Made by a program: the position numbers and the translations under genes
NCBI GenBank assembly: GCA_937921525.1
Contig: CAKZUM010000021.1
Span: 1-64,000 of the forward strand
Direction of reading: 5' to 3'
Length of the DNA: 64,000 nt
Source of the DNA: an uncultured Saprospiraceae bacterium
GTDB lineage: Bacteria; Bacteroidota; Bacteroidia; Chitinophagales; Saprospiraceae
Shown here: positions 1 to 64,000 of the stretch, piece after piece
Position numbering within the stretch: position 1 is the first letter of the stretch
Layout of the letters: every line of letters begins with the position of its first letter
Notes under the pieces: generated by a model
Told to the model about the DNA's origin: nothing
The model's input: only the letters and a program-made list of their open reading frames with translations
Databases searched by the model: none

Positions 1-1
1 A

Positions 2-49
2 AATGCAGGAATGCCAGTAGGTTTAAATGTTTTTTTTCATAACTTGTAA
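2..49 (+). CDS. possible 3' end of a truncated upstream gene
   Basis: An open frame enters from the left edge of the window and ends with TAA at 47-49; the visible residues are NAGMPVGLNVFFHNL. The fragment is too short to assign to a family. It could be the tail of a real gene that starts before the window or a chance open frame. Confidence 0.2.
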   Translation, partial: NAGMPVGLNVFFHNL

Positions 50-135
50 TCAGAATTAGTATAGTGAAGCAATATTGCTCTTACAAGGTACGCTTTTTTT
101 TAAAGCTGCGACGAAGGAGCTTTGTTCAACCTTGC

Positions 136-175
136 ATAGCCTTCCATAACCATTATGTATGGCTTAGTAGGCTAT
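136..175. repeat. imperfect stem-loop before the first module
   Basis: ATAGCC (136-141) pairs with GGCTAT (170-175), and inside it CCATA (144-148) pairs with TATGG (158-162). The structure sits just before GTTATGTG (184-191), whose reverse complement CACATAAC lies at 3298-3305, at the end of the next two genes. It could be a recombination-site-like fold of the attC kind or the terminator of an upstream gene. The sequence alone does not decide. Confidence 0.3.
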
Positions 176-212
176 TCTTGACCGTTATGTGCAAGTAATA
201 AGAAAAATCAAA

Positions 213-1385
213 ATGAGTGAAAAACCAGAAAAGAAAAATATTTCTCAAGAGAGAACCAATAAAGAAAAAGTCATTATCGCTTTTTTTATTGGAGTTATAT
301 TTTCGATTTGTATAAGCTTATATGGATTGCATATGATTGCGGATAATGTTAAAGAGCTAATTGTTGGATTCATATTAATCGTTTCAATTCTAAGTATATT
401 ATTTTTCTTTATTACTCTAAATAAAGAATGGGTATTTAAGAAAGCTTTTGGAATTTCTCATTCAGATATTAATGACATAAAAACAACATCAACAGAATTA
501 TTAGGTAGTTTAGTTAAGAGAGATTGGAACAGAGCGGAACAAAAAATAGATGAAACTATTAGTAAAGCAAGTGCTTGGTATGTATGGATTTCTTATCGAA
601 GGTGGGTAATATTTGTTTTCTATTCTTTATTTATTGGATTTGCTGGATTGTTAGGTTCCGTACTCATTTATAATCAAAATAGAATCATTGAAAGACAAGA
701 TGTATTGCTTAGGGAACAAAATGGATTAATAAGTACTCAGACGATAGCTTTAACTTCAATCGAAAAAAGGAATTCAAATCTTACACAATTGAATAATGTA
801 ATTAACAGTATTGATGATGAGTTAAAATCTGACTATGGTTCTAATGCGACAAGAGATTTATCTCCTGAATTAATAGGAAGGATTTCTGCTTTAACAAATC
901 TATTTAAACCATACAAAGCAATTGAAGATGATACATTGTCTCAAACTATCAGCCTTGAAAGAGGTCAACTTTTGATATATTTAGTAAATAGTAATTTGTC
1001 AAAAGAAACGTATGATAATATCTACTCACAATCAGATTTTTCCTATTCAGAATTAAGGAATGCAACACTTAATAATAGATATTTCAAAAGAGTAAGGTTA
1101 AACAATTCCAGAATTGAGCAAGCATATCTCAATAATTCTGATTTTTCTAATGCGGAACTAAAAAATGTAAATTTCAAAAGAACCTCAAATCAATTCACAA
1201 AATTTGATGGAGCTAATATTAGAAATAGTAATTTTCAAAAAGCGTTATTGGATGGTGCTAACTTTAATCAAAGTATTTTAGATGATACAGACTTCACAAG
1301 TGCAACAATTAGAAATAGTAAATTTAATAATCTTAAATCTTCAAAAGGTATAAAAATTGATGATTCCAGAATACTTAATAAATAA
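213..1385 (+). CDS. membrane pentapeptide-repeat protein (module 1)
   Basis: The ATG at 213 (MSEKPEKK) is preferred; an in-frame GTG at 189 lies inside the flanking repeat. The protein has two membrane segments near residues 19-40 and 48-68 and a third near 132-153 ending in GLLGSV, followed by a short coiled stretch. A conserved block with RDLSPEL and ERGQLL follows, then pentapeptide repeats from about residue 275 (SDFSYSEL, SDFSNAEL, GANFNQS) that should fold as a right-handed beta-helix. It pairs with the PIN-like gene that starts 2 bases after its stop. The protein at 4258 is a clear paralogue sharing the GLLGSV, RDLSP and ERGQLL blocks. Molecular function is unknown; a scaffold or sensor role at the inner membrane is inference. 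Confidence 0.8.
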   Translation: MSEKPEKKNISQERTNKEKVIIAFFIGVIFSICISLYGLHMIADNVKELIVGFILIVSILSILFFFITLNKEWVFKKAFGISHSDINDIKTTSTELLGSLVKRDWNRAEQKIDETISKASAWYVWISYRRWVIFVFYSLFIGFAGLLGSVLIYNQNRIIERQDVLLREQNGLISTQTIALTSIEKRNSNLTQLNNVINSIDDELKSDYGSNATRDLSPELIGRISALTNLFKPYKAIEDDTLSQTISLERGQLLIYLVNSNLSKETYDNIYSQSDFSYSELRNATLNNRYFKRVRLNNSRIEQAYLNNSDFSNAELKNVNFKRTSNQFTKFDGANIRNSNFQKALLDGANFNQSILDDTDFTSATIRNSKFNNLKSSKGIKIDDSRILNK

Positions 1386-1387
1386 GA

Positions 1388-3304
1388 ATGAAGCAATTTG
1401 ACATATTTAGAATTAATTGTTGGCTTGAAGATTTAGAAGACCAGAAATATGAATCCTCTATAAGTGCGATTGCTAATGAATATTTGATGACCATAGAAAA
1501 TCAAGAATGTTTAAGAAATCAGATTTTTGATTTCATCAAAAATAATCTTGGTATTAGAATAAATTATGAAAAATTCAAAAAGATAATCAACAATGACCTT
1601 AATTACACAAAAGAAGCTTCTGACAATGATGTTTACGTTAGATTAAATGAAGAAGCAATTCAGAAATTTAGAGAACGAACTGAAAAACATTCAATAGAAA
1701 CCTTCATAAATAGATTTTGCAAGCAAAGTAAGTGGACTGAGTACGAAAAAAAAATCAAAAATCTATTTTTAAAAAGCTTATACATTAATATTAATTCTTT
1801 TGCAATCAATGACTTACGAACTCTGATTTCTGAAAGCATTAAAAAAGAAAATGAAAACCCTAAAGAAATTGAGGCTTTTAATTCTTTCTTAGAATGGGAA
1901 AATGATGAGAAGAATAAATCTATATATGCTTTATTCTCAAAATCAATTGAGTTTGCAATTCTTACCTCTGGACGAGGGGTATCTTCAATAGATAAAAGTA
2001 TATTTACTAATAAAACATATTATTTAGATACTAATATTATAATTAGAGCTTTAGGTGTTGACGGTCCACAAAGAAAAGATAGCACACTCTCAATAATTGA
2101 ATCATGCTGCCATGACGGGATAAAATTTAAAATTTCAAAAGTAACTTACGACGAAATATATAAGAATCTAAATAATAGAACTAAAGATGTAGCAAGAAAA
2201 ACAACTCCACAAAGCGAGGCCTTATTGACACAAATTATTGACGACCTGCCATTTAATAACTCATTTGAAACAGATTATTTGCATAAAAGGAAAGCAGGAA
2301 AGGTTAATTCACCAAATAAATATCGTTTAAGTTTGGAAAAGGAGTTTCAACAGTTATGTGATAGATTTGAAATTGTAACTGAACCTATAAAAGGGATAAA
2401 GCAAAGCGAATTGAAAGATTTACAGGACTACTTGCTTGAACAAAAAAAAATGAAATTAGGAAAATGGGCATATTCTATTGGTGCTGCTCAAGTTGATGCT
2501 AAAAATATTTTATATGTTAGACTGATAAGGGGTGCAAATAACTATAATTACAAAGATATCAAATCCTTTTATTTAACTACTGATACAACGTTGAATGACA
2601 TAATGGTAGATGTTGATAGAAATGTCATTGCAGAAACCATTCTTCCGTCACAGTTATTCGTCATACACAATTCATTTCACAAAAAAACGGAAGAAGATGA
2701 CTATAATGATTTCATTAAGTATATAAAAATTAGACGCACTGACTTCAAGTTACCTGGCAAAGAAATTTTTAATTTTATCGAGCAAGTTCAAGAATCCACT
2801 ACAAGTAAAGATGAAGTTGTATCAACAGTTAAAGCCTATGCTAATTTTCGATTTGAGAATAGATTTAATTCTTCAAGTAATTCTAAACAGAAAATGCCAA
2901 CAGTAAAAGAATTTACTGCAACTCATTTACAAAGAGAATTGGGTGAAGCCAAACTTCAAGTCCAGCAATTGGAGATTGCAAGAAAAGAGGCTATTAATAA
3001 TTTAGGGGTGATTTTTAAACGATCGAAATATGGAGCATACATTATAGAAGTTGTTATATTGTCAATCGTTGCACTATTAGTTCATCTTGTAAATAAAAAT
3101 ATTAGTAGCACTCTAACCGTTATTTTAGGAATCTTAATTTTTAGAGTTGTACTTCTCTTAATGAAGGATAAATTTGGGATAAATAAAGCAGTTAGAAATT
3201 TTTTATTTGACTTTCAACTGAAATTTGAGAGTTTCTATTCTGTACATCCTAATGATGAAAGTTACCTCAAAAAAATAGAAAAATATAAAGCAAACGCCAC
3301 ATAA
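1388..3304 (+). CDS. membrane-anchored PIN-domain nuclease-like protein (module 1)
   Basis: This 638-residue protein starts 2 bases after the pentapeptide gene, so the two are almost certainly co-transcribed. The centre resembles a PIN ribonuclease fold: YYLDTNIIIRALG gives Asp214 after a beta-strand, VTYDEI gives Glu256, QVDAKN gives Asp370 and LTTDTTL gives Asp399, matching the usual acidic quartet in order. The first 200 residues are helical and unassigned. A coiled stretch near 510-540 leads to two C-terminal membrane helices near 550-567 and 575-592. PIN domains usually cleave RNA; the substrate here is unknown. The pairing with a membrane scaffold suggests a defence or toxin role, which is inference. 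The stop codon lies inside CACATAAC, a sequence inverted upstream of gene 1. Confidence 0.6.
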   Translation: MKQFDIFRINCWLEDLEDQKYESSISAIANEYLMTIENQECLRNQIFDFIKNNLGIRINYEKFKKIINNDLNYTKEASDNDVYVRLNEEAIQKFRERTEKHSIETFINRFCKQSKWTEYEKKIKNLFLKSLYININSFAINDLRTLISESIKKENENPKEIEAFNSFLEWENDEKNKSIYALFSKSIEFAILTSGRGVSSIDKSIFTNKTYYLDTNIIIRALGVDGPQRKDSTLSIIESCCHDGIKFKISKVTYDEIYKNLNNRTKDVARKTTPQSEALLTQIIDDLPFNNSFETDYLHKRKAGKVNSPNKYRLSLEKEFQQLCDRFEIVTEPIKGIKQSELKDLQDYLLEQKKMKLGKWAYSIGAAQVDAKNILYVRLIRGANNYNYKDIKSFYLTTDTTLNDIMVDVDRNVIAETILPSQLFVIHNSFHKKTEEDDYNDFIKYIKIRRTDFKLPGKEIFNFIEQVQESTTSKDEVVSTVKAYANFRFENRFNSSSNSKQKMPTVKEFTATHLQRELGEAKLQVQQLEIARKEAINNLGVIFKRSKYGAYIIEVVILSIVALLVHLVNKNISSTLTVILGILIFRVVLLLMKDKFGINKAVRNFLFDFQLKFESFYSVHPNDESYLKKIEKYKANAT

Positions 3305-3522
3305 CAATCAACGGCTCGATAGGAGAATAAGAGAATATGCATATAGTAATGTTTAGCAGGAATCCTTTCTTTATTCTGACTCCAAGGGAAAGGCCAAGGG
3401 ACATGTGTGCATAGTGGTATGATCTCCTTGGCGTTACCTGTAAGAAAAGTTTAATGAAAGTACCTTCAATATACCACAGACATCAAAAAAAACAATAAGC
3501 AACAATTAATCGAATAAATCAT
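3305..3522. other. intergenic region between the two modules
   Basis: No open frame of note is present in this 218-base gap. It begins within CACATAAC (3298-3305) and contains a possible long-range pairing of CCAAGG near 3384 with CCTTGG near 3425, followed by CGTTACC. The arrangement of an inverted AAC/GTT core pair around module 1 recalls gene-cassette boundaries, but a convincing attC site could not be built by eye. Confidence 0.3.
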
Positions 3523-4254
3523 ATGCTTAGTAAAATTCTAAAATCACCTCTTACCTACTCGATTTTATTTTTGATATTTCTTTTTTGTCTTATTGAGCGA
3601 AGAGCTTCTAACCAATTAAATGTAATTCCAACAGAATTAGAAAAACGACATTCTACAAATAGTAAAGAATCAAAAACACAAGATTTGAAAAGACAAATAA
3701 TTAATAATGAACTTAAGCGCTCTGAATCAAATCGAAAAATAATTACAAATAAGATTTCCAAGATACAAAAGATAATGACATCACAGACTCTGCCGCAATT
3801 AAAAGAACTGTCAAATTCTTATGAAGATCTTTTAGACGTAACCAATATATTCGTAAAAGCGAACAGCAGTGAGATAGTAACCATACAGGAAGAATTCACA
3901 AATGTTTTTTCGCAATTAGATTCTAATAATAGTCTTGTAAGGGACTCCAATGATTCCATTCGGTCTGTGATTGGTGATATAAATTTGCATGAAAATTCTA
4001 ATTTTCGATTTCTAGAACAATATCTGAGTAACCTTACAAATCCATTTTTGCAATTACTTATTCAAGTAGGAAATTCACAAACAGACTCAAATGGTAGACC
4101 AATCATTTTAATGCATAATGCGCTTATAGTCGCCAAAAATGAATCAGAACGTATTAAGATCAGAGATTATGTAAAGCGTTGGCATAGTGAAACAAAGCAT
4201 AATATAGATAGATTCTATGAAGTTGTAGAGAAAATGAAAAAAATATCAAACTAA
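3523..4254 (+). CDS. unknown one-helix membrane protein (module 2)
   Basis: I do not recognise the family. The 243-residue protein has one N-terminal membrane segment (about residues 9-25, SPLTYSILFLIFLFCLI) with the bulk predicted outside the membrane. The rest is polar and helical, with a likely coiled coil at about 45-85 and a C-terminal helical region containing RDYVKRWHSETKHN. It ends 3 bases before the second pentapeptide gene, so the two form an operon-like pair. It occupies the partner role that the PIN-like protein has in module 1, although the partner lies upstream here rather than downstream. Confidence 0.6.
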   Translation: MLSKILKSPLTYSILFLIFLFCLIERRASNQLNVIPTELEKRHSTNSKESKTQDLKRQIINNELKRSESNRKIITNKISKIQKIMTSQTLPQLKELSNSYEDLLDVTNIFVKANSSEIVTIQEEFTNVFSQLDSNNSLVRDSNDSIRSVIGDINLHENSNFRFLEQYLSNLTNPFLQLLIQVGNSQTDSNGRPIILMHNALIVAKNESERIKIRDYVKRWHSETKHNIDRFYEVVEKMKKISN

Positions 4255-4257
4255 AAC

Positions 4258-5505
4258 ATGAAGAAATATTTCATTTTCTTACTAGGATTGTTAGGTGGAG
4301 TCACCCTCTGTATTTTACTATATGAGTACGGCTTAGAATTTATTGTTAACTACTTTGATGATTCAATAGTTACATACATTCTTATCTCATTAATTCTACT
4401 TTCAGCGGCATTGGCTGTATTCTTTGCTGTTGATAAATCAATAACTAAGCTTGAAGATTCATTATTGGTTGAACCAGAAATAGACTTCAATAAAATTATT
4501 AAGGAGCGAAAATGGAACTCAATTAACCTACTAATAAAAAAGAATCAGAAAAAGGTTCTGGCAATGTATTCTCGTTTCAGTATTATGAACTGGACTTTTA
4601 GAGCGATTGGACTAATCATAGTTGGATTTGTTGGTCTATTGGGTTCTGTACTTTTGCACAATCAGAACGAACTAATAAAGAAGCAAAATATAAGACTCGA
4701 TCAACAAACTTATCTTCAAGAGGCAGAACGTAGAAGTTCATTGGTCTTTTTATTTAGTAACATAATGGATGCTATCAATGTGGAGATTTCAAACGACTAT
4801 AATCAAAATAATATTCGAGACTTGTCTCCTCAATTAACGGGAAGAATAATAGCCCTTGCGAATAGATTAAAACCGTATTACTTTATGCAAGGGGATTCTC
4901 TTATTGAAAGTCAAATAAGTCCAGAAAGAGGTCAATTACTTGTCACCCTGATTGAAAGTCATTTGGCAGATAGTACCTTTTCTCAGATAAAACAGCGGTC
5001 AAACTTTAGTTTTTCTGACTTAAATCAAGCCAACCTATCAGGAGTTGACTTAAGTGGAATAAATCTTAAGAATTCAAATATGGTAGGCGCAAATCTTTCT
5101 GGCGCGAAATTATATGGTTCAGATTTTACGGATTCAGATTTAAGTGGAGCAAATTTTTCTAATGCTAAGATACTTGAAACTATATTTGATGATGCAAATT
5201 TATATCGTTCTAATTTTAGAAAAGCAATGGGAACTACTCCTGTTTTTTCTAATTCAAATTTAACAAGATCTAACTTGCAGGATACTAAATTTGATATACC
5301 TATTTTTGACAATACAATTCTAGATAGTGTGATTGTTGATTGTGACTTTATAATTAATCTTATTCATCAAGAAGAGGAAAATGAAATGGATTTAGGAATT
5401 AATGCTATATTAGAAACGTATTCTCTTGATACAATTAAATCGCAAGACTATGAGAAATATAAACCTAGATGTAGATTTGTTAGCAAAGGGGCAAAAAATA
5501 ATTAG
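4258..5505 (+). CDS. membrane pentapeptide-repeat protein (module 2)
   Basis: The 415-residue protein has membrane segments near residues 5-25, 38-60 and 115-135 (the last ending in GLLGSV), then the same conserved block as its paralogue at 213 (RDLSPQL, SPERGQLL). Pentapeptide repeats run from about 245 to 350 in the A(N/D)LSG style (NLSGVDLSG, NLSGAKLYG, DLSGANFSN), more regular than in module 1. A non-repeat tail of about 50 residues follows. Two copies of one scaffold-like gene with two unrelated partners within 5.5 kb suggest an exchangeable partner system. The biochemical role is unknown. Confidence 0.8.
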   Translation: MKKYFIFLLGLLGGVTLCILLYEYGLEFIVNYFDDSIVTYILISLILLSAALAVFFAVDKSITKLEDSLLVEPEIDFNKIIKERKWNSINLLIKKNQKKVLAMYSRFSIMNWTFRAIGLIIVGFVGLLGSVLLHNQNELIKKQNIRLDQQTYLQEAERRSSLVFLFSNIMDAINVEISNDYNQNNIRDLSPQLTGRIIALANRLKPYYFMQGDSLIESQISPERGQLLVTLIESHLADSTFSQIKQRSNFSFSDLNQANLSGVDLSGINLKNSNMVGANLSGAKLYGSDFTDSDLSGANFSNAKILETIFDDANLYRSNFRKAMGTTPVFSNSNLTRSNLQDTKFDIPIFDNTILDSVIVDCDFIINLIHQEEENEMDLGINAILETYSLDTIKSQDYEKYKPRCRFVSKGAKNN

Positions 5506-5703
5506 GATATTTTTAAATAAAAACAAATAAAAGGATGCCACTAGATAAAATGGACGTCGTTAGTGATAATAGAATAGATAATCAAAATGAAATTCCCAAT
5601 GTTATCTGATAATTGTATTTATATACTCATACGATGTCTCTTAAAATAGATAAAGACAATATGCTGTACACTTATTTCAATACGCTAACAAAATTTATTT
5701 TTT

Positions 5704-6519
5704 CTATTCCCGTGAAAAATATTGCACCGCTTCCCGCATTTCCAATATACCCACCATCAACAACTCCGGATACCGATAAGTATAATAAGTCCAATCCAGT
5801 AATTCCTCCTGATGTGCTTTCTCATGCAAAGGGGTATAGATACCAAAATAACCGCACAAATATGCGGCACCCAATTCACATACAAGTTTCTCTTGATAGA
5901 AACCCGTAGGATATCGAAATAATAACTTATTAGGAGAAATTCGGTTCAAGTGTTGAGCACTCCCAGTCCAAGCAATCAAAGCTTTAAATAAATGCCAGTA
6001 GTAGTAGATAGAATCCTTTTTTATTACTGGAATTTTAACTACTTCTTTAGCAGCATCCCAATGAGCTATTCTATTAAGTGTTCTGTCAATAGGGACCGTT
6101 TGAAGTAGGGTAGTGAGCCATTTATCAATTTTAGTATACACTAACCGCTCTTCCAAGGATTGTTGGGGAATAGCAATATCAATTCCTTTGATAGAACTTA
6201 TATTATAGATAGGAAAACGTTTGACCTGATTAGAAGCAGTATAATATATAAATTCCGCTTTAGTATTCTTTTGAATTTTTCCACCTAGTTGCTGTACTTG
6301 TTTCCATGATAGATAATAGGGGAGGGGATAGTCCGTAGTAAAATTACAAAGCAGCCAACTAATACCATTAATATAACGTTGGTCGGTATAGGTACGAGCA
6401 ACACCATAGGGAGAAAAACCTTGTCGCCAAGGAATGATTCCTTGTTTCAGTAGGTTTAATATTCTAGCTTGAATGATGGGGAGATATGTATTAACTAGAG
6501 GTGTATTGATTTGCTGCAT
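5704..6519 (-). CDS. ArdC-like antirestriction protein with degenerate zinc motif
   Basis: The N-terminal 95 residues match the ArdC single-strand-DNA-binding domain pattern: IIPWRQGF, YINGISWLL, LSWKQVQQLGGKI. The C-terminal half corresponds to the ArdC zincin-like domain, recognised by AWTGSAQHLNR and EKLVCELGAAYL. The metal-binding HExxH that normally stands just before WTG is replaced by Lys179-Ala-Leu-Ile-Ala183, while Glu215 in the third-ligand region remains. Peptidase activity is therefore unlikely. ArdC proteins protect incoming conjugative DNA from restriction, and the DNA-binding half may suffice. It is the last gene of the transfer operon, 10 bases after traO. Confidence 0.75.
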   Translation of the reverse strand: MQQINTPLVNTYLPIIQARILNLLKQGIIPWRQGFSPYGVARTYTDQRYINGISWLLCNFTTDYPLPYYLSWKQVQQLGGKIQKNTKAEFIYYTASNQVKRFPIYNISSIKGIDIAIPQQSLEERLVYTKIDKWLTTLLQTVPIDRTLNRIAHWDAAKEVVKIPVIKKDSIYYYWHLFKALIAWTGSAQHLNRISPNKLLFRYPTGFYQEKLVCELGAAYLCGYFGIYTPLHEKAHQEELLDWTYYTYRYPELLMVGILEMREAVQYFSRE

Positions 6520-6529
6520 AATTTCAGTT

Positions 6530-7060
6530 TTAAAAATATACTCTAATACCCACCGCTAAAGCACCATTTCTGCCTAAATGATCGGTAAACATAAAACTAT
6601 TTCCAGCTCGTATATAAATAGACAGTTTTCTAGCCAGTGCCACATCTAGTTCTCCAAAAAACCGTAAACCTATACTTTCATTATTGATAGGGGTTTCTAA
6701 ATTTAATTGTTCCCGTCCAAACACCACACCACTCCCTAAATAGATGCTTAGATTATTTAGAGAGCTGTATTTGAGTCGTATTCCTTTAGCATAGGTCAGA
6801 CTAATTCGTTGTAGATTTAAGGACTCTATATTATACAAATCATCCGACTGCTTAGTTTTAGTATTATTCGCATAGACCAATCGGATTTCATCATAGATAT
6901 TCAAATGATAGTGTCCAGATACCTGAAATCCTTTAGTTAGTAAATGTCCTGCAGCAATAGAAAAGGAATTTGGAATGCGCTCTTGGGCGCTACTTGTTAT
7001 CGTAAATAATATCAAGACCCCTAATAGTGAAAATCTCATAGGCTTATTTAATTGGTTCAT
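6530..7060 (-). CDS. traO: TraO-like outer-membrane protein
   Basis: The start at 7060 (MNQLNKPMRFSLL) is preferred because it lies directly after the traN stop; the longest frame begins at 7078 and overlaps traN. A signal peptide ends near SSAQ. The remainder alternates aromatic and polar residues as in a small beta-barrel and ends in aromatic Phe (GIRVYF), a typical outer-membrane protein end. Position after traN and size match TraO of Bacteroidota conjugative elements, thought to be part of the outer-membrane end of the mating channel. Assignment rests mainly on order and fold pattern. Confidence 0.6.
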   Translation of the reverse strand: MNQLNKPMRFSLLGVLILFTITSSAQERIPNSFSIAAGHLLTKGFQVSGHYHLNIYDEIRLVYANNTKTKQSDDLYNIESLNLQRISLTYAKGIRLKYSSLNNLSIYLGSGVVFGREQLNLETPINNESIGLRFFGELDVALARKLSIYIRAGNSFMFTDHLGRNGALAVGIRVYF

Positions 7061-7061
7061 C

Positions 7062-7982
7062 TTATCTGATTGATTCAATCGGTAATTTGTTATAAGGGAT
7101 CGGCAAATAGATATTTCTACCTTCCTCTACTAACTCGATATAAAATATCTTTCCTTGTGGCACCGCTATTTTATCAAAGACCGCAACATAGGTATTGATC
7201 CTTTTAGGGGATACCCTAGATTCGTGATAATTAGCTATCAATAAAGGTGGAAAAATCGTCTCATTAATCGCTGATTTTTTCGGTCTTCTTTTATCTCGCA
7301 TTCCAAACTCCGTATAACTAATATCATAAGGGATAGCTCCTTGATTACGAACCTGATAGCTAATGAAACAATAGTCTTGACTATGATAGATACCTGTAAC
7401 TTTCAATAGAATATCTCCATGTCGTGCGCTGATGTAATCAAAGCGATTTTTATTCTTTAGTAGTCGTTCCGCTTTTTGTGATAGTTTATCTTGGTCTATA
7501 ACAGATTGAGGGGGTAAGTTTTTAGTAGAGCGATGATTTTTTTGGCTCGTAAAAATCACTTTTTGTTGTACTGGATTTGTTTTCTCTTCTTGTATATCAG
7601 AAGTATTATCCTGATTATCAATTGGTAAGCCTTTAATAGTCTTAGTTTGATCCTCTTCCAATAGCTGCTTAATACTATGACTGGTACGGATAAAGTAATT
7701 GAGTTTAGGACTTTCTGTGTACAAGACATAGAAACTATAGTAGTAATCATCCTTGGTAATGACAGTTAAATTGGTCCTACGCTGGCTTTTGAGCCCCTTT
7801 ACCCTCAAAATGTTATTGGTGTAACTGACAATAAAATTATCATTGTCTCCAATATCGGTATAGAGTATATCAGAAGGGAAAATTAAATGAGAAGTTTGAT
7901 TCTCTCTAATCTCAATCGTCTGGGATTGAGAGAAGGCAAATGGACCAATCAATAATAGAAAGTAAAATAGATATTTGCGCAT
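7062..7982 (-). CDS. traN: TraN (DUF4138, VirB9-like) mating-channel protein
   Basis: A signal peptide (LLLIGPFAFSQ) leads a 306-residue periplasmic protein. The C-terminal half carries the DUF4138/TraN signature: NQGAIPYDISYTEFGMRD with RRPKKSA and PPLL downstream, ending in short beta-strands. In CTnDOT-type systems TraN is the VirB9 counterpart that joins the VirB10-like TraM to form the outer-membrane core. The middle (about 115-175) is low-complexity and probably a linker. It is preceded by traM with 5 bases between. Confidence 0.8.
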   Translation of the reverse strand: MRKYLFYFLLLIGPFAFSQSQTIEIRENQTSHLIFPSDILYTDIGDNDNFIVSYTNNILRVKGLKSQRRTNLTVITKDDYYYSFYVLYTESPKLNYFIRTSHSIKQLLEEDQTKTIKGLPIDNQDNTSDIQEEKTNPVQQKVIFTSQKNHRSTKNLPPQSVIDQDKLSQKAERLLKNKNRFDYISARHGDILLKVTGIYHSQDYCFISYQVRNQGAIPYDISYTEFGMRDKRRPKKSAINETIFPPLLIANYHESRVSPKRINTYVAVFDKIAVPQGKIFYIELVEEGRNIYLPIPYNKLPIESIR

Positions 7983-7987
7983 AGCAT

Positions 7988-9310
7988 TTAGTTTAAATTT
8001 CGATCATATAGCATGACCTGGTAACCAGAAGGAATAGTTGCACCACTCGTTCTATAGGCTTTTCTGCCTAAACGTAGAGAAAGATTACCCAAGGGATTTC
8101 TGATACCCAGACTACCCGCTTCTCGAAGCCCCTCCCGAATAGCTTCTTGTCCGACATCAATATCAGCTCCTTCTACATAAATACCAGGCATCCCATCTAA
8201 GTCATAGACTTCTAAAGCAGAACGGACGACTCGTTGATTGATATTAATAGAGGATACCTGAATTTTAATTCTATTACTGACCGAACAAATACCGTATAGT
8301 ATTTGGTTTGTTTTAATGAGGTATCCTTTATAGTCCCCTCCTTCAGTAATTCTTAAACGGACCTTATCCCCAGATTTTAATTTTTGAGGTCTATCAATAA
8401 TTGCATAGAGTGGGGTATTGTCAGATTGTTCTTTTAAGTAATTGACATTGATAGGTACAGGGTCTTCCGAATAAGAGACCCTCTTTTTGATTAAGCCTAG
8501 ATCATCTTTAACACCCGTATTGGTATCAAACTGTAGTCTATGGGGTTTAGTTTTTTTATTATTACTGGTACCTCTATTGCCACTAGCATTATAATTAGGT
8601 TCACTATGGTAGTCAGGCTCACCATGAAAAGCAGCATACCGGCGTTCATGATCTTCGAGCCCTTTACGATAGGCAGCCGCTTCCACGTCTAAAGTACTTT
8701 CGTCCAGTGCTTTTCGCCTACGTCGATTATCTGCTTTCGCAGCGGCTAATCGAGCTTTTCGTTGCTTTTCTAAATGCGCATAATTACTAGGTTGCTCTTT
8801 TTCGATATTTGCCAAGGTATATTTGATATCCTCCATCGTTTCCAAAGAATCAGGACGAATAGAAATACGATTGATGGGCTGATCTTCTTGGCTCGCTAAA
8901 TTATTCGTGGCACTAGGATTGATCTGAGGATTAAGATTGGCATCAAAGGTAATTGGTACATCGTCTTTTGTTCCCATACTCTTAGCATAGTCTGACCGCT
9001 CCAAAGTTCGCTTCACTTTTTTCATCAAAAAGTTATCATTCTTATCCGACTTGATTAATTCCTCCTTACTCATCGAAAAGACCTCACTCGCCTTGGTCCG
9101 AGTAGCGATGTAATTAATATCCTTTTGCAAGCCAACAGCGACGGATGCTTCTTGAATCGTCTTTTTTACTTTGGCTGATTGATGCACATAGATATAGACT
9201 GCACCACCCACTAACCAAAGTAAGATGGGGGTCAACCATAATAACTTATTGTCTTTAAAGTTTTTAAAATTAAAATTCTTAAAAACCTCGCTTAGTTTTT
9301 TCTTGTCCAT
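7988..9310 (-). CDS. traM: TraM (VirB10-like) transfer channel protein
   Basis: One membrane segment lies near residues 25-43 (LLWLTPILLWLVGGAVYIYV), followed by a long charged periplasmic linker (about 100-260, including an Arg/Lys-rich coiled stretch) and a C-terminal beta-rich domain of about 150 residues. That is the VirB10 layout and matches conjugative transposon TraM, including the terminal hydrophobic strand (GYQVMLYDRNLN). TraM should span from inner to outer membrane and contact TraN and TraK. It lies 6 bases after traK. Length of 440 is normal for the family. Confidence 0.8.
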   Translation of the reverse strand: MDKKKLSEVFKNFNFKNFKDNKLLWLTPILLWLVGGAVYIYVHQSAKVKKTIQEASVAVGLQKDINYIATRTKASEVFSMSKEELIKSDKNDNFLMKKVKRTLERSDYAKSMGTKDDVPITFDANLNPQINPSATNNLASQEDQPINRISIRPDSLETMEDIKYTLANIEKEQPSNYAHLEKQRKARLAAAKADNRRRRKALDESTLDVEAAAYRKGLEDHERRYAAFHGEPDYHSEPNYNASGNRGTSNNKKTKPHRLQFDTNTGVKDDLGLIKKRVSYSEDPVPINVNYLKEQSDNTPLYAIIDRPQKLKSGDKVRLRITEGGDYKGYLIKTNQILYGICSVSNRIKIQVSSININQRVVRSALEVYDLDGMPGIYVEGADIDVGQEAIREGLREAGSLGIRNPLGNLSLRLGRKAYRTSGATIPSGYQVMLYDRNLN

Positions 9311-9316
9311 AGGGTG

Positions 9317-10042
9317 TTACTTTTGTTCTCTTTCGACAAATCGAAGGCGGTTATTTTTTAAGACCACATAGTTTCCAATGAGTAAGCCATGCGGGTTGAG
9401 ATCGGTCCGAGCTACTTCTCGTAAGTCAAGGGTGGTAACTAAGTTTTTTACTAAGAAACCAACCGAGGTTTGCACGACTTCTTTTCCATATTGGACTGCC
9501 TTATAAGGGTAAATCTTAGTGTTGACTTTTACAGAGTCCAAAGTGTACTTGATTTCGGCACTATTAGAAATCAATTTCTTGTAATAGGCATCCCCCCGTT
9601 TATCTAAAAAAGCCTTTACCGAAGCATCCCCCATTAATAGTACCTCATTGAGGGACTTTTCAATTTCACTAGGATCAGGAGAAATATCATAGAGTAGAGA
9701 ATGAAAAGTCCGAACTTGTGCCTTCACTTCCGCCTCCCTATTTTCATTGGCAGCAATTTGATAAGCGGTCAAGGTATTCCCATAGCCATTGGTAATATAG
9801 ATTTTACCTTTTCCCTTGGAGACCATCGACATGGCAACGACCATTACGGTCACGCCAAATAGAAAGGAGAGGGCTAGGGATAAAATAGCGATCAAACGAG
9901 TTTTCTTAAAAGCAGTATCAATATTCATAAGGCAATCTAATCTTTGTGTGGTAGCAGGGGTATGCTCTGCATCACTTATTATAGGTGTATCTGGTTTAGT
10001 AGTTTTCTTCTTTGGTCTAAAGGATTCCCAAATTTTTTTCAT
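9317..10042 (-). CDS. traK: TraK (VirB8-like) inner-membrane transfer protein
   Basis: A short cytoplasmic lead is followed by one membrane helix near residues 52-73 (LIAILSLALSFLFGVTVMVV) and a periplasmic domain of about 165 residues. Features such as NENREAEVKAQVRTFH and YLNE-type turns in a small alpha/beta domain fit TraK of Bacteroidota elements, the VirB8 counterpart that nucleates the inner-membrane part of the channel. The gene sits between traJ and traM as in CTnDOT. Confidence 0.8.
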   Translation of the reverse strand: MKKIWESFRPKKKTTKPDTPIISDAEHTPATTQRLDCLMNIDTAFKKTRLIAILSLALSFLFGVTVMVVAMSMVSKGKGKIYITNGYGNTLTAYQIAANENREAEVKAQVRTFHSLLYDISPDPSEIEKSLNEVLLMGDASVKAFLDKRGDAYYKKLISNSAEIKYTLDSVKVNTKIYPYKAVQYGKEVVQTSVGFLVKNLVTTLDLREVARTDLNPHGLLIGNYVVLKNNRLRFVEREQK

Positions 10043-10112
10043 CGTCTTTCAAATTTATAGGTGTATAAGATTTACGTCTCACTTGTCATTATCAATTTTC
10101 AATTTTTAATTT

Positions 10113-11102
10113 TCACCTCTTATATAAGGTGTCCTTCGCAATCGCCCTTCCTGCACTAGCCACCCCTCTAGTAGCAGCAGTTGTTAATAAAGCGCCTGCT
10201 CGACCCATCCCAGAACCTGAAATAACCCAACTAGCCACAATAGGAATAGTGAGATACCCAGCGATCAGTACGAGTAAGAAGATCCAAGACCAAGTGGTTA
10301 GAATGACAGAATTGACCGAATCTTCTAAACCAAGCCCTCTAGTCCAAAAGCCGCCATTCTCCACAATGACTCGCCAAATTCGCACCGCCATTGCTTCAAA
10401 AATATTCCCAATGCCGAGCCATAGATGAACGCTGAGATAGCGACCTAACCAGCGCATATAATTAGATTCAAAGCCTGGGAACATACTTATACCAATAACT
10501 AGAGGACCACAGATATATAAGACGACCAGAATAAAAACTCGTAAAGCATTAATAATAATGAGGATCGCATGGGAGAGTCGAAAGAGAATTTCTTCAATAA
10601 AGCGCATTAATGCATAGTAGAATTTTTCCCCAACCCATTTAAAGACATTTAGACTTCCAGAAACGGCATCCGTTAATTCATCCACCAAACTCGCTTCCTC
10701 TTCTCCTTCCTCTGCATGAATATCTTCGATCCCTAGTAAGTTATCATCATTGTCTGTTTCCGGATCTAAATCTCTAGTTTTTAAAATATCTGTTACTCGA
10801 TATTCATCCGTAATCATTGCTTGACCTAGAGAAGTATTAACGGCCATGGCTATACCATCAATAACCAACATAAACTGTGGATAGAGCATTAGCACTAAAG
10901 CCAAGACAAAAGGACGCAAGACTTTTAGACTAAATAAATCTCCTCCACCAAGCATGGCATTATAAGCTAGCAATGCAGTATATAATAAAGCACCAATAGC
11001 GCCTATGGCTCGACCAACAATGACGACATCTGCTGCAATTAGAATCAAATCATTGCGAATGATCTCTAGTACTATTTGAATATTAAAAAAGCCATCTTCC
11101 AT
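10113..11102 (-). CDS. traJ: TraJ (VirB6-like) polytopic transfer protein
   Basis: The 329-residue protein has several membrane segments near 18-50, 62-85, 160-215, 225-245 and 268-300. A central acidic loop (about 100-145, rich in Asp and Glu) lies between them. The glycine-rich C-terminal helices (VASWVISGSGMGRAGALL) are typical of TraJ/VirB6 proteins, which line the inner-membrane DNA passage. It follows the five VirB5-like genes and precedes traK, the expected position. Confidence 0.8.
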   Translation of the reverse strand: MEDGFFNIQIVLEIIRNDLILIAADVVIVGRAIGAIGALLYTALLAYNAMLGGGDLFSLKVLRPFVLALVLMLYPQFMLVIDGIAMAVNTSLGQAMITDEYRVTDILKTRDLDPETDNDDNLLGIEDIHAEEGEEEASLVDELTDAVSGSLNVFKWVGEKFYYALMRFIEEILFRLSHAILIIINALRVFILVVLYICGPLVIGISMFPGFESNYMRWLGRYLSVHLWLGIGNIFEAMAVRIWRVIVENGGFWTRGLGLEDSVNSVILTTWSWIFLLVLIAGYLTIPIVASWVISGSGMGRAGALLTTAATRGVASAGRAIAKDTLYKR

Positions 11103-11181
11103 GTGAGGTGATTGTTTAATTGTTCAATTGCCTGATTGCTTGATTGTCAATCAAGCAATCGAATAATCCGACCATCTTTTC

Positions 11182-11790
11182 CTATTCAAAAAGATTCGTA
11201 AATACTTCTAATTCTTTTTGCTGTCTTTTAATTGCATAGAGGTGTCTATTGGTTCGACGCACTGTGGCATACATGGAGCGCTTAATCCGTTTGGCTTCTT
11301 TCAAAGAATGCTTAATTAATTCAATTCGTCCCTTGTCATCAATGATCCCTTTGTTTTGTTGAGTCGCTAAATCGAATAATTCAAAAACCTGTTGCGCTTC
11401 CAAGAATAATTGTCCCAAAATCCAACGGTACTTCCACTTATCTGTAAAATCCTCCGCAGCATCTAATCTTTCTAAAGAGCGCATGTATAGTTTAATAATA
11501 TCCTTTTCTACTTCAATTAGTTCTTTGGTCATCTTTAGATTCTTCACGACCGCAGAGACTATATCACTAGCGACCTTAAAGAATTCTTGCACCTTTGAAA
11601 TCTTTTCAATAAAACCATTTTCTAATAAGGCTTTGATACCAGTAGACACAGATGCAGAGTAGGCTTCTGTGGCACTAGTCTTCGTATGCTCTGAATCTAT
11701 GACAACAGTTACTTGTGCTAGAGTTCTAGATGAAGTAGCCACACAAAGAAAAAGTATCAGTAATAGTATCAATAGGATTCGCTGTATCAT
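11182..11790 (-). CDS. VirB5/TraI-like secreted protein, paralogue 5
   Basis: The last of five tandem paralogues, 202 residues. A signal peptide ends near TLAQ. The mature part is almost entirely helical and shares the family pattern: KVQEFF, VVKNL, a hydrophobic helix with a KWK motif, DDKGRI, and a basic C-terminal helix with RRTNRHLYAIKR ending in EVFTNLFE. The layout resembles TraI (DUF4141) of CTnDOT, the VirB5-type protein between TraG and TraJ. It carries no calcium-type insert and reads LDAAEDFTDKWKYR at that point. Confidence 0.6.
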   Translation of the reverse strand: MIQRILLILLLILFLCVATSSRTLAQVTVVIDSEHTKTSATEAYSASVSTGIKALLENGFIEKISKVQEFFKVASDIVSAVVKNLKMTKELIEVEKDIIKLYMRSLERLDAAEDFTDKWKYRWILGQLFLEAQQVFELFDLATQQNKGIIDDKGRIELIKHSLKEAKRIKRSMYATVRRTNRHLYAIKRQQKELEVFTNLFE

Positions 11791-11826
11791 AGATTAATTG
11801 ATTTACAGATATATGATCCAAAAGAC

Positions 11827-12486
11827 TTAACCAAATAGGTTATCAAAAACCTCTGCCTCTTTTTCTAACCTTCTATATTGATAAATCTCTCGATTGATTC
11901 GACGCAGTTGTAAGCGCATCGCACTTTTAATTTTCAATAAACCTCGATGTGTTTCTATTAGAAATTGAACCCTGCCACTATCGTCCAATGTCAAGGCATC
12001 CTCTTCAATCAATTGATTGAATAATTCAAAAGCTCCTGTTGCTTCTGTACTCAATGCTAATAGTATTTGTGCATGTTTCCATTTATCCAGAAAATCTAAA
12101 TCATCTACGCCATCCACATCGGTATCCACTGGCGTATTCAAAACCGCAATAGATTGAGCATAGAGCTGAAGAATATCTTGATGGGTATCAATAATTCGTT
12201 CCACCGTCCTCATATTCTGAATAACTGCCTTAACCGCAGTATGTGCTTTTTGAAAAAATCGCTGGACATTTCTAAAAGTCTTTACTAATGGTTCCGCCGT
12301 TTGCTTAATAAATTGAGACGCCTGCTGCACTACACTAGTGGTCCTACTTAACCAGCGACCTAAATAATCTGCAGTAGGCACTTGGGAAGTGGCCAGAGAG
12401 ATCGGCACTAGTTGAAAGAGTAGCATCAAACAAAGGGAACGTATTAAGCTTCTAGTAAATAGACTCATTATAGTAAGTAGACTCAT
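11827..12486 (-). CDS. VirB5/TraI-like secreted protein, paralogue 4
   Basis: The paralogue has a signal peptide (an internal Met7 start is possible) and the shared helical body. In front of DFLDKWKHAQILL it has the insert DTDVDGVDDLD, an Asp-rich loop of the thrombospondin-type-3 style that usually binds calcium. The C-terminus RRINREIYQYRRLEKEAEVF is nearly identical in pattern to the neighbours. It probably forms or caps the pilus-like part of the mating apparatus, by analogy to VirB5. Confidence 0.6.
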   Translation of the reverse strand: MSLLTIMSLFTRSLIRSLCLMLLFQLVPISLATSQVPTADYLGRWLSRTTSVVQQASQFIKQTAEPLVKTFRNVQRFFQKAHTAVKAVIQNMRTVERIIDTHQDILQLYAQSIAVLNTPVDTDVDGVDDLDFLDKWKHAQILLALSTEATGAFELFNQLIEEDALTLDDSGRVQFLIETHRGLLKIKSAMRLQLRRINREIYQYRRLEKEAEVFDNLFG

Positions 12487-12491
12487 TATTA

Positions 12492-13136
12492 TTAATTTTC
12501 AAAGAAAGCCTCGAAAGTTTGAATCTCTCGATCTAACTTTCGATACTGATAAATTTCCTTATTGATTCTTCGTAATTGTAAACGCATAGCCGCTTTAATC
12601 TTCCGCATATCCCGATACGTTTTCTCAATGAGCATAATGCGCCCTTTATCATTAATGGTCATGGCATCATCTTCGATAAGGGTTTCAAATAATTCAAAGA
12701 CACTGGCGGACTCTTTCACTAGTGCTAAGAGTATTTGTGCATGTTTCCATTTGTCCAAGAAATCATTGTCTTGATCTTCATTCAATGCGCTTAGAGACCG
12801 ATCATAGAGTTCTACAATATCGCGTTCCAGTTCTACAATCTTTTTGACCATCCTCATATTTTGAATAGCCCCATTGACAATGGTACTGGCTTTTCTAAAA
12901 AAATCCTGTACATCTTTAATGGTTTCCTGTAGCGGTTTTTCTCTTTCTAACAAGAATAGATGTGTTCCCTCCACAACACTATTAGTAGTATTGGGAGCTA
13001 ATAGTCCATTATCCATGACTGCACCAACTGGAATCTGTGTGAAGCCAGACACGCTGATTACTAGATAGAAGAGTAGGGTAGTGCCTCTTCTTCCAAGAGG
13101 ATTTATCTGTTTACTAAATGTAGATTTACTCTTCAT
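12492..13136 (-). CDS. VirB5/TraI-like secreted protein, paralogue 3
   Basis: The start at Met7 (13136, MKSKSTFSK) is preferred; the longest frame begins at 13154 and overlaps the previous gene by 29 bases. A hydrophobic signal segment (TTLLFYLVISVSGFTQ) precedes the helical family body with VVNGAIQNMRMVKKI-like, DNDFLDKWKHAQILL, NDKGRI and RRINKEIYQYRKL segments. The Asp-rich insert of paralogues 1 and 4 is reduced to a short EDQDND. The sequence is closest to paralogue 4, which suggests recent duplication. Confidence 0.6.
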   Translation of the reverse strand: MKSKSTFSKQINPLGRRGTTLLFYLVISVSGFTQIPVGAVMDNGLLAPNTTNSVVEGTHLFLLEREKPLQETIKDVQDFFRKASTIVNGAIQNMRMVKKIVELERDIVELYDRSLSALNEDQDNDFLDKWKHAQILLALVKESASVFELFETLIEDDAMTINDKGRIMLIEKTYRDMRKIKAAMRLQLRRINKEIYQYRKLDREIQTFEAFFEN

Positions 13137-13740
13137 CCCCAAACAATCTATCAAAGACCTCCAATTCCTTTTTAGTCCTTTGAATTTCTGAAAACTCTTT
13201 ATTGATTCGTCTTACTGCCACACGCAAAGAGGTATACACTTTTCTAGCCTTTTTTAGACTATCTCTAACTAGGATGATTCGATTCTCATCATCCATTGTA
13301 CCCTGTTCCTGTATGGCAATATTGAATACATTAAAGAGATCGAGTGATTCCTTATAAACTTCATAGAGGATGATCCGATGTTTCCATTTTTCTTCAAAGC
13401 TTTCTGCTTGATCTAATTTCTGAATACTACTGCTAAATAGTTTATTGATCTTATTCTCCATTGCGATCAGATCATTGACCATTCCTAAGTTTTTCACGAC
13501 TATATTCACCTTCTGACTTGCCTGCTGAAAAAACTGCTGTACCTTAGATATTCGATCTTTCCAAGGAAGAATATCTTCTCGAATCGCCCTAGAAGCATTA
13601 GCGACTACTTTAGCAATTGCACCAATTGCATTATTGGCTACATCAATAACAGGAGAGGCAAGTATCTGTGCATTGGTGTTCGGCGCATACGCCACATTGA
13701 AAAACAAAATAAGTGCTGTTAAAAGGCATAGTCTTTTCAT
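13126..13740 (-). CDS. VirB5/TraI-like secreted protein, paralogue 2
   Basis: The protein has a signal peptide ending near NTNAQ and a helical mature part with KVQQFFQQAS, VVKNLGMV, FEEKWKHRIILYEV, DDENRI and RRINKEFSEIQR, ending DRLFGDEE. There is no Asp-rich insert. It overlaps the following paralogue's start by about 11 bases, and 11 bases separate it from paralogue 1, so the group is translated as one unit. Paralogues 2 and 5 form one sub-type (FEVF/ALD without insert); 1, 3 and 4 form another. Confidence 0.6.
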   Translation of the reverse strand: MKRLCLLTALILFFNVAYAPNTNAQILASPVIDVANNAIGAIAKVVANASRAIREDILPWKDRISKVQQFFQQASQKVNIVVKNLGMVNDLIAMENKINKLFSSSIQKLDQAESFEEKWKHRIILYEVYKESLDLFNVFNIAIQEQGTMDDENRIILVRDSLKKARKVYTSLRVAVRRINKEFSEIQRTKKELEVFDRLFGDEE

Positions 13741-13751
13741 CTAATCAATTT

Positions 13752-14393
13752 TTAAGAGCCAAAGAATTCGTCAAATATTTCCAGTTCTTTTCTAACTCGG
13801 CGATATTCATAAATCTCCCGATTGATTCTTCGTATTTGGGTCTTAATAGCCGACTTAATTTTAAAGCTATCATTATAGGCATCCTTGATTATGGTTAATC
13901 GACCTCGATCATCCATAATCATCGCATCCTCCTCGATTACATTTTTGAAAAGCTCAAAGACCCCATCTGCTTCCGCTGCAATTCCTAAGAGAATTTGTAT
14001 ATGCTTCCATTTATCTAAAAAATCTAGATCATCAATACCATCGCCATCTTCATCCAAAGGCTCGTTTAGTCGATTAATAGATTGGCTGACTAAGCGAGCT
14101 ATATCTTTTTCTTGTTCAATTAGCGCTTTTACCAGCTGTATATTTTTCACTACACCACTAACAATCGTAGAAGCCTTAGACATAAATTCCTGGAGCTCCT
14201 TGATGTTTTCCACCGCTAGAACTACTCGCTGATTAATAACCAAAGAAGCCTTTTGTACATCTTCTAAAATTTTACTCCACCCATTATGCTTTTTATCCCT
14301 TACAGGCACCTGCCCAGAAATAGTCGACAATGCCAGGAAAGAAAGCAACAGCAGAAATAGCAATCTTCTAATAGTGTTTATTTCAAAAAACAT
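13752..14393 (-). CDS. VirB5/TraI-like secreted protein, paralogue 1
   Basis: The first of five tandem copies, 213 residues. A signal peptide ends near STISGQ. The body has KELQEFMSKAS, GVVKNIQLVKALIEQEKDI and then the insert DEDGDGIDDLD ahead of DFLDKWKHIQILL, a near-perfect thrombospondin-type-3 calcium loop. The end is DDRGRL followed by RRINREIYEYRRVRKELEIF. The genomic place between VirB4-like TraG and VirB6-like TraJ is that of TraI (VirB5 position). Function as a pilus-tip or adhesin component is inference. Confidence 0.6.
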   Translation of the reverse strand: MFFEINTIRRLLFLLLLSFLALSTISGQVPVRDKKHNGWSKILEDVQKASLVINQRVVLAVENIKELQEFMSKASTIVSGVVKNIQLVKALIEQEKDIARLVSQSINRLNEPLDEDGDGIDDLDFLDKWKHIQILLGIAAEADGVFELFKNVIEEDAMIMDDRGRLTIIKDAYNDSFKIKSAIKTQIRRINREIYEYRRVRKELEIFDEFFGS

Positions 14394-14449
14394 AGTTTTC
14401 CAGTTAAGCGTTTTACCTATTACTTTTTACTTCTTACCTATTACTTAGA

Positions 14450-15013
14450 TTAGGCACTAGACTCAATCCCCTTAAACACAATCGCCTTATAATTTTTATC
14501 ATTGCTAATTAGCGCATTTTGTACCTGCTCCTTGATATAGCGAATAAATTCTTGGGTATCTTTTGGTTTGACAGATGGATTCTCGCCTCGCAACACCTGA
14601 TGCACTCGAATAATCCCAATACCCACTACCGCCAAATCAATTTTAAATTTAGCATACTGGATTTGTCGCAAGAAAAAGGCTTTCTCCTGTCCAACATCAA
14701 ATACCGTTTCTAATTCTTCTTTAAAAGAGGATTGGTCTACTGGTTTTACCTCACTTATTAGATCTAGCCGAATCTCTTCATTGGTTTGAGCGAAATCTTT
14801 ACTAGCCTGTGTAAATTCCTGATAACTCGTATGGACCTCTTGAAAAGGCGTAGTCGTTTTCGTTTTCATCGCCTCCAAGTTTTCTAAGAGCGCATCTATA
14901 CCTTTTTCCTCAGCCTGGGCTATGGTCGCTTCTGTACGTTGCTGCTGACAAGCAAAGAACACACTATAAATAAGACATAGCACTGCCAGTATCCTTATGG
15001 GTAATTTCTTCAT
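14450..15013 (-). CDS. transfer-operon lipoprotein of unknown function
   Basis: A lipoprotein signal is visible: hydrophobic stretch ILAVLCLIYSVFFAC with Cys22 as the likely acylated residue. The mature part (about 165 residues) is helical and rich in Gln, Glu and Lys. It lies between traG and the VirB5-like array. A VirB7-like stabilising lipoprotein or a surface/entry-exclusion lipoprotein are both possible; neither is shown by motif. Confidence 0.6.
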   Translation of the reverse strand: MKKLPIRILAVLCLIYSVFFACQQQRTEATIAQAEEKGIDALLENLEAMKTKTTTPFQEVHTSYQEFTQASKDFAQTNEEIRLDLISEVKPVDQSSFKEELETVFDVGQEKAFFLRQIQYAKFKIDLAVVGIGIIRVHQVLRGENPSVKPKDTQEFIRYIKEQVQNALISNDKNYKAIVFKGIESSA

Positions 15014-15083
15014 AATGATCTATTTTTTTGAAATGATAATCGTATTAATTGAGTGGTATCGAGTCGTCTAAGACTCTTAGTCT

Positions 15084-17477
15084 TTAGTCGTCTAAGTACT
15101 TAATAATCGCATACTCTAGATCTCCTGTTTCCTCCGCTATCGCATCTATTTCCACACTATCCGCAGCTTCTGTTGTAAACATGGCTGCTTCTTGTGGAGA
15201 GACTAAAACAGAATATACTTTCCCTGCACTCCCAAATCGAATATAGACATCTTTAAACCGCTCTCCAGTTCGAGGCACTTTATTAATGCTCATGACCTTT
15301 TTAGTCTCACTGGCTTGTAGTCCCAATAATTTAGCTAGTTCCTCAAAACGAGTCTGGTACTTGGTTTGATCGAGTAGTATTTGTATATCCGCATTATTTA
15401 AGATCGTATTCTTAACAAAAGGATTACCGACAATATCTTCTAGTTCTTGAGTGATAATACCAACAGCACCGTTGAACTTCCGCACCGTCTTATACAAATA
15501 TTTTAAAAAGTTCGCCATCCCTGTATTAGAAATAGCAGACCAAGCCTCTTCAATCAAAATGATCTTACGTACCTTTTTATGCTTCCTCATCTTGGCAATG
15601 AAGGCTTCCATAATAACCAAAGCTACCACAGGAAAGATCACCGAGTGATCTTTAATCTCGTCTAATTCAAATACACAGAAAGGTAAATCGGCAATAGAGA
15701 ACTCCTCTTTAGAATTGAGTAGATAATCATACTCGCCACCTTTATAATAAGGCTTCAAGACCATTTTAAAAGAAACGATGTCAAAATACTTTTTCTCATC
15801 CTCTCCGATCATTTGAGAAAATTCTCCTTGTACAAATTCATAAAAGGAATTGAAATTACTAGTCGCTTTCTGTGTTTGAATGTATTTATAGTAGGTCAGA
15901 ATACATTTACTTAAAATTGTGTATTCCTCTTTACTGGCTTCCTTACTTTCTCCTTTCCATAGGGTAAAGATCAAGGTCTTTAAAGATTCTTGCTCTTCGA
16001 GATTCTTAGATTCATTGGGTGCAACATAGAATGGGTTAAACGCCATTTTTGATTTAGCGGTATACTCAAAGTATTTACCATTCATGTAATTACAGAGCCG
16101 GCGATAAGAACCACCTACATCTATAATGGTAATATGGTATTGCTGCTCTAGTAACTGGCGCACCATATTATTAACAAAAAAGGATTTTCCAGAACCAGAA
16201 GGTCCTAATACAAACATATTTCGATTCGTGATTAAGCCCTTTTTCATGGGTAGATCCCACATATCAATCGTGATCGGAATTCCATAATCTCTTTCACTGA
16301 GTTTAATTCCATCAATTCCGGAATTTTTAGGATTAGTCTCAATCGGTATATACATCGTCGCTGTTTCTGAAAACTGGATTTGAAATTCACTTAAAGGGAT
16401 ATCTCCAGCATTCCCAGGGGTACAACCCCAAAAGACAGTGGCACAGTTAAAATTCCGTTGGGCAAAGCAATCCATTTTAGCCAGCGCATTATTCAACTCG
16501 TTTTCTGCTTTTTCTAATGCTTTCCCTTTACCCCAAAGCATTACATTCTGACTGACATAGACCGGATCTTTTCCATCCCGCAGTTGCACTGATAGGAATT
16601 CATCAAATTCATCTACTGCTTTTTCATTCTCTCGACTCTTAAAAGTCATAGACTTTAATTTCTCTCTACGCCGAGATAAGTCTTTTCCCATCTTATTGGG
16701 ATCATGTTTAACAATAATCGTGTTCACAATATGAGGGTAGGTAAAACCAATCCCAATAGAGTAGGAGTAGGACCGATCAAAGAAATCATCAATATTATTT
16801 TGACTATCTACTTCCAAAGGCATATCTACATCAGGCGCAATAGTATTATAAAGTACTACTTCATCGTCTCCAATTTTAATATGATCCTTTTCGACAAACA
16901 AATCTTTTAGGATGCGCTGATTACCGAGATTATAATATTCATTTAATAAGGTAACGAGTTGCCTGCCTTCCAACTGCTGAACGCCCAAGCCATTTCCATT
17001 AATAATGGTACTAGAAAGAATATGCTGAATTTTACGAACGACATTACTAAATTCAGGAATCCCATCTAATATATCCCGTTTGATGAGTCGACCCGTAACG
17101 AAGCTAGTCATCAAGTTAGAAACAAAGGTATCTGCAATAGGGACTTTGGTAATAATGATGTACGTCCGATGATTCAAAAATGGTCTGCCTTGAAAAACAG
17201 ATTCATAGGCATTGGATAGGAAAGTAGTACCTTGTTCCCCTCGATCATAATGCTTAGTAATAAAGTAATCTTGCTTGTGAAAGACATAGCCTTTTGGGAG
17301 TGCCTTAATGATTCTACTGAATAGTTCATACATGCCTTCCAATTGTTCTTCAGATAGACTATAGGCTTCTGGCATGTTTAATTCTAGCACCACAGAAATA
17401 GCCTGTGTCTTACTAATGGCAAAACCATTTTCTATTTTCCAAATAGGAATTCGTTCACTTAAATTGATGGTTCTCAT
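15084..17477 (-). CDS. traG: TraG, VirB4-family conjugation ATPase
   Basis: At 797 residues it has the standard TraG length. The P-loop GPSGSGKSF lies near residues 424-432, and the Walker B region KIILIEEAWSA with a downstream GIITQELEDI lies near 640-680. The N-terminal domain of about 400 residues is of the VirB4/CagE type. This is the cytoplasmic ATPase that energises assembly of the type IV channel and pilus. It begins 5 bases after traF ends and is the best-conserved gene of the operon. Confidence 0.92.
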   Translation of the reverse strand: MRTINLSERIPIWKIENGFAISKTQAISVVLELNMPEAYSLSEEQLEGMYELFSRIIKALPKGYVFHKQDYFITKHYDRGEQGTTFLSNAYESVFQGRPFLNHRTYIIITKVPIADTFVSNLMTSFVTGRLIKRDILDGIPEFSNVVRKIQHILSSTIINGNGLGVQQLEGRQLVTLLNEYYNLGNQRILKDLFVEKDHIKIGDDEVVLYNTIAPDVDMPLEVDSQNNIDDFFDRSYSYSIGIGFTYPHIVNTIIVKHDPNKMGKDLSRRREKLKSMTFKSRENEKAVDEFDEFLSVQLRDGKDPVYVSQNVMLWGKGKALEKAENELNNALAKMDCFAQRNFNCATVFWGCTPGNAGDIPLSEFQIQFSETATMYIPIETNPKNSGIDGIKLSERDYGIPITIDMWDLPMKKGLITNRNMFVLGPSGSGKSFFVNNMVRQLLEQQYHITIIDVGGSYRRLCNYMNGKYFEYTAKSKMAFNPFYVAPNESKNLEEQESLKTLIFTLWKGESKEASKEEYTILSKCILTYYKYIQTQKATSNFNSFYEFVQGEFSQMIGEDEKKYFDIVSFKMVLKPYYKGGEYDYLLNSKEEFSIADLPFCVFELDEIKDHSVIFPVVALVIMEAFIAKMRKHKKVRKIILIEEAWSAISNTGMANFLKYLYKTVRKFNGAVGIITQELEDIVGNPFVKNTILNNADIQILLDQTKYQTRFEELAKLLGLQASETKKVMSINKVPRTGERFKDVYIRFGSAGKVYSVLVSPQEAAMFTTEAADSVEIDAIAEETGDLEYAIIKYLDD

Positions 17478-17482
17478 ATTGG

Positions 17483-17809
17483 TTATTTAGTAGTTGAGTG
17501 ATCTTCTCCTTCCTGCAGTAATTGCCGCTCTAATAAGGGAAAATCATTTCGAATATGTTTAGGTTGAAAGAGCTTCGCTATTAAGATCACTAATCCATAA
17601 TCCCCGTATTTTGTACCAATACGGTAAAGAGAAATATTGATTCCTAGACACAGGCCCATCCAGAAAATGACCATCAACCAGTTATTATTCATCGTACTCA
17701 TTGCTGCAAAAACAATACAGCAGATAAATACGACAATCATTAATCCGATGTAGGACATAGATAATCCTGCGTAGGATAGATCTTTGAGTTTGTAGGTTCG
17801 TTGTTTCAT
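17483..17809 (-). CDS. traF: TraF (DUF4133) membrane protein
   Basis: The 108-residue protein has two membrane helices (about residues 16-37 and 43-62), then a soluble tail. Size, topology and location between TraE and TraG fit DUF4133/TraF, the VirB3-like component. It is tightly linked to traG with a 5-base spacing. Confidence 0.8.
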   Translation of the reverse strand: MKQRTYKLKDLSYAGLSMSYIGLMIVVFICCIVFAAMSTMNNNWLMVIFWMGLCLGINISLYRIGTKYGDYGLVILIAKLFQPKHIRNDFPLLERQLLQEGEDHSTTK

Positions 17810-17940
17810 GTTTCATGTTTCTTTGGTAAATGTAACTTTACTCGAAAACTCACAGATATAGGAAACTTGATATCGGTGTTTCCTATTCCAAGAGTTTTCA
17901 GAGTAAGTTATTAATAAGCGCATAATTTTCAGAATAAGGA

Positions 17941-18327
17941 TTATCCACCTATTCCAAAAAAGGACTGAATAACAGTAACGGCAACGATTAAAAAAATCGC
18001 AGAACCGAACCAACTAGCAGCAGTTGACATGACCTCTGGATCACCCATCTGCCACTTCATAAATACCCTCACAGCACCCAGTAAAGAGATGATTCCAGCC
18101 ATGATAAAAACAAGCGTCCTGATTGGATCGAAGTACTCCTCAATGCCTGTTGCAGCTTCTTCAATAGCGGCTTGACCATCGGCTAATTCGACTTGACCGA
18201 ACATAGAAAAGGTGCATAACATGGCAAATAAAATCAATACTGGTTTTGTTATTTTGCGAGTATATCGAATAGATATGTCACTCGGACTTGTCAAACCACT
18301 AAAATTGAACATAGATAATTTTCTCAT
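17941..18327 (-). CDS. traE: TraE (DUF4134, VirB2-like) membrane protein
   Basis: An N-terminal signal-like region (residues about 25-45, ending MFGQ) is followed by two membrane helices (IRTLVFIMAGIISLLGAVRV and FGSAIFLIVAVTVIQSFF) with a short polar loop containing KWQMGDPEV. This is the typical DUF4134/TraE layout, the pilin-like VirB2 counterpart. The short gap to traF (131 bases) holds no other credible gene. Confidence 0.85.
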   Translation of the reverse strand: MRKLSMFNFSGLTSPSDISIRYTRKITKPVLILFAMLCTFSMFGQVELADGQAAIEEAATGIEEYFDPIRTLVFIMAGIISLLGAVRVFMKWQMGDPEVMSTAASWFGSAIFLIVAVTVIQSFFGIGG

Positions 18328-18483
18328 AATGAATTTCTGTTTAAATTAAAAATAGGATTCCTAATACCATCTGATAATGATCAGTTGATTTCTCTTTTGT
18401 TAGTGGTGTTAAAATCTAAATTAGTGGTGATGCAATATAGATATTACTATACCAGTGTTTTACTGGGTATGCCAGCATTATAA

Positions 18484-19182
18484 TTAGGTATACCCTTGAT
18501 AATCTTTCTTGAATAGCTGATTTAATTGATCTACTAAATTGCTATTTTCTAAAGAAGGAGAAAAATTATCAACCTGTAAAGGTGTTGTTGAAAGTGTACC
18601 TATTTCTTCTGTAAAATCCTCGTCTAGCATTTCAACAATATCTTCTAGCTCTTTGGTTAAGGTTTCTGCTTTTAAACGAGTTACCTTATTTTTCACTGTT
18701 ACATTATTATTATTAGAAGTGGTAGTTGTCTCTTCTTTTGATAGCGAAGAACCTGAAAAAATACGATGACGTATTGTCTCTTGTGTATCTTGCTCTTGCA
18801 CAGATTCCGAATCAGGTGATTTATTTGTCTTATCTAGATTTTCAATTGACGATGGCTGAGCTGTCAATTCAGCTATTGCAGAAAGAGGCGGTATATCTGG
18901 AATAGTAGATAAAGGCATAGCTGTAGTTATTAGTTTTTTGATATTAGAAATAGAACCGAAAATTTCTTTATTCGGAGTAACTATTTCCTTAGCGGTATTA
19001 TTAGTATCTAATTGCTCATTAGCTATCAGTGGAACCGTATTACAATCTAGTAGCTCTTGAATACCTGTAACTGCTCCAAAGGCTTCTTTAACGGCACATT
19101 CTAATTTCGATTTTTTTGATTGTACTCGCCATAAGACTAGGTAATAAAATATAGTTATCGTAATAGCACTATAAAGAATCAT
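18484..19182 (-). CDS. single-pass membrane protein in tra operon, unknown
   Basis: One N-terminal membrane helix (about residues 2-18) is followed by a short KSKLE segment and a long low-complexity Thr/Ser/Glu-rich region (about 60-200), then a short acidic end with DQLNQLF. No family was recognised. It takes the position of TraC/TraD in related elements, upstream of traE, which have little conserved sequence. It ends 156 bases before traE; a weak hairpin (CCAGT at 18452-18456 with ACTGG at 18462-18466) lies in that gap. Confidence 0.55.
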   Translation of the reverse strand: MILYSAITITIFYYLVLWRVQSKKSKLECAVKEAFGAVTGIQELLDCNTVPLIANEQLDTNNTAKEIVTPNKEIFGSISNIKKLITTAMPLSTIPDIPPLSAIAELTAQPSSIENLDKTNKSPDSESVQEQDTQETIRHRIFSGSSLSKEETTTTSNNNNVTVKNKVTRLKAETLTKELEDIVEMLDEDFTEEIGTLSTTPLQVDNFSPSLENSNLVDQLNQLFKKDYQGYT

Positions 19183-19193
19183 AATATTAACAT

Positions 19194-19502
19194 CTATTGA
19201 TTGGGTAATTGCTCGTTTAATTTCTCTAGTAATTTTTCTTTGATCTTCGATTCATGTTTGATAATGAAAGAATCAATTACTTCATCAAGTAAATCTTGTG
19301 TAATAGGGACTTGGATAATTTCTCCATCTGGCATTTTACAATCTAAGATTCTAGATTTCAATAGAACATATCCGTCTTCAATTCCTATAACTCCTTCTTC
19401 TTTGAGTATTTCTTGATCCTCTTTATCGGATAAGCTAGGATTTATTTGATCAATCAAAGCTTTTATAAAGCTAAAAGAGGAAAGTATTTTTTTGAGACTC
19501 AT
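19194..19502 (-). CDS. small soluble protein in tra operon, unknown
   Basis: The 102-residue acidic protein has no membrane segment. Its C-terminal half is helical and charged (SFIIKHESKIKEKLLEKL), and a central strand-rich part includes DGYVLLKSRILDCKMPDGEI. No family recognised. It lies 11 bases upstream of the single-pass membrane protein and probably belongs to the same transcript. Confidence 0.55.
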   Translation of the reverse strand: MSLKKILSSFSFIKALIDQINPSLSDKEDQEILKEEGVIGIEDGYVLLKSRILDCKMPDGEIIQVPITQDLLDEVIDSFIIKHESKIKEKLLEKLNEQLPNQ

Positions 19503-19605
19503 AAGTTGTTTTTAATTAAGTATTTCCCATTTAATATCTATAGTGTATACTAGTAAATAGTATTCAAATATTGGGATCGTAATTTGGATTAGAACTACTT
19601 CTTAT

Positions 19606-20343
19606 TTACCAATACTCTTTATATTCTTTGTATTTCTTTTTTAAAGCTTCGTCTAATTTCTTTTCGTTTTGCTGAAGGTGTTCCGTTGCTAATTTATCAT
19701 AAATGGCAACCTTAGATAACTCTGGATATAATATCTTTAGGGCATCTGATTTCTTAGACATTGCACGAATAGAGGTGAAGTCTTTATTGGGAGAGGGGAT
19801 TCCTTCATAGTCTGTTAAGCGAATAAAAATAGAAAAATCACCGCTAGCAGCTTCTTTTTTCTTTGAACCTCTTGGGCGACCTCTAGTTGATTTTTTAATG
19901 TCATTCGCTTGACTAGTAGATGGTTGCCCATCAGATGTTTGATCCTCCAGTATTTCTTGAGTATCTATTTTTTGTGTCTTTTTTTTGCTTGTTGCTTTTT
20001 TAGATGTATCTGGTTGTCTTACTTCTACTTTATTTATCTCTATTTCTTTTCCTGCCTCTACGTGTTCCTTTTGCGTATTTCCTTTTTCTAGTTGATCTAT
20101 TACAGATTGATTTTTGCCTTTAGCCATCCTATCAGAATCAGTAGTGGATGGAGATTGTTTAGAATCTGTATCCTCTACGGGTGTAATAGATGTCTTTTTG
20201 GTAGAGGATATTTCTTTAGAATCCTGTTTAACAGTAGACGAAGCTTTTTGAGTAGGCTGATTAGGTACTAAATGTTCTTGAGAGGTAGCCACATTAGCCA
20301 GCATGTTTTTAAGCATGATGAATTCTTGATTGTTTTTACTCAT
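19606..20343 (-). CDS. AT-hook DNA-binding protein, possible ParA partner
   Basis: The gene directly follows parA (47 bases apart). Residues 1-150 are low-complexity (Ser, Thr, Lys, Gln). Residues about 152-163 read STRGRPRGSKKK, a good AT-hook core (RGRPRG) that would bind the minor groove of AT-rich DNA. The last 75 residues form a small domain ending in a Lys/Tyr-rich helix. The place after ParA is that of TraB in CTnDOT-like elements. A role as the DNA-binding partner of ParA at the repeats near 21.6 kb is inference from position and motif. Confidence 0.6.
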   Translation of the reverse strand: MSKNNQEFIMLKNMLANVATSQEHLVPNQPTQKASSTVKQDSKEISSTKKTSITPVEDTDSKQSPSTTDSDRMAKGKNQSVIDQLEKGNTQKEHVEAGKEIEINKVEVRQPDTSKKATSKKKTQKIDTQEILEDQTSDGQPSTSQANDIKKSTRGRPRGSKKKEAASGDFSIFIRLTDYEGIPSPNKDFTSIRAMSKKSDALKILYPELSKVAIYDKLATEHLQQNEKKLDEALKKKYKEYKEYW

Positions 20344-20390
20344 AGGTTTTGATGTTATGGATGAAAATAATTATTACTGATGTAATGTAT

Positions 20391-21113
20391 CTACCTTGTA
20401 GAAAGAGGAATAGTTGATTTTTTTTCTACTTGAATTACTTGAAGAAAATTCTCTACGAATTGGTAGAATTTTTCTGTTTCTTTTTTCTTAGGCATTGGGA
20501 AAACCGTACTTCTACAAAACCGCTCATATAACTTGTATGCCCCAACCTCTTGTTCCATAAAATCAATTTCTGATAATTGATCTTTGATGGACTGTGTTTG
20601 ATTTCTGGCATGTACTCGATTGAAGAGTACCTTGCATCCCATAAAAGCATCACTTATAGGTTGGACTTGTTGCATTAGTATATTATACAATTCCATAGAA
20701 CTGTAAATAGATAAGTCATCTTCGAATATAGGAATAAAGAAATGATTGATTGCTTGAAAAAAATCAACGATACCTGGTTGATTGATCGTACCACCAATAT
20801 CCACAAAGATGATGTCATAGTTCTCTTTATGTTCTTCAATTGTTTTTCCAACTTCCGTTAATTGGCAATGAATAATTGGATAGGGTGTTCGATCTGCATA
20901 AATTTTATCATACTTCTTTTTAATGGTAGGATTGTTGGCGACGACATATAATTCCCGTTGTCGTTTTTTATAGATACTAAGCTGAGGATAGTCTGCATCT
21001 ATCAATAAAACTCGAAACCCTTTTTTATGATAAAGGGCATTGAGTAACATCATGGTAAGGGTAGACTTACCGACCCCTCCCTTTTGGGAAAGCAGTGAGA
21101 GCGTTATACACAT
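20391..21113 (-). CDS. ParA/TraA-type ATPase
   Basis: The deviant Walker A motif QKGGVGKST sits at residues 9-17, followed by VLLIDADYPQLS and later IIFVDIGG, the pattern of ParA/MinD ATPases. Length (240 residues) suits both plasmid ParA and conjugative TraA proteins. It is the first gene of the leftward operon, next to the repeat-bearing control region. Partition of the element, or positioning of the transfer machinery, is the likely role. Confidence 0.85.
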   Translation of the reverse strand: MCITLSLLSQKGGVGKSTLTMMLLNALYHKKGFRVLLIDADYPQLSIYKKRQRELYVVANNPTIKKKYDKIYADRTPYPIIHCQLTEVGKTIEEHKENYDIIFVDIGGTINQPGIVDFFQAINHFFIPIFEDDLSIYSSMELYNILMQQVQPISDAFMGCKVLFNRVHARNQTQSIKDQLSEIDFMEQEVGAYKLYERFCRSTVFPMPKKKETEKFYQFVENFLQVIQVEKKSTIPLSTR

Positions 21114-21590
21114 ATTTAGAGAGAATTAGCACTACGCTCAATTACACCAGAACCAACTTTAGAATATCAAAGGAAGGTTTACTCATTGACAATAGCATGT
21201 ACTGTTCAAAGCAATAGCTTGTCAATAGAAGTTAGTGTAGTTTTCCGTAGTTTTTTGAATAAATTTATGTTATAGCTAACTCAATAGAACGAGGCAAACA
21301 AATCATATAGTTGGCCCTTTATTTGAGTTTAGCTGATGATCTAAAGAGTTAAAAAATATTTTGCTTTTCTAACTTTTAGAAGCTATAAATTTTTAATAGG
21401 TAGGTTAATACGAAATATAATATTAGGATTCGATACTAGCAAAGGAAAAGAAAAAAAATATAAACACCAAAAATAAATTCAAAAATTTACAAAATATTAT
21501 TTTTGATAATTGATGAATTTAAAAAAGGAATAGTAGAGAAATCATTCGAATTATGAGTTGTTGAATTGTTTAATTTTTGAGTTAAAAAGT

Positions 21591-21718
21591 GCTTCAACTC
21601 ACAAGTGCTTCAATTCACGAATGGTTCAACTCATGAATGCTTCAACTCACGAGTGCTTCAACTCACGAGTGGTTCAACTCATGAATGGTTCAACTCATGA
21701 ATGGTGCAACTCATGAAT
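21591..21718 (+). repeat. eight tandem 16-bp iteron-like repeats
   Basis: Eight back-to-back units start at 21591, 21607, 21623, 21639, 21655, 21671, 21687 and 21703. The consensus is GSTTCAACTCAYGART, with no spacer between copies. Units 4 and 5 are identical, as are 3, 6 and 7. Sixteen bases is close to 1.5 helical turns. Such arrays bind replication initiators, partition proteins or relaxosome proteins; no Rep gene is seen in the window. Confidence 0.9.
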
Positions 21719-21799
21719 CTCTAACAGAAGTAGTAAACAGATTTAATCTGCTACTAGGAAAAGAAAATCATAAAAAGGAGACAATGAAAAAGTTGTTCC

Positions 21800-21872
21800 A
21801 CTCATGAGTTGATGAGTTGAATTCTAATAGTAAGAACCCTAAATAAAAAAGTTGAAAAGTTGATGAGTGGAA
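21800..21872 (-). repeat. inverted and palindromic copies of the iteron core
   Basis: ACTCATGAGT at 21800-21809 is a perfect palindrome containing the iteron core. GATGAGTTGAA (21811-21821) and TTGATGAGTGGAA (21860-21872) are near-copies in the opposite orientation. Another opposite copy, TTATGAGTTG, lies near 21551 on the other side of the array, so inverted copies flank the direct array. Confidence 0.7.
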
Positions 21873-21916
21873 ATAATAGAGGATGACAGTGATTTATAAG
21901 TGGCAAGGAATGTAAA

Positions 21917-21934
21917 TGTATATACGTATATACA
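21917..21934. promoter_or_regulatory. 18-bp perfect palindrome upstream of mob genes
   Basis: TGTATATACGTATATACA is a perfect palindrome about 270 bases upstream of the relaxosome gene. It looks like a binding site for a dimeric regulator, possibly the relaxosome protein itself. The regulator is unknown. Confidence 0.5.
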
Positions 21935-22200
21935 AAAATGACAAAAAGAAAGCTATAAAAATATTCCAGAAACTATCAAAAAGGTAGTGAGAATACAAGA
22001 AGATTTAGCCCTAAAAAAATCAAAAAATATTAGGCTAAAAGTGTTTAAAAAATAAATTGTGAGAATTGCTTTGTTTTTCTTATCTTAGATAAAGCGATTT
22101 AATAAATAGTTTTTTACTCCCCATCCTTACACCACATTTTATCTTTTAATACCAACCTATTAGTCATTTTTTTAATCGAAATCTACTAGAAAAAGTACCA

Positions 22201-22563
22201 ATGAAGCAAGTAGTAAAAGAAAAACGAAGTACTGTTTTACCAGTTATTCGAGTTAGTCCAAGCGAAAAAGAAGCAATCAAAAAAGCTTATTTAGCTTCTT
22301 CCTACGCTAACCAATCGACTTTTATAAGATCTACTTTATTAGAAAAATCTTCTCTTACAGTTAATGAAAAACGCTTACAAGCAGAACTTACTGCAGGAAA
22401 AATATATAAAGAAACTACAAAGATTGAAGCTCAAATTCTAAAAATGGTTCAAGAATTAAAGATAAAAGAAGGAGGGCAATTGAATAAAAAACACTTACTG
22501 CCTTACGCAAAATTACTGCAAAGTATTAAAATAATTAAAGCACAATTAAACGAAGAAGACTAA
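22201..22563 (+). CDS. relaxosome accessory (MobC-like) protein
   Basis: The 120-residue basic protein starts with a ribbon-helix-helix-like segment: VLPVIRVSPSEKEAIKKAYLAS followed by STFIRSTLLE, the usual pattern of MobC-type relaxosome proteins (split here only for description). The C-terminal half is helical with Lys-rich ends. It ends 2 bases before the relaxase gene. It should bind oriT next to the nick and recruit the relaxase; autoregulation from the upstream palindrome is possible. Confidence 0.75.
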   Translation: MKQVVKEKRSTVLPVIRVSPSEKEAIKKAYLASSYANQSTFIRSTLLEKSSLTVNEKRLQAELTAGKIYKETTKIEAQILKMVQELKIKEGGQLNKKHLLPYAKLLQSIKIIKAQLNEED

Positions 22564-22565
22564 AT

Positions 22566-23816
22566 ATGATTTCAAATATTACTTCAGGAAACAGTTTTTA
22601 TGATGTGGCGATGTACAATCAAAAGAAAGTAAATCAGCAGGAGGCGAGTATATTATATAGTCAAAAATTAAGAGGCACGAAACCAGAAACCTTACAAAAA
22701 GCCTTTCAAAATTATAATTTATCCATTAGCACAAAACCCGTTATTCATGTTTCTTTAAGCTTTGCGCGAGAAGATGAAGGGCAATTAACTGATGAGAAGA
22801 TGGTAGCCCTAAGTCAAGAATATTTACAGAAGATGGGCTATGGCAAACAACCATATATTATATATAGACACTTTGATACACCTCATCCACATGTTCATAT
22901 ATTAAGTACAAGGGTTGACATTGAAACGCAAAAGCGAATTAATGATAGTTTTGATTATATCCGTTCCAAGCAAATAACAGAGAAAATGGAGCAGACATAC
23001 GGACTAACAAAAGCAGATCAACAAACCAGTATTAAATCAAAATTGGTAGATCATCTCCAGTCTGCCTTTCAAAAAGACAGACCTGAAAATATTACCCAAT
23101 TAAATCAAAGCCTAGAAAAACGGAATCTACCTGTACGAGCTAGAGAAACTCAAAAAGGATTGATTTATCACGGAGTAAGGGAGGATGGAGTGAGGCACTC
23201 TAAATACTATCGGTCTTCGATTTATAAGGAGGTAGGCTTAGATGCCCCTAGTTTGCAAGCCCAATTCCAGCAGAATATTCAGGCTAAACAATATTTAAAA
23301 ACCGCTATTGAGCAAGCGCTACCCCAAGAAGGAAAAACGAGTATTGGACTATTTTCCAAAGAGCTTCAATCAAAAGGGATACTTACAGATTTTAGAGTTA
23401 AGCCAGATGACACTATTAATATCAGTTACCAATACAAAGACCATGTATACAAGGATGCAGTTATAAAAACAAATGCACAGGAACAATTAGTCTTTCCAAC
23501 CCCCCAAGACTATCATCTAAGAGAACAATTGACCCGATCCATTGCGGCTAATGAACCTTTAGAATTAGGTTATGAGAATGGTAAAGTTACAGTTACGACT
23601 CCTGATCCAGTATTAGAAAAAGAATTGAATAAACGGTCCAATGGAGAAATTTTAGCCTTATCAGATTTTCATAAAGAATACCGATCAGAATATCAACAGG
23701 CAGGTAATTCTGGTATCCGAAACGCAGTACTTGCTTTAGCTGCCACCGATATAGACGATTCCCTACAGGAACAAATTAATAGAGAACGAATCGATCAAAG
23801 AGAGATCAGGAGATAA
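22566..23816 (+). CDS. MOBP-type relaxase (MobB-like)
   Basis: Relaxases nick oriT and lead the DNA strand into the recipient. The N-terminal SGNSFYDVAMYNQKK holds the probable catalytic Tyr17. The three-histidine metal motif appears as YRHFDTPHPHVHIL near residues 99-111, preceded by the strand VIHVSLSFA. These match Bacteroidota MobB/MOBP relaxases. The C-terminal half (about 200-416) is unassigned. It is translated with the accessory protein (2-base gap) and followed 16 bases later by the coupling protein. Confidence 0.88.
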   Translation: MISNITSGNSFYDVAMYNQKKVNQQEASILYSQKLRGTKPETLQKAFQNYNLSISTKPVIHVSLSFAREDEGQLTDEKMVALSQEYLQKMGYGKQPYIIYRHFDTPHPHVHILSTRVDIETQKRINDSFDYIRSKQITEKMEQTYGLTKADQQTSIKSKLVDHLQSAFQKDRPENITQLNQSLEKRNLPVRARETQKGLIYHGVREDGVRHSKYYRSSIYKEVGLDAPSLQAQFQQNIQAKQYLKTAIEQALPQEGKTSIGLFSKELQSKGILTDFRVKPDDTINISYQYKDHVYKDAVIKTNAQEQLVFPTPQDYHLREQLTRSIAANEPLELGYENGKVTVTTPDPVLEKELNKRSNGEILALSDFHKEYRSEYQQAGNSGIRNAVLALAATDIDDSLQEQINRERIDQREIRR

Positions 23817-23832
23817 CTAATTACAACTAACT

Positions 23833-25710
23833 ATGAGTGTAAGAAATGATTCTATGGAAACGCCCTCTTTACTGGCGGCTTTATTACTTAGCATATTGAT
23901 CCTATTATTACATGTAGTCTATCAGTTTGCGACCATTAATAATGAGTATTTCTTGAAGGTAATGGAGCTGGTAGTAAATACAGGACTATTCGCTTTCTTT
24001 TACAAACCCCATTTATTAGCCTTAGCTCTTGCAGCTATATATGCATTTGGAATCAGAGGTATGAAATCGGAATCCATTAGTATTAAGCAAACCTTCTTGC
24101 TTTTACTGATAGGAGCCAGTCTATATTTTGGAGCATTTCTTTCCCTGGTCCTTCCAGGCGTATTAGGAATGTATAGCTACATAGGATTACTATTCACAGG
24201 TTATCTATTATTAGTAACAGGATTACTTTATATCCGAAGGATCATTTATAAGAATTTAATGAAAGATCAGTTCAATAAAGAGAACAAGCTCTTTCAACAA
24301 GAACGAAAGAAAGTCGAGAATCCATACTCTATTAATATGCCTACAGCAGATGGCTGGATTAATATAGTGAATCCCTTTAGAGGAACAATGGTATTAGGCA
24401 CACCGGGATCAGGAAAGTCTTATACAATTGTAGAAGAATTTATGAAACAACATATTCAGAAAGGATTTTCGATGCTAGTCTATGATTTTAAATATCCAGA
24501 CCTATCGCAAGTAGCGTATAATTACCTTTTAAAATACCGATCTAATTATACCACTCCTCCTAAAATATATATGGTCAATTTTAATGACCCTAAGAAATCG
24601 CATCGAGTAAATCCGATTACCCCTCGATTAATTAAGACCCAAGCGGATGCATTAGCAACAGCAGAATCCTTATTTTTAAATATCAATAGAAGTTATATCC
24701 AACGAAAGGATTTTTTTACTTCTTCGGCAGTGAATCTATTAGCAGCTATCATTTGGTTTTTAAGAAGCTATGAAAACGGTAAATACTGTACCATCCCTCA
24801 CGTAATTATATTTCTAGGTCTCCCTGATGAAGTACTGTTTAGGATATTACAACAACAAACAGATATTCAACCTTTATTATCACCTTTTGCAGATGCGCTG
24901 AGTAAAAAAGCATACAAACAATTAGCAGGACAAACAGCAAGTGCTAGAATTCCTCTATCTCGATTAGCAACAAAAGAACTCTTTTGGGTACTCAATGGCA
25001 ATGATATAGAATTGGATATTAACAACCCCAAACATCCTGCGTTATTGTTTCTGGCTAACAATCCTCAGACACAGGCTAGTTATGGTGCTATCTATGGACT
25101 CATCGCTTCTACAATTGCAAGAGTCATTAATAAGAAAGACCAATTACCTCTATCGCTGATTATTGACGAATTACCCACTATATATATTAATGGACTAGAT
25201 CATTTAATTGCTACAGGTCGATCTAATAAAATTAGTACCTTATTGAGCTTTCAAGATTTATCGCAATTAGAAAGAGATTATGGACGGGAAGTAGCCAATG
25301 CTATATTTAACACAGTCGGTAATAAGGTGACAGGAGCAGTGGTGGCGGATACGGCCAAAAAGTTATCAGATATGATAGGAAAGACTATTCAACAAAGAGC
25401 AAATATTTCCTATAGTAAAAGAGGAACGACGATGGGAAAAACAACGACACTGGATTATCTAATTCCACCAGAAACAATTGCTCAATTATCCCAAGGGGAG
25501 TTTTGTGGGGTAGTGTCAGATACCTATGAGCAGCAGGCGGAACAGAAGATCTTTTATTCTCAGATACAGGTAGATAAGTCGGATTTGACTCGATATTCTA
25601 TTCCGTCCTTATATAATGGAACGGTAGAGGCTTTTGATAATTTGCTAGAACAGAATTTAACAAATATAACTAAAGAAGTAGCAGAACTGGCAAAGATATT
25701 ATTGAAGTAG
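23833..25710 (+). CDS. VirD4/TraG-type coupling protein
   Basis: Four or so membrane helices occupy residues 1-145. The P-loop GTPGSGKSYT is near residues 188-197 with YDFKYPDLS after it, and the Walker B strand SLIIDELPTIY is near 438-449. A glycine-poor hexameric ATPase core follows with TLLSFQDLSQL, typical of VirD4/TraD. The protein docks the relaxase-DNA complex to the channel. At 625 residues it is normal for Bacteroidota MobC/TraG-type couplers. Confidence 0.88.
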   Translation: MSVRNDSMETPSLLAALLLSILILLLHVVYQFATINNEYFLKVMELVVNTGLFAFFYKPHLLALALAAIYAFGIRGMKSESISIKQTFLLLLIGASLYFGAFLSLVLPGVLGMYSYIGLLFTGYLLLVTGLLYIRRIIYKNLMKDQFNKENKLFQQERKKVENPYSINMPTADGWINIVNPFRGTMVLGTPGSGKSYTIVEEFMKQHIQKGFSMLVYDFKYPDLSQVAYNYLLKYRSNYTTPPKIYMVNFNDPKKSHRVNPITPRLIKTQADALATAESLFLNINRSYIQRKDFFTSSAVNLLAAIIWFLRSYENGKYCTIPHVIIFLGLPDEVLFRILQQQTDIQPLLSPFADALSKKAYKQLAGQTASARIPLSRLATKELFWVLNGNDIELDINNPKHPALLFLANNPQTQASYGAIYGLIASTIARVINKKDQLPLSLIIDELPTIYINGLDHLIATGRSNKISTLLSFQDLSQLERDYGREVANAIFNTVGNKVTGAVVADTAKKLSDMIGKTIQQRANISYSKRGTTMGKTTTLDYLIPPETIAQLSQGEFCGVVSDTYEQQAEQKIFYSQIQVDKSDLTRYSIPSLYNGTVEAFDNLLEQNLTNITKEVAELAKILLK

Positions 25711-25833
25711 ATTTAATTCGTTGTAAAGAATGTGGACTACAGGATGTGTTTGATGTCATTAATCCCTTTACGATTCCAGAAGAAAGAATTGTATCTAATC
25801 TTAATTAGAAAATTCCTAAAAACTCAAAATTAT

Positions 25834-26364
25834 ATGATTAATCTACAACTGAGTCAAGATACTGCACTAAATTTATTTACGAGAATCCAAGATAAAATTC
25901 AATTATGGAATTCCTATGAATTTTTAGAAAAAGATATTGAAGAACTATGCGAGTGCTCTGTCAAACTATCTAGGAAACTAGAATTATTTACTGATTTAGA
26001 GATAGCAGAAATACCATTTGTAAATTTTTCTTTTAGTGAATGTCTGCTGTTAACAACGCTTGTCAATCGCTGCGATAGAAAGCTTGAAAAAGCAATTTTC
26101 CAACCAATAAATCAACAGTTCATTGCATTAGGGGAACCTCCCGTCATTATTGAAGGGTATAGCGAATGGGAGTATATGTGGGAGGAATTTGATAAGAGTT
26201 TTGAGACGGAGACAAGAGAACCCGACTGGACTTTGAGTTACATCGAAAGCGATTTAGAGCGAGGACATATTTTTGAATGCACTCATGAAGAAATTGATAA
26301 AGAATTATCTTTAGTTATTCCCTTTAGTAAAAATTTTAAGCGAGCTATGGGAATGCCGTTATAG
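25834..26364 (+). CDS. hypothetical acidic protein after the coupling gene
   Basis: No family recognised. The ATG at 25834 (MINLQLSQDT) is preferred; the open frame extends back to 25732 but overlaps an alternative reading frame. The product of about 176 residues is helical in the first half, then acidic with Trp and Glu (SEWEYMWEEFDKSFE) and no membrane segment. It lies downstream of the coupling gene on the same strand and may be transcribed with it. Confidence 0.5.
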   Translation: MINLQLSQDTALNLFTRIQDKIQLWNSYEFLEKDIEELCECSVKLSRKLELFTDLEIAEIPFVNFSFSECLLLTTLVNRCDRKLEKAIFQPINQQFIALGEPPVIIEGYSEWEYMWEEFDKSFETETREPDWTLSYIESDLERGHIFECTHEEIDKELSLVIPFSKNFKRAMGMPL

Positions 26365-26593
26365 TTTTAGGTATAAGGTGATTTTTAATTTTTTGTGGAG
26401 AATATATTTCATGGAATAGTCTTTACTCTATTTTCGGAGGGACTCTCTATCCTAAGGTTATCCATAAGAAGCTTTTTTTTGGAGAAGGACTAATTAATAT
26501 ACAAGTAAATATAAATTATGGTGGGGGCAGTAGGTCTTGTAATAAGAATAAAGTAGAAATTTTATGATCAGATAAAAGGGCCTATAATCTCCA

Positions 26594-26617
26594 AAGGCTC
26601 TACATTAGTAGAGCCTT
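26594..26617 (+). terminator. hairpin, possible terminator
   Basis: AAGGCTCTAC pairs perfectly with GTAGAGCCTT around a 4-base loop. Only a weak T-rich stretch follows (AGTTTTCT), so it may be a terminator for the mob operon or an unrelated inverted repeat. Confidence 0.4.
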
Positions 26618-27001
26618 CAAGAGTTTTCTAAACACGCTATAGTATTCCTCTGGAAGGAATAAAACGAAGATAGAGAATAGTTTTTGAATGACAAAATAAT
26701 TCACACAAAAAGTTAATTGGTACAGTAACTTAGGCATGAGTTCTATGGACAATCGTTACGACATCGGACAGGTAGTTTAGTTAATTAAGCAGCCAATTGA
26801 TTAGCATTTAAAATAGTCACTTAACCACTTTAGAATCATTTTGTCTAAATTTTCTACCTATAATTACATTTTTGTTAGAATTGGCCATATTTATAATAAA
26901 TATTTTGATTTTAGTATCCTTCTTCTGTTAGTTATTCATTTGACCAATCTACTCCTAAAAGTAGAATAGAGTAGGTTGTAATGACACCCAATATCAGCAT
27001 A

Positions 27002-27032
27002 TTTGTTTAATTTAAAAGGAACGCTATCTTTG
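27002..27032 (+). promoter_or_regulatory. Bacteroidota-type promoter of the AVAKK gene
   Basis: TTTG (27002-27005) and TATCTTTG (27025-27032) are spaced by 19 bases, matching the TTTG / TAnnTTTG consensus. The start codon is 37 bases downstream. Confidence 0.65.
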
Positions 27033-27069
27033 CGGTGACAAACTATACTTAAAATACTAAAAAAAAGTC

Positions 27070-27723
27070 ATGGCATTTGAATTATTTCAGAACGAGAAAA
27101 CTAAGAAATTTTATTTTAGATTACAATCAAAGAACAAGAAGACTGTTTTGCAAAGTCAAGGATATGCAGATAAGCGAAGTGCAAAAGCAGGAATAAAAGC
27201 GGTCATTAAAAGTACAGCTAGTGAGGGTTTTGAGAAAAAGATAGCAAAGAATGGCAGTCATTATTTTGTACTACGTTCTTCAAATGGAAAGCAAGTAGGT
27301 AAAAGTCAAATGTACACTACTTCAGCTGGTGCAAGTAATGGCATACGTTCTGTTAGGAATAATGCTGTTAATGAAATTGTAGAAATTAAGCCAGCAGTAG
27401 CAAAGAAAGCAGTTGCGAAGAAGGCGGTAGCAAAGAAAGCAGTTGCAAAGAAAGCAGTTGCAAAGAAAGCAGTTGCGAAGAAAGCAGTAGCAAAGAAAGC
27501 AGTAGCAAAGAAAGCAGTTGCGAAGAAGGCGGTAGCAAAGAAAGCAGTTGCGAAGAAAGCGGTAGCAAAGAAAGCAGTAGCAAAGAAAGCGGTAGCAAAG
27601 AAAGCAGTAGCAAAGAAAGCGGTTGCGAAGAAAGCGGTTGCGAAGAAAGCAGTTGCAAAGAAAGCGGTTGCGAAGAAAGCAGTAGCAAAGAAGAAAAGAG
27701 CTACTAAGAAAACTCAGAAATAG
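27070..27723 (+). CDS. DUF1508 (YegP-like) protein with lysine-rich repeat tail
   Basis: Residues 1-50 and about 51-100 are two DUF1508-type units: FYFRLQSKNKKTVLQSQGY and HYFVLRSSNGKQVGKSQMY, each with the short beta-strand pattern and an S-x-G-x-x-S/T-like turn. From residue 109 to 208 the chain is twenty exact AVAKK pentads, followed by KRATKKTQK. The tail resembles histone H1-like and mycobacterial Hlp tails, which bind DNA or RNA non-specifically. Codon use varies between pentads (GTA/GTT, GCA/GCG, AAG/AAA). The gene has its own promoter and is not clearly part of an operon. Nucleoid compaction or nucleic-acid protection is inference. Confidence 0.85.
   Translation: MAFELFQNEKTKKFYFRLQSKNKKTVLQSQGYADKRSAKAGIKAVIKSTASEGFEKKIAKNGSHYFVLRSSNGKQVGKSQMYTTSAGASNGIRSVRNNAVNEIVEIKPAVAKKAVAKKAVAKKAVAKKAVAKKAVAKKAVAKKAVAKKAVAKKAVAKKAVAKKAVAKKAVAKKAVAKKAVAKKAVAKKAVAKKAVAKKAVAKKAVAKKKRATKKTQK
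27394..27693 (+). repeat. twenty 15-bp units coding AVAKK
   Basis: Exactly twenty 15-bp units fill 300 bases, each read as Ala-Val-Ala-Lys-Lys. Third-position changes (GTA/GTT, GCA/GCG/GCG, AAA/AAG) distinguish many units. Unit number is likely to vary by recombination between strains. Confidence 0.95.
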
Positions 27724-27751
27724 TAAACAGATTTTAGTAGAGGATTTTCTT

Positions 27752-27790
27752 ATAAAAGCAGTTGTCAAGTCCTTTGGCGACTTCTTTTAT
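27752..27790 (+). terminator. bulged hairpin after the AVAKK gene
   Basis: AAGTC (27767-27771) pairs with GACTT (27779-27783), extended by ATAAAAG (27752-27758) with CTTTTAT (27784-27790) across a left-side bulge. A T-rich segment follows. It lies 29 bases after the stop codon and is a plausible terminator. Confidence 0.4.
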
Positions 27791-27976
27791 CTTTCAGTAC
27801 GTGACAACGTGAATCGTCTTGATTAAAGTTGACAGTTGTCTATTTTGAATAAAATGTCAACCTTTTTTAGGACAATTCATTATCCGTATGCCGACAAGAT
27901 TCACATTCGAACTTTGATTGTGATATACGATTGTTCCTTGAAAAATTAAAAGTTATTTCCAAACAGTTGTTTATAT

Positions 27977-30394
27977 TTACCATTTATATTTAAACCCCAA
28001 CCGAACCACCTGTGTCTCATAATAATTCTCATACAAAGCCGTAAAATCAGTACCATCAATCTCTTGCCGAATCCCAAAGTCATTTAAAACATCACTAAAA
28101 GAAAGGGTAAGTCGCCCTTTATTGTTCAGGATACTTTTTTGAATACCAAGGTCAATAGAAGAACGAGATAATTGTCTGCCTTGCGGAATATTTTTAGGCG
28201 CCATGTAAATACCTGTTAGCTGAATTTGTAGTTTATTAGACAGGTTGATTTGATTATTGATTTTTATATCCCAGGTCTGATCGGTTGTTTCTTGAATCGA
28301 ATAAGGTCTTTCGACAGGGAAAAAGATAGTGCCTGTAAAAGCGTCAATCTTATTAGTATACCAATTGAGGCTACCAGATATTTTCCAATAATCTTTGAGA
28401 CGCTGTGCCAATAATAGTTCTATCCCAAGGTTAGAGCCGTTGCCTACATTTTGATAAATTTTATTGATTATGGAATAATTACTATTGGAATTGTCAATGC
28501 TAAATATTCGTAAAAATGGGTCCTCAATCTGGCGGTAATAAGTCGCAAAGAATATAGAACCTGTTTCCCAAATTCGTTTATAGGCAGCTTCGTAGGTTTG
28601 CGTGAACTGTGGGCGTACATAAGGGTCGCCGATCTTCATTAATTCTGGATCATCGTATTTTGGAAAGATTCGTAAGTTCGGTTCCCCCGGTCGGTCTACT
28701 CTTTTGTTATAAAATAACGACAAATTATTAGCCGGATTTAGTTTGAACGTCAATCGAACATTAGGGTAGAATTTAAAATAGTCATAGGCATCATTTTGTG
28801 GATAGTATATATTCTCAGGAGAAATATCGTAAAAGACATTGGTTTGTTCTACTCGCAAACCACCCTCTATATCAAATTTTTGTTTTTCTAAGACATAATT
28901 CAAATAGGCAGCATAAATATTTTCTCCCCAATCAGACCAATCTCCTATGCCTTCATAAATAATAGATTGTTGCCCTCTATTGACTTCATACGTAACAGGA
29001 ATGGTTCTAATCTGCACTTTTGACCCAATTTCTACCCGACCACTTTTTAGTGGTTTTACATAGTCAGCGGTTAAAGAGGTGGTATTCTCTGTAGCAATAA
29101 TATGGGTCATATCTGTACCGATTCGAACCGAACTACTATCATTTAAAAAATAGGATTCGTCTTCCCAACCTCTCACATATTGGGCAGCAATAGCTAGTTG
29201 GTGTCCTGGTTCTTGAAAAGCATGTTCATAGTTTAACCGAAAATTGAGGTAACCTGTTACTTCCTCTTCTTTCCAATGCCAATAGCGATCGCGTTGATTG
29301 GTTAATTGATTAATAAATGGAATTTGAGAAGTATCTACGTGGCTTTCAAAGTCATAAATAGACGAGAAACTTAGGGTGTTTTGATCATCTAATGACCAAT
29401 CTATTCCGCCTCTAACAATATAGTGGGTCTGTGTTCTGTTTTCAGGAACTGCCGAAATTGTTTTTGCGCCATCGGCATAGTTTCGAGTAGTAAATTCGTT
29501 ATTGGGTAGTTTCTTTTGCTGCAATACTTCTGCTTGCAAAAAGCTACTAATAGCACTTGTTCTGTAATTGAGACTTAGATTGGGAAGGTATTTAGGATTG
29601 ATATGGTATCGTCCTAACTCCGTTGGTAAATCTGCTTTTCGAGTAGTCAATTCTCCCAAACCGAAAGTAAAACCGACGGCTCCATTAAACCCTTTTTCCT
29701 TTTCTTTTTTGTAAATGATATTGATAATACCAGCCATGCCCGTAGCATCATATTTCGCAGAGGGATTATTGATAATTTCAATACGCTCTATGTTGGCAGC
29801 AGGAATATTTCCTAAGCCTTGCTGATTGCCAAAGCCTGTCATGCCCGATTGTTTGCCGTCTACCAATACCGCTACTTGGTCGCTTCCTCTTAATAATACA
29901 TTTCCTTCTTGGTCAACCGCTACTCCTGGCAGGGCTTTCATGGCATCTAAGATAGACCCACCTGATTGAGCTATTTGCTCGGATAAATTAAAGGATTTTT
30001 TATCTAAACCTGCACCGACGACTGCTTTTTGGGCTTTTACAACTACTTCATCTAATTGAGTTGCCTCTGGGCTTAGTTCAATTTTACCGATGGAATAATT
30101 GTTATTCTTTTCGCCTATTAAAATGGGTACTTGTACCGTTTGATAGCCCACAAAAGAGCAAATTAATTGATAATTCCCTTTCTGGACGCCTGCTAAGGTA
30201 AAACGACCTGTTTCATCAGATAAGGCCCCTGTAATCATGGTTTCGCTATCCGCTTCATTTAGCACAATGGTTGCAAAAGAAATCGGTATGGTGTTGCCTT
30301 TTTCTAGGATTTGTCCTGAAATGGTTACTGTACTTTGGGCTAGTAAGCATAAGGTATATAGGCTGAATAGGGTAGCGGTAATGATTTTTTGCAT
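27977..30394 (-). CDS. TonB-dependent outer-membrane receptor
   Basis: The start at 30394 (MQKIITATLF) gives a clean signal peptide ending LLAQ; upstream in-frame ATGs extend it by 13 residues. Next come a carboxypeptidase-regulatory-like beta domain (about residues 20-105, TISGQILEKGN), a plug domain (VAVLVDGKQSGM, NNPSAKYDATGMAGIINI) and an outer-membrane barrel with long Tyr/Asn-rich strands ending in VRLGFKYKW. The barrel is of the OMP_b-brl_3 type. It is a surface receptor; the ligand is unknown. Divergence from a PepSY-like gene and closeness to the metal two-component system suggest a metal-linked role, by inference. Confidence 0.88.
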   Translation of the reverse strand: MQKIITATLFSLYTLCLLAQSTVTISGQILEKGNTIPISFATIVLNEADSETMITGALSDETGRFTLAGVQKGNYQLICSFVGYQTVQVPILIGEKNNNYSIGKIELSPEATQLDEVVVKAQKAVVGAGLDKKSFNLSEQIAQSGGSILDAMKALPGVAVDQEGNVLLRGSDQVAVLVDGKQSGMTGFGNQQGLGNIPAANIERIEIINNPSAKYDATGMAGIINIIYKKEKEKGFNGAVGFTFGLGELTTRKADLPTELGRYHINPKYLPNLSLNYRTSAISSFLQAEVLQQKKLPNNEFTTRNYADGAKTISAVPENRTQTHYIVRGGIDWSLDDQNTLSFSSIYDFESHVDTSQIPFINQLTNQRDRYWHWKEEEVTGYLNFRLNYEHAFQEPGHQLAIAAQYVRGWEDESYFLNDSSSVRIGTDMTHIIATENTTSLTADYVKPLKSGRVEIGSKVQIRTIPVTYEVNRGQQSIIYEGIGDWSDWGENIYAAYLNYVLEKQKFDIEGGLRVEQTNVFYDISPENIYYPQNDAYDYFKFYPNVRLTFKLNPANNLSLFYNKRVDRPGEPNLRIFPKYDDPELMKIGDPYVRPQFTQTYEAAYKRIWETGSIFFATYYRQIEDPFLRIFSIDNSNSNYSIINKIYQNVGNGSNLGIELLLAQRLKDYWKISGSLNWYTNKIDAFTGTIFFPVERPYSIQETTDQTWDIKINNQINLSNKLQIQLTGIYMAPKNIPQGRQLSRSSIDLGIQKSILNNKGRLTLSFSDVLNDFGIRQEIDGTDFTALYENYYETQVVRLGFKYKW

Positions 30395-30593
30395 AGATCG
30401 TTTTTTTACTTTTATCATTAGGATTGACATCACTTAATTATTGCACCATTTCTTACTAGATTTGGGGGAGCGAAGATAAGATAGAATTTTGGAGAGAATT
30501 AGGAGATAGATACTTTAATATTACTGAAGTTTGTTTGAAATATTAAGGAGAAGGACTTAAACCCTAATCCTAAAAGTCTCCTAAATCGATATT

Positions 30594-30601
30594 TACCTTT
30601 G
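30594..30601 (+). promoter_or_regulatory. TAnnTTTG box upstream of the PepSY-like gene
   Basis: TACCTTTG fits the Bacteroidota -7 box, 41 bases before the ATG at 30643. No clear -33 TTTG is seen at the right distance, so the promoter may need an activator. Confidence 0.45.
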
Positions 30602-30642
30602 TATCAATTCTTTTTCATCACGAATTAAAAATATAATCAATC

Positions 30643-31131
30643 ATGAAAGTAAAAGCTATAATAGTAGGATTGGTCGCCCTAATAGGCTTCTTTGGCATAT
30701 CGATGACGTTAAATAATAAAATGGAGGTGCCTGAAGCCGTAAAGACCGCTTTTTCCAAAAAGTATCCTGCTGCTAAAAAAGTGGAATGGGAATTAGAAAG
30801 AGTTGGAGAATATGAAGCAGAGTTTAAATTAAATGACCAAGAAATGTCTGCTAATTTTTCAGAAGATGGTATTTGGGTCGGATCTGAAACTGAAATTAAA
30901 ATAGTCGATTTACCCCAAATAATACAAGAAGCCGTTGGTGCTACTTTCCCCAATACAAAAATAGAGGAGGCGGAACTAGCAGAAAAGCCGAATAACATAT
31001 TAGTTTATGAAGTAGAATTGGAAGATGAAAAACAAGAGATAGAATTTAAAGCAATTTTCTCAGCAGACGGTACTTTTATTAAGAAAGAAATAGAAGAAGA
31101 GGAGAATGAAGAGGAAGATCATAATAAGTAA
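30643..31131 (+). CDS. PepSY-like (DUF2874) periplasmic protein
   Basis: A signal segment (IIVGLVALIGFFGISM) is followed by two PepSY-like units, each with a helix and beta-strands: VPEAVKTAFSKKYPAAKKVEWE and then LPQIIQEAVGATFPNTKIEEAEL (described in part). The C-terminus is strongly acidic (EEEENEEEDHNK). Such proteins often lie beside two-component systems and metal genes in Bacteroidota. Periplasmic sensing or chaperoning is inference. Confidence 0.75.
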   Translation: MKVKAIIVGLVALIGFFGISMTLNNKMEVPEAVKTAFSKKYPAAKKVEWELERVGEYEAEFKLNDQEMSANFSEDGIWVGSETEIKIVDLPQIIQEAVGATFPNTKIEEAELAEKPNNILVYEVELEDEKQEIEFKAIFSADGTFIKKEIEEEENEEEDHNK

Positions 31132-31169
31132 GAGTAACATAAATCTACCAATTTATGATATTAAAATTG

Positions 31170-31211
31170 TTTGATGGTTTATCCTGTTCAAAAACGAGAT
31201 AAACCATCAAA
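31170..31211 (+). terminator. 14-bp perfect inverted repeat before the response regulator
   Basis: TTTGATGGTTTATC (31170-31183) pairs with GATAAACCATCAAA (31198-31211) around 14 bases. It lies 38 bases after the PepSY-like stop and 32 before the regulator ATG. Terminator or operator are both possible; the stem strength favours a terminator with partial read-through. Confidence 0.5.
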
Positions 31212-31243
31212 TAATTTCAGCCATTCTAAAGCTAGCAGTTAAC

Positions 31244-31921
31244 ATGAAAATACTAATCATTGAAGATGAAGAGGCGCTTGCCAAAAGTATCCAACAATAC
31301 CTTGGGACAGATGGAAATATATGTGAAATAGCGACTACTTTTGAGGAAGCATGGCTAAAGGCAAGTATCTATGAATATGACTGTATCTTGGTAGATATTA
31401 CCCTGCCTGGCGGAAATGGTTTAGATTTGATTCGGGAATTAAAAAAACAACATGCAACTGCGGGCATCATTATTATTTCTGCTAAAAATTCTTTGGAGGA
31501 TAAAATTGCTGGCTTAGAAATTGGCTCAGATGATTATCTCCCAAAGCCTTTTCATTTATCGGAATTAAATGCTCGTATTAAAGCATTGGTTCGGCGCAAA
31601 GAATTTGGAGGTAATAAAAGTATTGATTTTCACGAACTACGGGTGTTCCCTGATGAAAAACGACTATTAGTTAATGAAAAAACAGTTGCTTTGACCCGTA
31701 GTGAATACGATTTATTAATTTATTTTTTAGCCAATCGTAATCGGGTACTCACTAAGGAAAGTATTGCGGAACATTTAGCAGGGGATGCAGCAGATTCCTT
31801 AGATAGCTTTGATTTTATTTATTCTCATATCAAGAATCTAAGGAAAAAATTGATGACCAATGGAGCAGGCGACTATCTAAAAGCCGTTTATGGCGTAGGG
31901 TATAAATTTACAGATCGATGA
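31244..31921 (+). CDS. OmpR-family response regulator (metal two-component system)
   Basis: A receiver domain (1-120) has acidic Glu7/Asp8, phospho-acceptor Asp51 (VDITLPGG), Ser in IIISAKN and the Lys of PKPF. A winged-helix DNA-binding domain (about 128-225) includes LTRSEYDLLIYF and YSHIKNLRKKL with a GVGYKF end. The stop overlaps the kinase start (ATGA). The neighbourhood suggests a CusR-type copper regulator; that assignment is by context. Confidence 0.9.
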   Translation: MKILIIEDEEALAKSIQQYLGTDGNICEIATTFEEAWLKASIYEYDCILVDITLPGGNGLDLIRELKKQHATAGIIIISAKNSLEDKIAGLEIGSDDYLPKPFHLSELNARIKALVRRKEFGGNKSIDFHELRVFPDEKRLLVNEKTVALTRSEYDLLIYFLANRNRVLTKESIAEHLAGDAADSLDSFDFIYSHIKNLRKKLMTNGAGDYLKAVYGVGYKFTDR

Positions 31922-33174
31922 AATTATTACAGCGAACGGGCTTGTATTTTATGGGATTTTCTTTCGTTATTTTACTCATTGGAGGGCTAGGTATTTTCTA
32001 TACCCTACAATATATGCTCGACCATGAAATGGATGAAAATCTCCATCATACTCGTGCGGTGTTGAATAAAGAATTGGGTAAGATGAACGAGTTACCGCCC
32101 ATTGTTGAAATTATGGATGAGGTAATTGATATTCGGGAAGTACGGATGCCATCGACTATTGAAGTGTATAAAGATACATTTCGTTTAGTGCGGGAAGAGG
32201 GTGAGGAAGAGTTAGAACCCTTTCGACAATATATTTATACCGATATGATTAAGGGAAAGTACTATCAAATTGCCTTAAATCACTCGAAGTTTGATAGCGA
32301 AGATTTACTAATAGCCATTACTGGCTTAATCGTAGGCTTTTTATTGTTATTTTTATTGGCATTGAATCTTTTTAACCGTTTTTTATCTCAAAAAATATGG
32401 CAACCCTTTTACCATACCATCCAGCAAATTCGCCAATATAGTTTTTCCCAACCTAATGCGCTGACAGCTTTGCCAAGTACGATTGATGAATTTGCCACTT
32501 TAGATACCGCATTGGCACAAATGACAAATAAGCTTACTAAAGATTATCAATCCCTCAAACAATTTACAGAGAATGCTTCTCATGAAATTCAAACGCCTTT
32601 AGCTATTATCCGTGCTCAAATTGATTTGTTATTACAACAGAAACAAGCAGAAACAAGCTTACAACATATTCAACAAATCCAACAATCTGTTACCAAGTTA
32701 TCCAAACTCAACAAGTCTCTTTTACTGCTAACTCGTATTGAAAATCGACAATTTGAACCTTTAGAACTAATAGCATTAGGAGATATTATTCATCAAAAAT
32801 TAGAAGCATTAGATCTATTAGTAAGAGCTAAATCGCTTCGTGTTGAAAGAGACATTTCCCCGCTTACGTTAAGGGCTAACCCTATCTTGGTAGATATTAT
32901 TATTAGTAACTTATTGACGAATGCGATTAAACATAATTTACCTGATGGAACAATAAGCATTCTTCTTACTGAAGATAAATTACTCCTTAAAAACACAGGT
33001 AATTCGCTTATGAAATCTCCTAGTAAACTATTTGAACGGTTTCAAAAAGCGGATGATTCGGCGAAGTCAGTTGGTTTAGGCTTGGCGATTGTTAAAGAAA
33101 TTTGCGAGGTCTATCATTGGGGAATTGACTATAGAAATGAAGCAGAGTGGCATTTGGTGGAGGTGGTTTTTTGA
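31918..33174 (+). CDS. sensor histidine kinase
   Basis: The 418-residue kinase has membrane segments near 12-32 and 137-158 flanking a periplasmic sensor of about 100 residues. A HAMP-like linker follows. The H-box ASHEIQTPLAII lies near 220, the N-box SNLLTNAIKHN near 327 and the G-box VGLGLAIVKEI near 385. The start overlaps the regulator stop by ATGA. Its periplasmic domain contains a few Met residues (EMDENL, MIKGKYY) but no obvious metal-binding cluster. Copper sensing is inferred from the neighbours. Confidence 0.9.
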   Translation: MKLLQRTGLYFMGFSFVILLIGGLGIFYTLQYMLDHEMDENLHHTRAVLNKELGKMNELPPIVEIMDEVIDIREVRMPSTIEVYKDTFRLVREEGEEELEPFRQYIYTDMIKGKYYQIALNHSKFDSEDLLIAITGLIVGFLLLFLLALNLFNRFLSQKIWQPFYHTIQQIRQYSFSQPNALTALPSTIDEFATLDTALAQMTNKLTKDYQSLKQFTENASHEIQTPLAIIRAQIDLLLQQKQAETSLQHIQQIQQSVTKLSKLNKSLLLLTRIENRQFEPLELIALGDIIHQKLEALDLLVRAKSLRVERDISPLTLRANPILVDIIISNLLTNAIKHNLPDGTISILLTEDKLLLKNTGNSLMKSPSKLFERFQKADDSAKSVGLGLAIVKEICEVYHWGIDYRNEAEWHLVEVVF

Positions 33175-33320
33175 TAGAGTTGGGGTATAAAAAAATATAT
33201 CTCAAAAGAAAAAATTAAAATAATCAAAAAAGGAAGCAACGCTTTTAGTGAAAATTGCCGTATCTAATAATAGAAAAGGAATTTACTTTTTGTACTCAAA
33301 TGGCACTCTTATTGCACTTT

Positions 33321-33362
33321 TTAAAATTAATGTTTTTTTAAAAGAAATAACATTAATTTTAA
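33321..33362. promoter_or_regulatory. 14-bp perfect inverted repeat upstream of the HYC-CC-PP promoter
   Basis: TTAAAATTAATGTT (33321-33334) and AACATTAATTTTAA (33349-33362) are exact reverse complements around a 14-base AT-rich spacer. The right arm ends 3 bases before the -33 TTG of the promoter at 33366, the place for an activator or repressor site. The two-component regulator encoded just upstream is the obvious candidate, although the structure could also be a terminator. Confidence 0.5.
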
Positions 33363-33365
33363 AAC

Positions 33366-33397
33366 TTGCTTTAGTTCCTTTTTTATCTATACATTTG
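33366..33397 (+). promoter_or_regulatory. promoter of the copper efflux block
   Basis: TTG (33366-33368) and TACATTTG (33390-33397) are spaced by 21 bases. The start codon of the HYC-CC-PP gene is 24 bases further on. Confidence 0.6.
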
Positions 33398-33421
33398 TAC
33401 TAGTAATAATGTAATTATTAA

Positions 33422-33892
33422 ATGAATCAAATAAGTAATACATATCGTTTTATCGCCTTGTTTTTGGCAATGCTGATGTTCCTGACATCTGTTGTCTTTA
33501 CAATAGATATGCATTACTGTGGTGGTGAATTGAAATCTTTTAGTTTATTCGGAGAAGCAACCCCTTGTTATGAATTAGCAGGTGGCGAAACAGCTATCAA
33601 GTGTCCGAACCATAGTAAGATGGCACAAAAGATGGATAAAAGGGGAGTCACAATGGATAAGAAAAGTTGTTGTGAAAACAAATCTTTTGAATTTCATTCT
33701 GAGCTTGACCAACAAGAACAAGCTGCTTCTTTAGCACTTACGCCGCATATTCAGCAATTCATTATTGCTTACGCACTAATATTTTGCACCAAATCAGCAT
33801 CCTTAAACAAGGTTACTACACCTTTCTTAACGTATTTATCTCCACAAATAGCAAGGGACATCCCTGTCCTGAATGAAGCATTTCTGCTTTAG
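33422..33892 (+). CDS. HYC-CC-PP family metal-associated protein
   Basis: A hydrophobic N-terminal signal or anchor (residues 10-28) is followed by MHYCGGELKSFSLFG, the HYC motif, then Cys42 (TPCYE) and a CC pair in KKSCCENK, and a C-terminal hydrophobic end with SPQIARDIPVL (the PP equivalent). These traits define a Bacteroidota family found next to copper and heavy-metal exporters. The Cys and His residues probably bind metal in the periplasm; the detailed role is unknown. A second copy is at 52430. Confidence 0.8.
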   Translation: MNQISNTYRFIALFLAMLMFLTSVVFTIDMHYCGGELKSFSLFGEATPCYELAGGETAIKCPNHSKMAQKMDKRGVTMDKKSCCENKSFEFHSELDQQEQAASLALTPHIQQFIIAYALIFCTKSASLNKVTTPFLTYLSPQIARDIPVLNEAFLL

Positions 33893-34162
33893 CATTTACC
33901 TTTTTCTAAGTCAGTATTCAAACTTCCTTGTATCTATTCAAAACGGAAGCGTTATAGTCTGATTTTTCCAATTATTAGGAATAATTAACTATACCAATGA
34001 TACTGGTCTATTTTTCTTCTACTCTATTTTTTTCAATTTACGAGTTGAATATCTGATTGTTCTAAGCAAGTATAAGTAAAAATAGCAATATAAAATAGCT
34101 AATTTATTCTTGTACGCTGTCTTATAAGAGCAGTCCTATAGCTGACTTCTAGAAGAGGTATA

Positions 34163-37100
34163 ATGCTTAATACGACTATTCGTTTTTTTCTGGAAAATAA
34201 GCTAGTAGCTTATCTATTAATAGCCCTATTTATTGGTTGGGGGTTGGTAACAGCCCCTTTTGATTTTGGTATTAATGATTTACCAAGAGACCCTGTATCT
34301 GTTGATGCAATACCAGATATTGGGGAAAATCAACAAATCGTTTTTACTAACTGGATGGGGCGGTCTCCACAAGATGTAGAAGACCAAATTACTTATCCAT
34401 TAACATCTGCCTTACTAGGCATTCCAGGTGTAAAAAGTGTTCGAAGTAATTCTATGTTTGGCTTTTCTAGTGTCTATCTCATTTTTAATGATGACGTAGA
34501 ATTTTATTGGAGTCGAAGTCGAATTTTAGAAAAACTAAACTCCCTTCCTGCCAACACTTTGCCTGATGGGGTACAACCAGCACTGGGGCCTGATGCGACC
34601 GCACTTGGTCAAATTTATTGGTACACCTTAGAAGGGCATGACTCCGAAGGGAATCCAACGGGTGGTTGGAATTTACATGAACTTCGTACCATTCAAGATT
34701 TTTATGTACGTTATGGGCTTTCTTCTGCGGAAGGTGTAGCCGAAGTTGCCTCTATCGGTGGGTATGTCAAAGAATACCAAGTAGATGTTGACCCCGAAGC
34801 AATGAAAGTAAATAACATTACTTTGGAGCAAGTAATGAAAGCCATTAAAAGTAGTAATATTGATGTAGGTGCACAAACCATTGAAATTAATCTAGCAGAG
34901 TATTTTGTTCGAGGCTTAGGTTATGTTAAGAACATTGAGGACATAGAAAAGAGTGTTGTTAAAGTAAAAAACAATGTGCCTGTACGTATCGGAGACATTG
35001 CTAGAGTATCCATTGCTCCAGCTACTCGCAGAGGTATTTTGGATAAATCGGGGGCAGAAGCAGTCGGTGGAGTAGTGGTTGCCCGTTATGGCGCAAATCC
35101 TTTAGAAGTTATTCAAAATGTCAAAGCTAAAATTGAAGAATTAGCACCAGGGCTAGCCACGAAAACCTTAGCAGATGGTACGGTGTCTCAAGTAACGATT
35201 GTGCCTTTTTATGATAGAACCCAGCTAATTAATGAAACCATTGGTACGCTACAAGAGGCTTTGACCTTAGAAATTTTGATTACGATTATCGTAGTCATTC
35301 TAATGTTATTAAATTTAAAGTCTTCACTCTTAGTAGCAGGAACTTTGCCGATTGCGGTGTTGATGTGCTTTATCGCTATGAAATACTTTGGGGTAGATGC
35401 CAATATTGTCGCACTTTCGGGTATTGCGATTGCGATTGGTACGATGGTAGATATGGGGATTGTATTGACAGAAAGTATGGTGAATCGAATAAAAGAGGCG
35501 CCTCCCGAAGAAGACTTATTGGAAAGTATTTATGAAGCAACCACAGAAGTAGCAGGTGCGGTCATTACTGCAGTAGCAACGACCGTTATCAGTTTTATCC
35601 CTGTGTTTACAATGGAAGCTGCCGAGGGTAAACTATTTAAGCCTTTAGCTTATACCAAGAGTTTTGCTTTAATAGCCTCTATTATAGTAGCCATTACTAT
35701 AATTCCACCATTGGCACATAGTCTTTTTTCTATCAAATCTGGTAAAAAATTAGTAGCTACTATTGGAAATTTTTTAGCATTGATTGCGGGTTTAGTTATT
35801 GCCTATTTATACAACCCTTTTTTGGGAAGTATTCTAGCGGTAATTGGTTTGTCTGGTTTATTAAACTTATTGGTACAACAATATAGTTCGGAAAGAAATT
35901 CAACGATTCTTTCTTGGATAACCAATATTATTTATGCTTTGCTAGTCGCTTGGTTATTAGCAACCGTTTGGATGCCATTAGGCGTGAATAAAAGTAACCT
36001 AACAAACTTCTTTTTTATAGTGGTTTTAGCAGGTGGATTGATTGGATTCTTTTATATCATCATCTATTTCTACGAAAGTATTCTTCGATTCCTACTGCGT
36101 TTTAAAATCCTCTTTTTATTAGTAGTGGGTTTTATCGTTTTTCAAGGACTTTTGGTATTCCAACAAACGGGAGAAGAGTTTATGCCTTCCTTGGACGAAG
36201 GGTCTTTTTTATTGATGCCGACTTCAATGCCGCATTCTGGTATGCAGGAAAATATTAAGAACCTGCGTGTTTTAGATATGGCAGTTACGGCTATTCCAGA
36301 AGTCGAGACGGTGGTTGGTAAAGCGGGTAGAGTTAATAGTCCATTAGACCCTGCCCCAATGTCGATGTATGAAAATGTGATTTTGTACAAATCAGAATAT
36401 AAGACGGATGAAAATGGCCACCGTACCCGATTTAGATACGAAAGCGGAGAATACGTCAGAGATGATGCAGGCGAATTGATACCCGATGACAATGGACGTT
36501 ACTTTCGTCAATGGCGAGATGAAATCAAAAGTCCCGATGATATTTGGAATGAAATTGTAAAAGTGACTAAAGTTCCAGGGGTTACTTCTGCACCCAAATT
36601 ACAACCAATTGAAACTCGTTTGGTGATGTTGCAAACAGGAATGAGAGCACCAATGGGGATAAAAGTTCGAGGTACAGATTTGGCAGCTATTGAAGCCTTT
36701 GGTTTAGAATTGGAACAATATCTCAAGGAGGTAGACGGTGTGAAAGATGCGGCTGTTTTTGCGGACCGTATTGTGGGCAAGCCTTATTTATTAATGGACA
36801 TTGACCGAGATGCGATTAGTCGTTACGGTTTAACTATCGAAAGAGTACAGCAACATATTCAAGCAGCAGTAGGTGGTATGAATATGACTAGTACAGTAGA
36901 AGGGCGAGAACGATATGCTATTCGTATTCGCTACCCCAGAGAATTGAGAAATAATCCAGAAGTTTTAAAACGAATTTATATACCTACCGAAACAGGGCAA
37001 CAAATTCCACTAGGTGATTTGGTGAATATCCGCTACGAACAGGGCGCACAAGCTATTAAAAGTGAAGATGGCTTTTTGATTGGCTATGTTTTGTTTGATA

Positions 37101-39082
37101 GAGAAAAGGGGTATTCAGAAGTCGAGGTGGTGAATAAGGCTCAAAACTATCTGAAAGAACAAATAAGTAATGGTAGTTTAGAAGTACCTGTAGGTATAAA
37201 TTATCGCTTCGCAGGAAATTATGAGCAACAAGTTAGAGCAAGCAAAAGGCTAAGTTTAGTGGTGCCGATTGCTTTAGCCATTATTTTCCTCATCCTTTAT
37301 TTCCAATTCAAGTCCATTACCATTTCTGCTATGGTTTTTACAGGAGTATTTATTGCCTTTTCGGGTGGGTTCATTATGATTGGTTTATACGATACGGATT
37401 GGTTCTTGAATTTTAATTTCTTTGGAACAAATATTCGAGATTTATTCCAAATTAGAACCATTAATCTAAGTGTCGCTGTTTGGGTAGGTTTTCTTGCGCT
37501 CTTCGGCATTGCTACTGATGATGGGGTTTTGGTCGCCACTTTTTTACAAGACAGTTTCAAAAGAAATAAACCCAATTCTATTGCAGGTATTCGGGATGCA
37601 GTCGTGGAAGGAGGATTAAGAAGGGTTCGCCCTGCAATGATGACGACGGCAACAACTATTTTAGCTTTATTGCCAGTTTTGACTTCTACAGGTAGAGGGT
37701 CCGATATAATGTTGCCGATGGCAATTCCTTCTTTTGGAGGTATGACTTTGCAGATGATAACAATGTTTACTGTACCCGTTTTATATTCCCTCTGGCAAGA
37801 ATGGGAGTTACGAATTAACAATCAATTTGGAGATAAGACCAAATCAATGAAAGTCCTTACTATAGCAATACTATTCTTTACTGCTGGTATAACGAGTGTT
37901 AGCGCACAATCGCCAGAAAGTTTAATAGAAACAGCAGTAGCTAATAATCTAGAATTAAAAATATTAGAAAAAGAATATTTAACTGCTTTAGAAAAAGCAC
38001 CACAAGTTAGCCAATTGCCTGACCCAGAAGTAGGACTTGGAGCTTTTCCTTTACCCGTAGAAACTCGATTAGGTCCACAAATTATCAGAATCGGTGCGAC
38101 ACAAATGTTGCCTTGGAAGGGAATACTAGATAGCAAAAAAGAATTGGAATTGGCGAAAGCTAAGACCTTATACGAACGAATTGGTGCTAGTACGTTGGAT
38201 TTGTCCTACCAAATCAAACAAGCTTGGTATAGCTTATATGAAATCGAACAAAGCCAAGCTATCATCCAACAGAATTTAGGCATTCTAGAATCATTAGACC
38301 GATTGGCACTAGCTAAGATAGAAAGTGGCAAAGCTACAGGCGCAGATGTATTGAGGGTACAGCTCAAAATAGAAGAATTGAAACAAGAATTAGCGATACT
38401 AGAAACAGCTAAAGCAAAACCAATTTCGACGATTAATCAATTACTAAATCGGGATTTAGTAACACCCATTACCATCACTGATAGTCTATCTTTTGCTCAA
38501 TTACCTTTTCAAAAAGATTCTTTAGCAACCAATATTAGAACTACTCATCCAATGATTAGGATGTTTGCCTTACAACAGGAAGTCGCACAAAAAGCTTTGG
38601 AATTGAACAAACTCGATGGTAAGCCTTCCTTTGGAGTGGGTTTAGATTATATCATGGTCAATAAAAGAGGCGATACAGACCCTGCTAAAAATGGTAGAGA
38701 TATTGTCCAGTTAAGAGGGTCTGTGAAAATCCCTCTTTTTCGAAAGAAATATGAGGCTAAAGAAAGAGAACAAGAGCTAGTGATTGCCACTTTAGAAGAT
38801 AAAAAAGAAGATTTGGTGAGTCGGTTTATGGCAATGATTGATAAAGCCTATACCGATTATGAAATAGCTCAGTTAAGAGCCAATTTATACGAAAAGCAAA
38901 TCACCATTACTCAATCTGCGATTAATATTTTAGAATCCAATTATAGTGCAAAAGGGATTGGTTTTGACGAATTACTACGATTAGAAAAAGAATTGATTGA
39001 TTATGATTTGAAAATATTAAAAGCGATTGTACAAAGTCATCAAGCGAAAATCAGCATTGAAAAATACCTTCTTAATTATTAG
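34163..39082 (+). CDS. cusA: CusA-type copper efflux RND pump fused to TolC-like factor
   Basis: The first ~1,225 residues are a heavy-metal RND transporter. Markers are FFLENKLVAYLL at the first helix, GRSPQDVEDQITYPL, IAIGTMVDMGIVLTES (the proton-relay Asp in helix 4), RLVMLQTGMRAPMGIKVRG (Met-containing cleft strand as in CusA) and LFGIATDDGVLVATF. An insert of about 120 residues after helix 6 adds extra membrane helices. From about residue 1230, MKVLTIAILFFTAGITSVSAQ reads as a signal peptide, followed by about 400 residues of TolC/CusC-type outer-membrane factor (LIETAVANNLELKI, YEIAQLRANLYEKQITI). The fusion implies processing by signal peptidase after export. The pump exports Cu(I)/Ag(I) from periplasm or cytosol to the outside. 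Confidence 0.88.
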   Translation: MLNTTIRFFLENKLVAYLLIALFIGWGLVTAPFDFGINDLPRDPVSVDAIPDIGENQQIVFTNWMGRSPQDVEDQITYPLTSALLGIPGVKSVRSNSMFGFSSVYLIFNDDVEFYWSRSRILEKLNSLPANTLPDGVQPALGPDATALGQIYWYTLEGHDSEGNPTGGWNLHELRTIQDFYVRYGLSSAEGVAEVASIGGYVKEYQVDVDPEAMKVNNITLEQVMKAIKSSNIDVGAQTIEINLAEYFVRGLGYVKNIEDIEKSVVKVKNNVPVRIGDIARVSIAPATRRGILDKSGAEAVGGVVVARYGANPLEVIQNVKAKIEELAPGLATKTLADGTVSQVTIVPFYDRTQLINETIGTLQEALTLEILITIIVVILMLLNLKSSLLVAGTLPIAVLMCFIAMKYFGVDANIVALSGIAIAIGTMVDMGIVLTESMVNRIKEAPPEEDLLESIYEATTEVAGAVITAVATTVISFIPVFTMEAAEGKLFKPLAYTKSFALIASIIVAITIIPPLAHSLFSIKSGKKLVATIGNFLALIAGLVIAYLYNPFLGSILAVIGLSGLLNLLVQQYSSERNSTILSWITNIIYALLVAWLLATVWMPLGVNKSNLTNFFFIVVLAGGLIGFFYIIIYFYESILRFLLRFKILFLLVVGFIVFQGLLVFQQTGEEFMPSLDEGSFLLMPTSMPHSGMQENIKNLRVLDMAVTAIPEVETVVGKAGRVNSPLDPAPMSMYENVILYKSEYKTDENGHRTRFRYESGEYVRDDAGELIPDDNGRYFRQWRDEIKSPDDIWNEIVKVTKVPGVTSAPKLQPIETRLVMLQTGMRAPMGIKVRGTDLAAIEAFGLELEQYLKEVDGVKDAAVFADRIVGKPYLLMDIDRDAISRYGLTIERVQQHIQAAVGGMNMTSTVEGRERYAIRIRYPRELRNNPEVLKRIYIPTETGQQIPLGDLVNIRYEQGAQAIKSEDGFLIGYVLFDREKGYSEVEVVNKAQNYLKEQISNGSLEVPVGINYRFAGNYEQQVRASKRLSLVVPIALAIIFLILYFQFKSITISAMVFTGVFIAFSGGFIMIGLYDTDWFLNFNFFGTNIRDLFQIRTINLSVAVWVGFLALFGIATDDGVLVATFLQDSFKRNKPNSIAGIRDAVVEGGLRRVRPAMMTTATTILALLPVLTSTGRGSDIMLPMAIPSFGGMTLQMITMFTVPVLYSLWQEWELRINNQFGDKTKSMKVLTIAILFFTAGITSVSAQSPESLIETAVANNLELKILEKEYLTALEKAPQVSQLPDPEVGLGAFPLPVETRLGPQIIRIGATQMLPWKGILDSKKELELAKAKTLYERIGASTLDLSYQIKQAWYSLYEIEQSQAIIQQNLGILESLDRLALAKIESGKATGADVLRVQLKIEELKQELAILETAKAKPISTINQLLNRDLVTPITITDSLSFAQLPFQKDSLATNIRTTHPMIRMFALQQEVAQKALELNKLDGKPSFGVGLDYIMVNKRGDTDPAKNGRDIVQLRGSVKIPLFRKKYEAKEREQELVIATLEDKKEDLVSRFMAMIDKAYTDYEIAQLRANLYEKQITITQSAINILESNYSAKGIGFDELLRLEKELIDYDLKILKAIVQSHQAKISIEKYLLNY

Positions 39083-39189
39083 TAATCAGACGCATAATCT
39101 TAGACATGTCTAGTATTTGATGATAGACAGAAAACTATATTTTTTTGTCTTTTGTCTTTTGACTTTTTGACTTCAAAAAAAAGTAGCAT

Positions 39190-40965
39190 ATGAAAAATAA
39201 TATTAAAAATATCCTCTCTTCTCTTATTACTCTTGGCATTGGTTTATTAGCAGGTTATTTTCTTTTTGGTAATAAAATGGCACCAGCTATGCCAACGGAC
39301 AATCACGACCACGAAGCACATGCAGTGCAGACCGCTAGTCCAGCTGCCGTCGCCGAAGTATGGATTTGTTCTATGCACCCTCAAGTTCGGCAAGATGAAT
39401 TTGGTATTTGTCCCATCTGTGAAATGGATTTGATACCCGCAGGAAGTAACCAATCCGATGACCCTTTAGTACTTCAGATGACGGAATCTGCTGTAAAATT
39501 ATCTAATATAGAAACAACTATTATTGGAACAACTGCAGCAGGACAAGCTAATAATCCTATTAGATTATCAGGAAAAGTACAAGCAGATGAACGATTAGCA
39601 TCCAGCCAAGTGGCACATGTACCTGGGCGTATTGAAAAACTGTATGTCACTTTTACAGGAGAACAAGTTCGTAAAGGGCAAAAACTAGCAGATATTTATT
39701 CTCCTGATTTAATAACTGCTCAACGAGAATTGTTAGAAGCCAGTAAAATCCAATCCCTTAATCCTGGATTATTAGAAGCGGCACGTAATAAATTGCGCTT
39801 TTGGAAAATTGGCGCAGCCACCATTCAATCCATTGAAGAAACAGGAAATATTCAAGAAGTTTTTTCGATTTATGCGCAAGATTCTGGAATCGTTACCAAT
39901 AGAAGAGTTTCGGTTGGTGATTATTTAAAGCAAGGAGAACCCCTTTTTGATTTAATGAGTCTTCGTAAAGTTTGGGTACTTTTTGATGCTTACGAAGCGC
40001 ATTTGGCGAATATCAAAGTAGGTAGCACTATTGAATTTACAGCTGCAGCTATTCCTAATAAAACTTTTAAAACCCGCATTACTTTTATTGACCCTATTAT
40101 CAACCCCTCAACTAGAGTAACTGCTTTAAGAACAGAAGTTAGTAATACGAATGGTTTGCTGAAACCAGAGATGTTTGTCAATGGCACATTGCAAAATAAA
40201 ATGGCATCAAAGAGTCAACTAACTGTTCCTCGGTCTGCTGTATTATGGACAGGTACTCGCTCTGTAGTATATACCAAAGTCCCTGATATGGAAATTCCCT
40301 CTTTCAAGTTTAAAGAAGTAGAATTGGGAGATGCTCTAGGCGATAATTACCAAGTGGTCAAGGGACTAGAAGCAGGAGAAGAAGTAGTCACTTATGGTAG
40401 TTTCACTATTGATGCAGCTGCACAATTGAATAATCAGGCAAGTATGATGAACAGAAATGTAACCCAAAAGAAGGAAGCAAATCGTGGTGTTCCCAATTTC
40501 CAAGCAGCAACGCCTGTTGAGTTTAAAAAACAATTGAATGACTTAGCAAATGAGTACATCAACTTGAAGGATGCCTTCGTCGCTACCGATGCTACTACCG
40601 CTGCGACAGCAGCCCAAAAAGTAGTCACTCAATTGGAAAAAGTAGATATGAGTTTAGTCAAAGGAGATGCCCATATTTATTGGATGGAACAATTGAATGC
40701 GCTACAAGCACATAGTACTAAAATCACTAAAATGGAGGAGGTAGAAGCGCAGCGAAAGCAATTTGGTTTCTTATCAGATGCTTTAATTAATTCCATTGAA
40801 GCATTTGGTACAGATGGGGAAGCCTTATATGTACAGCATTGCCCGATGGCTTTTAATAACCAAGGTGGCGATTGGCTATCCAACGAGGAAGGCATTAGGA
40901 ATCCTTATTTCGGAGATAAAATGATGAAGTGTGGCTTGGTGAAGAAAGAGTTTGCTGGTCAGTAG
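39190..40965 (+). CDS. cusB: CusB-type membrane-fusion protein with metal-binding and DUF3347 domains
   Basis: After an N-terminal anchor (about 7-24, followed by a His-rich segment), residues 55-85 form a heavy-metal-binding domain: WICSMHPQVRQDEFGICPICEMDL with paired Cys (given by its ends). An HlyD-like barrel-sandwich and beta-barrel region follows (IRLSGKVQADERL, ALGDNYQVVKGLEAGEEVV). The C-terminal ~170 residues are a DUF3347 domain (LNDLANEYINLKDAF, YVQHCPMAFNNQGGDW, MMKCGLVKKEF) with Cys, His and Met ligands. It connects CusA with the outer-membrane factor and may hand copper to it. Confidence 0.88.
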   Translation: MKNNIKNILSSLITLGIGLLAGYFLFGNKMAPAMPTDNHDHEAHAVQTASPAAVAEVWICSMHPQVRQDEFGICPICEMDLIPAGSNQSDDPLVLQMTESAVKLSNIETTIIGTTAAGQANNPIRLSGKVQADERLASSQVAHVPGRIEKLYVTFTGEQVRKGQKLADIYSPDLITAQRELLEASKIQSLNPGLLEAARNKLRFWKIGAATIQSIEETGNIQEVFSIYAQDSGIVTNRRVSVGDYLKQGEPLFDLMSLRKVWVLFDAYEAHLANIKVGSTIEFTAAAIPNKTFKTRITFIDPIINPSTRVTALRTEVSNTNGLLKPEMFVNGTLQNKMASKSQLTVPRSAVLWTGTRSVVYTKVPDMEIPSFKFKEVELGDALGDNYQVVKGLEAGEEVVTYGSFTIDAAAQLNNQASMMNRNVTQKKEANRGVPNFQAATPVEFKKQLNDLANEYINLKDAFVATDATTAATAAQKVVTQLEKVDMSLVKGDAHIYWMEQLNALQAHSTKITKMEEVEAQRKQFGFLSDALINSIEAFGTDGEALYVQHCPMAFNNQGGDWLSNEEGIRNPYFGDKMMKCGLVKKEFAGQ

Positions 40966-41006
40966 CCTGGTCACAATTTAACTAAAAATACTAAAGACAT
41001 ATAAAC

Positions 41007-41540
41007 ATGAAATACCTAATTTTCCCATTATTTTTTTTAGTCTTAACCTGTAGTTGTCAAAATGACTCTAAAGGCAAAAAGAAGTCATTAAGCCCCCACG
41101 CAACAGCTATGGCTATGATTGGAGATGCCCATATCCATATTGATTATTCCTCACCAGGTGTAAGAGGACGCACCATTTTTGGAGAATTGATACCTTATGG
41201 AGAGTTATGGCGAGCAGGGGCGAATCAAGCCACTTCCATAGAAACCAATAAAGACCTTTTGATTAATGGTCAACCTTTAGCAGCTGGTAAATATGGCATA
41301 TTTGCTATTCCCAATAAGGATAACTGGACCTTGATAATCAATAAAAATTGGAACCAACATGGGACGGATAAATATGATGTGGTCGATGATGTTTTAAAAA
41401 TGGATGTACAAGTAGCTCCAACAGCAAAACTTCAAGAACATCTCGAATATCAGGTTATCAAAACAAACAACGAATCAGGTATCATTTCTTTAGCATGGGA
41501 GAATTCTAAAGTAGAACTCCCTTTCAAAGTAGCTAATTGA
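41007..41540 (+). CDS. DUF2911 lipoprotein
   Basis: A lipoprotein signal (FPLFFLVLTCSC) is followed by a DUF2911 domain: SSPGVRGRTIFGELIPYGELWRAGANQAT and FAIPNKDNWTLIINK-type strands (quoted in part). DUF2911 proteins are common in Bacteroidota with no known activity. Location between CusB and the copper oxidase suggests a periplasmic role in metal handling, which is inference. The stop overlaps the next frame's upstream codons, so co-transcription is likely. Confidence 0.8.
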   Translation: MKYLIFPLFFLVLTCSCQNDSKGKKKSLSPHATAMAMIGDAHIHIDYSSPGVRGRTIFGELIPYGELWRAGANQATSIETNKDLLINGQPLAAGKYGIFAIPNKDNWTLIINKNWNQHGTDKYDVVDDVLKMDVQVAPTAKLQEHLEYQVIKTNNESGIISLAWENSKVELPFKVAN

Positions 41541-41554
41541 TAAAATTCAAAACT

Positions 41555-44113
41555 ATGAAGTATTCAATCAGTATATTTTTACTACTCCTAAGTTGGAGTT
41601 TTCTAACAGCTCAAACTAGTCCTTCGATAGAAGGAAATGTAGATAATTTGCCCGTTCGGGAATATGAATTAACCATTGATGAAAAAATGGTCAATATCAC
41701 GGGTAAAGAAGTAATGGGGATGGCACTCAATGGCACTATCCCTGGACCAACTTTGCGATTTACAGAAGGTGAATATGCCAAAATTAAGGTAACGAATAAG
41801 ATGGACATGGAGACTTCTGTCCATTGGCATGGTTTGTTATTACCCAATTTTTACGATGGTGTTCCCTATTTGAATACACCGCCTATTCCAGCAGGCGAGT
41901 CTTTTACCTACGAATTTGCACTTAAACAATCGGGTACTTACTGGTATCATTCTCATACCATGTTTCAGGAACAATCGGGCGTTTATGGTTCTATTGTCAT
42001 TGAGCCTAAGGAACAATCATTAGACTATGATTCAGATTTGGTTATCGTTTTTTCAGATTGGACAAATGACAAGCCAATGAATGTCCTGCGAAATCTAAAA
42101 AGAGGAAATGAGTGGATGGGTATTAAAAAAGGAACAGCTACCCCCTTGAACCAAGTAATCGGAAGGGGCGCATTAGGTGCGCAAATCAATTTTTGGAAAC
42201 AGCGGATGGAAGGAGCAGATATTGCCGATGTTTATTATCCTGCTTTTCTCACCAATGGGGAAATCGCCCAAGAATACCCTGATTATGAAGGTGGAGAAAA
42301 AGTACGTGTTCGCTTTATTAATGCCGCAGCTTCTACCTATTTCTGGCTAACATTTGGTGGCGAAGACCCGTTCTTGGTTGCTAGTGATGGTTTAGATGTA
42401 GTTCCTGTTCAAAAAAATAAAGTACTCTTTGCTATTGCCGAGACTTATGATTTTATAGTCACTATTCCTTCCGATGGAAAATTAGAAATAAGGGCAACGG
42501 CACAAGATGGTTCGGGGCAAACTTCCGCTTTTCTTGGAAATGGTTCGATACTATCTGCACCTACTATTCCAAGACCTGATAAGATTGGGATGATGAAGTC
42601 AATGGCTAAGATGAAGATGAAAATGGGTGCACCTGCTTTAAAATCAAATCCAAAAAAAGATGGACGCTTTGCCATGAAAAAGAAATATGGGATGCAAATG
42701 GATAATATGGATATGGGGGGAATGAAAGGTATGAAGCATGGAAAGATGAAAGAACATAAAGAGGGAATGAGTCACGATAAAATGGATATGCAAAAAGACA
42801 CCCTGCCAATGGGTAAAATGAAAATGGAGGATGGAATGGATATGGGCAGTATGAAAGAGATGAGTCACGATAAAATAGATATGCAAAAAGACACCCTGCC
42901 AATGGATAAAATAAAAATGGAGGATGGAATGGATATGGGCAGTATGAAAGAGATGAATCACGATAAAATGGACATGCAAAAAGACACCCTGCCAATGGGT
43001 AAAATGAAGAAGGACAAAGAAATGGATAAGAGGGAGAATAAAGAGATGAACCATGATAATATGGATATGGGAAAGAGTGATAGCAAAATGTCAGGCAGGA
43101 GTATGGGAACAGCGTATAATTACGATTTTCTAAAATCTCCACAAAAAACCACTTATGCCAAGGATGTTCCTGTTAAAGAAATTTTACTCAACCTAACGGG
43201 TAATATGAATCGCTATATATGGAGCATGAACGGTGTTCCATTATCAGAAACGGACCGTATTAAAATCAAAGAAGGAGAAGTGACTCGCCTCCGAATGAAT
43301 AACCTAACCATGATGCACCACCCAATGCACCTACATGGACATTTCTTTAGAGTTATCAACGAAAATGGAGCATATTCACCACTAAAGCATACCGTTAATG
43401 TACCACCAATGGAGGAAGTGACTATAGAATTTTATGGAAATGAATATGGCGACTGGATTTTTCATTGCCATATTTTGTATCACATGATGTCTGGAATGAC
43501 CAGAATTTTTAGCTACGACACGCCAATTGATAAGCGCATGACTGCCTTTCCTCAATCTAAATTGGTTCACGAAACAAACCTCTTTTATACATGGGGATTG
43601 ATAGACGTCGCCTCTCAAATGACCGCTATAAATCTGGTTTCTTCTAATATCCGAAATCAATTTAACCTAAGCGCAGAGTTTGGTTATAATAAAAACTTAG
43701 AGGCAGAATTTACTTACGAACGCTATATCTACGATTACGCTAGGGTTTTCGGTGGAATAAACGTAGAGAATACCATTCCTGAAAAGTTAGATGATTTAGA
43801 AGTAACCGCCGTTGTAGGGATGCGATTTTTAACACCTTACTTGTTTGACCTCGATGTCAGGATTGATAATAAACTACGTCCTCGGATTGGGATTGGTAGA
43901 AGTGTGATGCTTTTTCCAAGGTTTTCAATTTTTGGTTATTATGAATATCAGGCTGATTTTGGAGCTGTCAATACTTTAGAAAATGAGCAAAATTTCAATA
44001 AAGAAATTGTATGGAATACAGGTGTAGAATACTTGCTTTCTAAAAATTTTTCATTGACAGGAAGTTACGATAATCGCTTTGGTGGAGGTGGCGGGTTAAG
44101 TATTCGGTTTTAG
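41555..44113 (+). CDS. multicopper oxidase fused to Met-rich linker and beta-barrel domain
   Basis: The ATG at 41555 (MKYSISIFLLL) gives a clean signal peptide; the longer frame uses TTG at 41537. Copper ligands appear in order: HWHG near residue 90, YWYHSH near 131, HPMHLHGHFF near 588 and HCHILYHMMSGM near 636 with the axial Met. About 165 residues (345-510) between cupredoxin domains 2 and 3 are extremely rich in Met, His, Asp and Lys and contain a 31-residue repeat. After the oxidase, about 170 residues form a barrel-like domain (NLFYTWGLIDVASQM to SIRF) that resembles CopB/outer-membrane proteins and ends in Phe. It should oxidise Cu(I) to the less toxic Cu(II); the barrel may anchor it. 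Confidence 0.85.
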   Translation: MKYSISIFLLLLSWSFLTAQTSPSIEGNVDNLPVREYELTIDEKMVNITGKEVMGMALNGTIPGPTLRFTEGEYAKIKVTNKMDMETSVHWHGLLLPNFYDGVPYLNTPPIPAGESFTYEFALKQSGTYWYHSHTMFQEQSGVYGSIVIEPKEQSLDYDSDLVIVFSDWTNDKPMNVLRNLKRGNEWMGIKKGTATPLNQVIGRGALGAQINFWKQRMEGADIADVYYPAFLTNGEIAQEYPDYEGGEKVRVRFINAAASTYFWLTFGGEDPFLVASDGLDVVPVQKNKVLFAIAETYDFIVTIPSDGKLEIRATAQDGSGQTSAFLGNGSILSAPTIPRPDKIGMMKSMAKMKMKMGAPALKSNPKKDGRFAMKKKYGMQMDNMDMGGMKGMKHGKMKEHKEGMSHDKMDMQKDTLPMGKMKMEDGMDMGSMKEMSHDKIDMQKDTLPMDKIKMEDGMDMGSMKEMNHDKMDMQKDTLPMGKMKKDKEMDKRENKEMNHDNMDMGKSDSKMSGRSMGTAYNYDFLKSPQKTTYAKDVPVKEILLNLTGNMNRYIWSMNGVPLSETDRIKIKEGEVTRLRMNNLTMMHHPMHLHGHFFRVINENGAYSPLKHTVNVPPMEEVTIEFYGNEYGDWIFHCHILYHMMSGMTRIFSYDTPIDKRMTAFPQSKLVHETNLFYTWGLIDVASQMTAINLVSSNIRNQFNLSAEFGYNKNLEAEFTYERYIYDYARVFGGINVENTIPEKLDDLEVTAVVGMRFLTPYLFDLDVRIDNKLRPRIGIGRSVMLFPRFSIFGYYEYQADFGAVNTLENEQNFNKEIVWNTGVEYLLSKNFSLTGSYDNRFGGGGGLSIRF
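42767..43030 (+). repeat. 93-bp in-frame tandem repeat in the copper oxidase
   Basis: Units begin at 42767, 42860 and 42953, each 93 bp (31 codons), the last incomplete. Each unit encodes HDKxDMQKDTLPM followed by KMEDGMDMGSMKEM. Unit 3 differs more. The repeat adds Met and His residues in multiples and is likely to vary in copy number. Confidence 0.85.
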
Positions 44114-44413
44114 ATATAACACTTTTAGTATGACTACTAAGGATGATATAATTACTACAGGATTAATTGTGAGTACAACTTTTAGTTGTTATTCAATTAA
44201 GTATTGAATAGAATATAAAGAAAGATAGCTGCAATTGAGAGAATCTGGCTATTGAAGGAAGTTATATTGACTCATAATTAGTCCCTTAGTAATAATTGAA
44301 GACAGAAAATACTGCTATTAAAAGGATTAAAAACCTTCAAAAAAATCTAATCATTTTATTAATTGTAGGTCTCTTTATAGGCCTACTAATTTCAACGCTT
44401 TAAAAATTTAAAA
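44114..44413. other. 300-base gap with a small membrane-protein ORF
   Basis: The gap between the oxidase and the HMA gene has no promoter consensus visible to me. It contains a 35-codon TTG-initiated frame at 44296-44403 described separately. Confidence 0.45.
44296..44403 (+). CDS. possible 35-residue membrane peptide
   Basis: A TTG start at 44296 follows three stop codons in frame and leads to a basic N-terminal part (KTENTAIKRIKNLQKN) and one hydrophobic helix (LIILLIVGLFIGLLIS). It ends 10 bases before the HMA gene. The charge/helix pattern looks like a real single-pass peptide, but the start is weak and no homologue was recognised. Confidence 0.35.
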   Translation: MKTENTAIKRIKNLQKNLIILLIVGLFIGLLISTL

Positions 44414-44824
44414 ATGAAAAAGTATCTTTTTTTAACTGCTTTTGCACTAATGGGTCTAGTATGTTCTGTATCAGGTCAAAGCTGTCATAGTGTAAAAAAA
44501 GGAACAGCTAAGGCCGCAAAAGTAAGTAGTACGGCTACAATAGACACATCCTTAACAAAGACACAATTTACAGTTTATGGTAATTGTGGAATGTGTAAAA
44601 AAACAATTGAAGGGGCTTTAAAAGATGTACAAGGAGTAGCCCTAGCTAATTGGGACGGAGAAACAGCTCAAATGTCTGTTGCTTATGATGCCAAGCAAAT
44701 AGGCTTAGACAAAATCAAACAACGAATAGCAGATGTTGGATATGACAGCGATACACATCGTGCAAAAAAAGAAGTTTATGATAAACTATATGGATGCTGT
44801 CAATATGACCGCCCGACTAATTAA
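44414..44824 (+). CDS. secreted HMA (heavy-metal-associated) domain protein
   Basis: A signal peptide (residues 1-22, ending VSGQ) precedes an HMA fold with the metal site GNCGMCKKTIEGAL; the Cys pair is residues 58 and 61. The end carries a Cys pair in YGCCQYDRP. Such small proteins accept Cu(I) or similar soft metals. Because it is exported, it is likely a periplasmic copper chaperone linked to the efflux system. Confidence 0.82.
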   Translation: MKKYLFLTAFALMGLVCSVSGQSCHSVKKGTAKAAKVSSTATIDTSLTKTQFTVYGNCGMCKKTIEGALKDVQGVALANWDGETAQMSVAYDAKQIGLDKIKQRIADVGYDSDTHRAKKEVYDKLYGCCQYDRPTN

Positions 44825-44894
44825 AAAAGGAAAGAATTGACTAGAGGCAATTACATTTAATTTTAAATTTATAATCCCCCTCTAAAAAAAGAAC

Positions 44895-46229
44895 ATGAGA
44901 AAACTTATCGTACTACTATGCTTTAGCCTACTCTATGCTTGTGCTAAAGAAGAAAAAACGAATTTATTAGATGAAGAACTACTAGCAACAATTGAAAAAG
45001 TTATAAGCGAAAATGGAGGGCAAAGTCTAATTCTGCCAAAAGAGACTGATTTGACTAATATTCCTCAAGACCCAAAAAATCCATTGACACCAGAGAAAGT
45101 AAGCTTGGGCAAGCTTTTATTTCATGAAACGGGTATTGCTCTTGCGCCAACGAAGAATTTTCAGGAAGGTACTTTTAGCTGTGCTTCTTGTCATTTTGCA
45201 AGTGCAGGCTTTCAAGCAGGGCGATTTCAAGGTATTGGAGATGGTGGAATTGGATTTGGAAAAAATGGAGAAGGAAGAATAAAAGATGCTTTATATCATG
45301 GGGATGAGCTAGATGTACAACCTATTCGCTCCCCATCTACTATGAACACGGCATACCAGAAGAATATGCTTTGGAACGGTCAATTTGGTGCAACAGGAAA
45401 GAATGTAGGGACAGAACAAGCGTGGACACCAGAAACACCTAAAGCAATTAATTCTTTAGGCTTTGAAGGTTTAGAAACCCAGGCTATTGCAGGTCTAGGA
45501 GTCCATAGAATGGTGATGGATTCTACGTTTATACATACTACAGCATACAAAGAATTTTTCGATGCGGCATTTCCAGAAGTCTCCACAGAGGAGCGTTATA
45601 CCATTAAAAATGCTGGTTTAGCAATTGCCGCTTATGAAAGAATACTACTGTCTAATCAAGCACCTTTTCAAGAATGGTTAAGAGGAGATTCCAAAGCACT
45701 TAACGAGCAAGAAAAAAAGGGAGCTTTACTATTTTTTGGAAAAGCTAAGTGCGGTAATTGTCATAATACTCCTGCACTTAGTAGTATGGAATTTTATGCT
45801 TTAGGTATGTCCGATTTAATAGATTGTCCAGAACCTACTTTTAAAACAAGTCTGGAAAATCCACAAAATTTGGGCCGTGGTGGTTTTACAGGAAAAACAG
45901 AAGACCATTATCTTTTTAAAGTGCCGCAATTATATAATCTAAAAGATAGTCCTTTTTATGGACATGGAGCTAGTTTTCGTACTATCCGACAAGTAGTTGA
46001 ATATATAAATCAGGCAATACCAGAAAATGAAAGAATGGATAAAAATCAATTAGCCCCTGATTTTAAGCCATTAAATCTTACAGCAATCGAAATTACTCAA
46101 ATTACTGCTTTTCTAGAGCATGGACTTTACGATAACAATCTGAAGAGATACGAACCAACTCAGTTGCCTTCTGGTAATTGTTTTCCGAATAATGACCGAA
46201 TGTCTCAAAGACAGTTAGGCTGTAATTAA
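44895..46229 (+). CDS. di-haem cytochrome c peroxidase-type lipoprotein
   Basis: The lipoprotein signal LLCFSLLYAC precedes a mature enzyme with two c-type haem sites, CASCH near residue 97 and CGNCH near 291, and typical motifs GEGRIKDALYHG and GRGGFTGKTEDHYLFKVPQLYN. The MauG/CCP fold reduces peroxides or oxidises metal-linked substrates. The copy at 53091 is its broken paralogue. Position among copper genes suggests defence against copper-driven peroxide damage, by inference. Confidence 0.85.
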   Translation: MRKLIVLLCFSLLYACAKEEKTNLLDEELLATIEKVISENGGQSLILPKETDLTNIPQDPKNPLTPEKVSLGKLLFHETGIALAPTKNFQEGTFSCASCHFASAGFQAGRFQGIGDGGIGFGKNGEGRIKDALYHGDELDVQPIRSPSTMNTAYQKNMLWNGQFGATGKNVGTEQAWTPETPKAINSLGFEGLETQAIAGLGVHRMVMDSTFIHTTAYKEFFDAAFPEVSTEERYTIKNAGLAIAAYERILLSNQAPFQEWLRGDSKALNEQEKKGALLFFGKAKCGNCHNTPALSSMEFYALGMSDLIDCPEPTFKTSLENPQNLGRGGFTGKTEDHYLFKVPQLYNLKDSPFYGHGASFRTIRQVVEYINQAIPENERMDKNQLAPDFKPLNLTAIEITQITAFLEHGLYDNNLKRYEPTQLPSGNCFPNNDRMSQRQLGCN

Positions 46230-46268
46230 TTTGAAACTGTCGTTTTTTTTAATCATTAATATTTAACT

Positions 46269-46505
46269 ATGAAAATTTTTAAAATTCTTCTCTTATCAAC
46301 CACTTTTCTCGTTTCAGGGATTGCATTTTCTTCTTGTGGCAATGGAAACGCTGCTGCCGACAAACAAGGAAAAGAGTACACTTCCGAATATGTTTGCCCA
46401 ATGCATTGTAAAGATAGTGGGAGCGACAAAGAAGGTAAATGTCCTGTTTGCGGAATGGATTATGTAAAAAATAAAGACCATAAAGCAAATGGACATAAGC
46501 ATTAA
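46269..46505 (+). CDS. small heavy-metal-binding lipoprotein
   Basis: The lipoprotein signal ends at Cys24 (GIAFSSCG). The mature ~55 residues hold a heavy-metal-binding domain: YVCPMHCKDSGSDKEGKCPVCGMDY with paired Cys and Met, and a His/Lys-rich end (KANGHKH). It may act as a periplasmic metal sponge. A 19-bp hairpin follows. Confidence 0.75.
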   Translation: MKIFKILLLSTTFLVSGIAFSSCGNGNAAADKQGKEYTSEYVCPMHCKDSGSDKEGKCPVCGMDYVKNKDHKANGHKH

Positions 46506-46530
46506 ATAATTGGGCTCTTTAATTTTTATT

Positions 46531-46571
46531 TTTAGAAAATAGCAGGATAATTTATCCTGCTATTTTCTAAA
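46531..46571 (+). terminator. 19-bp perfect hairpin, terminator
   Basis: TTTAGAAAATAGCAGGATA (46531-46549) is perfectly complementary to 46553-46571 around a 3-base loop. It begins 26 bases after the lipoprotein stop and ends 12 bases before the DUF5676 ATG. It probably ends the copper operon transcript and isolates the next pair. Confidence 0.7.
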
Positions 46572-46582
46572 TCAAAAACAAA

Positions 46583-46852
46583 ATGATGGCAACATTAAAT
46601 CAAAAAAAAATGGCACTTGCAACTGGATTAACGTCAGTCGTTTTCTATCTGGGTTGTTTTCTAGTAATGGCACTATTAGGGAAAGAGGGTATCGTACAAC
46701 TATCTAATCTACTTTTTCATGGGATGGATTTTAGCAATATCATTCGGATGAATATTCCTATTGGAGAAACACTATTAGGTGCTGCTATTTCCTTTTTGTT
46801 TTGGGGAGGGATTGGATATTTAGTAGCTTCCATTTATAACAAACTTAACTAA
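46583..46852 (+). CDS. DUF5676 small membrane protein
   Basis: Two membrane helices (about 12-30 and 62-84) match the DUF5676 pattern: ATGLTSVVFYLGCFLV, FHGMDFSNI and FWGGIGYLVASIYNKL. DUF5676 genes occur beside copper or heavy-metal genes; activity is unknown. The stop codon overlaps the start of the next gene by one base. Confidence 0.75.
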   Translation: MMATLNQKKMALATGLTSVVFYLGCFLVMALLGKEGIVQLSNLLFHGMDFSNIIRMNIPIGETLLGAAISFLFWGGIGYLVASIYNKLN

Positions 46853-47829
46853 TGGACAGTCTAACACAAGCTGCGCTCGGTGCTGCCGTTGGCGAAGCGA
46901 TTCTTGGTAAAAAAATCGGTCATAAAGCGGCTATTTTAGGAGCTATTGGAGGTACAATTCCTGATTTGGATGTTCTGCTCACCCCTTTTTTTAGTACCTT
47001 TCAAAACATAAGTATCCATCGCGGATATAGCCATTCTATTTTATTTTGCTTACTTGGCGCATTCCTATTTGCTTACCTATTGAGTAAAATAAAATGGACG
47101 AAATCCGTCTCTTTCAGAAAACTTTGGTTCTTTAGTTTTCTAGCCTTGTTTACACATGTATTGTTAGATGCTTTCACTAGTTTTGGAACGCAATTATTCT
47201 TGCCTTTTACGGATTGGCGAGTAAGCTTTGATAGTATTAGCATTATTGACCCTGTTTATACGATTCCATTAATAGTTGGGGTCGCAGGAAGCATATTTTA
47301 TTATAAAAAAAAGGAGGCTAAACGAGGCTTACCTAATAACCTAGGACTAATCATTAGCTCCTTATACTTACTGTTTACCCTTGCCAATAAACAACATATT
47401 GAGCAGATTTTTAATGAACAATTAGAAGCTCAAGAAATTCCTTCTTTTCGATTGTTAACCGTTCCTGTTGCTATTGGGAATACGACTTGGTACGGAGTTG
47501 CTAGAGATAAAACCCATTTGCATATTGGGAAATACTCCATGCTCAAAGGAAATAAAATTGAATTCAATGCCTTTCCAATTAATCGAGATTTATTGGATGG
47601 ATTAGACGAAGAATTGGTTTACAAAATGAAATGGTTTGCCCAAGGATTTTATACCGTTGCCGAAAAGGATGGTAAAATTCGGATTTATAATATGCAATGT
47701 GATATGCAAGGAATTAGAACCTTTGGAGATTATAAGGCACCGACTGCTTTTTATTATGAAATTACCCCACATCAAGACGGTTCTTATGATTTAGCAGCTG
47801 GTATGCACCCTTCGGAAGGAAGTGAATAA
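46852..47829 (+). CDS. YdjM/DUF457-type metal-dependent membrane hydrolase
   Basis: The N-terminal half has membrane segments and the characteristic metal-ligand motifs: DSLTQAALGAAVGEA, GTIPDLDVL, IHRGYSHSI and LTHVLLD-type (FTHVLLDAFTSFG). The C-terminal ~170 residues are a soluble domain of mixed strands (VAIGNTTWYGVARDKTHL). This membrane-bound hydrolase family has unknown substrate. Start overlaps the DUF5676 stop (TAATG). Confidence 0.8.
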   Translation: MDSLTQAALGAAVGEAILGKKIGHKAAILGAIGGTIPDLDVLLTPFFSTFQNISIHRGYSHSILFCLLGAFLFAYLLSKIKWTKSVSFRKLWFFSFLALFTHVLLDAFTSFGTQLFLPFTDWRVSFDSISIIDPVYTIPLIVGVAGSIFYYKKKEAKRGLPNNLGLIISSLYLLFTLANKQHIEQIFNEQLEAQEIPSFRLLTVPVAIGNTTWYGVARDKTHLHIGKYSMLKGNKIEFNAFPINRDLLDGLDEELVYKMKWFAQGFYTVAEKDGKIRIYNMQCDMQGIRTFGDYKAPTAFYYEITPHQDGSYDLAAGMHPSEGSE

Positions 47830-47873
47830 ATAAATGATTTACATAACTAGTGCTTATTTTTTTTACTAAATCC

Positions 47874-48350
47874 TTAGACGATACCCCATCGTTTTACTTG
47901 ATTTTTGTAGTCTAGATATTCTTTGCCAAATTTAGTAGCTAAGTATTGTTCTTCTTTCAAAATCACTTTGTAATGAACAATAGCTATAACTATAGGTAAT
48001 AAAAATAAGCACCAGAATAATTCTAACCAGAATACCAAACCTAAGTAAAGTAACACAAGGGCTACATACATTGGGTTTCGAGCAAATCGAAAAGGTCCTG
48101 TTTTGATGATACTAGTAGTAGGTTGAAAAGTGCTAACAGGTGTTTGCTTAGTCTTCATTGTTATCATTGCCCAAAAAGCAAATGGAAAAGAAATCCCTAC
48201 TAATACGATTCCAAACAGCTTAATTGAATTATTTAAATCTAAAGAAAATGGAAAGCAATAATCCAATAAATATCCTACGAGAAAAAATCCAATAAAGGTA
48301 ATTGGCGGAGGTACTTTGACTCCTGTTATGGACTTTGAATTGTTTGGCAT
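47874..48350 (-). CDS. isoprenylcysteine methyltransferase-like membrane protein
   Basis: The 158-residue protein has four membrane segments and the C-terminal motif set of this family: FARNPMYVALVLLYLG, EEQYLATKFGKEYLDYKNQVKRW (in part). It is transcribed against its neighbours. Such proteins are common next to metal ATPases; the substrate is unknown. A second copy at 63323 is broken. Confidence 0.8.
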   Translation of the reverse strand: MPNNSKSITGVKVPPPITFIGFFLVGYLLDYCFPFSLDLNNSIKLFGIVLVGISFPFAFWAMITMKTKQTPVSTFQPTTSIIKTGPFRFARNPMYVALVLLYLGLVFWLELFWCLFLLPIVIAIVHYKVILKEEQYLATKFGKEYLDYKNQVKRWGIV

Positions 48351-48419
48351 GCTAAAATTTTTAACAGAATTAATAAAAATTAAAAATAAAACTTAGTAAA
48401 CATACAAAAAAGGTAAAAC

Positions 48420-50909
48420 ATGACACATACTTATCAAATATCAGGCATGACTTGCAACGGTTGTAAAAACAGCGTTGAAGGTGCTTTAGGTAATTTAGAC
48501 GCCATTCAAAAAGTAACTGCTGACTTAAAAAAAGAAACAGTTGAAATAAAAATGTCTTCCCACATTCCTATTGAAAAATTACAGGAAACACTAGTCAAAG
48601 CAGGTTTGCATTATACGATTGGGATGAAAGGTGAAAAAGCTAAACACACTACGTCAAGCCATTCCAACAAACAAGAAGGAAATGGGGTGTTTTACTGTCC
48701 GATGCATTGTGAAGGAGAGAAAACCTACGACCAACCTGGTGATTGCCCCGTTTGTGGAATGCACTTAGTAGAACAGCCCAAACTGGTTACTTCAGCTCAA
48801 TATACTTGTCCGATGCATCCAGAAATTATTAGAGATGCGCCTGGGAGTTGTCCAAAATGTGGAATGGATTTAGTACCGATGCAACCAACAGAGGCAGCTG
48901 AAGATAAAACCTATCAGGAGCTATTGAAAAAAATGAAAATAGCCATCCTCTTTACGGTACCGATTTTCATTATGGCTATGGGAGAAATGATTCCAGGGAA
49001 TCCTTTAGCTAAGCTATTTTCTCAACATACGATGAATTGGATACAACTATTACTATCCTTGCCTGTCTTGTTTTATGCAGGTTGGATGTTCTTTGAGCGG
49101 GCGTGGAAATCTATTATGACTTGGAATTTGAATATGTTCACCTTGATTGGAATTGGGACAGGTGTGGCGTGGATATTTAGTGTAGTTGCGCTTTTGTTTC
49201 CTGACGTTTTTCCAGAACAGTTCAAAACTGAAAGTGGAACGGTCTTCGTTTATTTTGAAGCTGCTACGGTCATAATTACTTTGGTTTTATTAGGGCAATT
49301 GTTAGAAGCTAGAGCACATAGTCAAACTAGTGGAGCAATAAAAGAATTACTCAAATTAGCACCAACCGAAGCCGTATTGGTCACACCGAATGGCAAGGAT
49401 AAAATTATTTCTATCCAGGAGATTAAAGTAGGGGATTTATTGCGAGTCAAACCGGGCGATAAAGTACCTGTTGATGGCGTAATCACCGAAGGGCATAGTA
49501 GTATAGATGAATCAATGATTACAGGAGAGCCGATTCCTGTTGATAAACAAATAAGTGATTTAGTAAGTTCTGGGACGATAAATGGGACAAAATCCTTTGT
49601 GATGCAAGCTGAGAAAATAGGTTCTGAGACTTTGTTATCGCAAATTATTGAAATGGTCAATAATGCTAGTCGTTCCAAAGCACCAATACAAAAATTAGCG
49701 GATAAAATTTCAAAATACTTTGTGCCAATAGTCATCGGTATTTCCATCCTTACTTTTATCGTATGGTATTTAGTAGGACCTGCTCCTGCTATGGTTTATG
49801 CTTTTGTCAATGCGATTGCCGTCTTAATTATCGCTTGTCCTTGTGCCTTAGGTTTAGCTACACCGATGTCCGTAATGGTTGGAGTAGGGAAGGGGGCAAA
49901 AAATGGGGTGTTAATCAAAAATGCAGAAGCTTTAGAAAAGTTGGACAAAGTAAATGTATTGATTACCGATAAAACGGGAACGATAACCGAAGGCAAACCT
50001 TCTGTAGAAAAAGTAGTGAACACCTCGGACAAAGCCTTGCCTTTATTGCAATACATCGCCTCTCTGAATCAATATAGCGAACATCCACTAGCAGAGGCAA
50101 TTGTAAAGCATAGCGAAAAGGAAAATATAGATTTACATGCGGTCAATGATTTTGAATCTGTTTCTGGTAAAGGAGTCATTGGTACAGTAGATAATCATAG
50201 AATAGCATTGGGAAATAAAAAGCTAATGCAACAAGTAAAAGCAGTAGTCTCGGAAACCGTAGATAGCCAAGTGATTGCCGAGCAAAAAAAGGGTAAAACC
50301 GTTTCTTATATCTCCGTAGATGAAGAAGTATTGGGCTTTGTGACTATTTCAGATGCCATTAAAAAAACGAGCGCACAAGCCATTTCGGCTTTACAAAAAC
50401 AAGGAATAGAGGTGATTATGCTAACGGGAGATAATGCGAATACCGCAAAAACAGTTGCTGACCAACTTGGACTAGCAGATTTTAGAGCAGATTTTTTACC
50501 AAAGGACAAACTAGATTTTATTAAAGCTTTACAAGCAAAAGGGAAAATAGTAGCAATGGCGGGAGATGGGATTAATGACGCCCCTGCCTTAGCCCAAGCG
50601 GATGTAGGTATTGCAATGGGTACAGGTACAGATGTGGCTATTGAAAGCTCCGAAGTAACTTTGGTAAAAGGTGATTTAAAAGGGATTGTCAAAGCCAAAA
50701 ATCTAAGTTATGCCGTAATGAAAAATATCAAAGAGAATCTGTTTTTTGCCTTTATCTATAATGTTTTGGGTGTACCGATTGCAGCAGGGGTGCTTTATCC
50801 TTTTTTCGGTCTTTTGTTGTCACCAATGTTGGCGGCTGCGGCGATGAGTTTTAGTTCAGTATCTGTTATAATGAATTCTTTGCGGTTGAGAGGTGTTTCT
50901 CTAGATTAG
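48420..50909 (+). CDS. copA: CopA-type P1B copper ATPase
   Basis: An HMA domain (MTCNGC, Cys12/Cys15) is followed by two heavy-metal-binding domains (CPMHCEGEKTYDQPGDCPVCGM near 91-112, and CPMHPEIIRDAPGSCPKCGMDL near 130-151, named by ends). Membrane helices with the transport motif CPCALGLATP near 476 follow, with TGEP near 367, the phosphorylation motif DKTGTITEGKP near 518, SEHPLAEAIV, MLTGDN and GDGINDAPALAQADVG. It exports Cu(I) from the cytoplasm. Three N-terminal metal domains exceed the usual one or two. Divergent from the methyltransferase gene. Confidence 0.93.
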   Translation: MTHTYQISGMTCNGCKNSVEGALGNLDAIQKVTADLKKETVEIKMSSHIPIEKLQETLVKAGLHYTIGMKGEKAKHTTSSHSNKQEGNGVFYCPMHCEGEKTYDQPGDCPVCGMHLVEQPKLVTSAQYTCPMHPEIIRDAPGSCPKCGMDLVPMQPTEAAEDKTYQELLKKMKIAILFTVPIFIMAMGEMIPGNPLAKLFSQHTMNWIQLLLSLPVLFYAGWMFFERAWKSIMTWNLNMFTLIGIGTGVAWIFSVVALLFPDVFPEQFKTESGTVFVYFEAATVIITLVLLGQLLEARAHSQTSGAIKELLKLAPTEAVLVTPNGKDKIISIQEIKVGDLLRVKPGDKVPVDGVITEGHSSIDESMITGEPIPVDKQISDLVSSGTINGTKSFVMQAEKIGSETLLSQIIEMVNNASRSKAPIQKLADKISKYFVPIVIGISILTFIVWYLVGPAPAMVYAFVNAIAVLIIACPCALGLATPMSVMVGVGKGAKNGVLIKNAEALEKLDKVNVLITDKTGTITEGKPSVEKVVNTSDKALPLLQYIASLNQYSEHPLAEAIVKHSEKENIDLHAVNDFESVSGKGVIGTVDNHRIALGNKKLMQQVKAVVSETVDSQVIAEQKKGKTVSYISVDEEVLGFVTISDAIKKTSAQAISALQKQGIEVIMLTGDNANTAKTVADQLGLADFRADFLPKDKLDFIKALQAKGKIVAMAGDGINDAPALAQADVGIAMGTGTDVAIESSEVTLVKGDLKGIVKAKNLSYAVMKNIKENLFFAFIYNVLGVPIAAGVLYPFFGLLLSPMLAAAAMSFSSVSVIMNSLRLRGVSLD

Positions 50910-50964
50910 GCTAATTAATTGTTGATTCGATGGATTGGGAGGGGGAGTTTTCTCAGCAAAAACC

Positions 50965-50986
50965 TATTTAAGCAATTGCTTAAATA
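50965..50986. promoter_or_regulatory. 22-bp palindromic ArsR operator
   Basis: A perfect 22-bp palindrome with half-site TATTTAAGCAA occupies 50965-50986. The promoter -33 TTG (50976-50978) lies inside it, and TATCTTTG (50999-51006) follows after 20 bases. The start codon is at 51011, so the leader is nearly absent. An ArsR-family repressor encoded by the next gene is the expected ligand. Confidence 0.75.
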
Positions 50987-51010
50987 TTAAAATACCTATA
51001 TCTTTGACCT

Positions 51011-51382
51011 ATGGAAAAAATATCAAATACCTGTATAAGAGCCTACCGAGACGAACAGCAAATTTTACGGTGCAAAAATCAAGTAGAAAGAATAGAATCA
51101 ACCCTTCCAGATGTAGCTCAATTGCTGGCATTAACTGGAAATGAAGTACGTTTAAAAATTCTTTTGTTATTACAAGAAGAAGGAAAGTTATGTGTTTGTG
51201 ATTTGAGCGATATCTTGGGCATGAAAATTCCTGCAGTATCCCAACACCTTAGAAAATTAAAAGATGCCCAAATAGTTAGTACGCAAAGAGAAGGAACGGT
51301 TATTTATTATCAATTTAGCATAAAGAAAAAGCAACAAATAAATGCAATTATAGACCTGTTTTTTAAAAAAGAAACAGTATAA
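51011..51382 (+). CDS. ArsR/SmtB-family metal-responsive repressor
   Basis: A winged-helix protein of 123 residues with the helix-turn-helix region KIPAVSQHLRKLKDA and the alpha3 metal motif LCVCDLSDI (ELCVCDL-like), used by arsenic, cadmium and lead sensors. The overlapping upstream frame at 50935 is a shadow. It should bind the adjacent palindrome in the apo form and release on metal binding. The following MerT-like gene is probably in its regulon. Confidence 0.88.
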   Translation: MEKISNTCIRAYRDEQQILRCKNQVERIESTLPDVAQLLALTGNEVRLKILLLLQEEGKLCVCDLSDILGMKIPAVSQHLRKLKDAQIVSTQREGTVIYYQFSIKKKQQINAIIDLFFKKETV

Positions 51383-51443
51383 AAAACAAAAGGTTAATTA
51401 CTAAACTAGCTACTTTTCTTATTTAGCTAGAAATAGATTTTAT

Positions 51444-51878
51444 ATGAGAATAAATACCACACAATCTCTTATTGGAAGTATCTTTGCCTTTGTACTGGCA
51501 ACCAGTTGTTGTTGGTTACCTTTTCTAGCGATTGGTATTGGAGGTGCGACTAGTTTCGCTGCTTTTTCTGCTGGGTTAGAACAATTTAGCGGATTTTTCA
51601 TGACTGCTGGCGCAGTTTTTTTAGCATGGGGAGGCTATCAATTTTATCAAAAAAATAATACTAAAGCAATGACAACAGTCGAACTTCAATCTACTATCAC
51701 TTGCCCCAATTGTCAGGCTACAAAAGAAGAAACGATGCCAACAAATGCTTGTCAATTTTTCTATGAATGTGAAAGTTGTAAAACATTATTAAAGCCTAAA
51801 TCAGGAGATTGTTGCGTATATTGTAGCTATGGAACGATAGCCTGCCCACCCATTCAAGAAGGAAAAAATTGTTGCTAA
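51444..51878 (+). CDS. MerT-like transporter fused to GDCCVxC domain
   Basis: The first ~75 residues are a MerT-like three-helix transporter with the Cys pair ATSCCWLPFLAIGIGG. After a linker, residues 87-144 hold several Cys-x-x-Cys (CPNCQA, CESCK) and the GDCCVYCSYGTIACPPIQ motif typical of GDCCVxC-type proteins (selenocysteine replaced by Cys here), ending in CC. It probably moves mercury-like or soft metal ions inward or handles them. The gene stop overlaps the start of the next gene. Confidence 0.78.
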   Translation: MRINTTQSLIGSIFAFVLATSCCWLPFLAIGIGGATSFAAFSAGLEQFSGFFMTAGAVFLAWGGYQFYQKNNTKAMTTVELQSTITCPNCQATKEETMPTNACQFFYECESCKTLLKPKSGDCCVYCSYGTIACPPIQEGKNCC

Positions 51879-52243
51879 TGAATGTTCAAGCAAAAACGAT
51901 AAGAACTTTTGTAGGTGCAAAAAACTATCTAGAATCCAGAACTTTTTATAAAGAACTAGGATTCGAAGAAGTAGTACTTTCTGAAAAAATGAGCCTCTTT
52001 AAAGTCAATGAAAATCTAGGATTTTACCTACAAGATTATTATGTTAAAAAATGGTGTAATAACTCAATGGTCTTTTTGGAAGTAGATGATGTAGATAAAT
52101 GTTGGGAAGGATTAGATAAAAAAGGGCTCCATCATAAATACAAATATGTAAGACTTACACTTATCAAAGAATTTGAGTGGGGACGAGAATGTTTTATGCA
52201 TGACCCATAAGGAGTATTATGGCACTTTTGCCAATTCAATTAA
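51878..52243 (+). pseudogene. VOC (glyoxalase-like) gene with premature stop
   Basis: The ATG at 51878 overlaps the MerT stop. The frame encodes a VOC fold (TFVGAKNYLESRTFYKELGF, MVFLEVDDVDKCW, WGRECFMHDP) but is cut by TAA at 52208-52210. In the same frame the downstream codons read GVLWHFCQFN then stop at 52241-52243; intact family members read HDPSGVLWHF at this point. A single TCA-to-TAA change would create the stop. The lost end carries part of the final strand, so function may be lost or reduced. Confidence 0.75.
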
Positions 52244-52429
52244 TATCTTTTTTAGTGGTCTCTAATATGTTTGTCTCAATGACAAAATATTGTGATGTCT
52301 AACACCCAACAATGGCAAGATTTATGCATCTTATATAAGTTTAGCGTTAAAATAACAAAAAATAAAATATAAGTGGAGAAATCCAGTTTACTAAGTATCT
52401 AAATTGAGATAGTTACCGTAATAAATAGT

Positions 52430-52894
52430 GTGAATACAAACCATAAAACATATCAGATTATAAGTTTATGCATGGCATTCTTGGTGTTTTTTTCATCAAT
52501 AGGATTCTCTATTGATATGCACTTCTGTCAAGGACACTTAAAATCTATTAGTTTTATTGGGGATGCCGCAGATTGTTATGGAGCTAAAGGCGACAATTCG
52601 CAGAAAAGTTGCCAAATGTCTAAACGGCAAGTGACCAAGAAAATGGATTGCTCTCTTGATAAAAAAGATTGCTGCCACAATCGGCACCTGTTGGCTCAGG
52701 CAGACCTTACTTCAACCAATCAATCAGGTCAATTTATATTGAATCACAATAGCTTTCAATATATTTCGATTGTTCCTGTTTCATTGGTAGAGGATACTAT
52801 TTTTCTTACTACCGATATTCTATCGGTCTTTCAGTACAAACCACCTTTAATCCTCAAAGACATACCTGTCTTCATTCAGTCCTTTCTTTTATAA
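52430..52894 (+). CDS. HYC-CC-PP family metal-associated protein, second copy
   Basis: Start is GTG at 52430, supported by the parallel MNxxxxTY start of the copy at 33422. A hydrophobic N-terminal segment precedes MHFCQGHLKSISFIGDAADCYG (HYC-like with Phe for Tyr), a CC pair (KKDCCHNR) and the C-terminal KPPLILKDIPVF that gives the PP motif. Probably periplasmic and metal binding. It opens the second metal locus as its paralogue opens the first. Confidence 0.78.
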   Translation: MNTNHKTYQIISLCMAFLVFFSSIGFSIDMHFCQGHLKSISFIGDAADCYGAKGDNSQKSCQMSKRQVTKKMDCSLDKKDCCHNRHLLAQADLTSTNQSGQFILNHNSFQYISIVPVSLVEDTIFLTTDILSVFQYKPPLILKDIPVFIQSFLL

Positions 52895-53090
52895 TTTACT
52901 CTATTTTTTTACTTTTAATCGGCGTATTTCCAATTATAGCTCCCTCGATGGGCTTGGAAATAGACCTTTCTAATTGCCTACTAACGTCGATTAAAGTTTC
53001 CAACACATTATACAGCGTCGAACTCAAAATGAAATAATTCCAAAAACCGATTCAATTATACATGGATTATTCATTAAAAAAGTTCTAAAA

Positions 53091-54437
53091 ATGAAAATAC
53101 GATTATTGTATTTACTCTTTGGTATTACTTTAATCATTGCTTGTAATCAAGATAAAGTATATCTGAATACGCCATTAGACCAGTTATTGGATTCGGCCCT
53201 TACTAGGGCATCCAAAAATGCAGATATGGCCGATTTTATTTTACCTGAAAGTGATGACTTTGCTGCTATTCCTCAAGATGCTCATAATCCTTTGACTAAG
53301 GAAAAGGTACATCTTGGTAAGTGGCTGTTTTTTGAGACAGGATTGGGTTTAGCACCCAATAAAGCAGCAGGCGAAAAAACTTACTCTTGTGCCTCTTGCC
53401 ATATTCCTTCGGCTGGATTTAGACCAGGCGGTATTCAAGGAATAGCCGATGGAGGTATTGGTTTTGGACAAAATGGAGAAGGACGGACTAAATTAAATGC
53501 TTATCGAGCACACGAAATGGATGTACAAGGACTTCGCCCATTGAGTGTTTTAAATGTAGCTTTTGTAGAGAACAGCACTTGGAATGGTCGATTCGGTAGT
53601 GAAGGCGTCAACGTTGGAACAGAAGATAGGTGGCTCGTGGCAGAAGGAACAGACCGCAATGAGGAAGGGCTTGCAGCGTTGGAAACCCAAAACATTGAAG
53701 GGATGGGTTTGCATCGAATGGAAATCACCGATGAAGTCCTAGATGGCTATGGCTACCGAAAATACTTTGATGAGGCTTTTGGCGATTTACCAGAAGAAGA
53801 GCGTTATACCAAACGGACTGCCAGCTTTGCTATTTCCGCTTACTTAAGAGCATTGATAACGAATAAGGCACCTTTCCAAGCATACTTAAAAGGAGACAGA
53901 ACTGCAATGACGGAACAAGAAAAAAGAGGTGCTTTAGTATTTTTCTCCGATGCTAAATGTTACCAATGCCATAAAAATGCTAATCTAGGCGCAAATGAAT
54001 TTTATGCTTTGTGAGTGAAAGACTTATATGAAACTGGACAAGCCTTTAACACATCTGAGGCAGACACTAAAAACTTAGGTCGTGGAGAATTTACAGGCAG
54101 AGAAGAAGATATGTACAAATTCAGAATCCCTCAATTATACAACTTGGGAGATGATGATTTTTACTTTCATGGTAGTAGCAAGCAAACGTTGAAGGAAGTT
54201 GTTGATTATTTTAATGAAGGTGTTCCTGAAAATAAGAATATACCATCTTCACAAATTGCTCGTCAATTTAGACCGCTCAGTTTAACAGAAACGCAACTGG
54301 AAGACTTAACTGTTTTTTTAGAAAATGGGCTACGGGATTCCGATTTACTTCGATATCAACCAGACTTCGTACTCTCTGGTAACTGTTTCCCTAATAATGA
54401 TATATTCTCCCAAATAGAATTAGGTTGTGGAGATTGA
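53091..54437 (+). pseudogene. di-haem cytochrome c peroxidase with in-frame TGA
   Basis: The gene is a paralogue of the peroxidase at 44895 (LIIACNQD lipoprotein signal, CASCH and CYQCH haem sites, GEGRTKLNAYRAHEMDVQG). The reading frame is interrupted by TGA at 54012-54014 and continues without frameshift from 54015 to 54437 with GRGEFTGREEDMYKFRIPQLYN. The paralogue has Gly at the TGA position (FYALGMSDL versus FYAL-stop-VKDL), so GGA to TGA is the likely lesion. The product would lose the C-terminal third. Confidence 0.8.
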
Positions 54438-54464
54438 AATTGATTTTTGATAAAAAATTAGTCT

Positions 54465-56663
54465 ATGAAATTTAGATATTTACCCTTATTGTTCCTTTTA
54501 GTACTCCCAATAATTGGAAGTGCTCAACATTCGGTGGCTAGGCAATGGAATGAAGTATTATTGCATGCTATCCGAAATGATTTTGCCCGTCCGACCGTAC
54601 ATGCTAGAAACTTATTTCATACTTCTGTCTTGATGTATGATGCTTGGGCCGCTTTTGACGATAAGGCAGAAACCTACTTTTTAGGTAAAACGGTAGCTGG
54701 CTTTACTTGTCCATTTGATGGTATTGCTAGAAATAATAATGTCCAAGAACAAAGAGAATCGGTTATCAGTTACGCAATGTATCGGCTGTTAATGCATCGG
54801 TTTAAAAATTCGCCAGGTGCAGCTGAAACACTTCCACTTATTGAAACACAATTCAGTACGATGGGTTATGATGCATCCTTTCAATCAACAAACTATGCGG
54901 ATGGAAGTGGTGCCGCTTTAGGTAATTATTTAGCAGAAAACATGATTGAATTTGGTCTGCAAGATAATTCCAATGAACAGAATGATTATACTAATCTCTA
55001 TTACCGAAATTTTAATTTTCCAATTGCTCCTGAACTAACAACTAATCCTTTCTTATGGGATCCCAACCGCTGGCAGCCCTTGACTTTCGAGGTATTTATT
55101 GACCAAAGTGGTAACGAACTCCCTGGTGGAGCGCCTGAATTTTTAAGCCCAGAATGGGGTATTGTAACACCCTTTGCTTTACAAGAAGAAGATTTAACGA
55201 TTCACCAAAGAGAAGGAAATGACTATTGGGTTTATCATGACCCAGGGAATCCACCATACATTGATGAAGATACAGGTGGAGATGGTTATCTATGGGGATT
55301 TTCAATGGTTAGCTTATGGTCTGCTCATCTTGACCCAGCAGATGGGGTACTATTGGATATTTCTCCTGCATCTTTAGGCAATGTTCCTTTAGAGGAATTA
55401 CCCACCGATTTAGAAGGATACAGAAGTTTCTATCAGCAATTTGACGGAGGAGATACAGGCAAAGGGTATGCTGTCAATCCACATACAGGACAACCTTATG
55501 AACCTCAGATTGTACCAAGAGGCGATTATACCAGAGTTTTAGCAGAATTTTGGGCAGATGGCCCAGATTCAGAGACACCTCCTGGTCATTGGTTTACCGT
55601 TTTAAATTATGTAAACGACCATCCTCAATTTGAGCGACGATTTAAAGGGAAAGGAGAGATTATGGATGCCTTAGAATGGGATGTTAAAGCCTATTTAATT
55701 CTAGGTGGTGGGATGCACGATGCAGCTGTTGCCTCATGGGGCATTAAGGGTTGGTACGATTATTTACGACCCATTTCTGCTATTCGATATATGGGCGAAA
55801 GAGGGCAATCAACCGACCCCAATTTACCAAATTATCATGTCGCAGGATTACCTTTGCAAGAAGGATTCATTGAAATCGTTCAAGAAGGAGACCCCCTTGC
55901 TGGAGAGAATAATGAGCATGTAGGAAAAATAAAACTATATGCTTGGAAGGGACCTGATTTTATCAATGACCCCGAAACAGATGTTGCTGGGGTAGGGTGG
56001 GTGCTATCAGAAAAGTGGTGGCCTTACCAAAGACCAACTTTTGTTACGCCACCATTCGCAGGATTCATTTCTGGCCATTCTACCTTTTCGAGAGCTGCTG
56101 CAGAAATATTAACCAAGCTAACAGGGGATACTTATTTCCCTGGTGGGCTAGGGGAGTTTGTCGCTAAGAAAAATGAATTTCTAGTTTTTGAAGAAGGGCC
56201 AAGCCAAGATATTATCTTGCAATGGGCTACCTATAGAGATGCCTCAGACCAAACTAGTTTATCTCGTATTTGGGGCGGTATTCATCCGCCTGCGGATGAT
56301 ATTCCTGGTCGATTTATCGGAGTAGAAATAGCTGAGGATGCCTTTAATCTTGCGGAACAATATTTCAATGATATTAGCACGAGTACGGAAGAACCCTCAA
56401 ATAATGCCTCTTTTAAACTTTATCCCAATCCTATTCTAGGCAATGAATCTATTACCTTGGAAGGTGCTTTTAATAAGGAAAAAATCAACTTAGAAGTGTT
56501 CGATTATACTGGAAAGTTAGTGCATGCTAAAACGGTGAGTAGTTATGAGAATAAGTTAATTACATCTCTTGCTGACCAAGTTTTACCTACTGGATTTTAT
56601 TTGGTTCAGTTGAAGGGGGAAGGTTTGAATAGATCTTATAAAGTACAGGTCGTAAATAAATGA
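54465..56663 (+). CDS. vanadium-haloperoxidase/PAP2-like protein with T9SS tail
   Basis: A signal peptide (LLFLLVLPIIGSAQ) precedes a large domain whose catalytic motifs are those of the vanadium-dependent haloperoxidase/PAP2 superfamily: YDYLRPISAIRYMG, ISGHSTFSRAAAEIL near 535 and WGGIHPPADDIPGRF near 602. The last ~80 residues (SFKLYPNPI, VFDYTGKL, GFYLVQLKG) are a type IX secretion sorting domain, so the protein is exported to the surface. Halide oxidation or phosphatase activity is possible; the metal-binding pocket suits vanadate or phosphate. Gene follows the broken peroxidase. Confidence 0.8.
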   Translation: MKFRYLPLLFLLVLPIIGSAQHSVARQWNEVLLHAIRNDFARPTVHARNLFHTSVLMYDAWAAFDDKAETYFLGKTVAGFTCPFDGIARNNNVQEQRESVISYAMYRLLMHRFKNSPGAAETLPLIETQFSTMGYDASFQSTNYADGSGAALGNYLAENMIEFGLQDNSNEQNDYTNLYYRNFNFPIAPELTTNPFLWDPNRWQPLTFEVFIDQSGNELPGGAPEFLSPEWGIVTPFALQEEDLTIHQREGNDYWVYHDPGNPPYIDEDTGGDGYLWGFSMVSLWSAHLDPADGVLLDISPASLGNVPLEELPTDLEGYRSFYQQFDGGDTGKGYAVNPHTGQPYEPQIVPRGDYTRVLAEFWADGPDSETPPGHWFTVLNYVNDHPQFERRFKGKGEIMDALEWDVKAYLILGGGMHDAAVASWGIKGWYDYLRPISAIRYMGERGQSTDPNLPNYHVAGLPLQEGFIEIVQEGDPLAGENNEHVGKIKLYAWKGPDFINDPETDVAGVGWVLSEKWWPYQRPTFVTPPFAGFISGHSTFSRAAAEILTKLTGDTYFPGGLGEFVAKKNEFLVFEEGPSQDIILQWATYRDASDQTSLSRIWGGIHPPADDIPGRFIGVEIAEDAFNLAEQYFNDISTSTEEPSNNASFKLYPNPILGNESITLEGAFNKEKINLEVFDYTGKLVHAKTVSSYENKLITSLADQVLPTGFYLVQLKGEGLNRSYKVQVVNK

Positions 56664-56790
56664 CAACTGTATTCTTTTTATTCGAATGAAGCTTAAACCT
56701 GAAAATTCTTTCATCGCATGGAGATGGAAGAATTTTTGGCTCTTCTAATTTGTAATGGATTCAAAAGACACCTTTTTCAAAATTTACATA

Positions 56791-56809
56791 AATGCAATTG
56801 TATTGCATT
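56791..56809. promoter_or_regulatory. palindromic operator and promoter of the DUF6660 gene
   Basis: AATGCAAT and ATTGCATT form an 8-3-8 perfect palindrome. TACCTTTG, a TAnnTTTG box, follows at 56821-56828, 6 bases before the ATG at 56835. The TGCAAT half-site begins 28 bases before the box, exactly as at 63277. A Fur/Zur-type repressor is the likely ligand. Confidence 0.65.
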
Positions 56810-56834
56810 AAATTTCACCATACCTTTGCTATTG

Positions 56835-57176
56835 ATGAAAATTATTGTTTACATATTATCCATTCATATGATTGCCTTATCGCTTATTCCATGCGGTGAT
56901 GGTGGTGGTGATATTGTGGAAATAGCTAAACATTTTTTTGAGATAGAGCATACTCATAGTACTGACCACAAGGAACATTCTAAGGGGTGTGGGGATGATA
57001 CTTGTTCTCCCTTTTGTATCTGCAGTTGTTGTTCTAGCGGAATAGACTATCCTAAAAACTCCTCTCTGCAACTTAAACCTCTTTCTCTTCTTGTTAAAAC
57101 TATTCCTTCTTTCATTTCAACGTTTCTTCCTTCTTCCTATAATAATGCCATTTGGCAACCGCCAATGTTTAGCTAA
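56835..57176 (+). CDS. DUF6660 Cys/His-rich membrane-associated protein
   Basis: The ATG at 56835 (MKIIVYILSIHMIALSLIPC) is chosen because it gives the family start and follows the operator; the open frame extends back to 56718. A hydrophobic segment is followed by PCGDGG, a His-rich part (HTHSTDHKEHSKGC) and CSPFCICSCC. These features match DUF6660, which usually lies beside CzcA-type pumps. Likely a metal-binding periplasmic protein. Confidence 0.7.
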   Translation: MKIIVYILSIHMIALSLIPCGDGGGDIVEIAKHFFEIEHTHSTDHKEHSKGCGDDTCSPFCICSCCSSGIDYPKNSSLQLKPLSLLVKTIPSFISTFLPSSYNNAIWQPPMFS

Positions 57177-57244
57177 ACCATTTTTGCAGGATACCTATGT
57201 CCGCACGTCTCCTTTTTATTGGTTTAACTAAACATTACTTTAAT

Positions 57245-60200
57245 ATGTTTGATAAGATAATCACTTATTCGATACAGAATAAGTTTGTGATAGGGCTATT
57301 GGTAGCAGCCCTCATCGTCTGGGGAGTATTCTCCATGCGACAGATACCTATTGATGCCGTACCTGACATTACCAACAATCAGGTGCAAGTCATTACCATA
57401 TCGCCAACCTTGGCAACTCAGGAAATAGAGCAATTTATTACAACTCCCGTTGAGTTGGCACTACAAAACATTCAGCAATTAGTAGAAATACGTTCCATTT
57501 CTCGCTTCGGACTTTCAGTTGTAACGGTTGTTTTTGAGGAAGATATGGACGTTTATTTATCTCGCCAACTGGTCAGCGAATATCTCAAACAAGCGGAAGG
57601 CAATATTCCTTCAGGATTGGGTACACCTGAAATGGCACCAATTTCAACGGGTTTGGGAGAAATTTATCAATATGTTGTTCGACCTGCTGAAGGGTTTGAA
57701 GATAAATTTTCCCTAACAGATTTAAGAAGTATTCAGGATTGGATAGTTAGTCGCCAGTTGTCTGGAATTGAAGGAGTGGTAGAGGTAAATACTATGGGTG
57801 GTTTCCTAAAACAATACGAAGTTGCTGTCAATCCTAATTTACTCAAATCCATAGGCGTTAGCATTACCGACGTTTTTCATGCCCTTGAAAATAGTAATGA
57901 AAATACGGGAGGGGCATATATCGAGAAAAACCCCAACACCTATTATATCCGAACAGATGGCGTTGCACGGTCATTGACGGATTTGGAAAATATAGTGGTA
58001 GATGTCCGAAATGGAAGACCCATTCTGGTAAAGGATGTAGCTACTGTTCAATTTGGAAAAGCCCCTCGATATGGCGCATTAGTAAGAGATGGCGAAGAAG
58101 CGGTCGGTGGTCGAGTGATGATGCTTAAAGGAGCCAATTCCGCAGCAGTCACCGAACGAGTAAAAGAACGAGTAACACAAATCGAGAAGTCTTTGCCCGA
58201 AGGAGTCGTCATTGAAGCATATTTGGACAGAGATAAGTTAGTCTCTACCGCTATGGGAACCGTTAAAAAGAATTTGCTGGAAGGAGGGCTAATTGTCATA
58301 TTTATTCTGGTGTTGATGTTGGGAAATTGGCGAGCAGGTTTGATTGTAGCCTCTGTCATTCCATTGGCAATGTTGTTTGCGGTGTCGATGATGAACTGGC
58401 TAGGTATTTCCGCCAATTTAATGAGCCTCGGAGCAATTGATTTCGGATTGATTGTAGATGGTGCAGTTATTATCGTAGAGGCAATTGTTCACCGATTGCA
58501 GACCCGTTTTGCAGGACAAAAACTTACACAAAATCAGATTGATAAAGAGGTGGAAACTGCCTCTGTTAAAATCCGAAGTTCAGCTGCCTTTGGAGAAATT
58601 ATCATTTTGATGGTTTATATTCCTATCCTCGCATTGGTTGGCATTGAAGGAAAAATGTTTATCCCAATGGCTCAAACCGTCATGCTTGCCATTGGTGGCG
58701 CATTGATACTTTCCTTGACTTATGTACCAATGATGGCAGCTTTATTTTTGAGTAAAAATATTTCTAATAAGAAAACAATTGCCGACCGTATTATTTCTTT
58801 TTTCCAAAAGCTATACACCCCTGTTTTGAATATTGCCTTACGGTTTAAAGCTATTTTCGTATTGGCTACGCTTGCTCTTTTTGTCTTTAGTTTTATCGTT
58901 TTCAGCAGAATGGGTGGGGAGTTTATTCCCACCTTGGAAGAAGGTGATTTGGCGATGCAACAAATTCTTCCTCCAGGCACTTCGCTTTCGCAAAGTATCG
59001 AGATGGCATCCCTTATACAAAAGAAACTATTAAGTGAATTTCCTGAGATAGAAGATGTGGTCGTCAATATCGGTTCTGCCGAAATACCGACCGACCCAAT
59101 GCCCGTTGAAATTGGTGACTATGTTTTGGTTATGAAACCAAAATCAGAGTGGACTTCGGCGAGTAATCGAAAGGATATGTTTGAAAAAATAGAAAAATCA
59201 TTAAGTGCCATTCCTGGAGTGGGTTACGAATTTTCACAACCAATACAACTTCGTTTTAATGAATTGATGACCGGTTCAAAAGCAGATATTGCTATTAAAT
59301 TATATGGTCAAGATTTAGAGCTAATTTATAGCAAGGCTAAAGAAGCGGAAAGCGTTATCACTAAAATTGGTGGGGTGGGAACAGTCAATGTTGAGCAAAC
59401 TATTGGGATGCCTCAAATCATTATTAAATTTAAATATGATAAAATGGCGCAGTATGGTCTACAAGTTAAAGAGGTTAATCAAGTCGTAAGGAGTGCTTTC
59501 GCTGGCGAAAGTGCAGGGACTATTTATGAAGGAGAGAAGCGCTTTGATTTAGTGGTTCGGTTGGATGAAAAATATCGTAAAGACATAGCCGATGTTCAAA
59601 ACTTATATATCACTTTGGACAATGGAACGCAAGTGCCTTTGCAAGCAGTAGCGGATGTCGAATTGACGGATGCGCCTATGCAGATTTCCAGAGAAAACAC
59701 CAATCGTAGAATTGTCATTGGGGTGAATGTAGGGGATACGGATGTAGAAACTTTAGTTAGTAAAATCCAAGCGGAATTAGATGCTAAAATTGATTTACCT
59801 GTGGGATATTATTTTACTTATGGTGGTCAATTTGAAAATCTCAAAGCTGCCAACGAACGACTGATGATAGCGGTACCACTTGCGTTGGCACTTATCTTTA
59901 TTTTACTCTTTTTTACTTTTGGTTCTATCTCACAAGCAGCATTGATTTTTACTGCTATTCCACTTTCCGCTATTGGGGGTATTTGGGCTTTAGAGCTTCG
60001 AGGGATGCCATTTAGCATTTCGGCAGGTATTGGTTTTATCGCTTTATTTGGTGTTGCCGTTTTAAATGGTATTGTCTTGATTGGATATTTTAATCAATTG
60101 AAAAATGAAGGAATGACGAATATTCGAGAGCGGATTATTACGGGTACAAGGGTACGATTAAGACCTGTATTGATGACTGCAATGGTGGCTTCTTTTGGTT

Positions 60201-61555
60201 TTCTTCCAATGGCAATTTCCAATTCTGGAGGGGCAGAGGTACAACGCCCATTAGCTACGGTGGTAATTGGAGGTTTGTTAACCGCAACCTTTTTAACATT
60301 AGTGGTTTTGCCCATTTTATATAGTTGGCTGGCGAATTGGCAGGAAGGAAAAAACAAACCATCATTACCAGCAAATAGCGCAATGATATTGCTACCGTTG
60401 CTGTTTTTTGGTTGGTCGGCACAAGCACAACAGCGACCAATTACAATGAACGAAGCGGTTGAGATGGCTATTGCTAATAATCCCTCCGTTAGAGCCGCCA
60501 CTTTACAGATTGAGCAGCGTCAGGCTTTACAGAATTTAAAATACAATCTTGGTTCGACGGAATTTAGCTATCAAGGTGATGGATTGTTTAGGAAGAATGG
60601 GCAGCGGGTCAATCAAATAGGAATTATACAACATATTCCTAACCCTGCCACGCTCAAAGCACAGAATAGTTTACGCAATGAGCAGGTGGCACAAAGCGTT
60701 TTGCGACAGCAATTAACAGAAAAAGAATTGCGATTGCAAGTGCAACAAAATTATCTGGATTTGCAGCAACGGAAAGAGGTACGACAGTTATATGGAAGGC
60801 TTATTCCCATGTATGAACAATATGCTCAAATGGCAAAAATTCGGGCAGATGTCGGAGAAGCCAACCGAATAGAATTGCTAACTATTCAATCCTCTTTGAA
60901 TGAGTACCGTTTATTAGCGAATCAAGTAACTATAGAAATCAACAACTTGGAAAAGCAATTAGCAGGCTTGCTCAATACCAATGAAGTCATTACTTCGACT
61001 GATAGTTTGATGGTCATTTCTTATGCTTTAAACGATAGTATCAATTCTTTTCGGATGCAGTTAGCTAGTCAAGATATTCAGATTGAACAGGCAAATGTTG
61101 AATTAATGAAAGCAAGTAGAAAACCTGATTTCAATGTGGGGTACGCTACTCAAAAATATTTTGATGGGGGTTGGCTACATGGGTTACAGGCAGGGGTACA
61201 GATTCCACTTTTCAATAAGCAGACCAATAAAAGAATTACGGCTCAACGCTTACAAGTTGATGTGGCTCAAGCTAACTTAGAAGCAGAACGTCTGCGAACT
61301 AAACAAGAATTGCGTACTGTCCAAAACACGATTCAACTGTATGCGGAAGGTGTCAATTTTTATCGAGAACAACTGGATACGCTCATTCCTGAAATTGAGC
61401 GTATTTCCAAACTTAATTATCAGGCAGGAGCAATTTCCTACCTCGAATTACTCAACACACTCAATCTGCTTTCCAAAAATAACAAGCAGTATTTAGAGCA
61501 GGTTTTATCGCATAATAAAGCAGTCGTGTTGTATCAGTTTTTGTCAAATCAATAA
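57245..61555 (+). CDS. czcA: CzcA-type metal efflux RND pump fused to TolC-like factor
   Basis: The ATG at 57245 (MFDKIITYSIQNK) is preferred over 57197. Residues 1-1040 are a heavy-metal RND transporter: IPIDAVPDITNNQVQV at the start, DFGLIVDGAVIIVEA (the conserved Asp in helix 4), GGEFIPTLEEGDLAMQ and LFGVAVLNGIVLIGYF. After a linker with a signal-like stretch (MILLPLLFFGWSAQAQ, about 1060) about 380 residues form a TolC-type outer-membrane factor (MNEAVEMAIANNPSVRA). It exports divalent metals such as Zn, Co or Cd, in partnership with the CzcB gene downstream. It is the second RND-TolC fusion in the window. Confidence 0.9.
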   Translation: MFDKIITYSIQNKFVIGLLVAALIVWGVFSMRQIPIDAVPDITNNQVQVITISPTLATQEIEQFITTPVELALQNIQQLVEIRSISRFGLSVVTVVFEEDMDVYLSRQLVSEYLKQAEGNIPSGLGTPEMAPISTGLGEIYQYVVRPAEGFEDKFSLTDLRSIQDWIVSRQLSGIEGVVEVNTMGGFLKQYEVAVNPNLLKSIGVSITDVFHALENSNENTGGAYIEKNPNTYYIRTDGVARSLTDLENIVVDVRNGRPILVKDVATVQFGKAPRYGALVRDGEEAVGGRVMMLKGANSAAVTERVKERVTQIEKSLPEGVVIEAYLDRDKLVSTAMGTVKKNLLEGGLIVIFILVLMLGNWRAGLIVASVIPLAMLFAVSMMNWLGISANLMSLGAIDFGLIVDGAVIIVEAIVHRLQTRFAGQKLTQNQIDKEVETASVKIRSSAAFGEIIILMVYIPILALVGIEGKMFIPMAQTVMLAIGGALILSLTYVPMMAALFLSKNISNKKTIADRIISFFQKLYTPVLNIALRFKAIFVLATLALFVFSFIVFSRMGGEFIPTLEEGDLAMQQILPPGTSLSQSIEMASLIQKKLLSEFPEIEDVVVNIGSAEIPTDPMPVEIGDYVLVMKPKSEWTSASNRKDMFEKIEKSLSAIPGVGYEFSQPIQLRFNELMTGSKADIAIKLYGQDLELIYSKAKEAESVITKIGGVGTVNVEQTIGMPQIIIKFKYDKMAQYGLQVKEVNQVVRSAFAGESAGTIYEGEKRFDLVVRLDEKYRKDIADVQNLYITLDNGTQVPLQAVADVELTDAPMQISRENTNRRIVIGVNVGDTDVETLVSKIQAELDAKIDLPVGYYFTYGGQFENLKAANERLMIAVPLALALIFILLFFTFGSISQAALIFTAIPLSAIGGIWALELRGMPFSISAGIGFIALFGVAVLNGIVLIGYFNQLKNEGMTNIRERIITGTRVRLRPVLMTAMVASFGFLPMAISNSGGAEVQRPLATVVIGGLLTATFLTLVVLPILYSWLANWQEGKNKPSLPANSAMILLPLLFFGWSAQAQQRPITMNEAVEMAIANNPSVRAATLQIEQRQALQNLKYNLGSTEFSYQGDGLFRKNGQRVNQIGIIQHIPNPATLKAQNSLRNEQVAQSVLRQQLTEKELRLQVQQNYLDLQQRKEVRQLYGRLIPMYEQYAQMAKIRADVGEANRIELLTIQSSLNEYRLLANQVTIEINNLEKQLAGLLNTNEVITSTDSLMVISYALNDSINSFRMQLASQDIQIEQANVELMKASRKPDFNVGYATQKYFDGGWLHGLQAGVQIPLFNKQTNKRITAQRLQVDVAQANLEAERLRTKQELRTVQNTIQLYAEGVNFYREQLDTLIPEIERISKLNYQAGAISYLELLNTLNLLSKNNKQYLEQVLSHNKAVVLYQFLSNQ

Positions 61556-61568
61556 AAATATTTCTATC

Positions 61569-62846
61569 ATGAAATTTATCAATAAATCAATCCTATCCAT
61601 ATTATCAGTAGGGGTAATGCTACTATTTTTCTCTTGTGGTCACGAACATACAGAAGGAGATGGCCACAATCACGGAGCCGAAACGGCTCAACATACGGAA
61701 GAGGATGGGCACAATCATGGTGCGGTAGAAGAAACGCATGGGGAAGAGGATGGTCATGGTCACGGAGAAGAGCATGAAGAAGGAGAAATTCACTTGACCA
61801 AGGAGCAGATAAAAACCATGAGCATTCAATTTGGCGATTTTTCCCAAATCAAAATCAATGACTATGTAATTGCTACAGGTACTTTAGGTTTACCTCCGAA
61901 TGCTTTGACTTCCGTAAGTGCAAAGGCAAGTGGTTTTATCAAAAGCAGCAATAAATACGTGGAAGGGAGCTATGTGAAAAAGGGGGTCATCATGGCTTAT
62001 TTAGAAAATCCTGAATTCATCCAGCACCAACAAAAATATCTTGAAGTGGCTGCGGAGTTAGTTTTTGATAAGCAAGAACTTACTCGTCAAAAAACATTGG
62101 TAGAAGCTAATGCAGGAATAGAAAGAAATGTGCAAAAACTTCAGGCGGAAGTCAACATGAAAACAGCCACTTTGAAAGGTATTGCCAAACAACTTGCTTA
62201 TTTAGGAATTAAGGTCAATGACCTAACGATTGACAATATAATACAACGAGTACCTATTTATGCTCCAATGGCTGGTTATATTACCACTATAAAAATGCAC
62301 AATGGAATGTATGTTACACCTGAATTGGAACTCATGGAAATTGTAAATGCAAACCATTTGCATTTGGAATTGGATATTTTTGAAAAAGACATTGCCAATA
62401 TCAAAGCTGAGCAGAAGATTAGTTATACGGTACCTGCTTTGGGAAATGCTGTTTATAATGGCGAGGTCCATGTTCTTGGTAAAGAATTCAATACGGAGAA
62501 TAAGACGGTGCGTATTCATGGACACTTAGAGAAAAAGCGACCTAATTTTATCAAAGATTTATTTGTAGAAGCTAAAATTTGGTTGAATGACCAAACTGTC
62601 CAAGCATTGCCAGAAAAAGCAATCATCAAAGATGGTGCTTCTTCTTATATCTATGTGGCAAATGACCAAGGAGAAAGTGAGGAATTGAAATTTGAACAGA
62701 TAATGGTCATCCCAAGCACTACTGATAAAGGCTTTACTGCCGTAAAATTGGTTGATAAAATTCCTGATGGGATGAAAATAGTAACGGAAGGAGCGTACTA
62801 TGTATATGCCCAATCAAAAGCAGGAGAATTGGAGCATGAACATTAA
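61569..62846 (+). CDS. czcB: CzcB-type membrane-fusion protein with His-rich N-terminus
   Basis: A lipoprotein-like start (LLFFSCGHEH) is followed by about 60 residues extremely rich in His, Asp and Glu (three EDGHxHG-type repeats), a probable divalent-metal-binding segment. Then HlyD-like domains appear: IATGTLGLPPNALTSVSAKASGF, VPIYAPMAGYITTIKMHNG and a final barrel. It is the periplasmic adaptor of the CzcA pump, 13 bases downstream of it. The His-rich part favours zinc, cobalt or cadmium over copper. Confidence 0.88.
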   Translation: MKFINKSILSILSVGVMLLFFSCGHEHTEGDGHNHGAETAQHTEEDGHNHGAVEETHGEEDGHGHGEEHEEGEIHLTKEQIKTMSIQFGDFSQIKINDYVIATGTLGLPPNALTSVSAKASGFIKSSNKYVEGSYVKKGVIMAYLENPEFIQHQQKYLEVAAELVFDKQELTRQKTLVEANAGIERNVQKLQAEVNMKTATLKGIAKQLAYLGIKVNDLTIDNIIQRVPIYAPMAGYITTIKMHNGMYVTPELELMEIVNANHLHLELDIFEKDIANIKAEQKISYTVPALGNAVYNGEVHVLGKEFNTENKTVRIHGHLEKKRPNFIKDLFVEAKIWLNDQTVQALPEKAIIKDGASSYIYVANDQGESEELKFEQIMVIPSTTDKGFTAVKLVDKIPDGMKIVTEGAYYVYAQSKAGELEHEH

Positions 62847-62859
62847 AATCTAATTTCCT

Positions 62860-63273
62860 ATGGAGCAAGTAAATAAAATTTTAGAACAAAAAGCTGTCCG
62901 CATCACCCCGATGCGACAGCTACTATTGGAATACTTCTTACAAAATAACGGAGCATTTGGTTTGATGGAGCTGGAAAATGCCTTTCCAAAATCAGATAGG
63001 ATTACTATGTACCGTACCCTCAAAACATTTGAAGAAAAAGGACTTATTCATGGCATTAATAATGGAGCAAGTGAAATAAAATATGCTTTATGTAGGGAAC
63101 ATTGTTCCCCCATTCATCACATTGACCAGCATCCGCATTTTCAATGTGAGCAATGTAGGCAGATAACTTGTATTAATAGTCAGGTCATTCCAAAAATGGA
63201 ACTTCCTAAAGGCTATGTCCAAAAAGAAATGACGATGATGATAAAAGGTGTTTGCCCAAATTGTCAAGGCTAA
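62860..63273 (+). CDS. Fur-family metal regulator (Zur-like)
   Basis: A winged-helix DNA-binding half (ITPMRQLLLEYF, DRITMYRTLKTFEEKGLI) precedes a metal-binding half with HHIDQHPHFQCEQC and CPNC, giving the His/Cys sites and the two CxxC structural zinc knuckles of the Fur family. It follows the CzcB gene by 13 bases. Zinc sensing is inferred from the neighbouring pump and from the operator type. It probably reads TGCAAT-N3-ATTGCA sites at 56791 and 63277. Confidence 0.85.
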   Translation: MEQVNKILEQKAVRITPMRQLLLEYFLQNNGAFGLMELENAFPKSDRITMYRTLKTFEEKGLIHGINNGASEIKYALCREHCSPIHHIDQHPHFQCEQCRQITCINSQVIPKMELPKGYVQKEMTMMIKGVCPNCQG

Positions 63274-63276
63274 GTT

Positions 63277-63312
63277 TGCAATTTTATTGCATAGAAAACT
63301 ATTCTAAATTTG
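63277..63312 (+). promoter_or_regulatory. operator and TAnnTTTG promoter of the broken methyltransferase
   Basis: TGCAAT (63277-63282), TTT and ATTGCA (63286-63291) form a 6-3-6 palindrome immediately after the regulator stop. TAAATTTG (63305-63312) is the -7 box, 10 bases before the start codon at 63323. The distance from operator to box is 28 bases, as at the DUF6660 promoter. Confidence 0.65.
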
Positions 63313-63322
63313 TAGAAAAAAT

Positions 63323-63938
63323 ATGATGCATACAGGAATCTATCTATTTATGTTTTTGCTTGTTTTTCTCTTCTTTGTGTTCTTTTTACGGTCGTATTTG
63401 CTTTGGAAGAGGACAGGGGTTAACCCGTTGACTTTTAATAAAACAGATGATGCACATGGTTATAATGGCAAGGTCTATTCCTTTGTTACCTTATTAGAAT
63501 TAGTGGTGGTATCTATTTATGCTTTCAAAAACTTATGCTTTCAAAAACGAATGGCATCAATACCTATTACCATTTTGGTATTTGGAATCCAGTTATTTAG
63601 ATTACATTGGGTGGGCTTGTTTAGGATTATCCCTTGTTTGGATTTGGGTCGCTCAATCTCAAATGGCTAATTCCTGGCGAATTGGCATTGATGAAAAGAA
63701 CAAAACCGAATTAGTCACTAATGGCTTATTCTCTTTTTCGAGAAACCCTATTTTTTTGGGTGTGATGATTGCGAATGTTGGTTTGTTTTTAATCATTCCA
63801 AATGCCTTTACCTTGCTGATTGTTGCCATCTTAATGGTTAGCATTAACACTCAAATTAGGTTGGAAGAAGATTTTTTAAAAAATAGTCACGGAAAAACTT
63901 ATCAAGACTATTTCAATCGAGTTAGACGTTGGCTCTAA
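63323..63938 (+). pseudogene. isoprenylcysteine methyltransferase-like gene broken by 16-bp duplication
   Basis: The first frame (from 63323) starts MHTGIYLFMFLLVFL and matches the family through VVSIYAFKN. The second frame (from 63519) gives EWHQYLLPFWYLESS, then FSFSRNPIFLGVMIAN and KTYQDYFNRVRRWL, the conserved C-terminal signature. A perfect 16-bp tandem repeat (TTATGCTTTCAAAAAC at 63517-63532 and 63533-63548) shifts the frame; removing one copy joins the two parts exactly as VVSIYAFKN-EWHQYLL. The intact paralogue is at 47874. Reversion by slippage is possible. Confidence 0.8.
63517..63548 (+). repeat. 16-bp perfect tandem duplication
   Basis: TTATGCTTTCAAAAAC occurs twice with no spacer inside the methyltransferase gene and is the cause of its frameshift. 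Confidence 0.9.
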
Positions 63939-63954
63939 TTTTAAATTGAGGTAC

Positions 63955-64000
63955 ATGAATTTTATACCTAAGTATTCTAGTGTTCTTTGGTATTATTGTT
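63955..64000 (+). CDS. possible start of a gene running off the window
   Basis: An ATG at 63955 opens a frame (MNFIPKYSSVLWYYC) that runs to the edge of the window. It is too short to assign. Confidence 0.2.
   Translation, partial: MNFIPKYSSVLWYYC

Follow-up and report, generated by a model that had tools for sequence, protein, structure and literature searches.

Five tandem TraI/VirB5-like genes in a single CTnDOT-type transfer operon of an uncultured Saprospiraceae bacterium

Introduction

In the R388 system, VirB5 (TrwJ; TIGR02791) is the product of one gene and forms a homopentamer, which sits on a pentamer of VirB6 and points its N-terminal part outward (PMC9259494); a review has warned that the model of pilus nucleation still awaits testing (PMC12857230). 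The Trw type IV secretion system of Bartonella carries tandem trwJ (virB5) copies in its operon, where trwL, trwI and trwH are duplicated as well, and the tandem VirB5 copies have been interpreted as variable pilus components for adhesion to specific hosts (PMC2610397). In elements of the CTnDOT type, the slot between TraG/VirB4 and TraJ holds TraI (DUF4141, PF13605), a protein of ~210 aa with a signal peptide, which is a single gene wherever it has been found.

We describe here a transfer operon in which this slot holds five related genes. The window, by which we mean the whole stretch of 64,000 nucleotides analysed, comes from an uncultured Saprospiraceae bacterium (contig CAKZUM010000021.1, positions 1 to 64,000). 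The five genes, termed c1 to c5, resemble TraI in slot, signal peptide and length, but they are five in number and fall under the PF13605 cut-off. With VirB5 they have in common the VirB4-VirB5-VirB6 gene order and an exported helical product, yet there are five of them, and neither sequence searches nor fold comparison of two models gave a direct match to VirB5. The array is like that of Bartonella Trw in its tandem layout and differs from it in that the VirB5-type gene alone is multiplied, with each copy fixed.

The transfer operon and its five-gene array

ORF calls in the window placed five consecutive minus-strand ORFs of 202-220 aa, homologous to each other, at 11182-14393 in the interval between TraG/VirB4 and TraJ/VirB6; they are co-oriented, tightly packed and similar in length. 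All of the neighbouring genes named next are likewise on the minus strand. Upstream of the array, family matches identified TraE (DUF4134, VirB2-like pilin; 17941-18327), TraF (DUF4133, VirB3-like; 17483-17809) and the TraG/VirB4 ATPase (15084-17477; P-loop_TraG, 6.9e-156). Downstream are a single-copy, VirB6-like TraJ (10113-11102; TIGR03782, 1.5e-40), TraK (VirB8-like; 9317-10042; TIGR03781, 4.1e-40), TraM (VirB10-like; 7988-9310; PF12508, 1.7e-25) and TraN (VirB9-like; 7062-7982; PF13595, 7.1e-40), all 4 proteins scoring under the NCBIfam equivalog cut-offs. A probable TraO (6530-7078) was assigned by position and by its counterpart in another locus (L016), and gave no Pfam match. A putative lipoprotein gene of 187 aa (14450-15013) lies directly ahead of the array, after VirB4, in the position of TraH; its counterparts at L016 9228-9851 and L145 4007-4630 are membrane-anchored, and the gene is conserved at 187-207 aa, with no family match. 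Genes for ParA, a NikA-like protein, a MobA/VirD2-type relaxase and a TraG/VirD4-type coupling protein with a YWFCY domain, at 20391-25710, complete the conjugative module. With TraE, F, G, J, K, M and N, a relaxase and a coupling protein all present, the comparison confirmed the predicted placement of the array, in the VirB5 slot of a CTnDOT-type transfer operon that reads TraE-F-G-(5x)-J-K-M-N.

The same contig carries cargo of the copper-type metal resistance class (31244-62846), which includes a 1639-aa ORF (34163-39082) that fuses an AcrB-type pump to an outer-membrane efflux domain, 2 HlyD/CusB-type proteins, a multicopper oxidase, a heavy-metal P-type ATPase and MauG-type peroxidases. 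Two pentapeptide-repeat proteins are encoded at 189-1385 and 4258-5505, immediately downstream of the transfer operon.

In the order of transcription, the TraI/VirB5-like paralogues, all on the minus strand, are c1 (13752-14393; mature N-terminus QVPVRDKKHNGW...), c2 (13126-13740; QILASPVIDVANN...), c3 (12492-13154; QIPVGAVMDNG...), c4 (11827-12486; QVPTADYLGRWLSRTTSVVQQ...) and c5 (11182-11790; QVTVVIDSEHT...). The likely true start of c3 is the ATG at 13136, which overlaps the 3' end of c2. Pairwise BLASTP, run on the proteins without most of the signal peptide, gave E values of 1e-21 to 1e-58 for all 10 pairs, at 32-48% identity and 75-171 bits, and the top score against 1000 shuffled copies was 25.8 bits; the 5 proteins are beyond doubt homologous to one another. 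At the DNA level, similarity among the copies is weak (67-71% over 150-240 nt, for some pairs), and the sole exact match, of 29 nt, arises where 2 ORFs physically overlap; the array is therefore not an assembly artefact.

Every copy opens with a signal-peptide-like segment that is followed by a near-invariant glutamine, aligned in 18 of 19 sequences. This residue, Q28 in c1 numbering, is the probable mature N-terminus, a placement consistent with the Q-rule described for signal peptidase I substrates of Bacteroidetes (PMC5837995, PMC10653852). Across 15 homologues, the strictly invariant residues, again in c1 numbering, are Q28, F70, A74, V78, N84, I98, L101, K128, W129, I134, L135, E141, F146, F149, D162, R165, R188, R189, N191 and F211. 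The sequence-only reading of this DNA had proposed five tandem paralogous secreted helical proteins in one transfer operon, and the 10 BLASTP comparisons and the operon neighbours bear it out. The motifs that it quoted are present, but are looser than it had them: copy 1 has ELQEFM for KVQxFF, copies 2 and 3 have DDENRI and NDKGRI, respectively, for DDxGRI, and copy 5 has RRTNRHLY for RRINREIY.

Relationship to TraI and VirB5

Taken singly, none of the 5 proteins reached the cut-off of a named Pfam or NCBIfam family, and the PF13605 (DUF4141) model matched no copy and no other protein of the genome. A profile built from the 5 copies, however, matched DUF4141-type TraI with 95.6% probability (E 1.2e-8) in a profile-profile comparison that was colinear over 165 columns, compared with 0.5% for a reversed TraI profile; it also matched other TraI paralogues of the order (95.5%; reversed control, 0.2%). 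Among single copies, c3 matched the DUF4141 TraI profile at 93.8%, and copies 1, 2, 4 and 5 did so weakly, at 21-73%, so that the DUF4141 link, as judged from these profiles, is firm for the pooled profile and for copy 3. We also observed that a 15-sequence profile weakly retrieved genes from other genomes (E about 1e-5), of which the 3 that were read are each the only TraI gene in a VirB4-TraJ interval, and a fourth is in the same place as a DUF4141 match.

Single-copy TraI, in its turn, matched VirB5 (TIGR02791; 2.1e-8) and TrbJ (2e-5), both under the curated cut-offs; an NCBIfam search gave no direct match of c1-c5 to the VirB5 models. From the profile link to TraI, the match of TraI to VirB5 and the VirB4-VirB5-VirB6 gene order, we therefore place the 5 copies in the VirB5 slot. 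The proposed TraI/VirB5-like identity is upheld by the pooled-profile match and by TraI's own match to VirB5; the DUF4141 profile search suggested along with it failed for each copy, and it was the profile-profile comparison that disclosed the homology.

AlphaFold2 models of copies 1 and 5 were long helical bundles of moderate confidence (pLDDT 74-75, pTM 0.51-0.54). Foldseek with these 2 models gave no match at E<0.001, and similarity to VirB5 was not detected, with no VirB5 among the matches listed; the leading, non-significant matches were long-helix proteins of a generic kind, among them PA28, axonemal proteins and designed bundles. A profile search of the PDB gave chance matches only.

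Age and conservation of the array

Exactly 5 copies are present on each of 2 separate contigs of a genome of the same genus (G007; MAG CPBay_Spr30G08_47). A genome from another genus of the same family (G1146) has a counterpart of the gene in the lipoprotein position, copies 1-3 and copy 4 up to residue 101, where its contig ends; the position of copy 5 lies beyond. Copy order is identical in the window, the 2 G007 elements and, as far as its contig reaches, G1146.

In maximum-likelihood trees of these 4 elements, copies clustered by position rather than by element. Copy 1 grouped with its positional equivalents in G007 (both elements) and G1146 with support of 100/97, and the other copies likewise formed clades of their own (c2, 96/94; c3, 100/99; c4, 99/96; c5, 85/85, its position in G1146 being past the contig end). 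The positional labels needed the minimum possible number of changes on the tree, which was reached in 0 of 200 shuffles. A deep split separates c2/c5 from c1/c3/c4 (100/100), and no exchange among copies was seen. The phylogeny called for by the sequence-only reading has thus shown old paralogues, each a clade across elements.

Between the 2 G007 elements, dN/dS was 0.099, 0.084, 0.068, 0.032 and 0.138 for copies 1-5, respectively, and 0.065 for TraJ; dS was near saturation, which makes these values rough, and only their low order of magnitude counts. Each copy is by this measure under purifying selection. Orthologues in the window and G007 are 53-60% identical, within the 48-73% range of the structural Tra proteins E-N. 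Over the first ~40 mature residues, orthologues are 66-74% identical and paralogues 20-29%, as against 35-46% for paralogues in later segments; paralogues thus diverge chiefly in the mature N-terminus, just where orthologues are most alike. Net charge over the first 45 mature residues has a constant sign for each copy in all elements, positive for c1, c2 and c4 and negative for c3 and c5, a pattern that is suggestive only.

These observations indicate that the array is old and fixed. Recent duplication or an assembly artefact, raised earlier as a possible source of the copies, was rejected: trees by position, purifying selection on each copy and weak DNA similarity speak against it, and so do protein identities of 32-48% and recovery of the same set in independent assemblies.

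Copy number in related operons

In a sample of 393 genomes from the phylum, every DUF4141 match stood apart from the others, with no clusters. A different picture was obtained from 40 operons, mainly of the window's order, that were fetched by VirB4 similarity and in which copies were counted by BLAST clustering: TraI-family genes between VirB4 and TraJ numbered 1 in 5 operons, 2 in 6, 3 in 28 and 5 in 1. Two of the two-copy operons, G262 and G321, belong to the window's family and each contain 2 further genes for secreted proteins that match the profiles less strongly (E 5e-7 to 3e-4), and so probably have 4 copies.

The three-copy sets of family f21, from the same order, resemble the window in having several paralogues in the slot, and their 3 positions (T1, T2 and T3) are orthologous groups across operons. 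All 5 copies in the window fall into one clade (100/100) that excludes T1, T2 and T3, a result that suggests, with uncertainty due to the long inter-family branches, that the five-copy set is a separate expansion. Orthology of the 5 copies to the three-copy set is disfavoured by the tree, with caution owing to the long branches and to copy 2, which, taken singly, matches T2 well (96.5%, profile-profile).

Hymenobacter plasmids also carry multiple TraI-family genes in the slot, although with fewer copies and different sequences: NZ_CP141185, NZ_CP095066 and NZ_CP043647 each have 2 full-length genes, annotated as hypothetical, between TraG and TraJ, and 2 of the 3 plasmids have in addition a divergent lipoprotein-like relative. 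The Bacteroides ovatus plasmid NZ_CP081918 has one TraI. On that plasmid (L130, 10161-12495), traI is shortened and has a reverse transcriptase/maturase gene immediately upstream, suggestive of a group II intron within it. On the Spirosoma oryzicola plasmid unnamed6 (L132, 8984-9059), there is no annotated gene between TraG and the ORF in the TraJ position, and the operon may be TraI-less. The VirB4-TraJ interval of another genome (G759; L126, 6749-9505) holds 3 similar-looking ORFs of 220 aa and one of 259 aa with partial TraI-profile matches, possibly another independent expansion.

Arrays of the five-copy type were found only in the window's genus and G1146, in 4 partly overlapping searches that covered 101, 399, 395 and 348 genomes (relatives, order, class and family, respectively). 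No relatives were found in viral contigs, or in a plasmid collection searched with copy 1. Multiplication of TraI is thus widespread, with 5 the extreme among the operons examined. The statement that such systems normally have one TraI holds for the DUF4141 type in the 393 genomes and for the Bacteroides plasmid, but not for the window's order, where 28 of 40 operons have 3, or for the Hymenobacter plasmids, with 2 or 3.

Discussion

We consider it likelier than any single competing account, and slightly better than an even chance overall, that the 5 proteins are fixed, non-redundant VirB5-like subunits of a stalk or pilus tip that assemble together, the outcome of an old TraI expansion in a CTnDOT-like machine. 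The proposal builds on the homology, position and fixed order that we observed for the copies, and on their separate conservation and N-terminal specialisation. The TraI (VirB5-type) gene would long ago have expanded in tandem to 5 genes, all presumably expressed together from one operon. Each product would be exported by Sec, lose its signal peptide ahead of the conserved glutamine and form a long helical bundle in the periplasm, and the 5 non-interchangeable subunits would then assemble into a stalk or tip on a single VirB6-like TraJ, which is unduplicated beside the five-fold VirB5-type gene. Such a mixed assembly would replace the homo-oligomer of single-VirB5 systems, with a stoichiometry that may or may not be one of each. 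Among the possibilities raised from the sequence at the outset, a hetero-oligomer seems to fit best. The copy number equals that of the VirB5 pentamer; operons with 1, 2, 3 or probably 4 copies argue against a strict rule that equates copy number with pentamer stoichiometry. An obligate one-of-each hetero-pentamer on TraJ/VirB6, in which each of the 5 positions has a dedicated N-terminus and tip symmetry has been broken more than once in Bacteroidota, is a bolder version that we regard as unlikely.

The alternative that survives best, a possible if less probable one, is that only 1 or 2 of the proteins act as the VirB5 tip and the rest, derived from it, serve the same apparatus in the periplasm or at the surface, with roles such as chaperone, mating-pair stabilisation or surface or entry exclusion. 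The deep c2/c5 versus c1/c3/c4 split, the strong N-terminal specialisation and the sufficiency of 1 to 3 copies in other operons agree with such a division of labour, but all 5 copies share the core invariants and a similar length, and no element seen departs from their order or from their place between VirB4 and VirB6.

It is improbable that the copies serve different recipients as alternative tips or adhesins, the role proposed for trwJ/trwL of Bartonella Trw. That system is a documented case of tandem VirB5 duplication in which surface proteins vary (PMC2610397, PMC12857230), and the most paralogue-specific part of our proteins is the N-terminus, the region that projects outward in R388 VirB5. 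Yet the same paralogues are kept in 4 elements, window-G007 orthologues are no more divergent than structural Tra proteins, and the trees gave no sign of exchange. The different pilus tips or recipient-binding surfaces of the sequence-only reading are not favoured because each copy is conserved one-to-one over the 4 elements with low dN/dS (0.03-0.14), unlike a switchable or diversifying repertoire of the Bartonella kind.

That unrelated secreted helical proteins fill the slot is very improbable: no copy has a convincing Pfam or NCBIfam match, VirB5 was missing from the Foldseek matches listed and coil-rich helices can inflate profile scores, but the reversed-profile controls were negative and the five-copy profile independently finds TraI genes in the same slot of other genomes (the 3 that were read, and the fourth at the DUF4141 match). 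Least credible of all is that traI was amplified neutrally or for dosage, its copies not differing in function, or that the array is an artefact. The tandem layout might suggest this, but the low protein and DNA similarity of the copies, purifying selection on every one of them and the recurrence of this set in independent assemblies and in a second genus speak against it.

If the 5 proteins do co-assemble as fixed VirB5-like subunits, the array would bear on the make-up of the conjugative pilus tip and its contact with the recipient, an open question for which models have so far rested on single-VirB5 systems with 5 identical subunits. In the literature searched, we found no published description of the variation from 1 to 5 TraI-family genes. 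This variation, in one slot across Bacteroidota and in genes annotated as hypothetical, is an overlooked axis along which conjugation systems differ, in a phylum that spreads resistance genes, and the conserved five-gene set beside a single VirB6 offers a natural test for an asymmetric tip.
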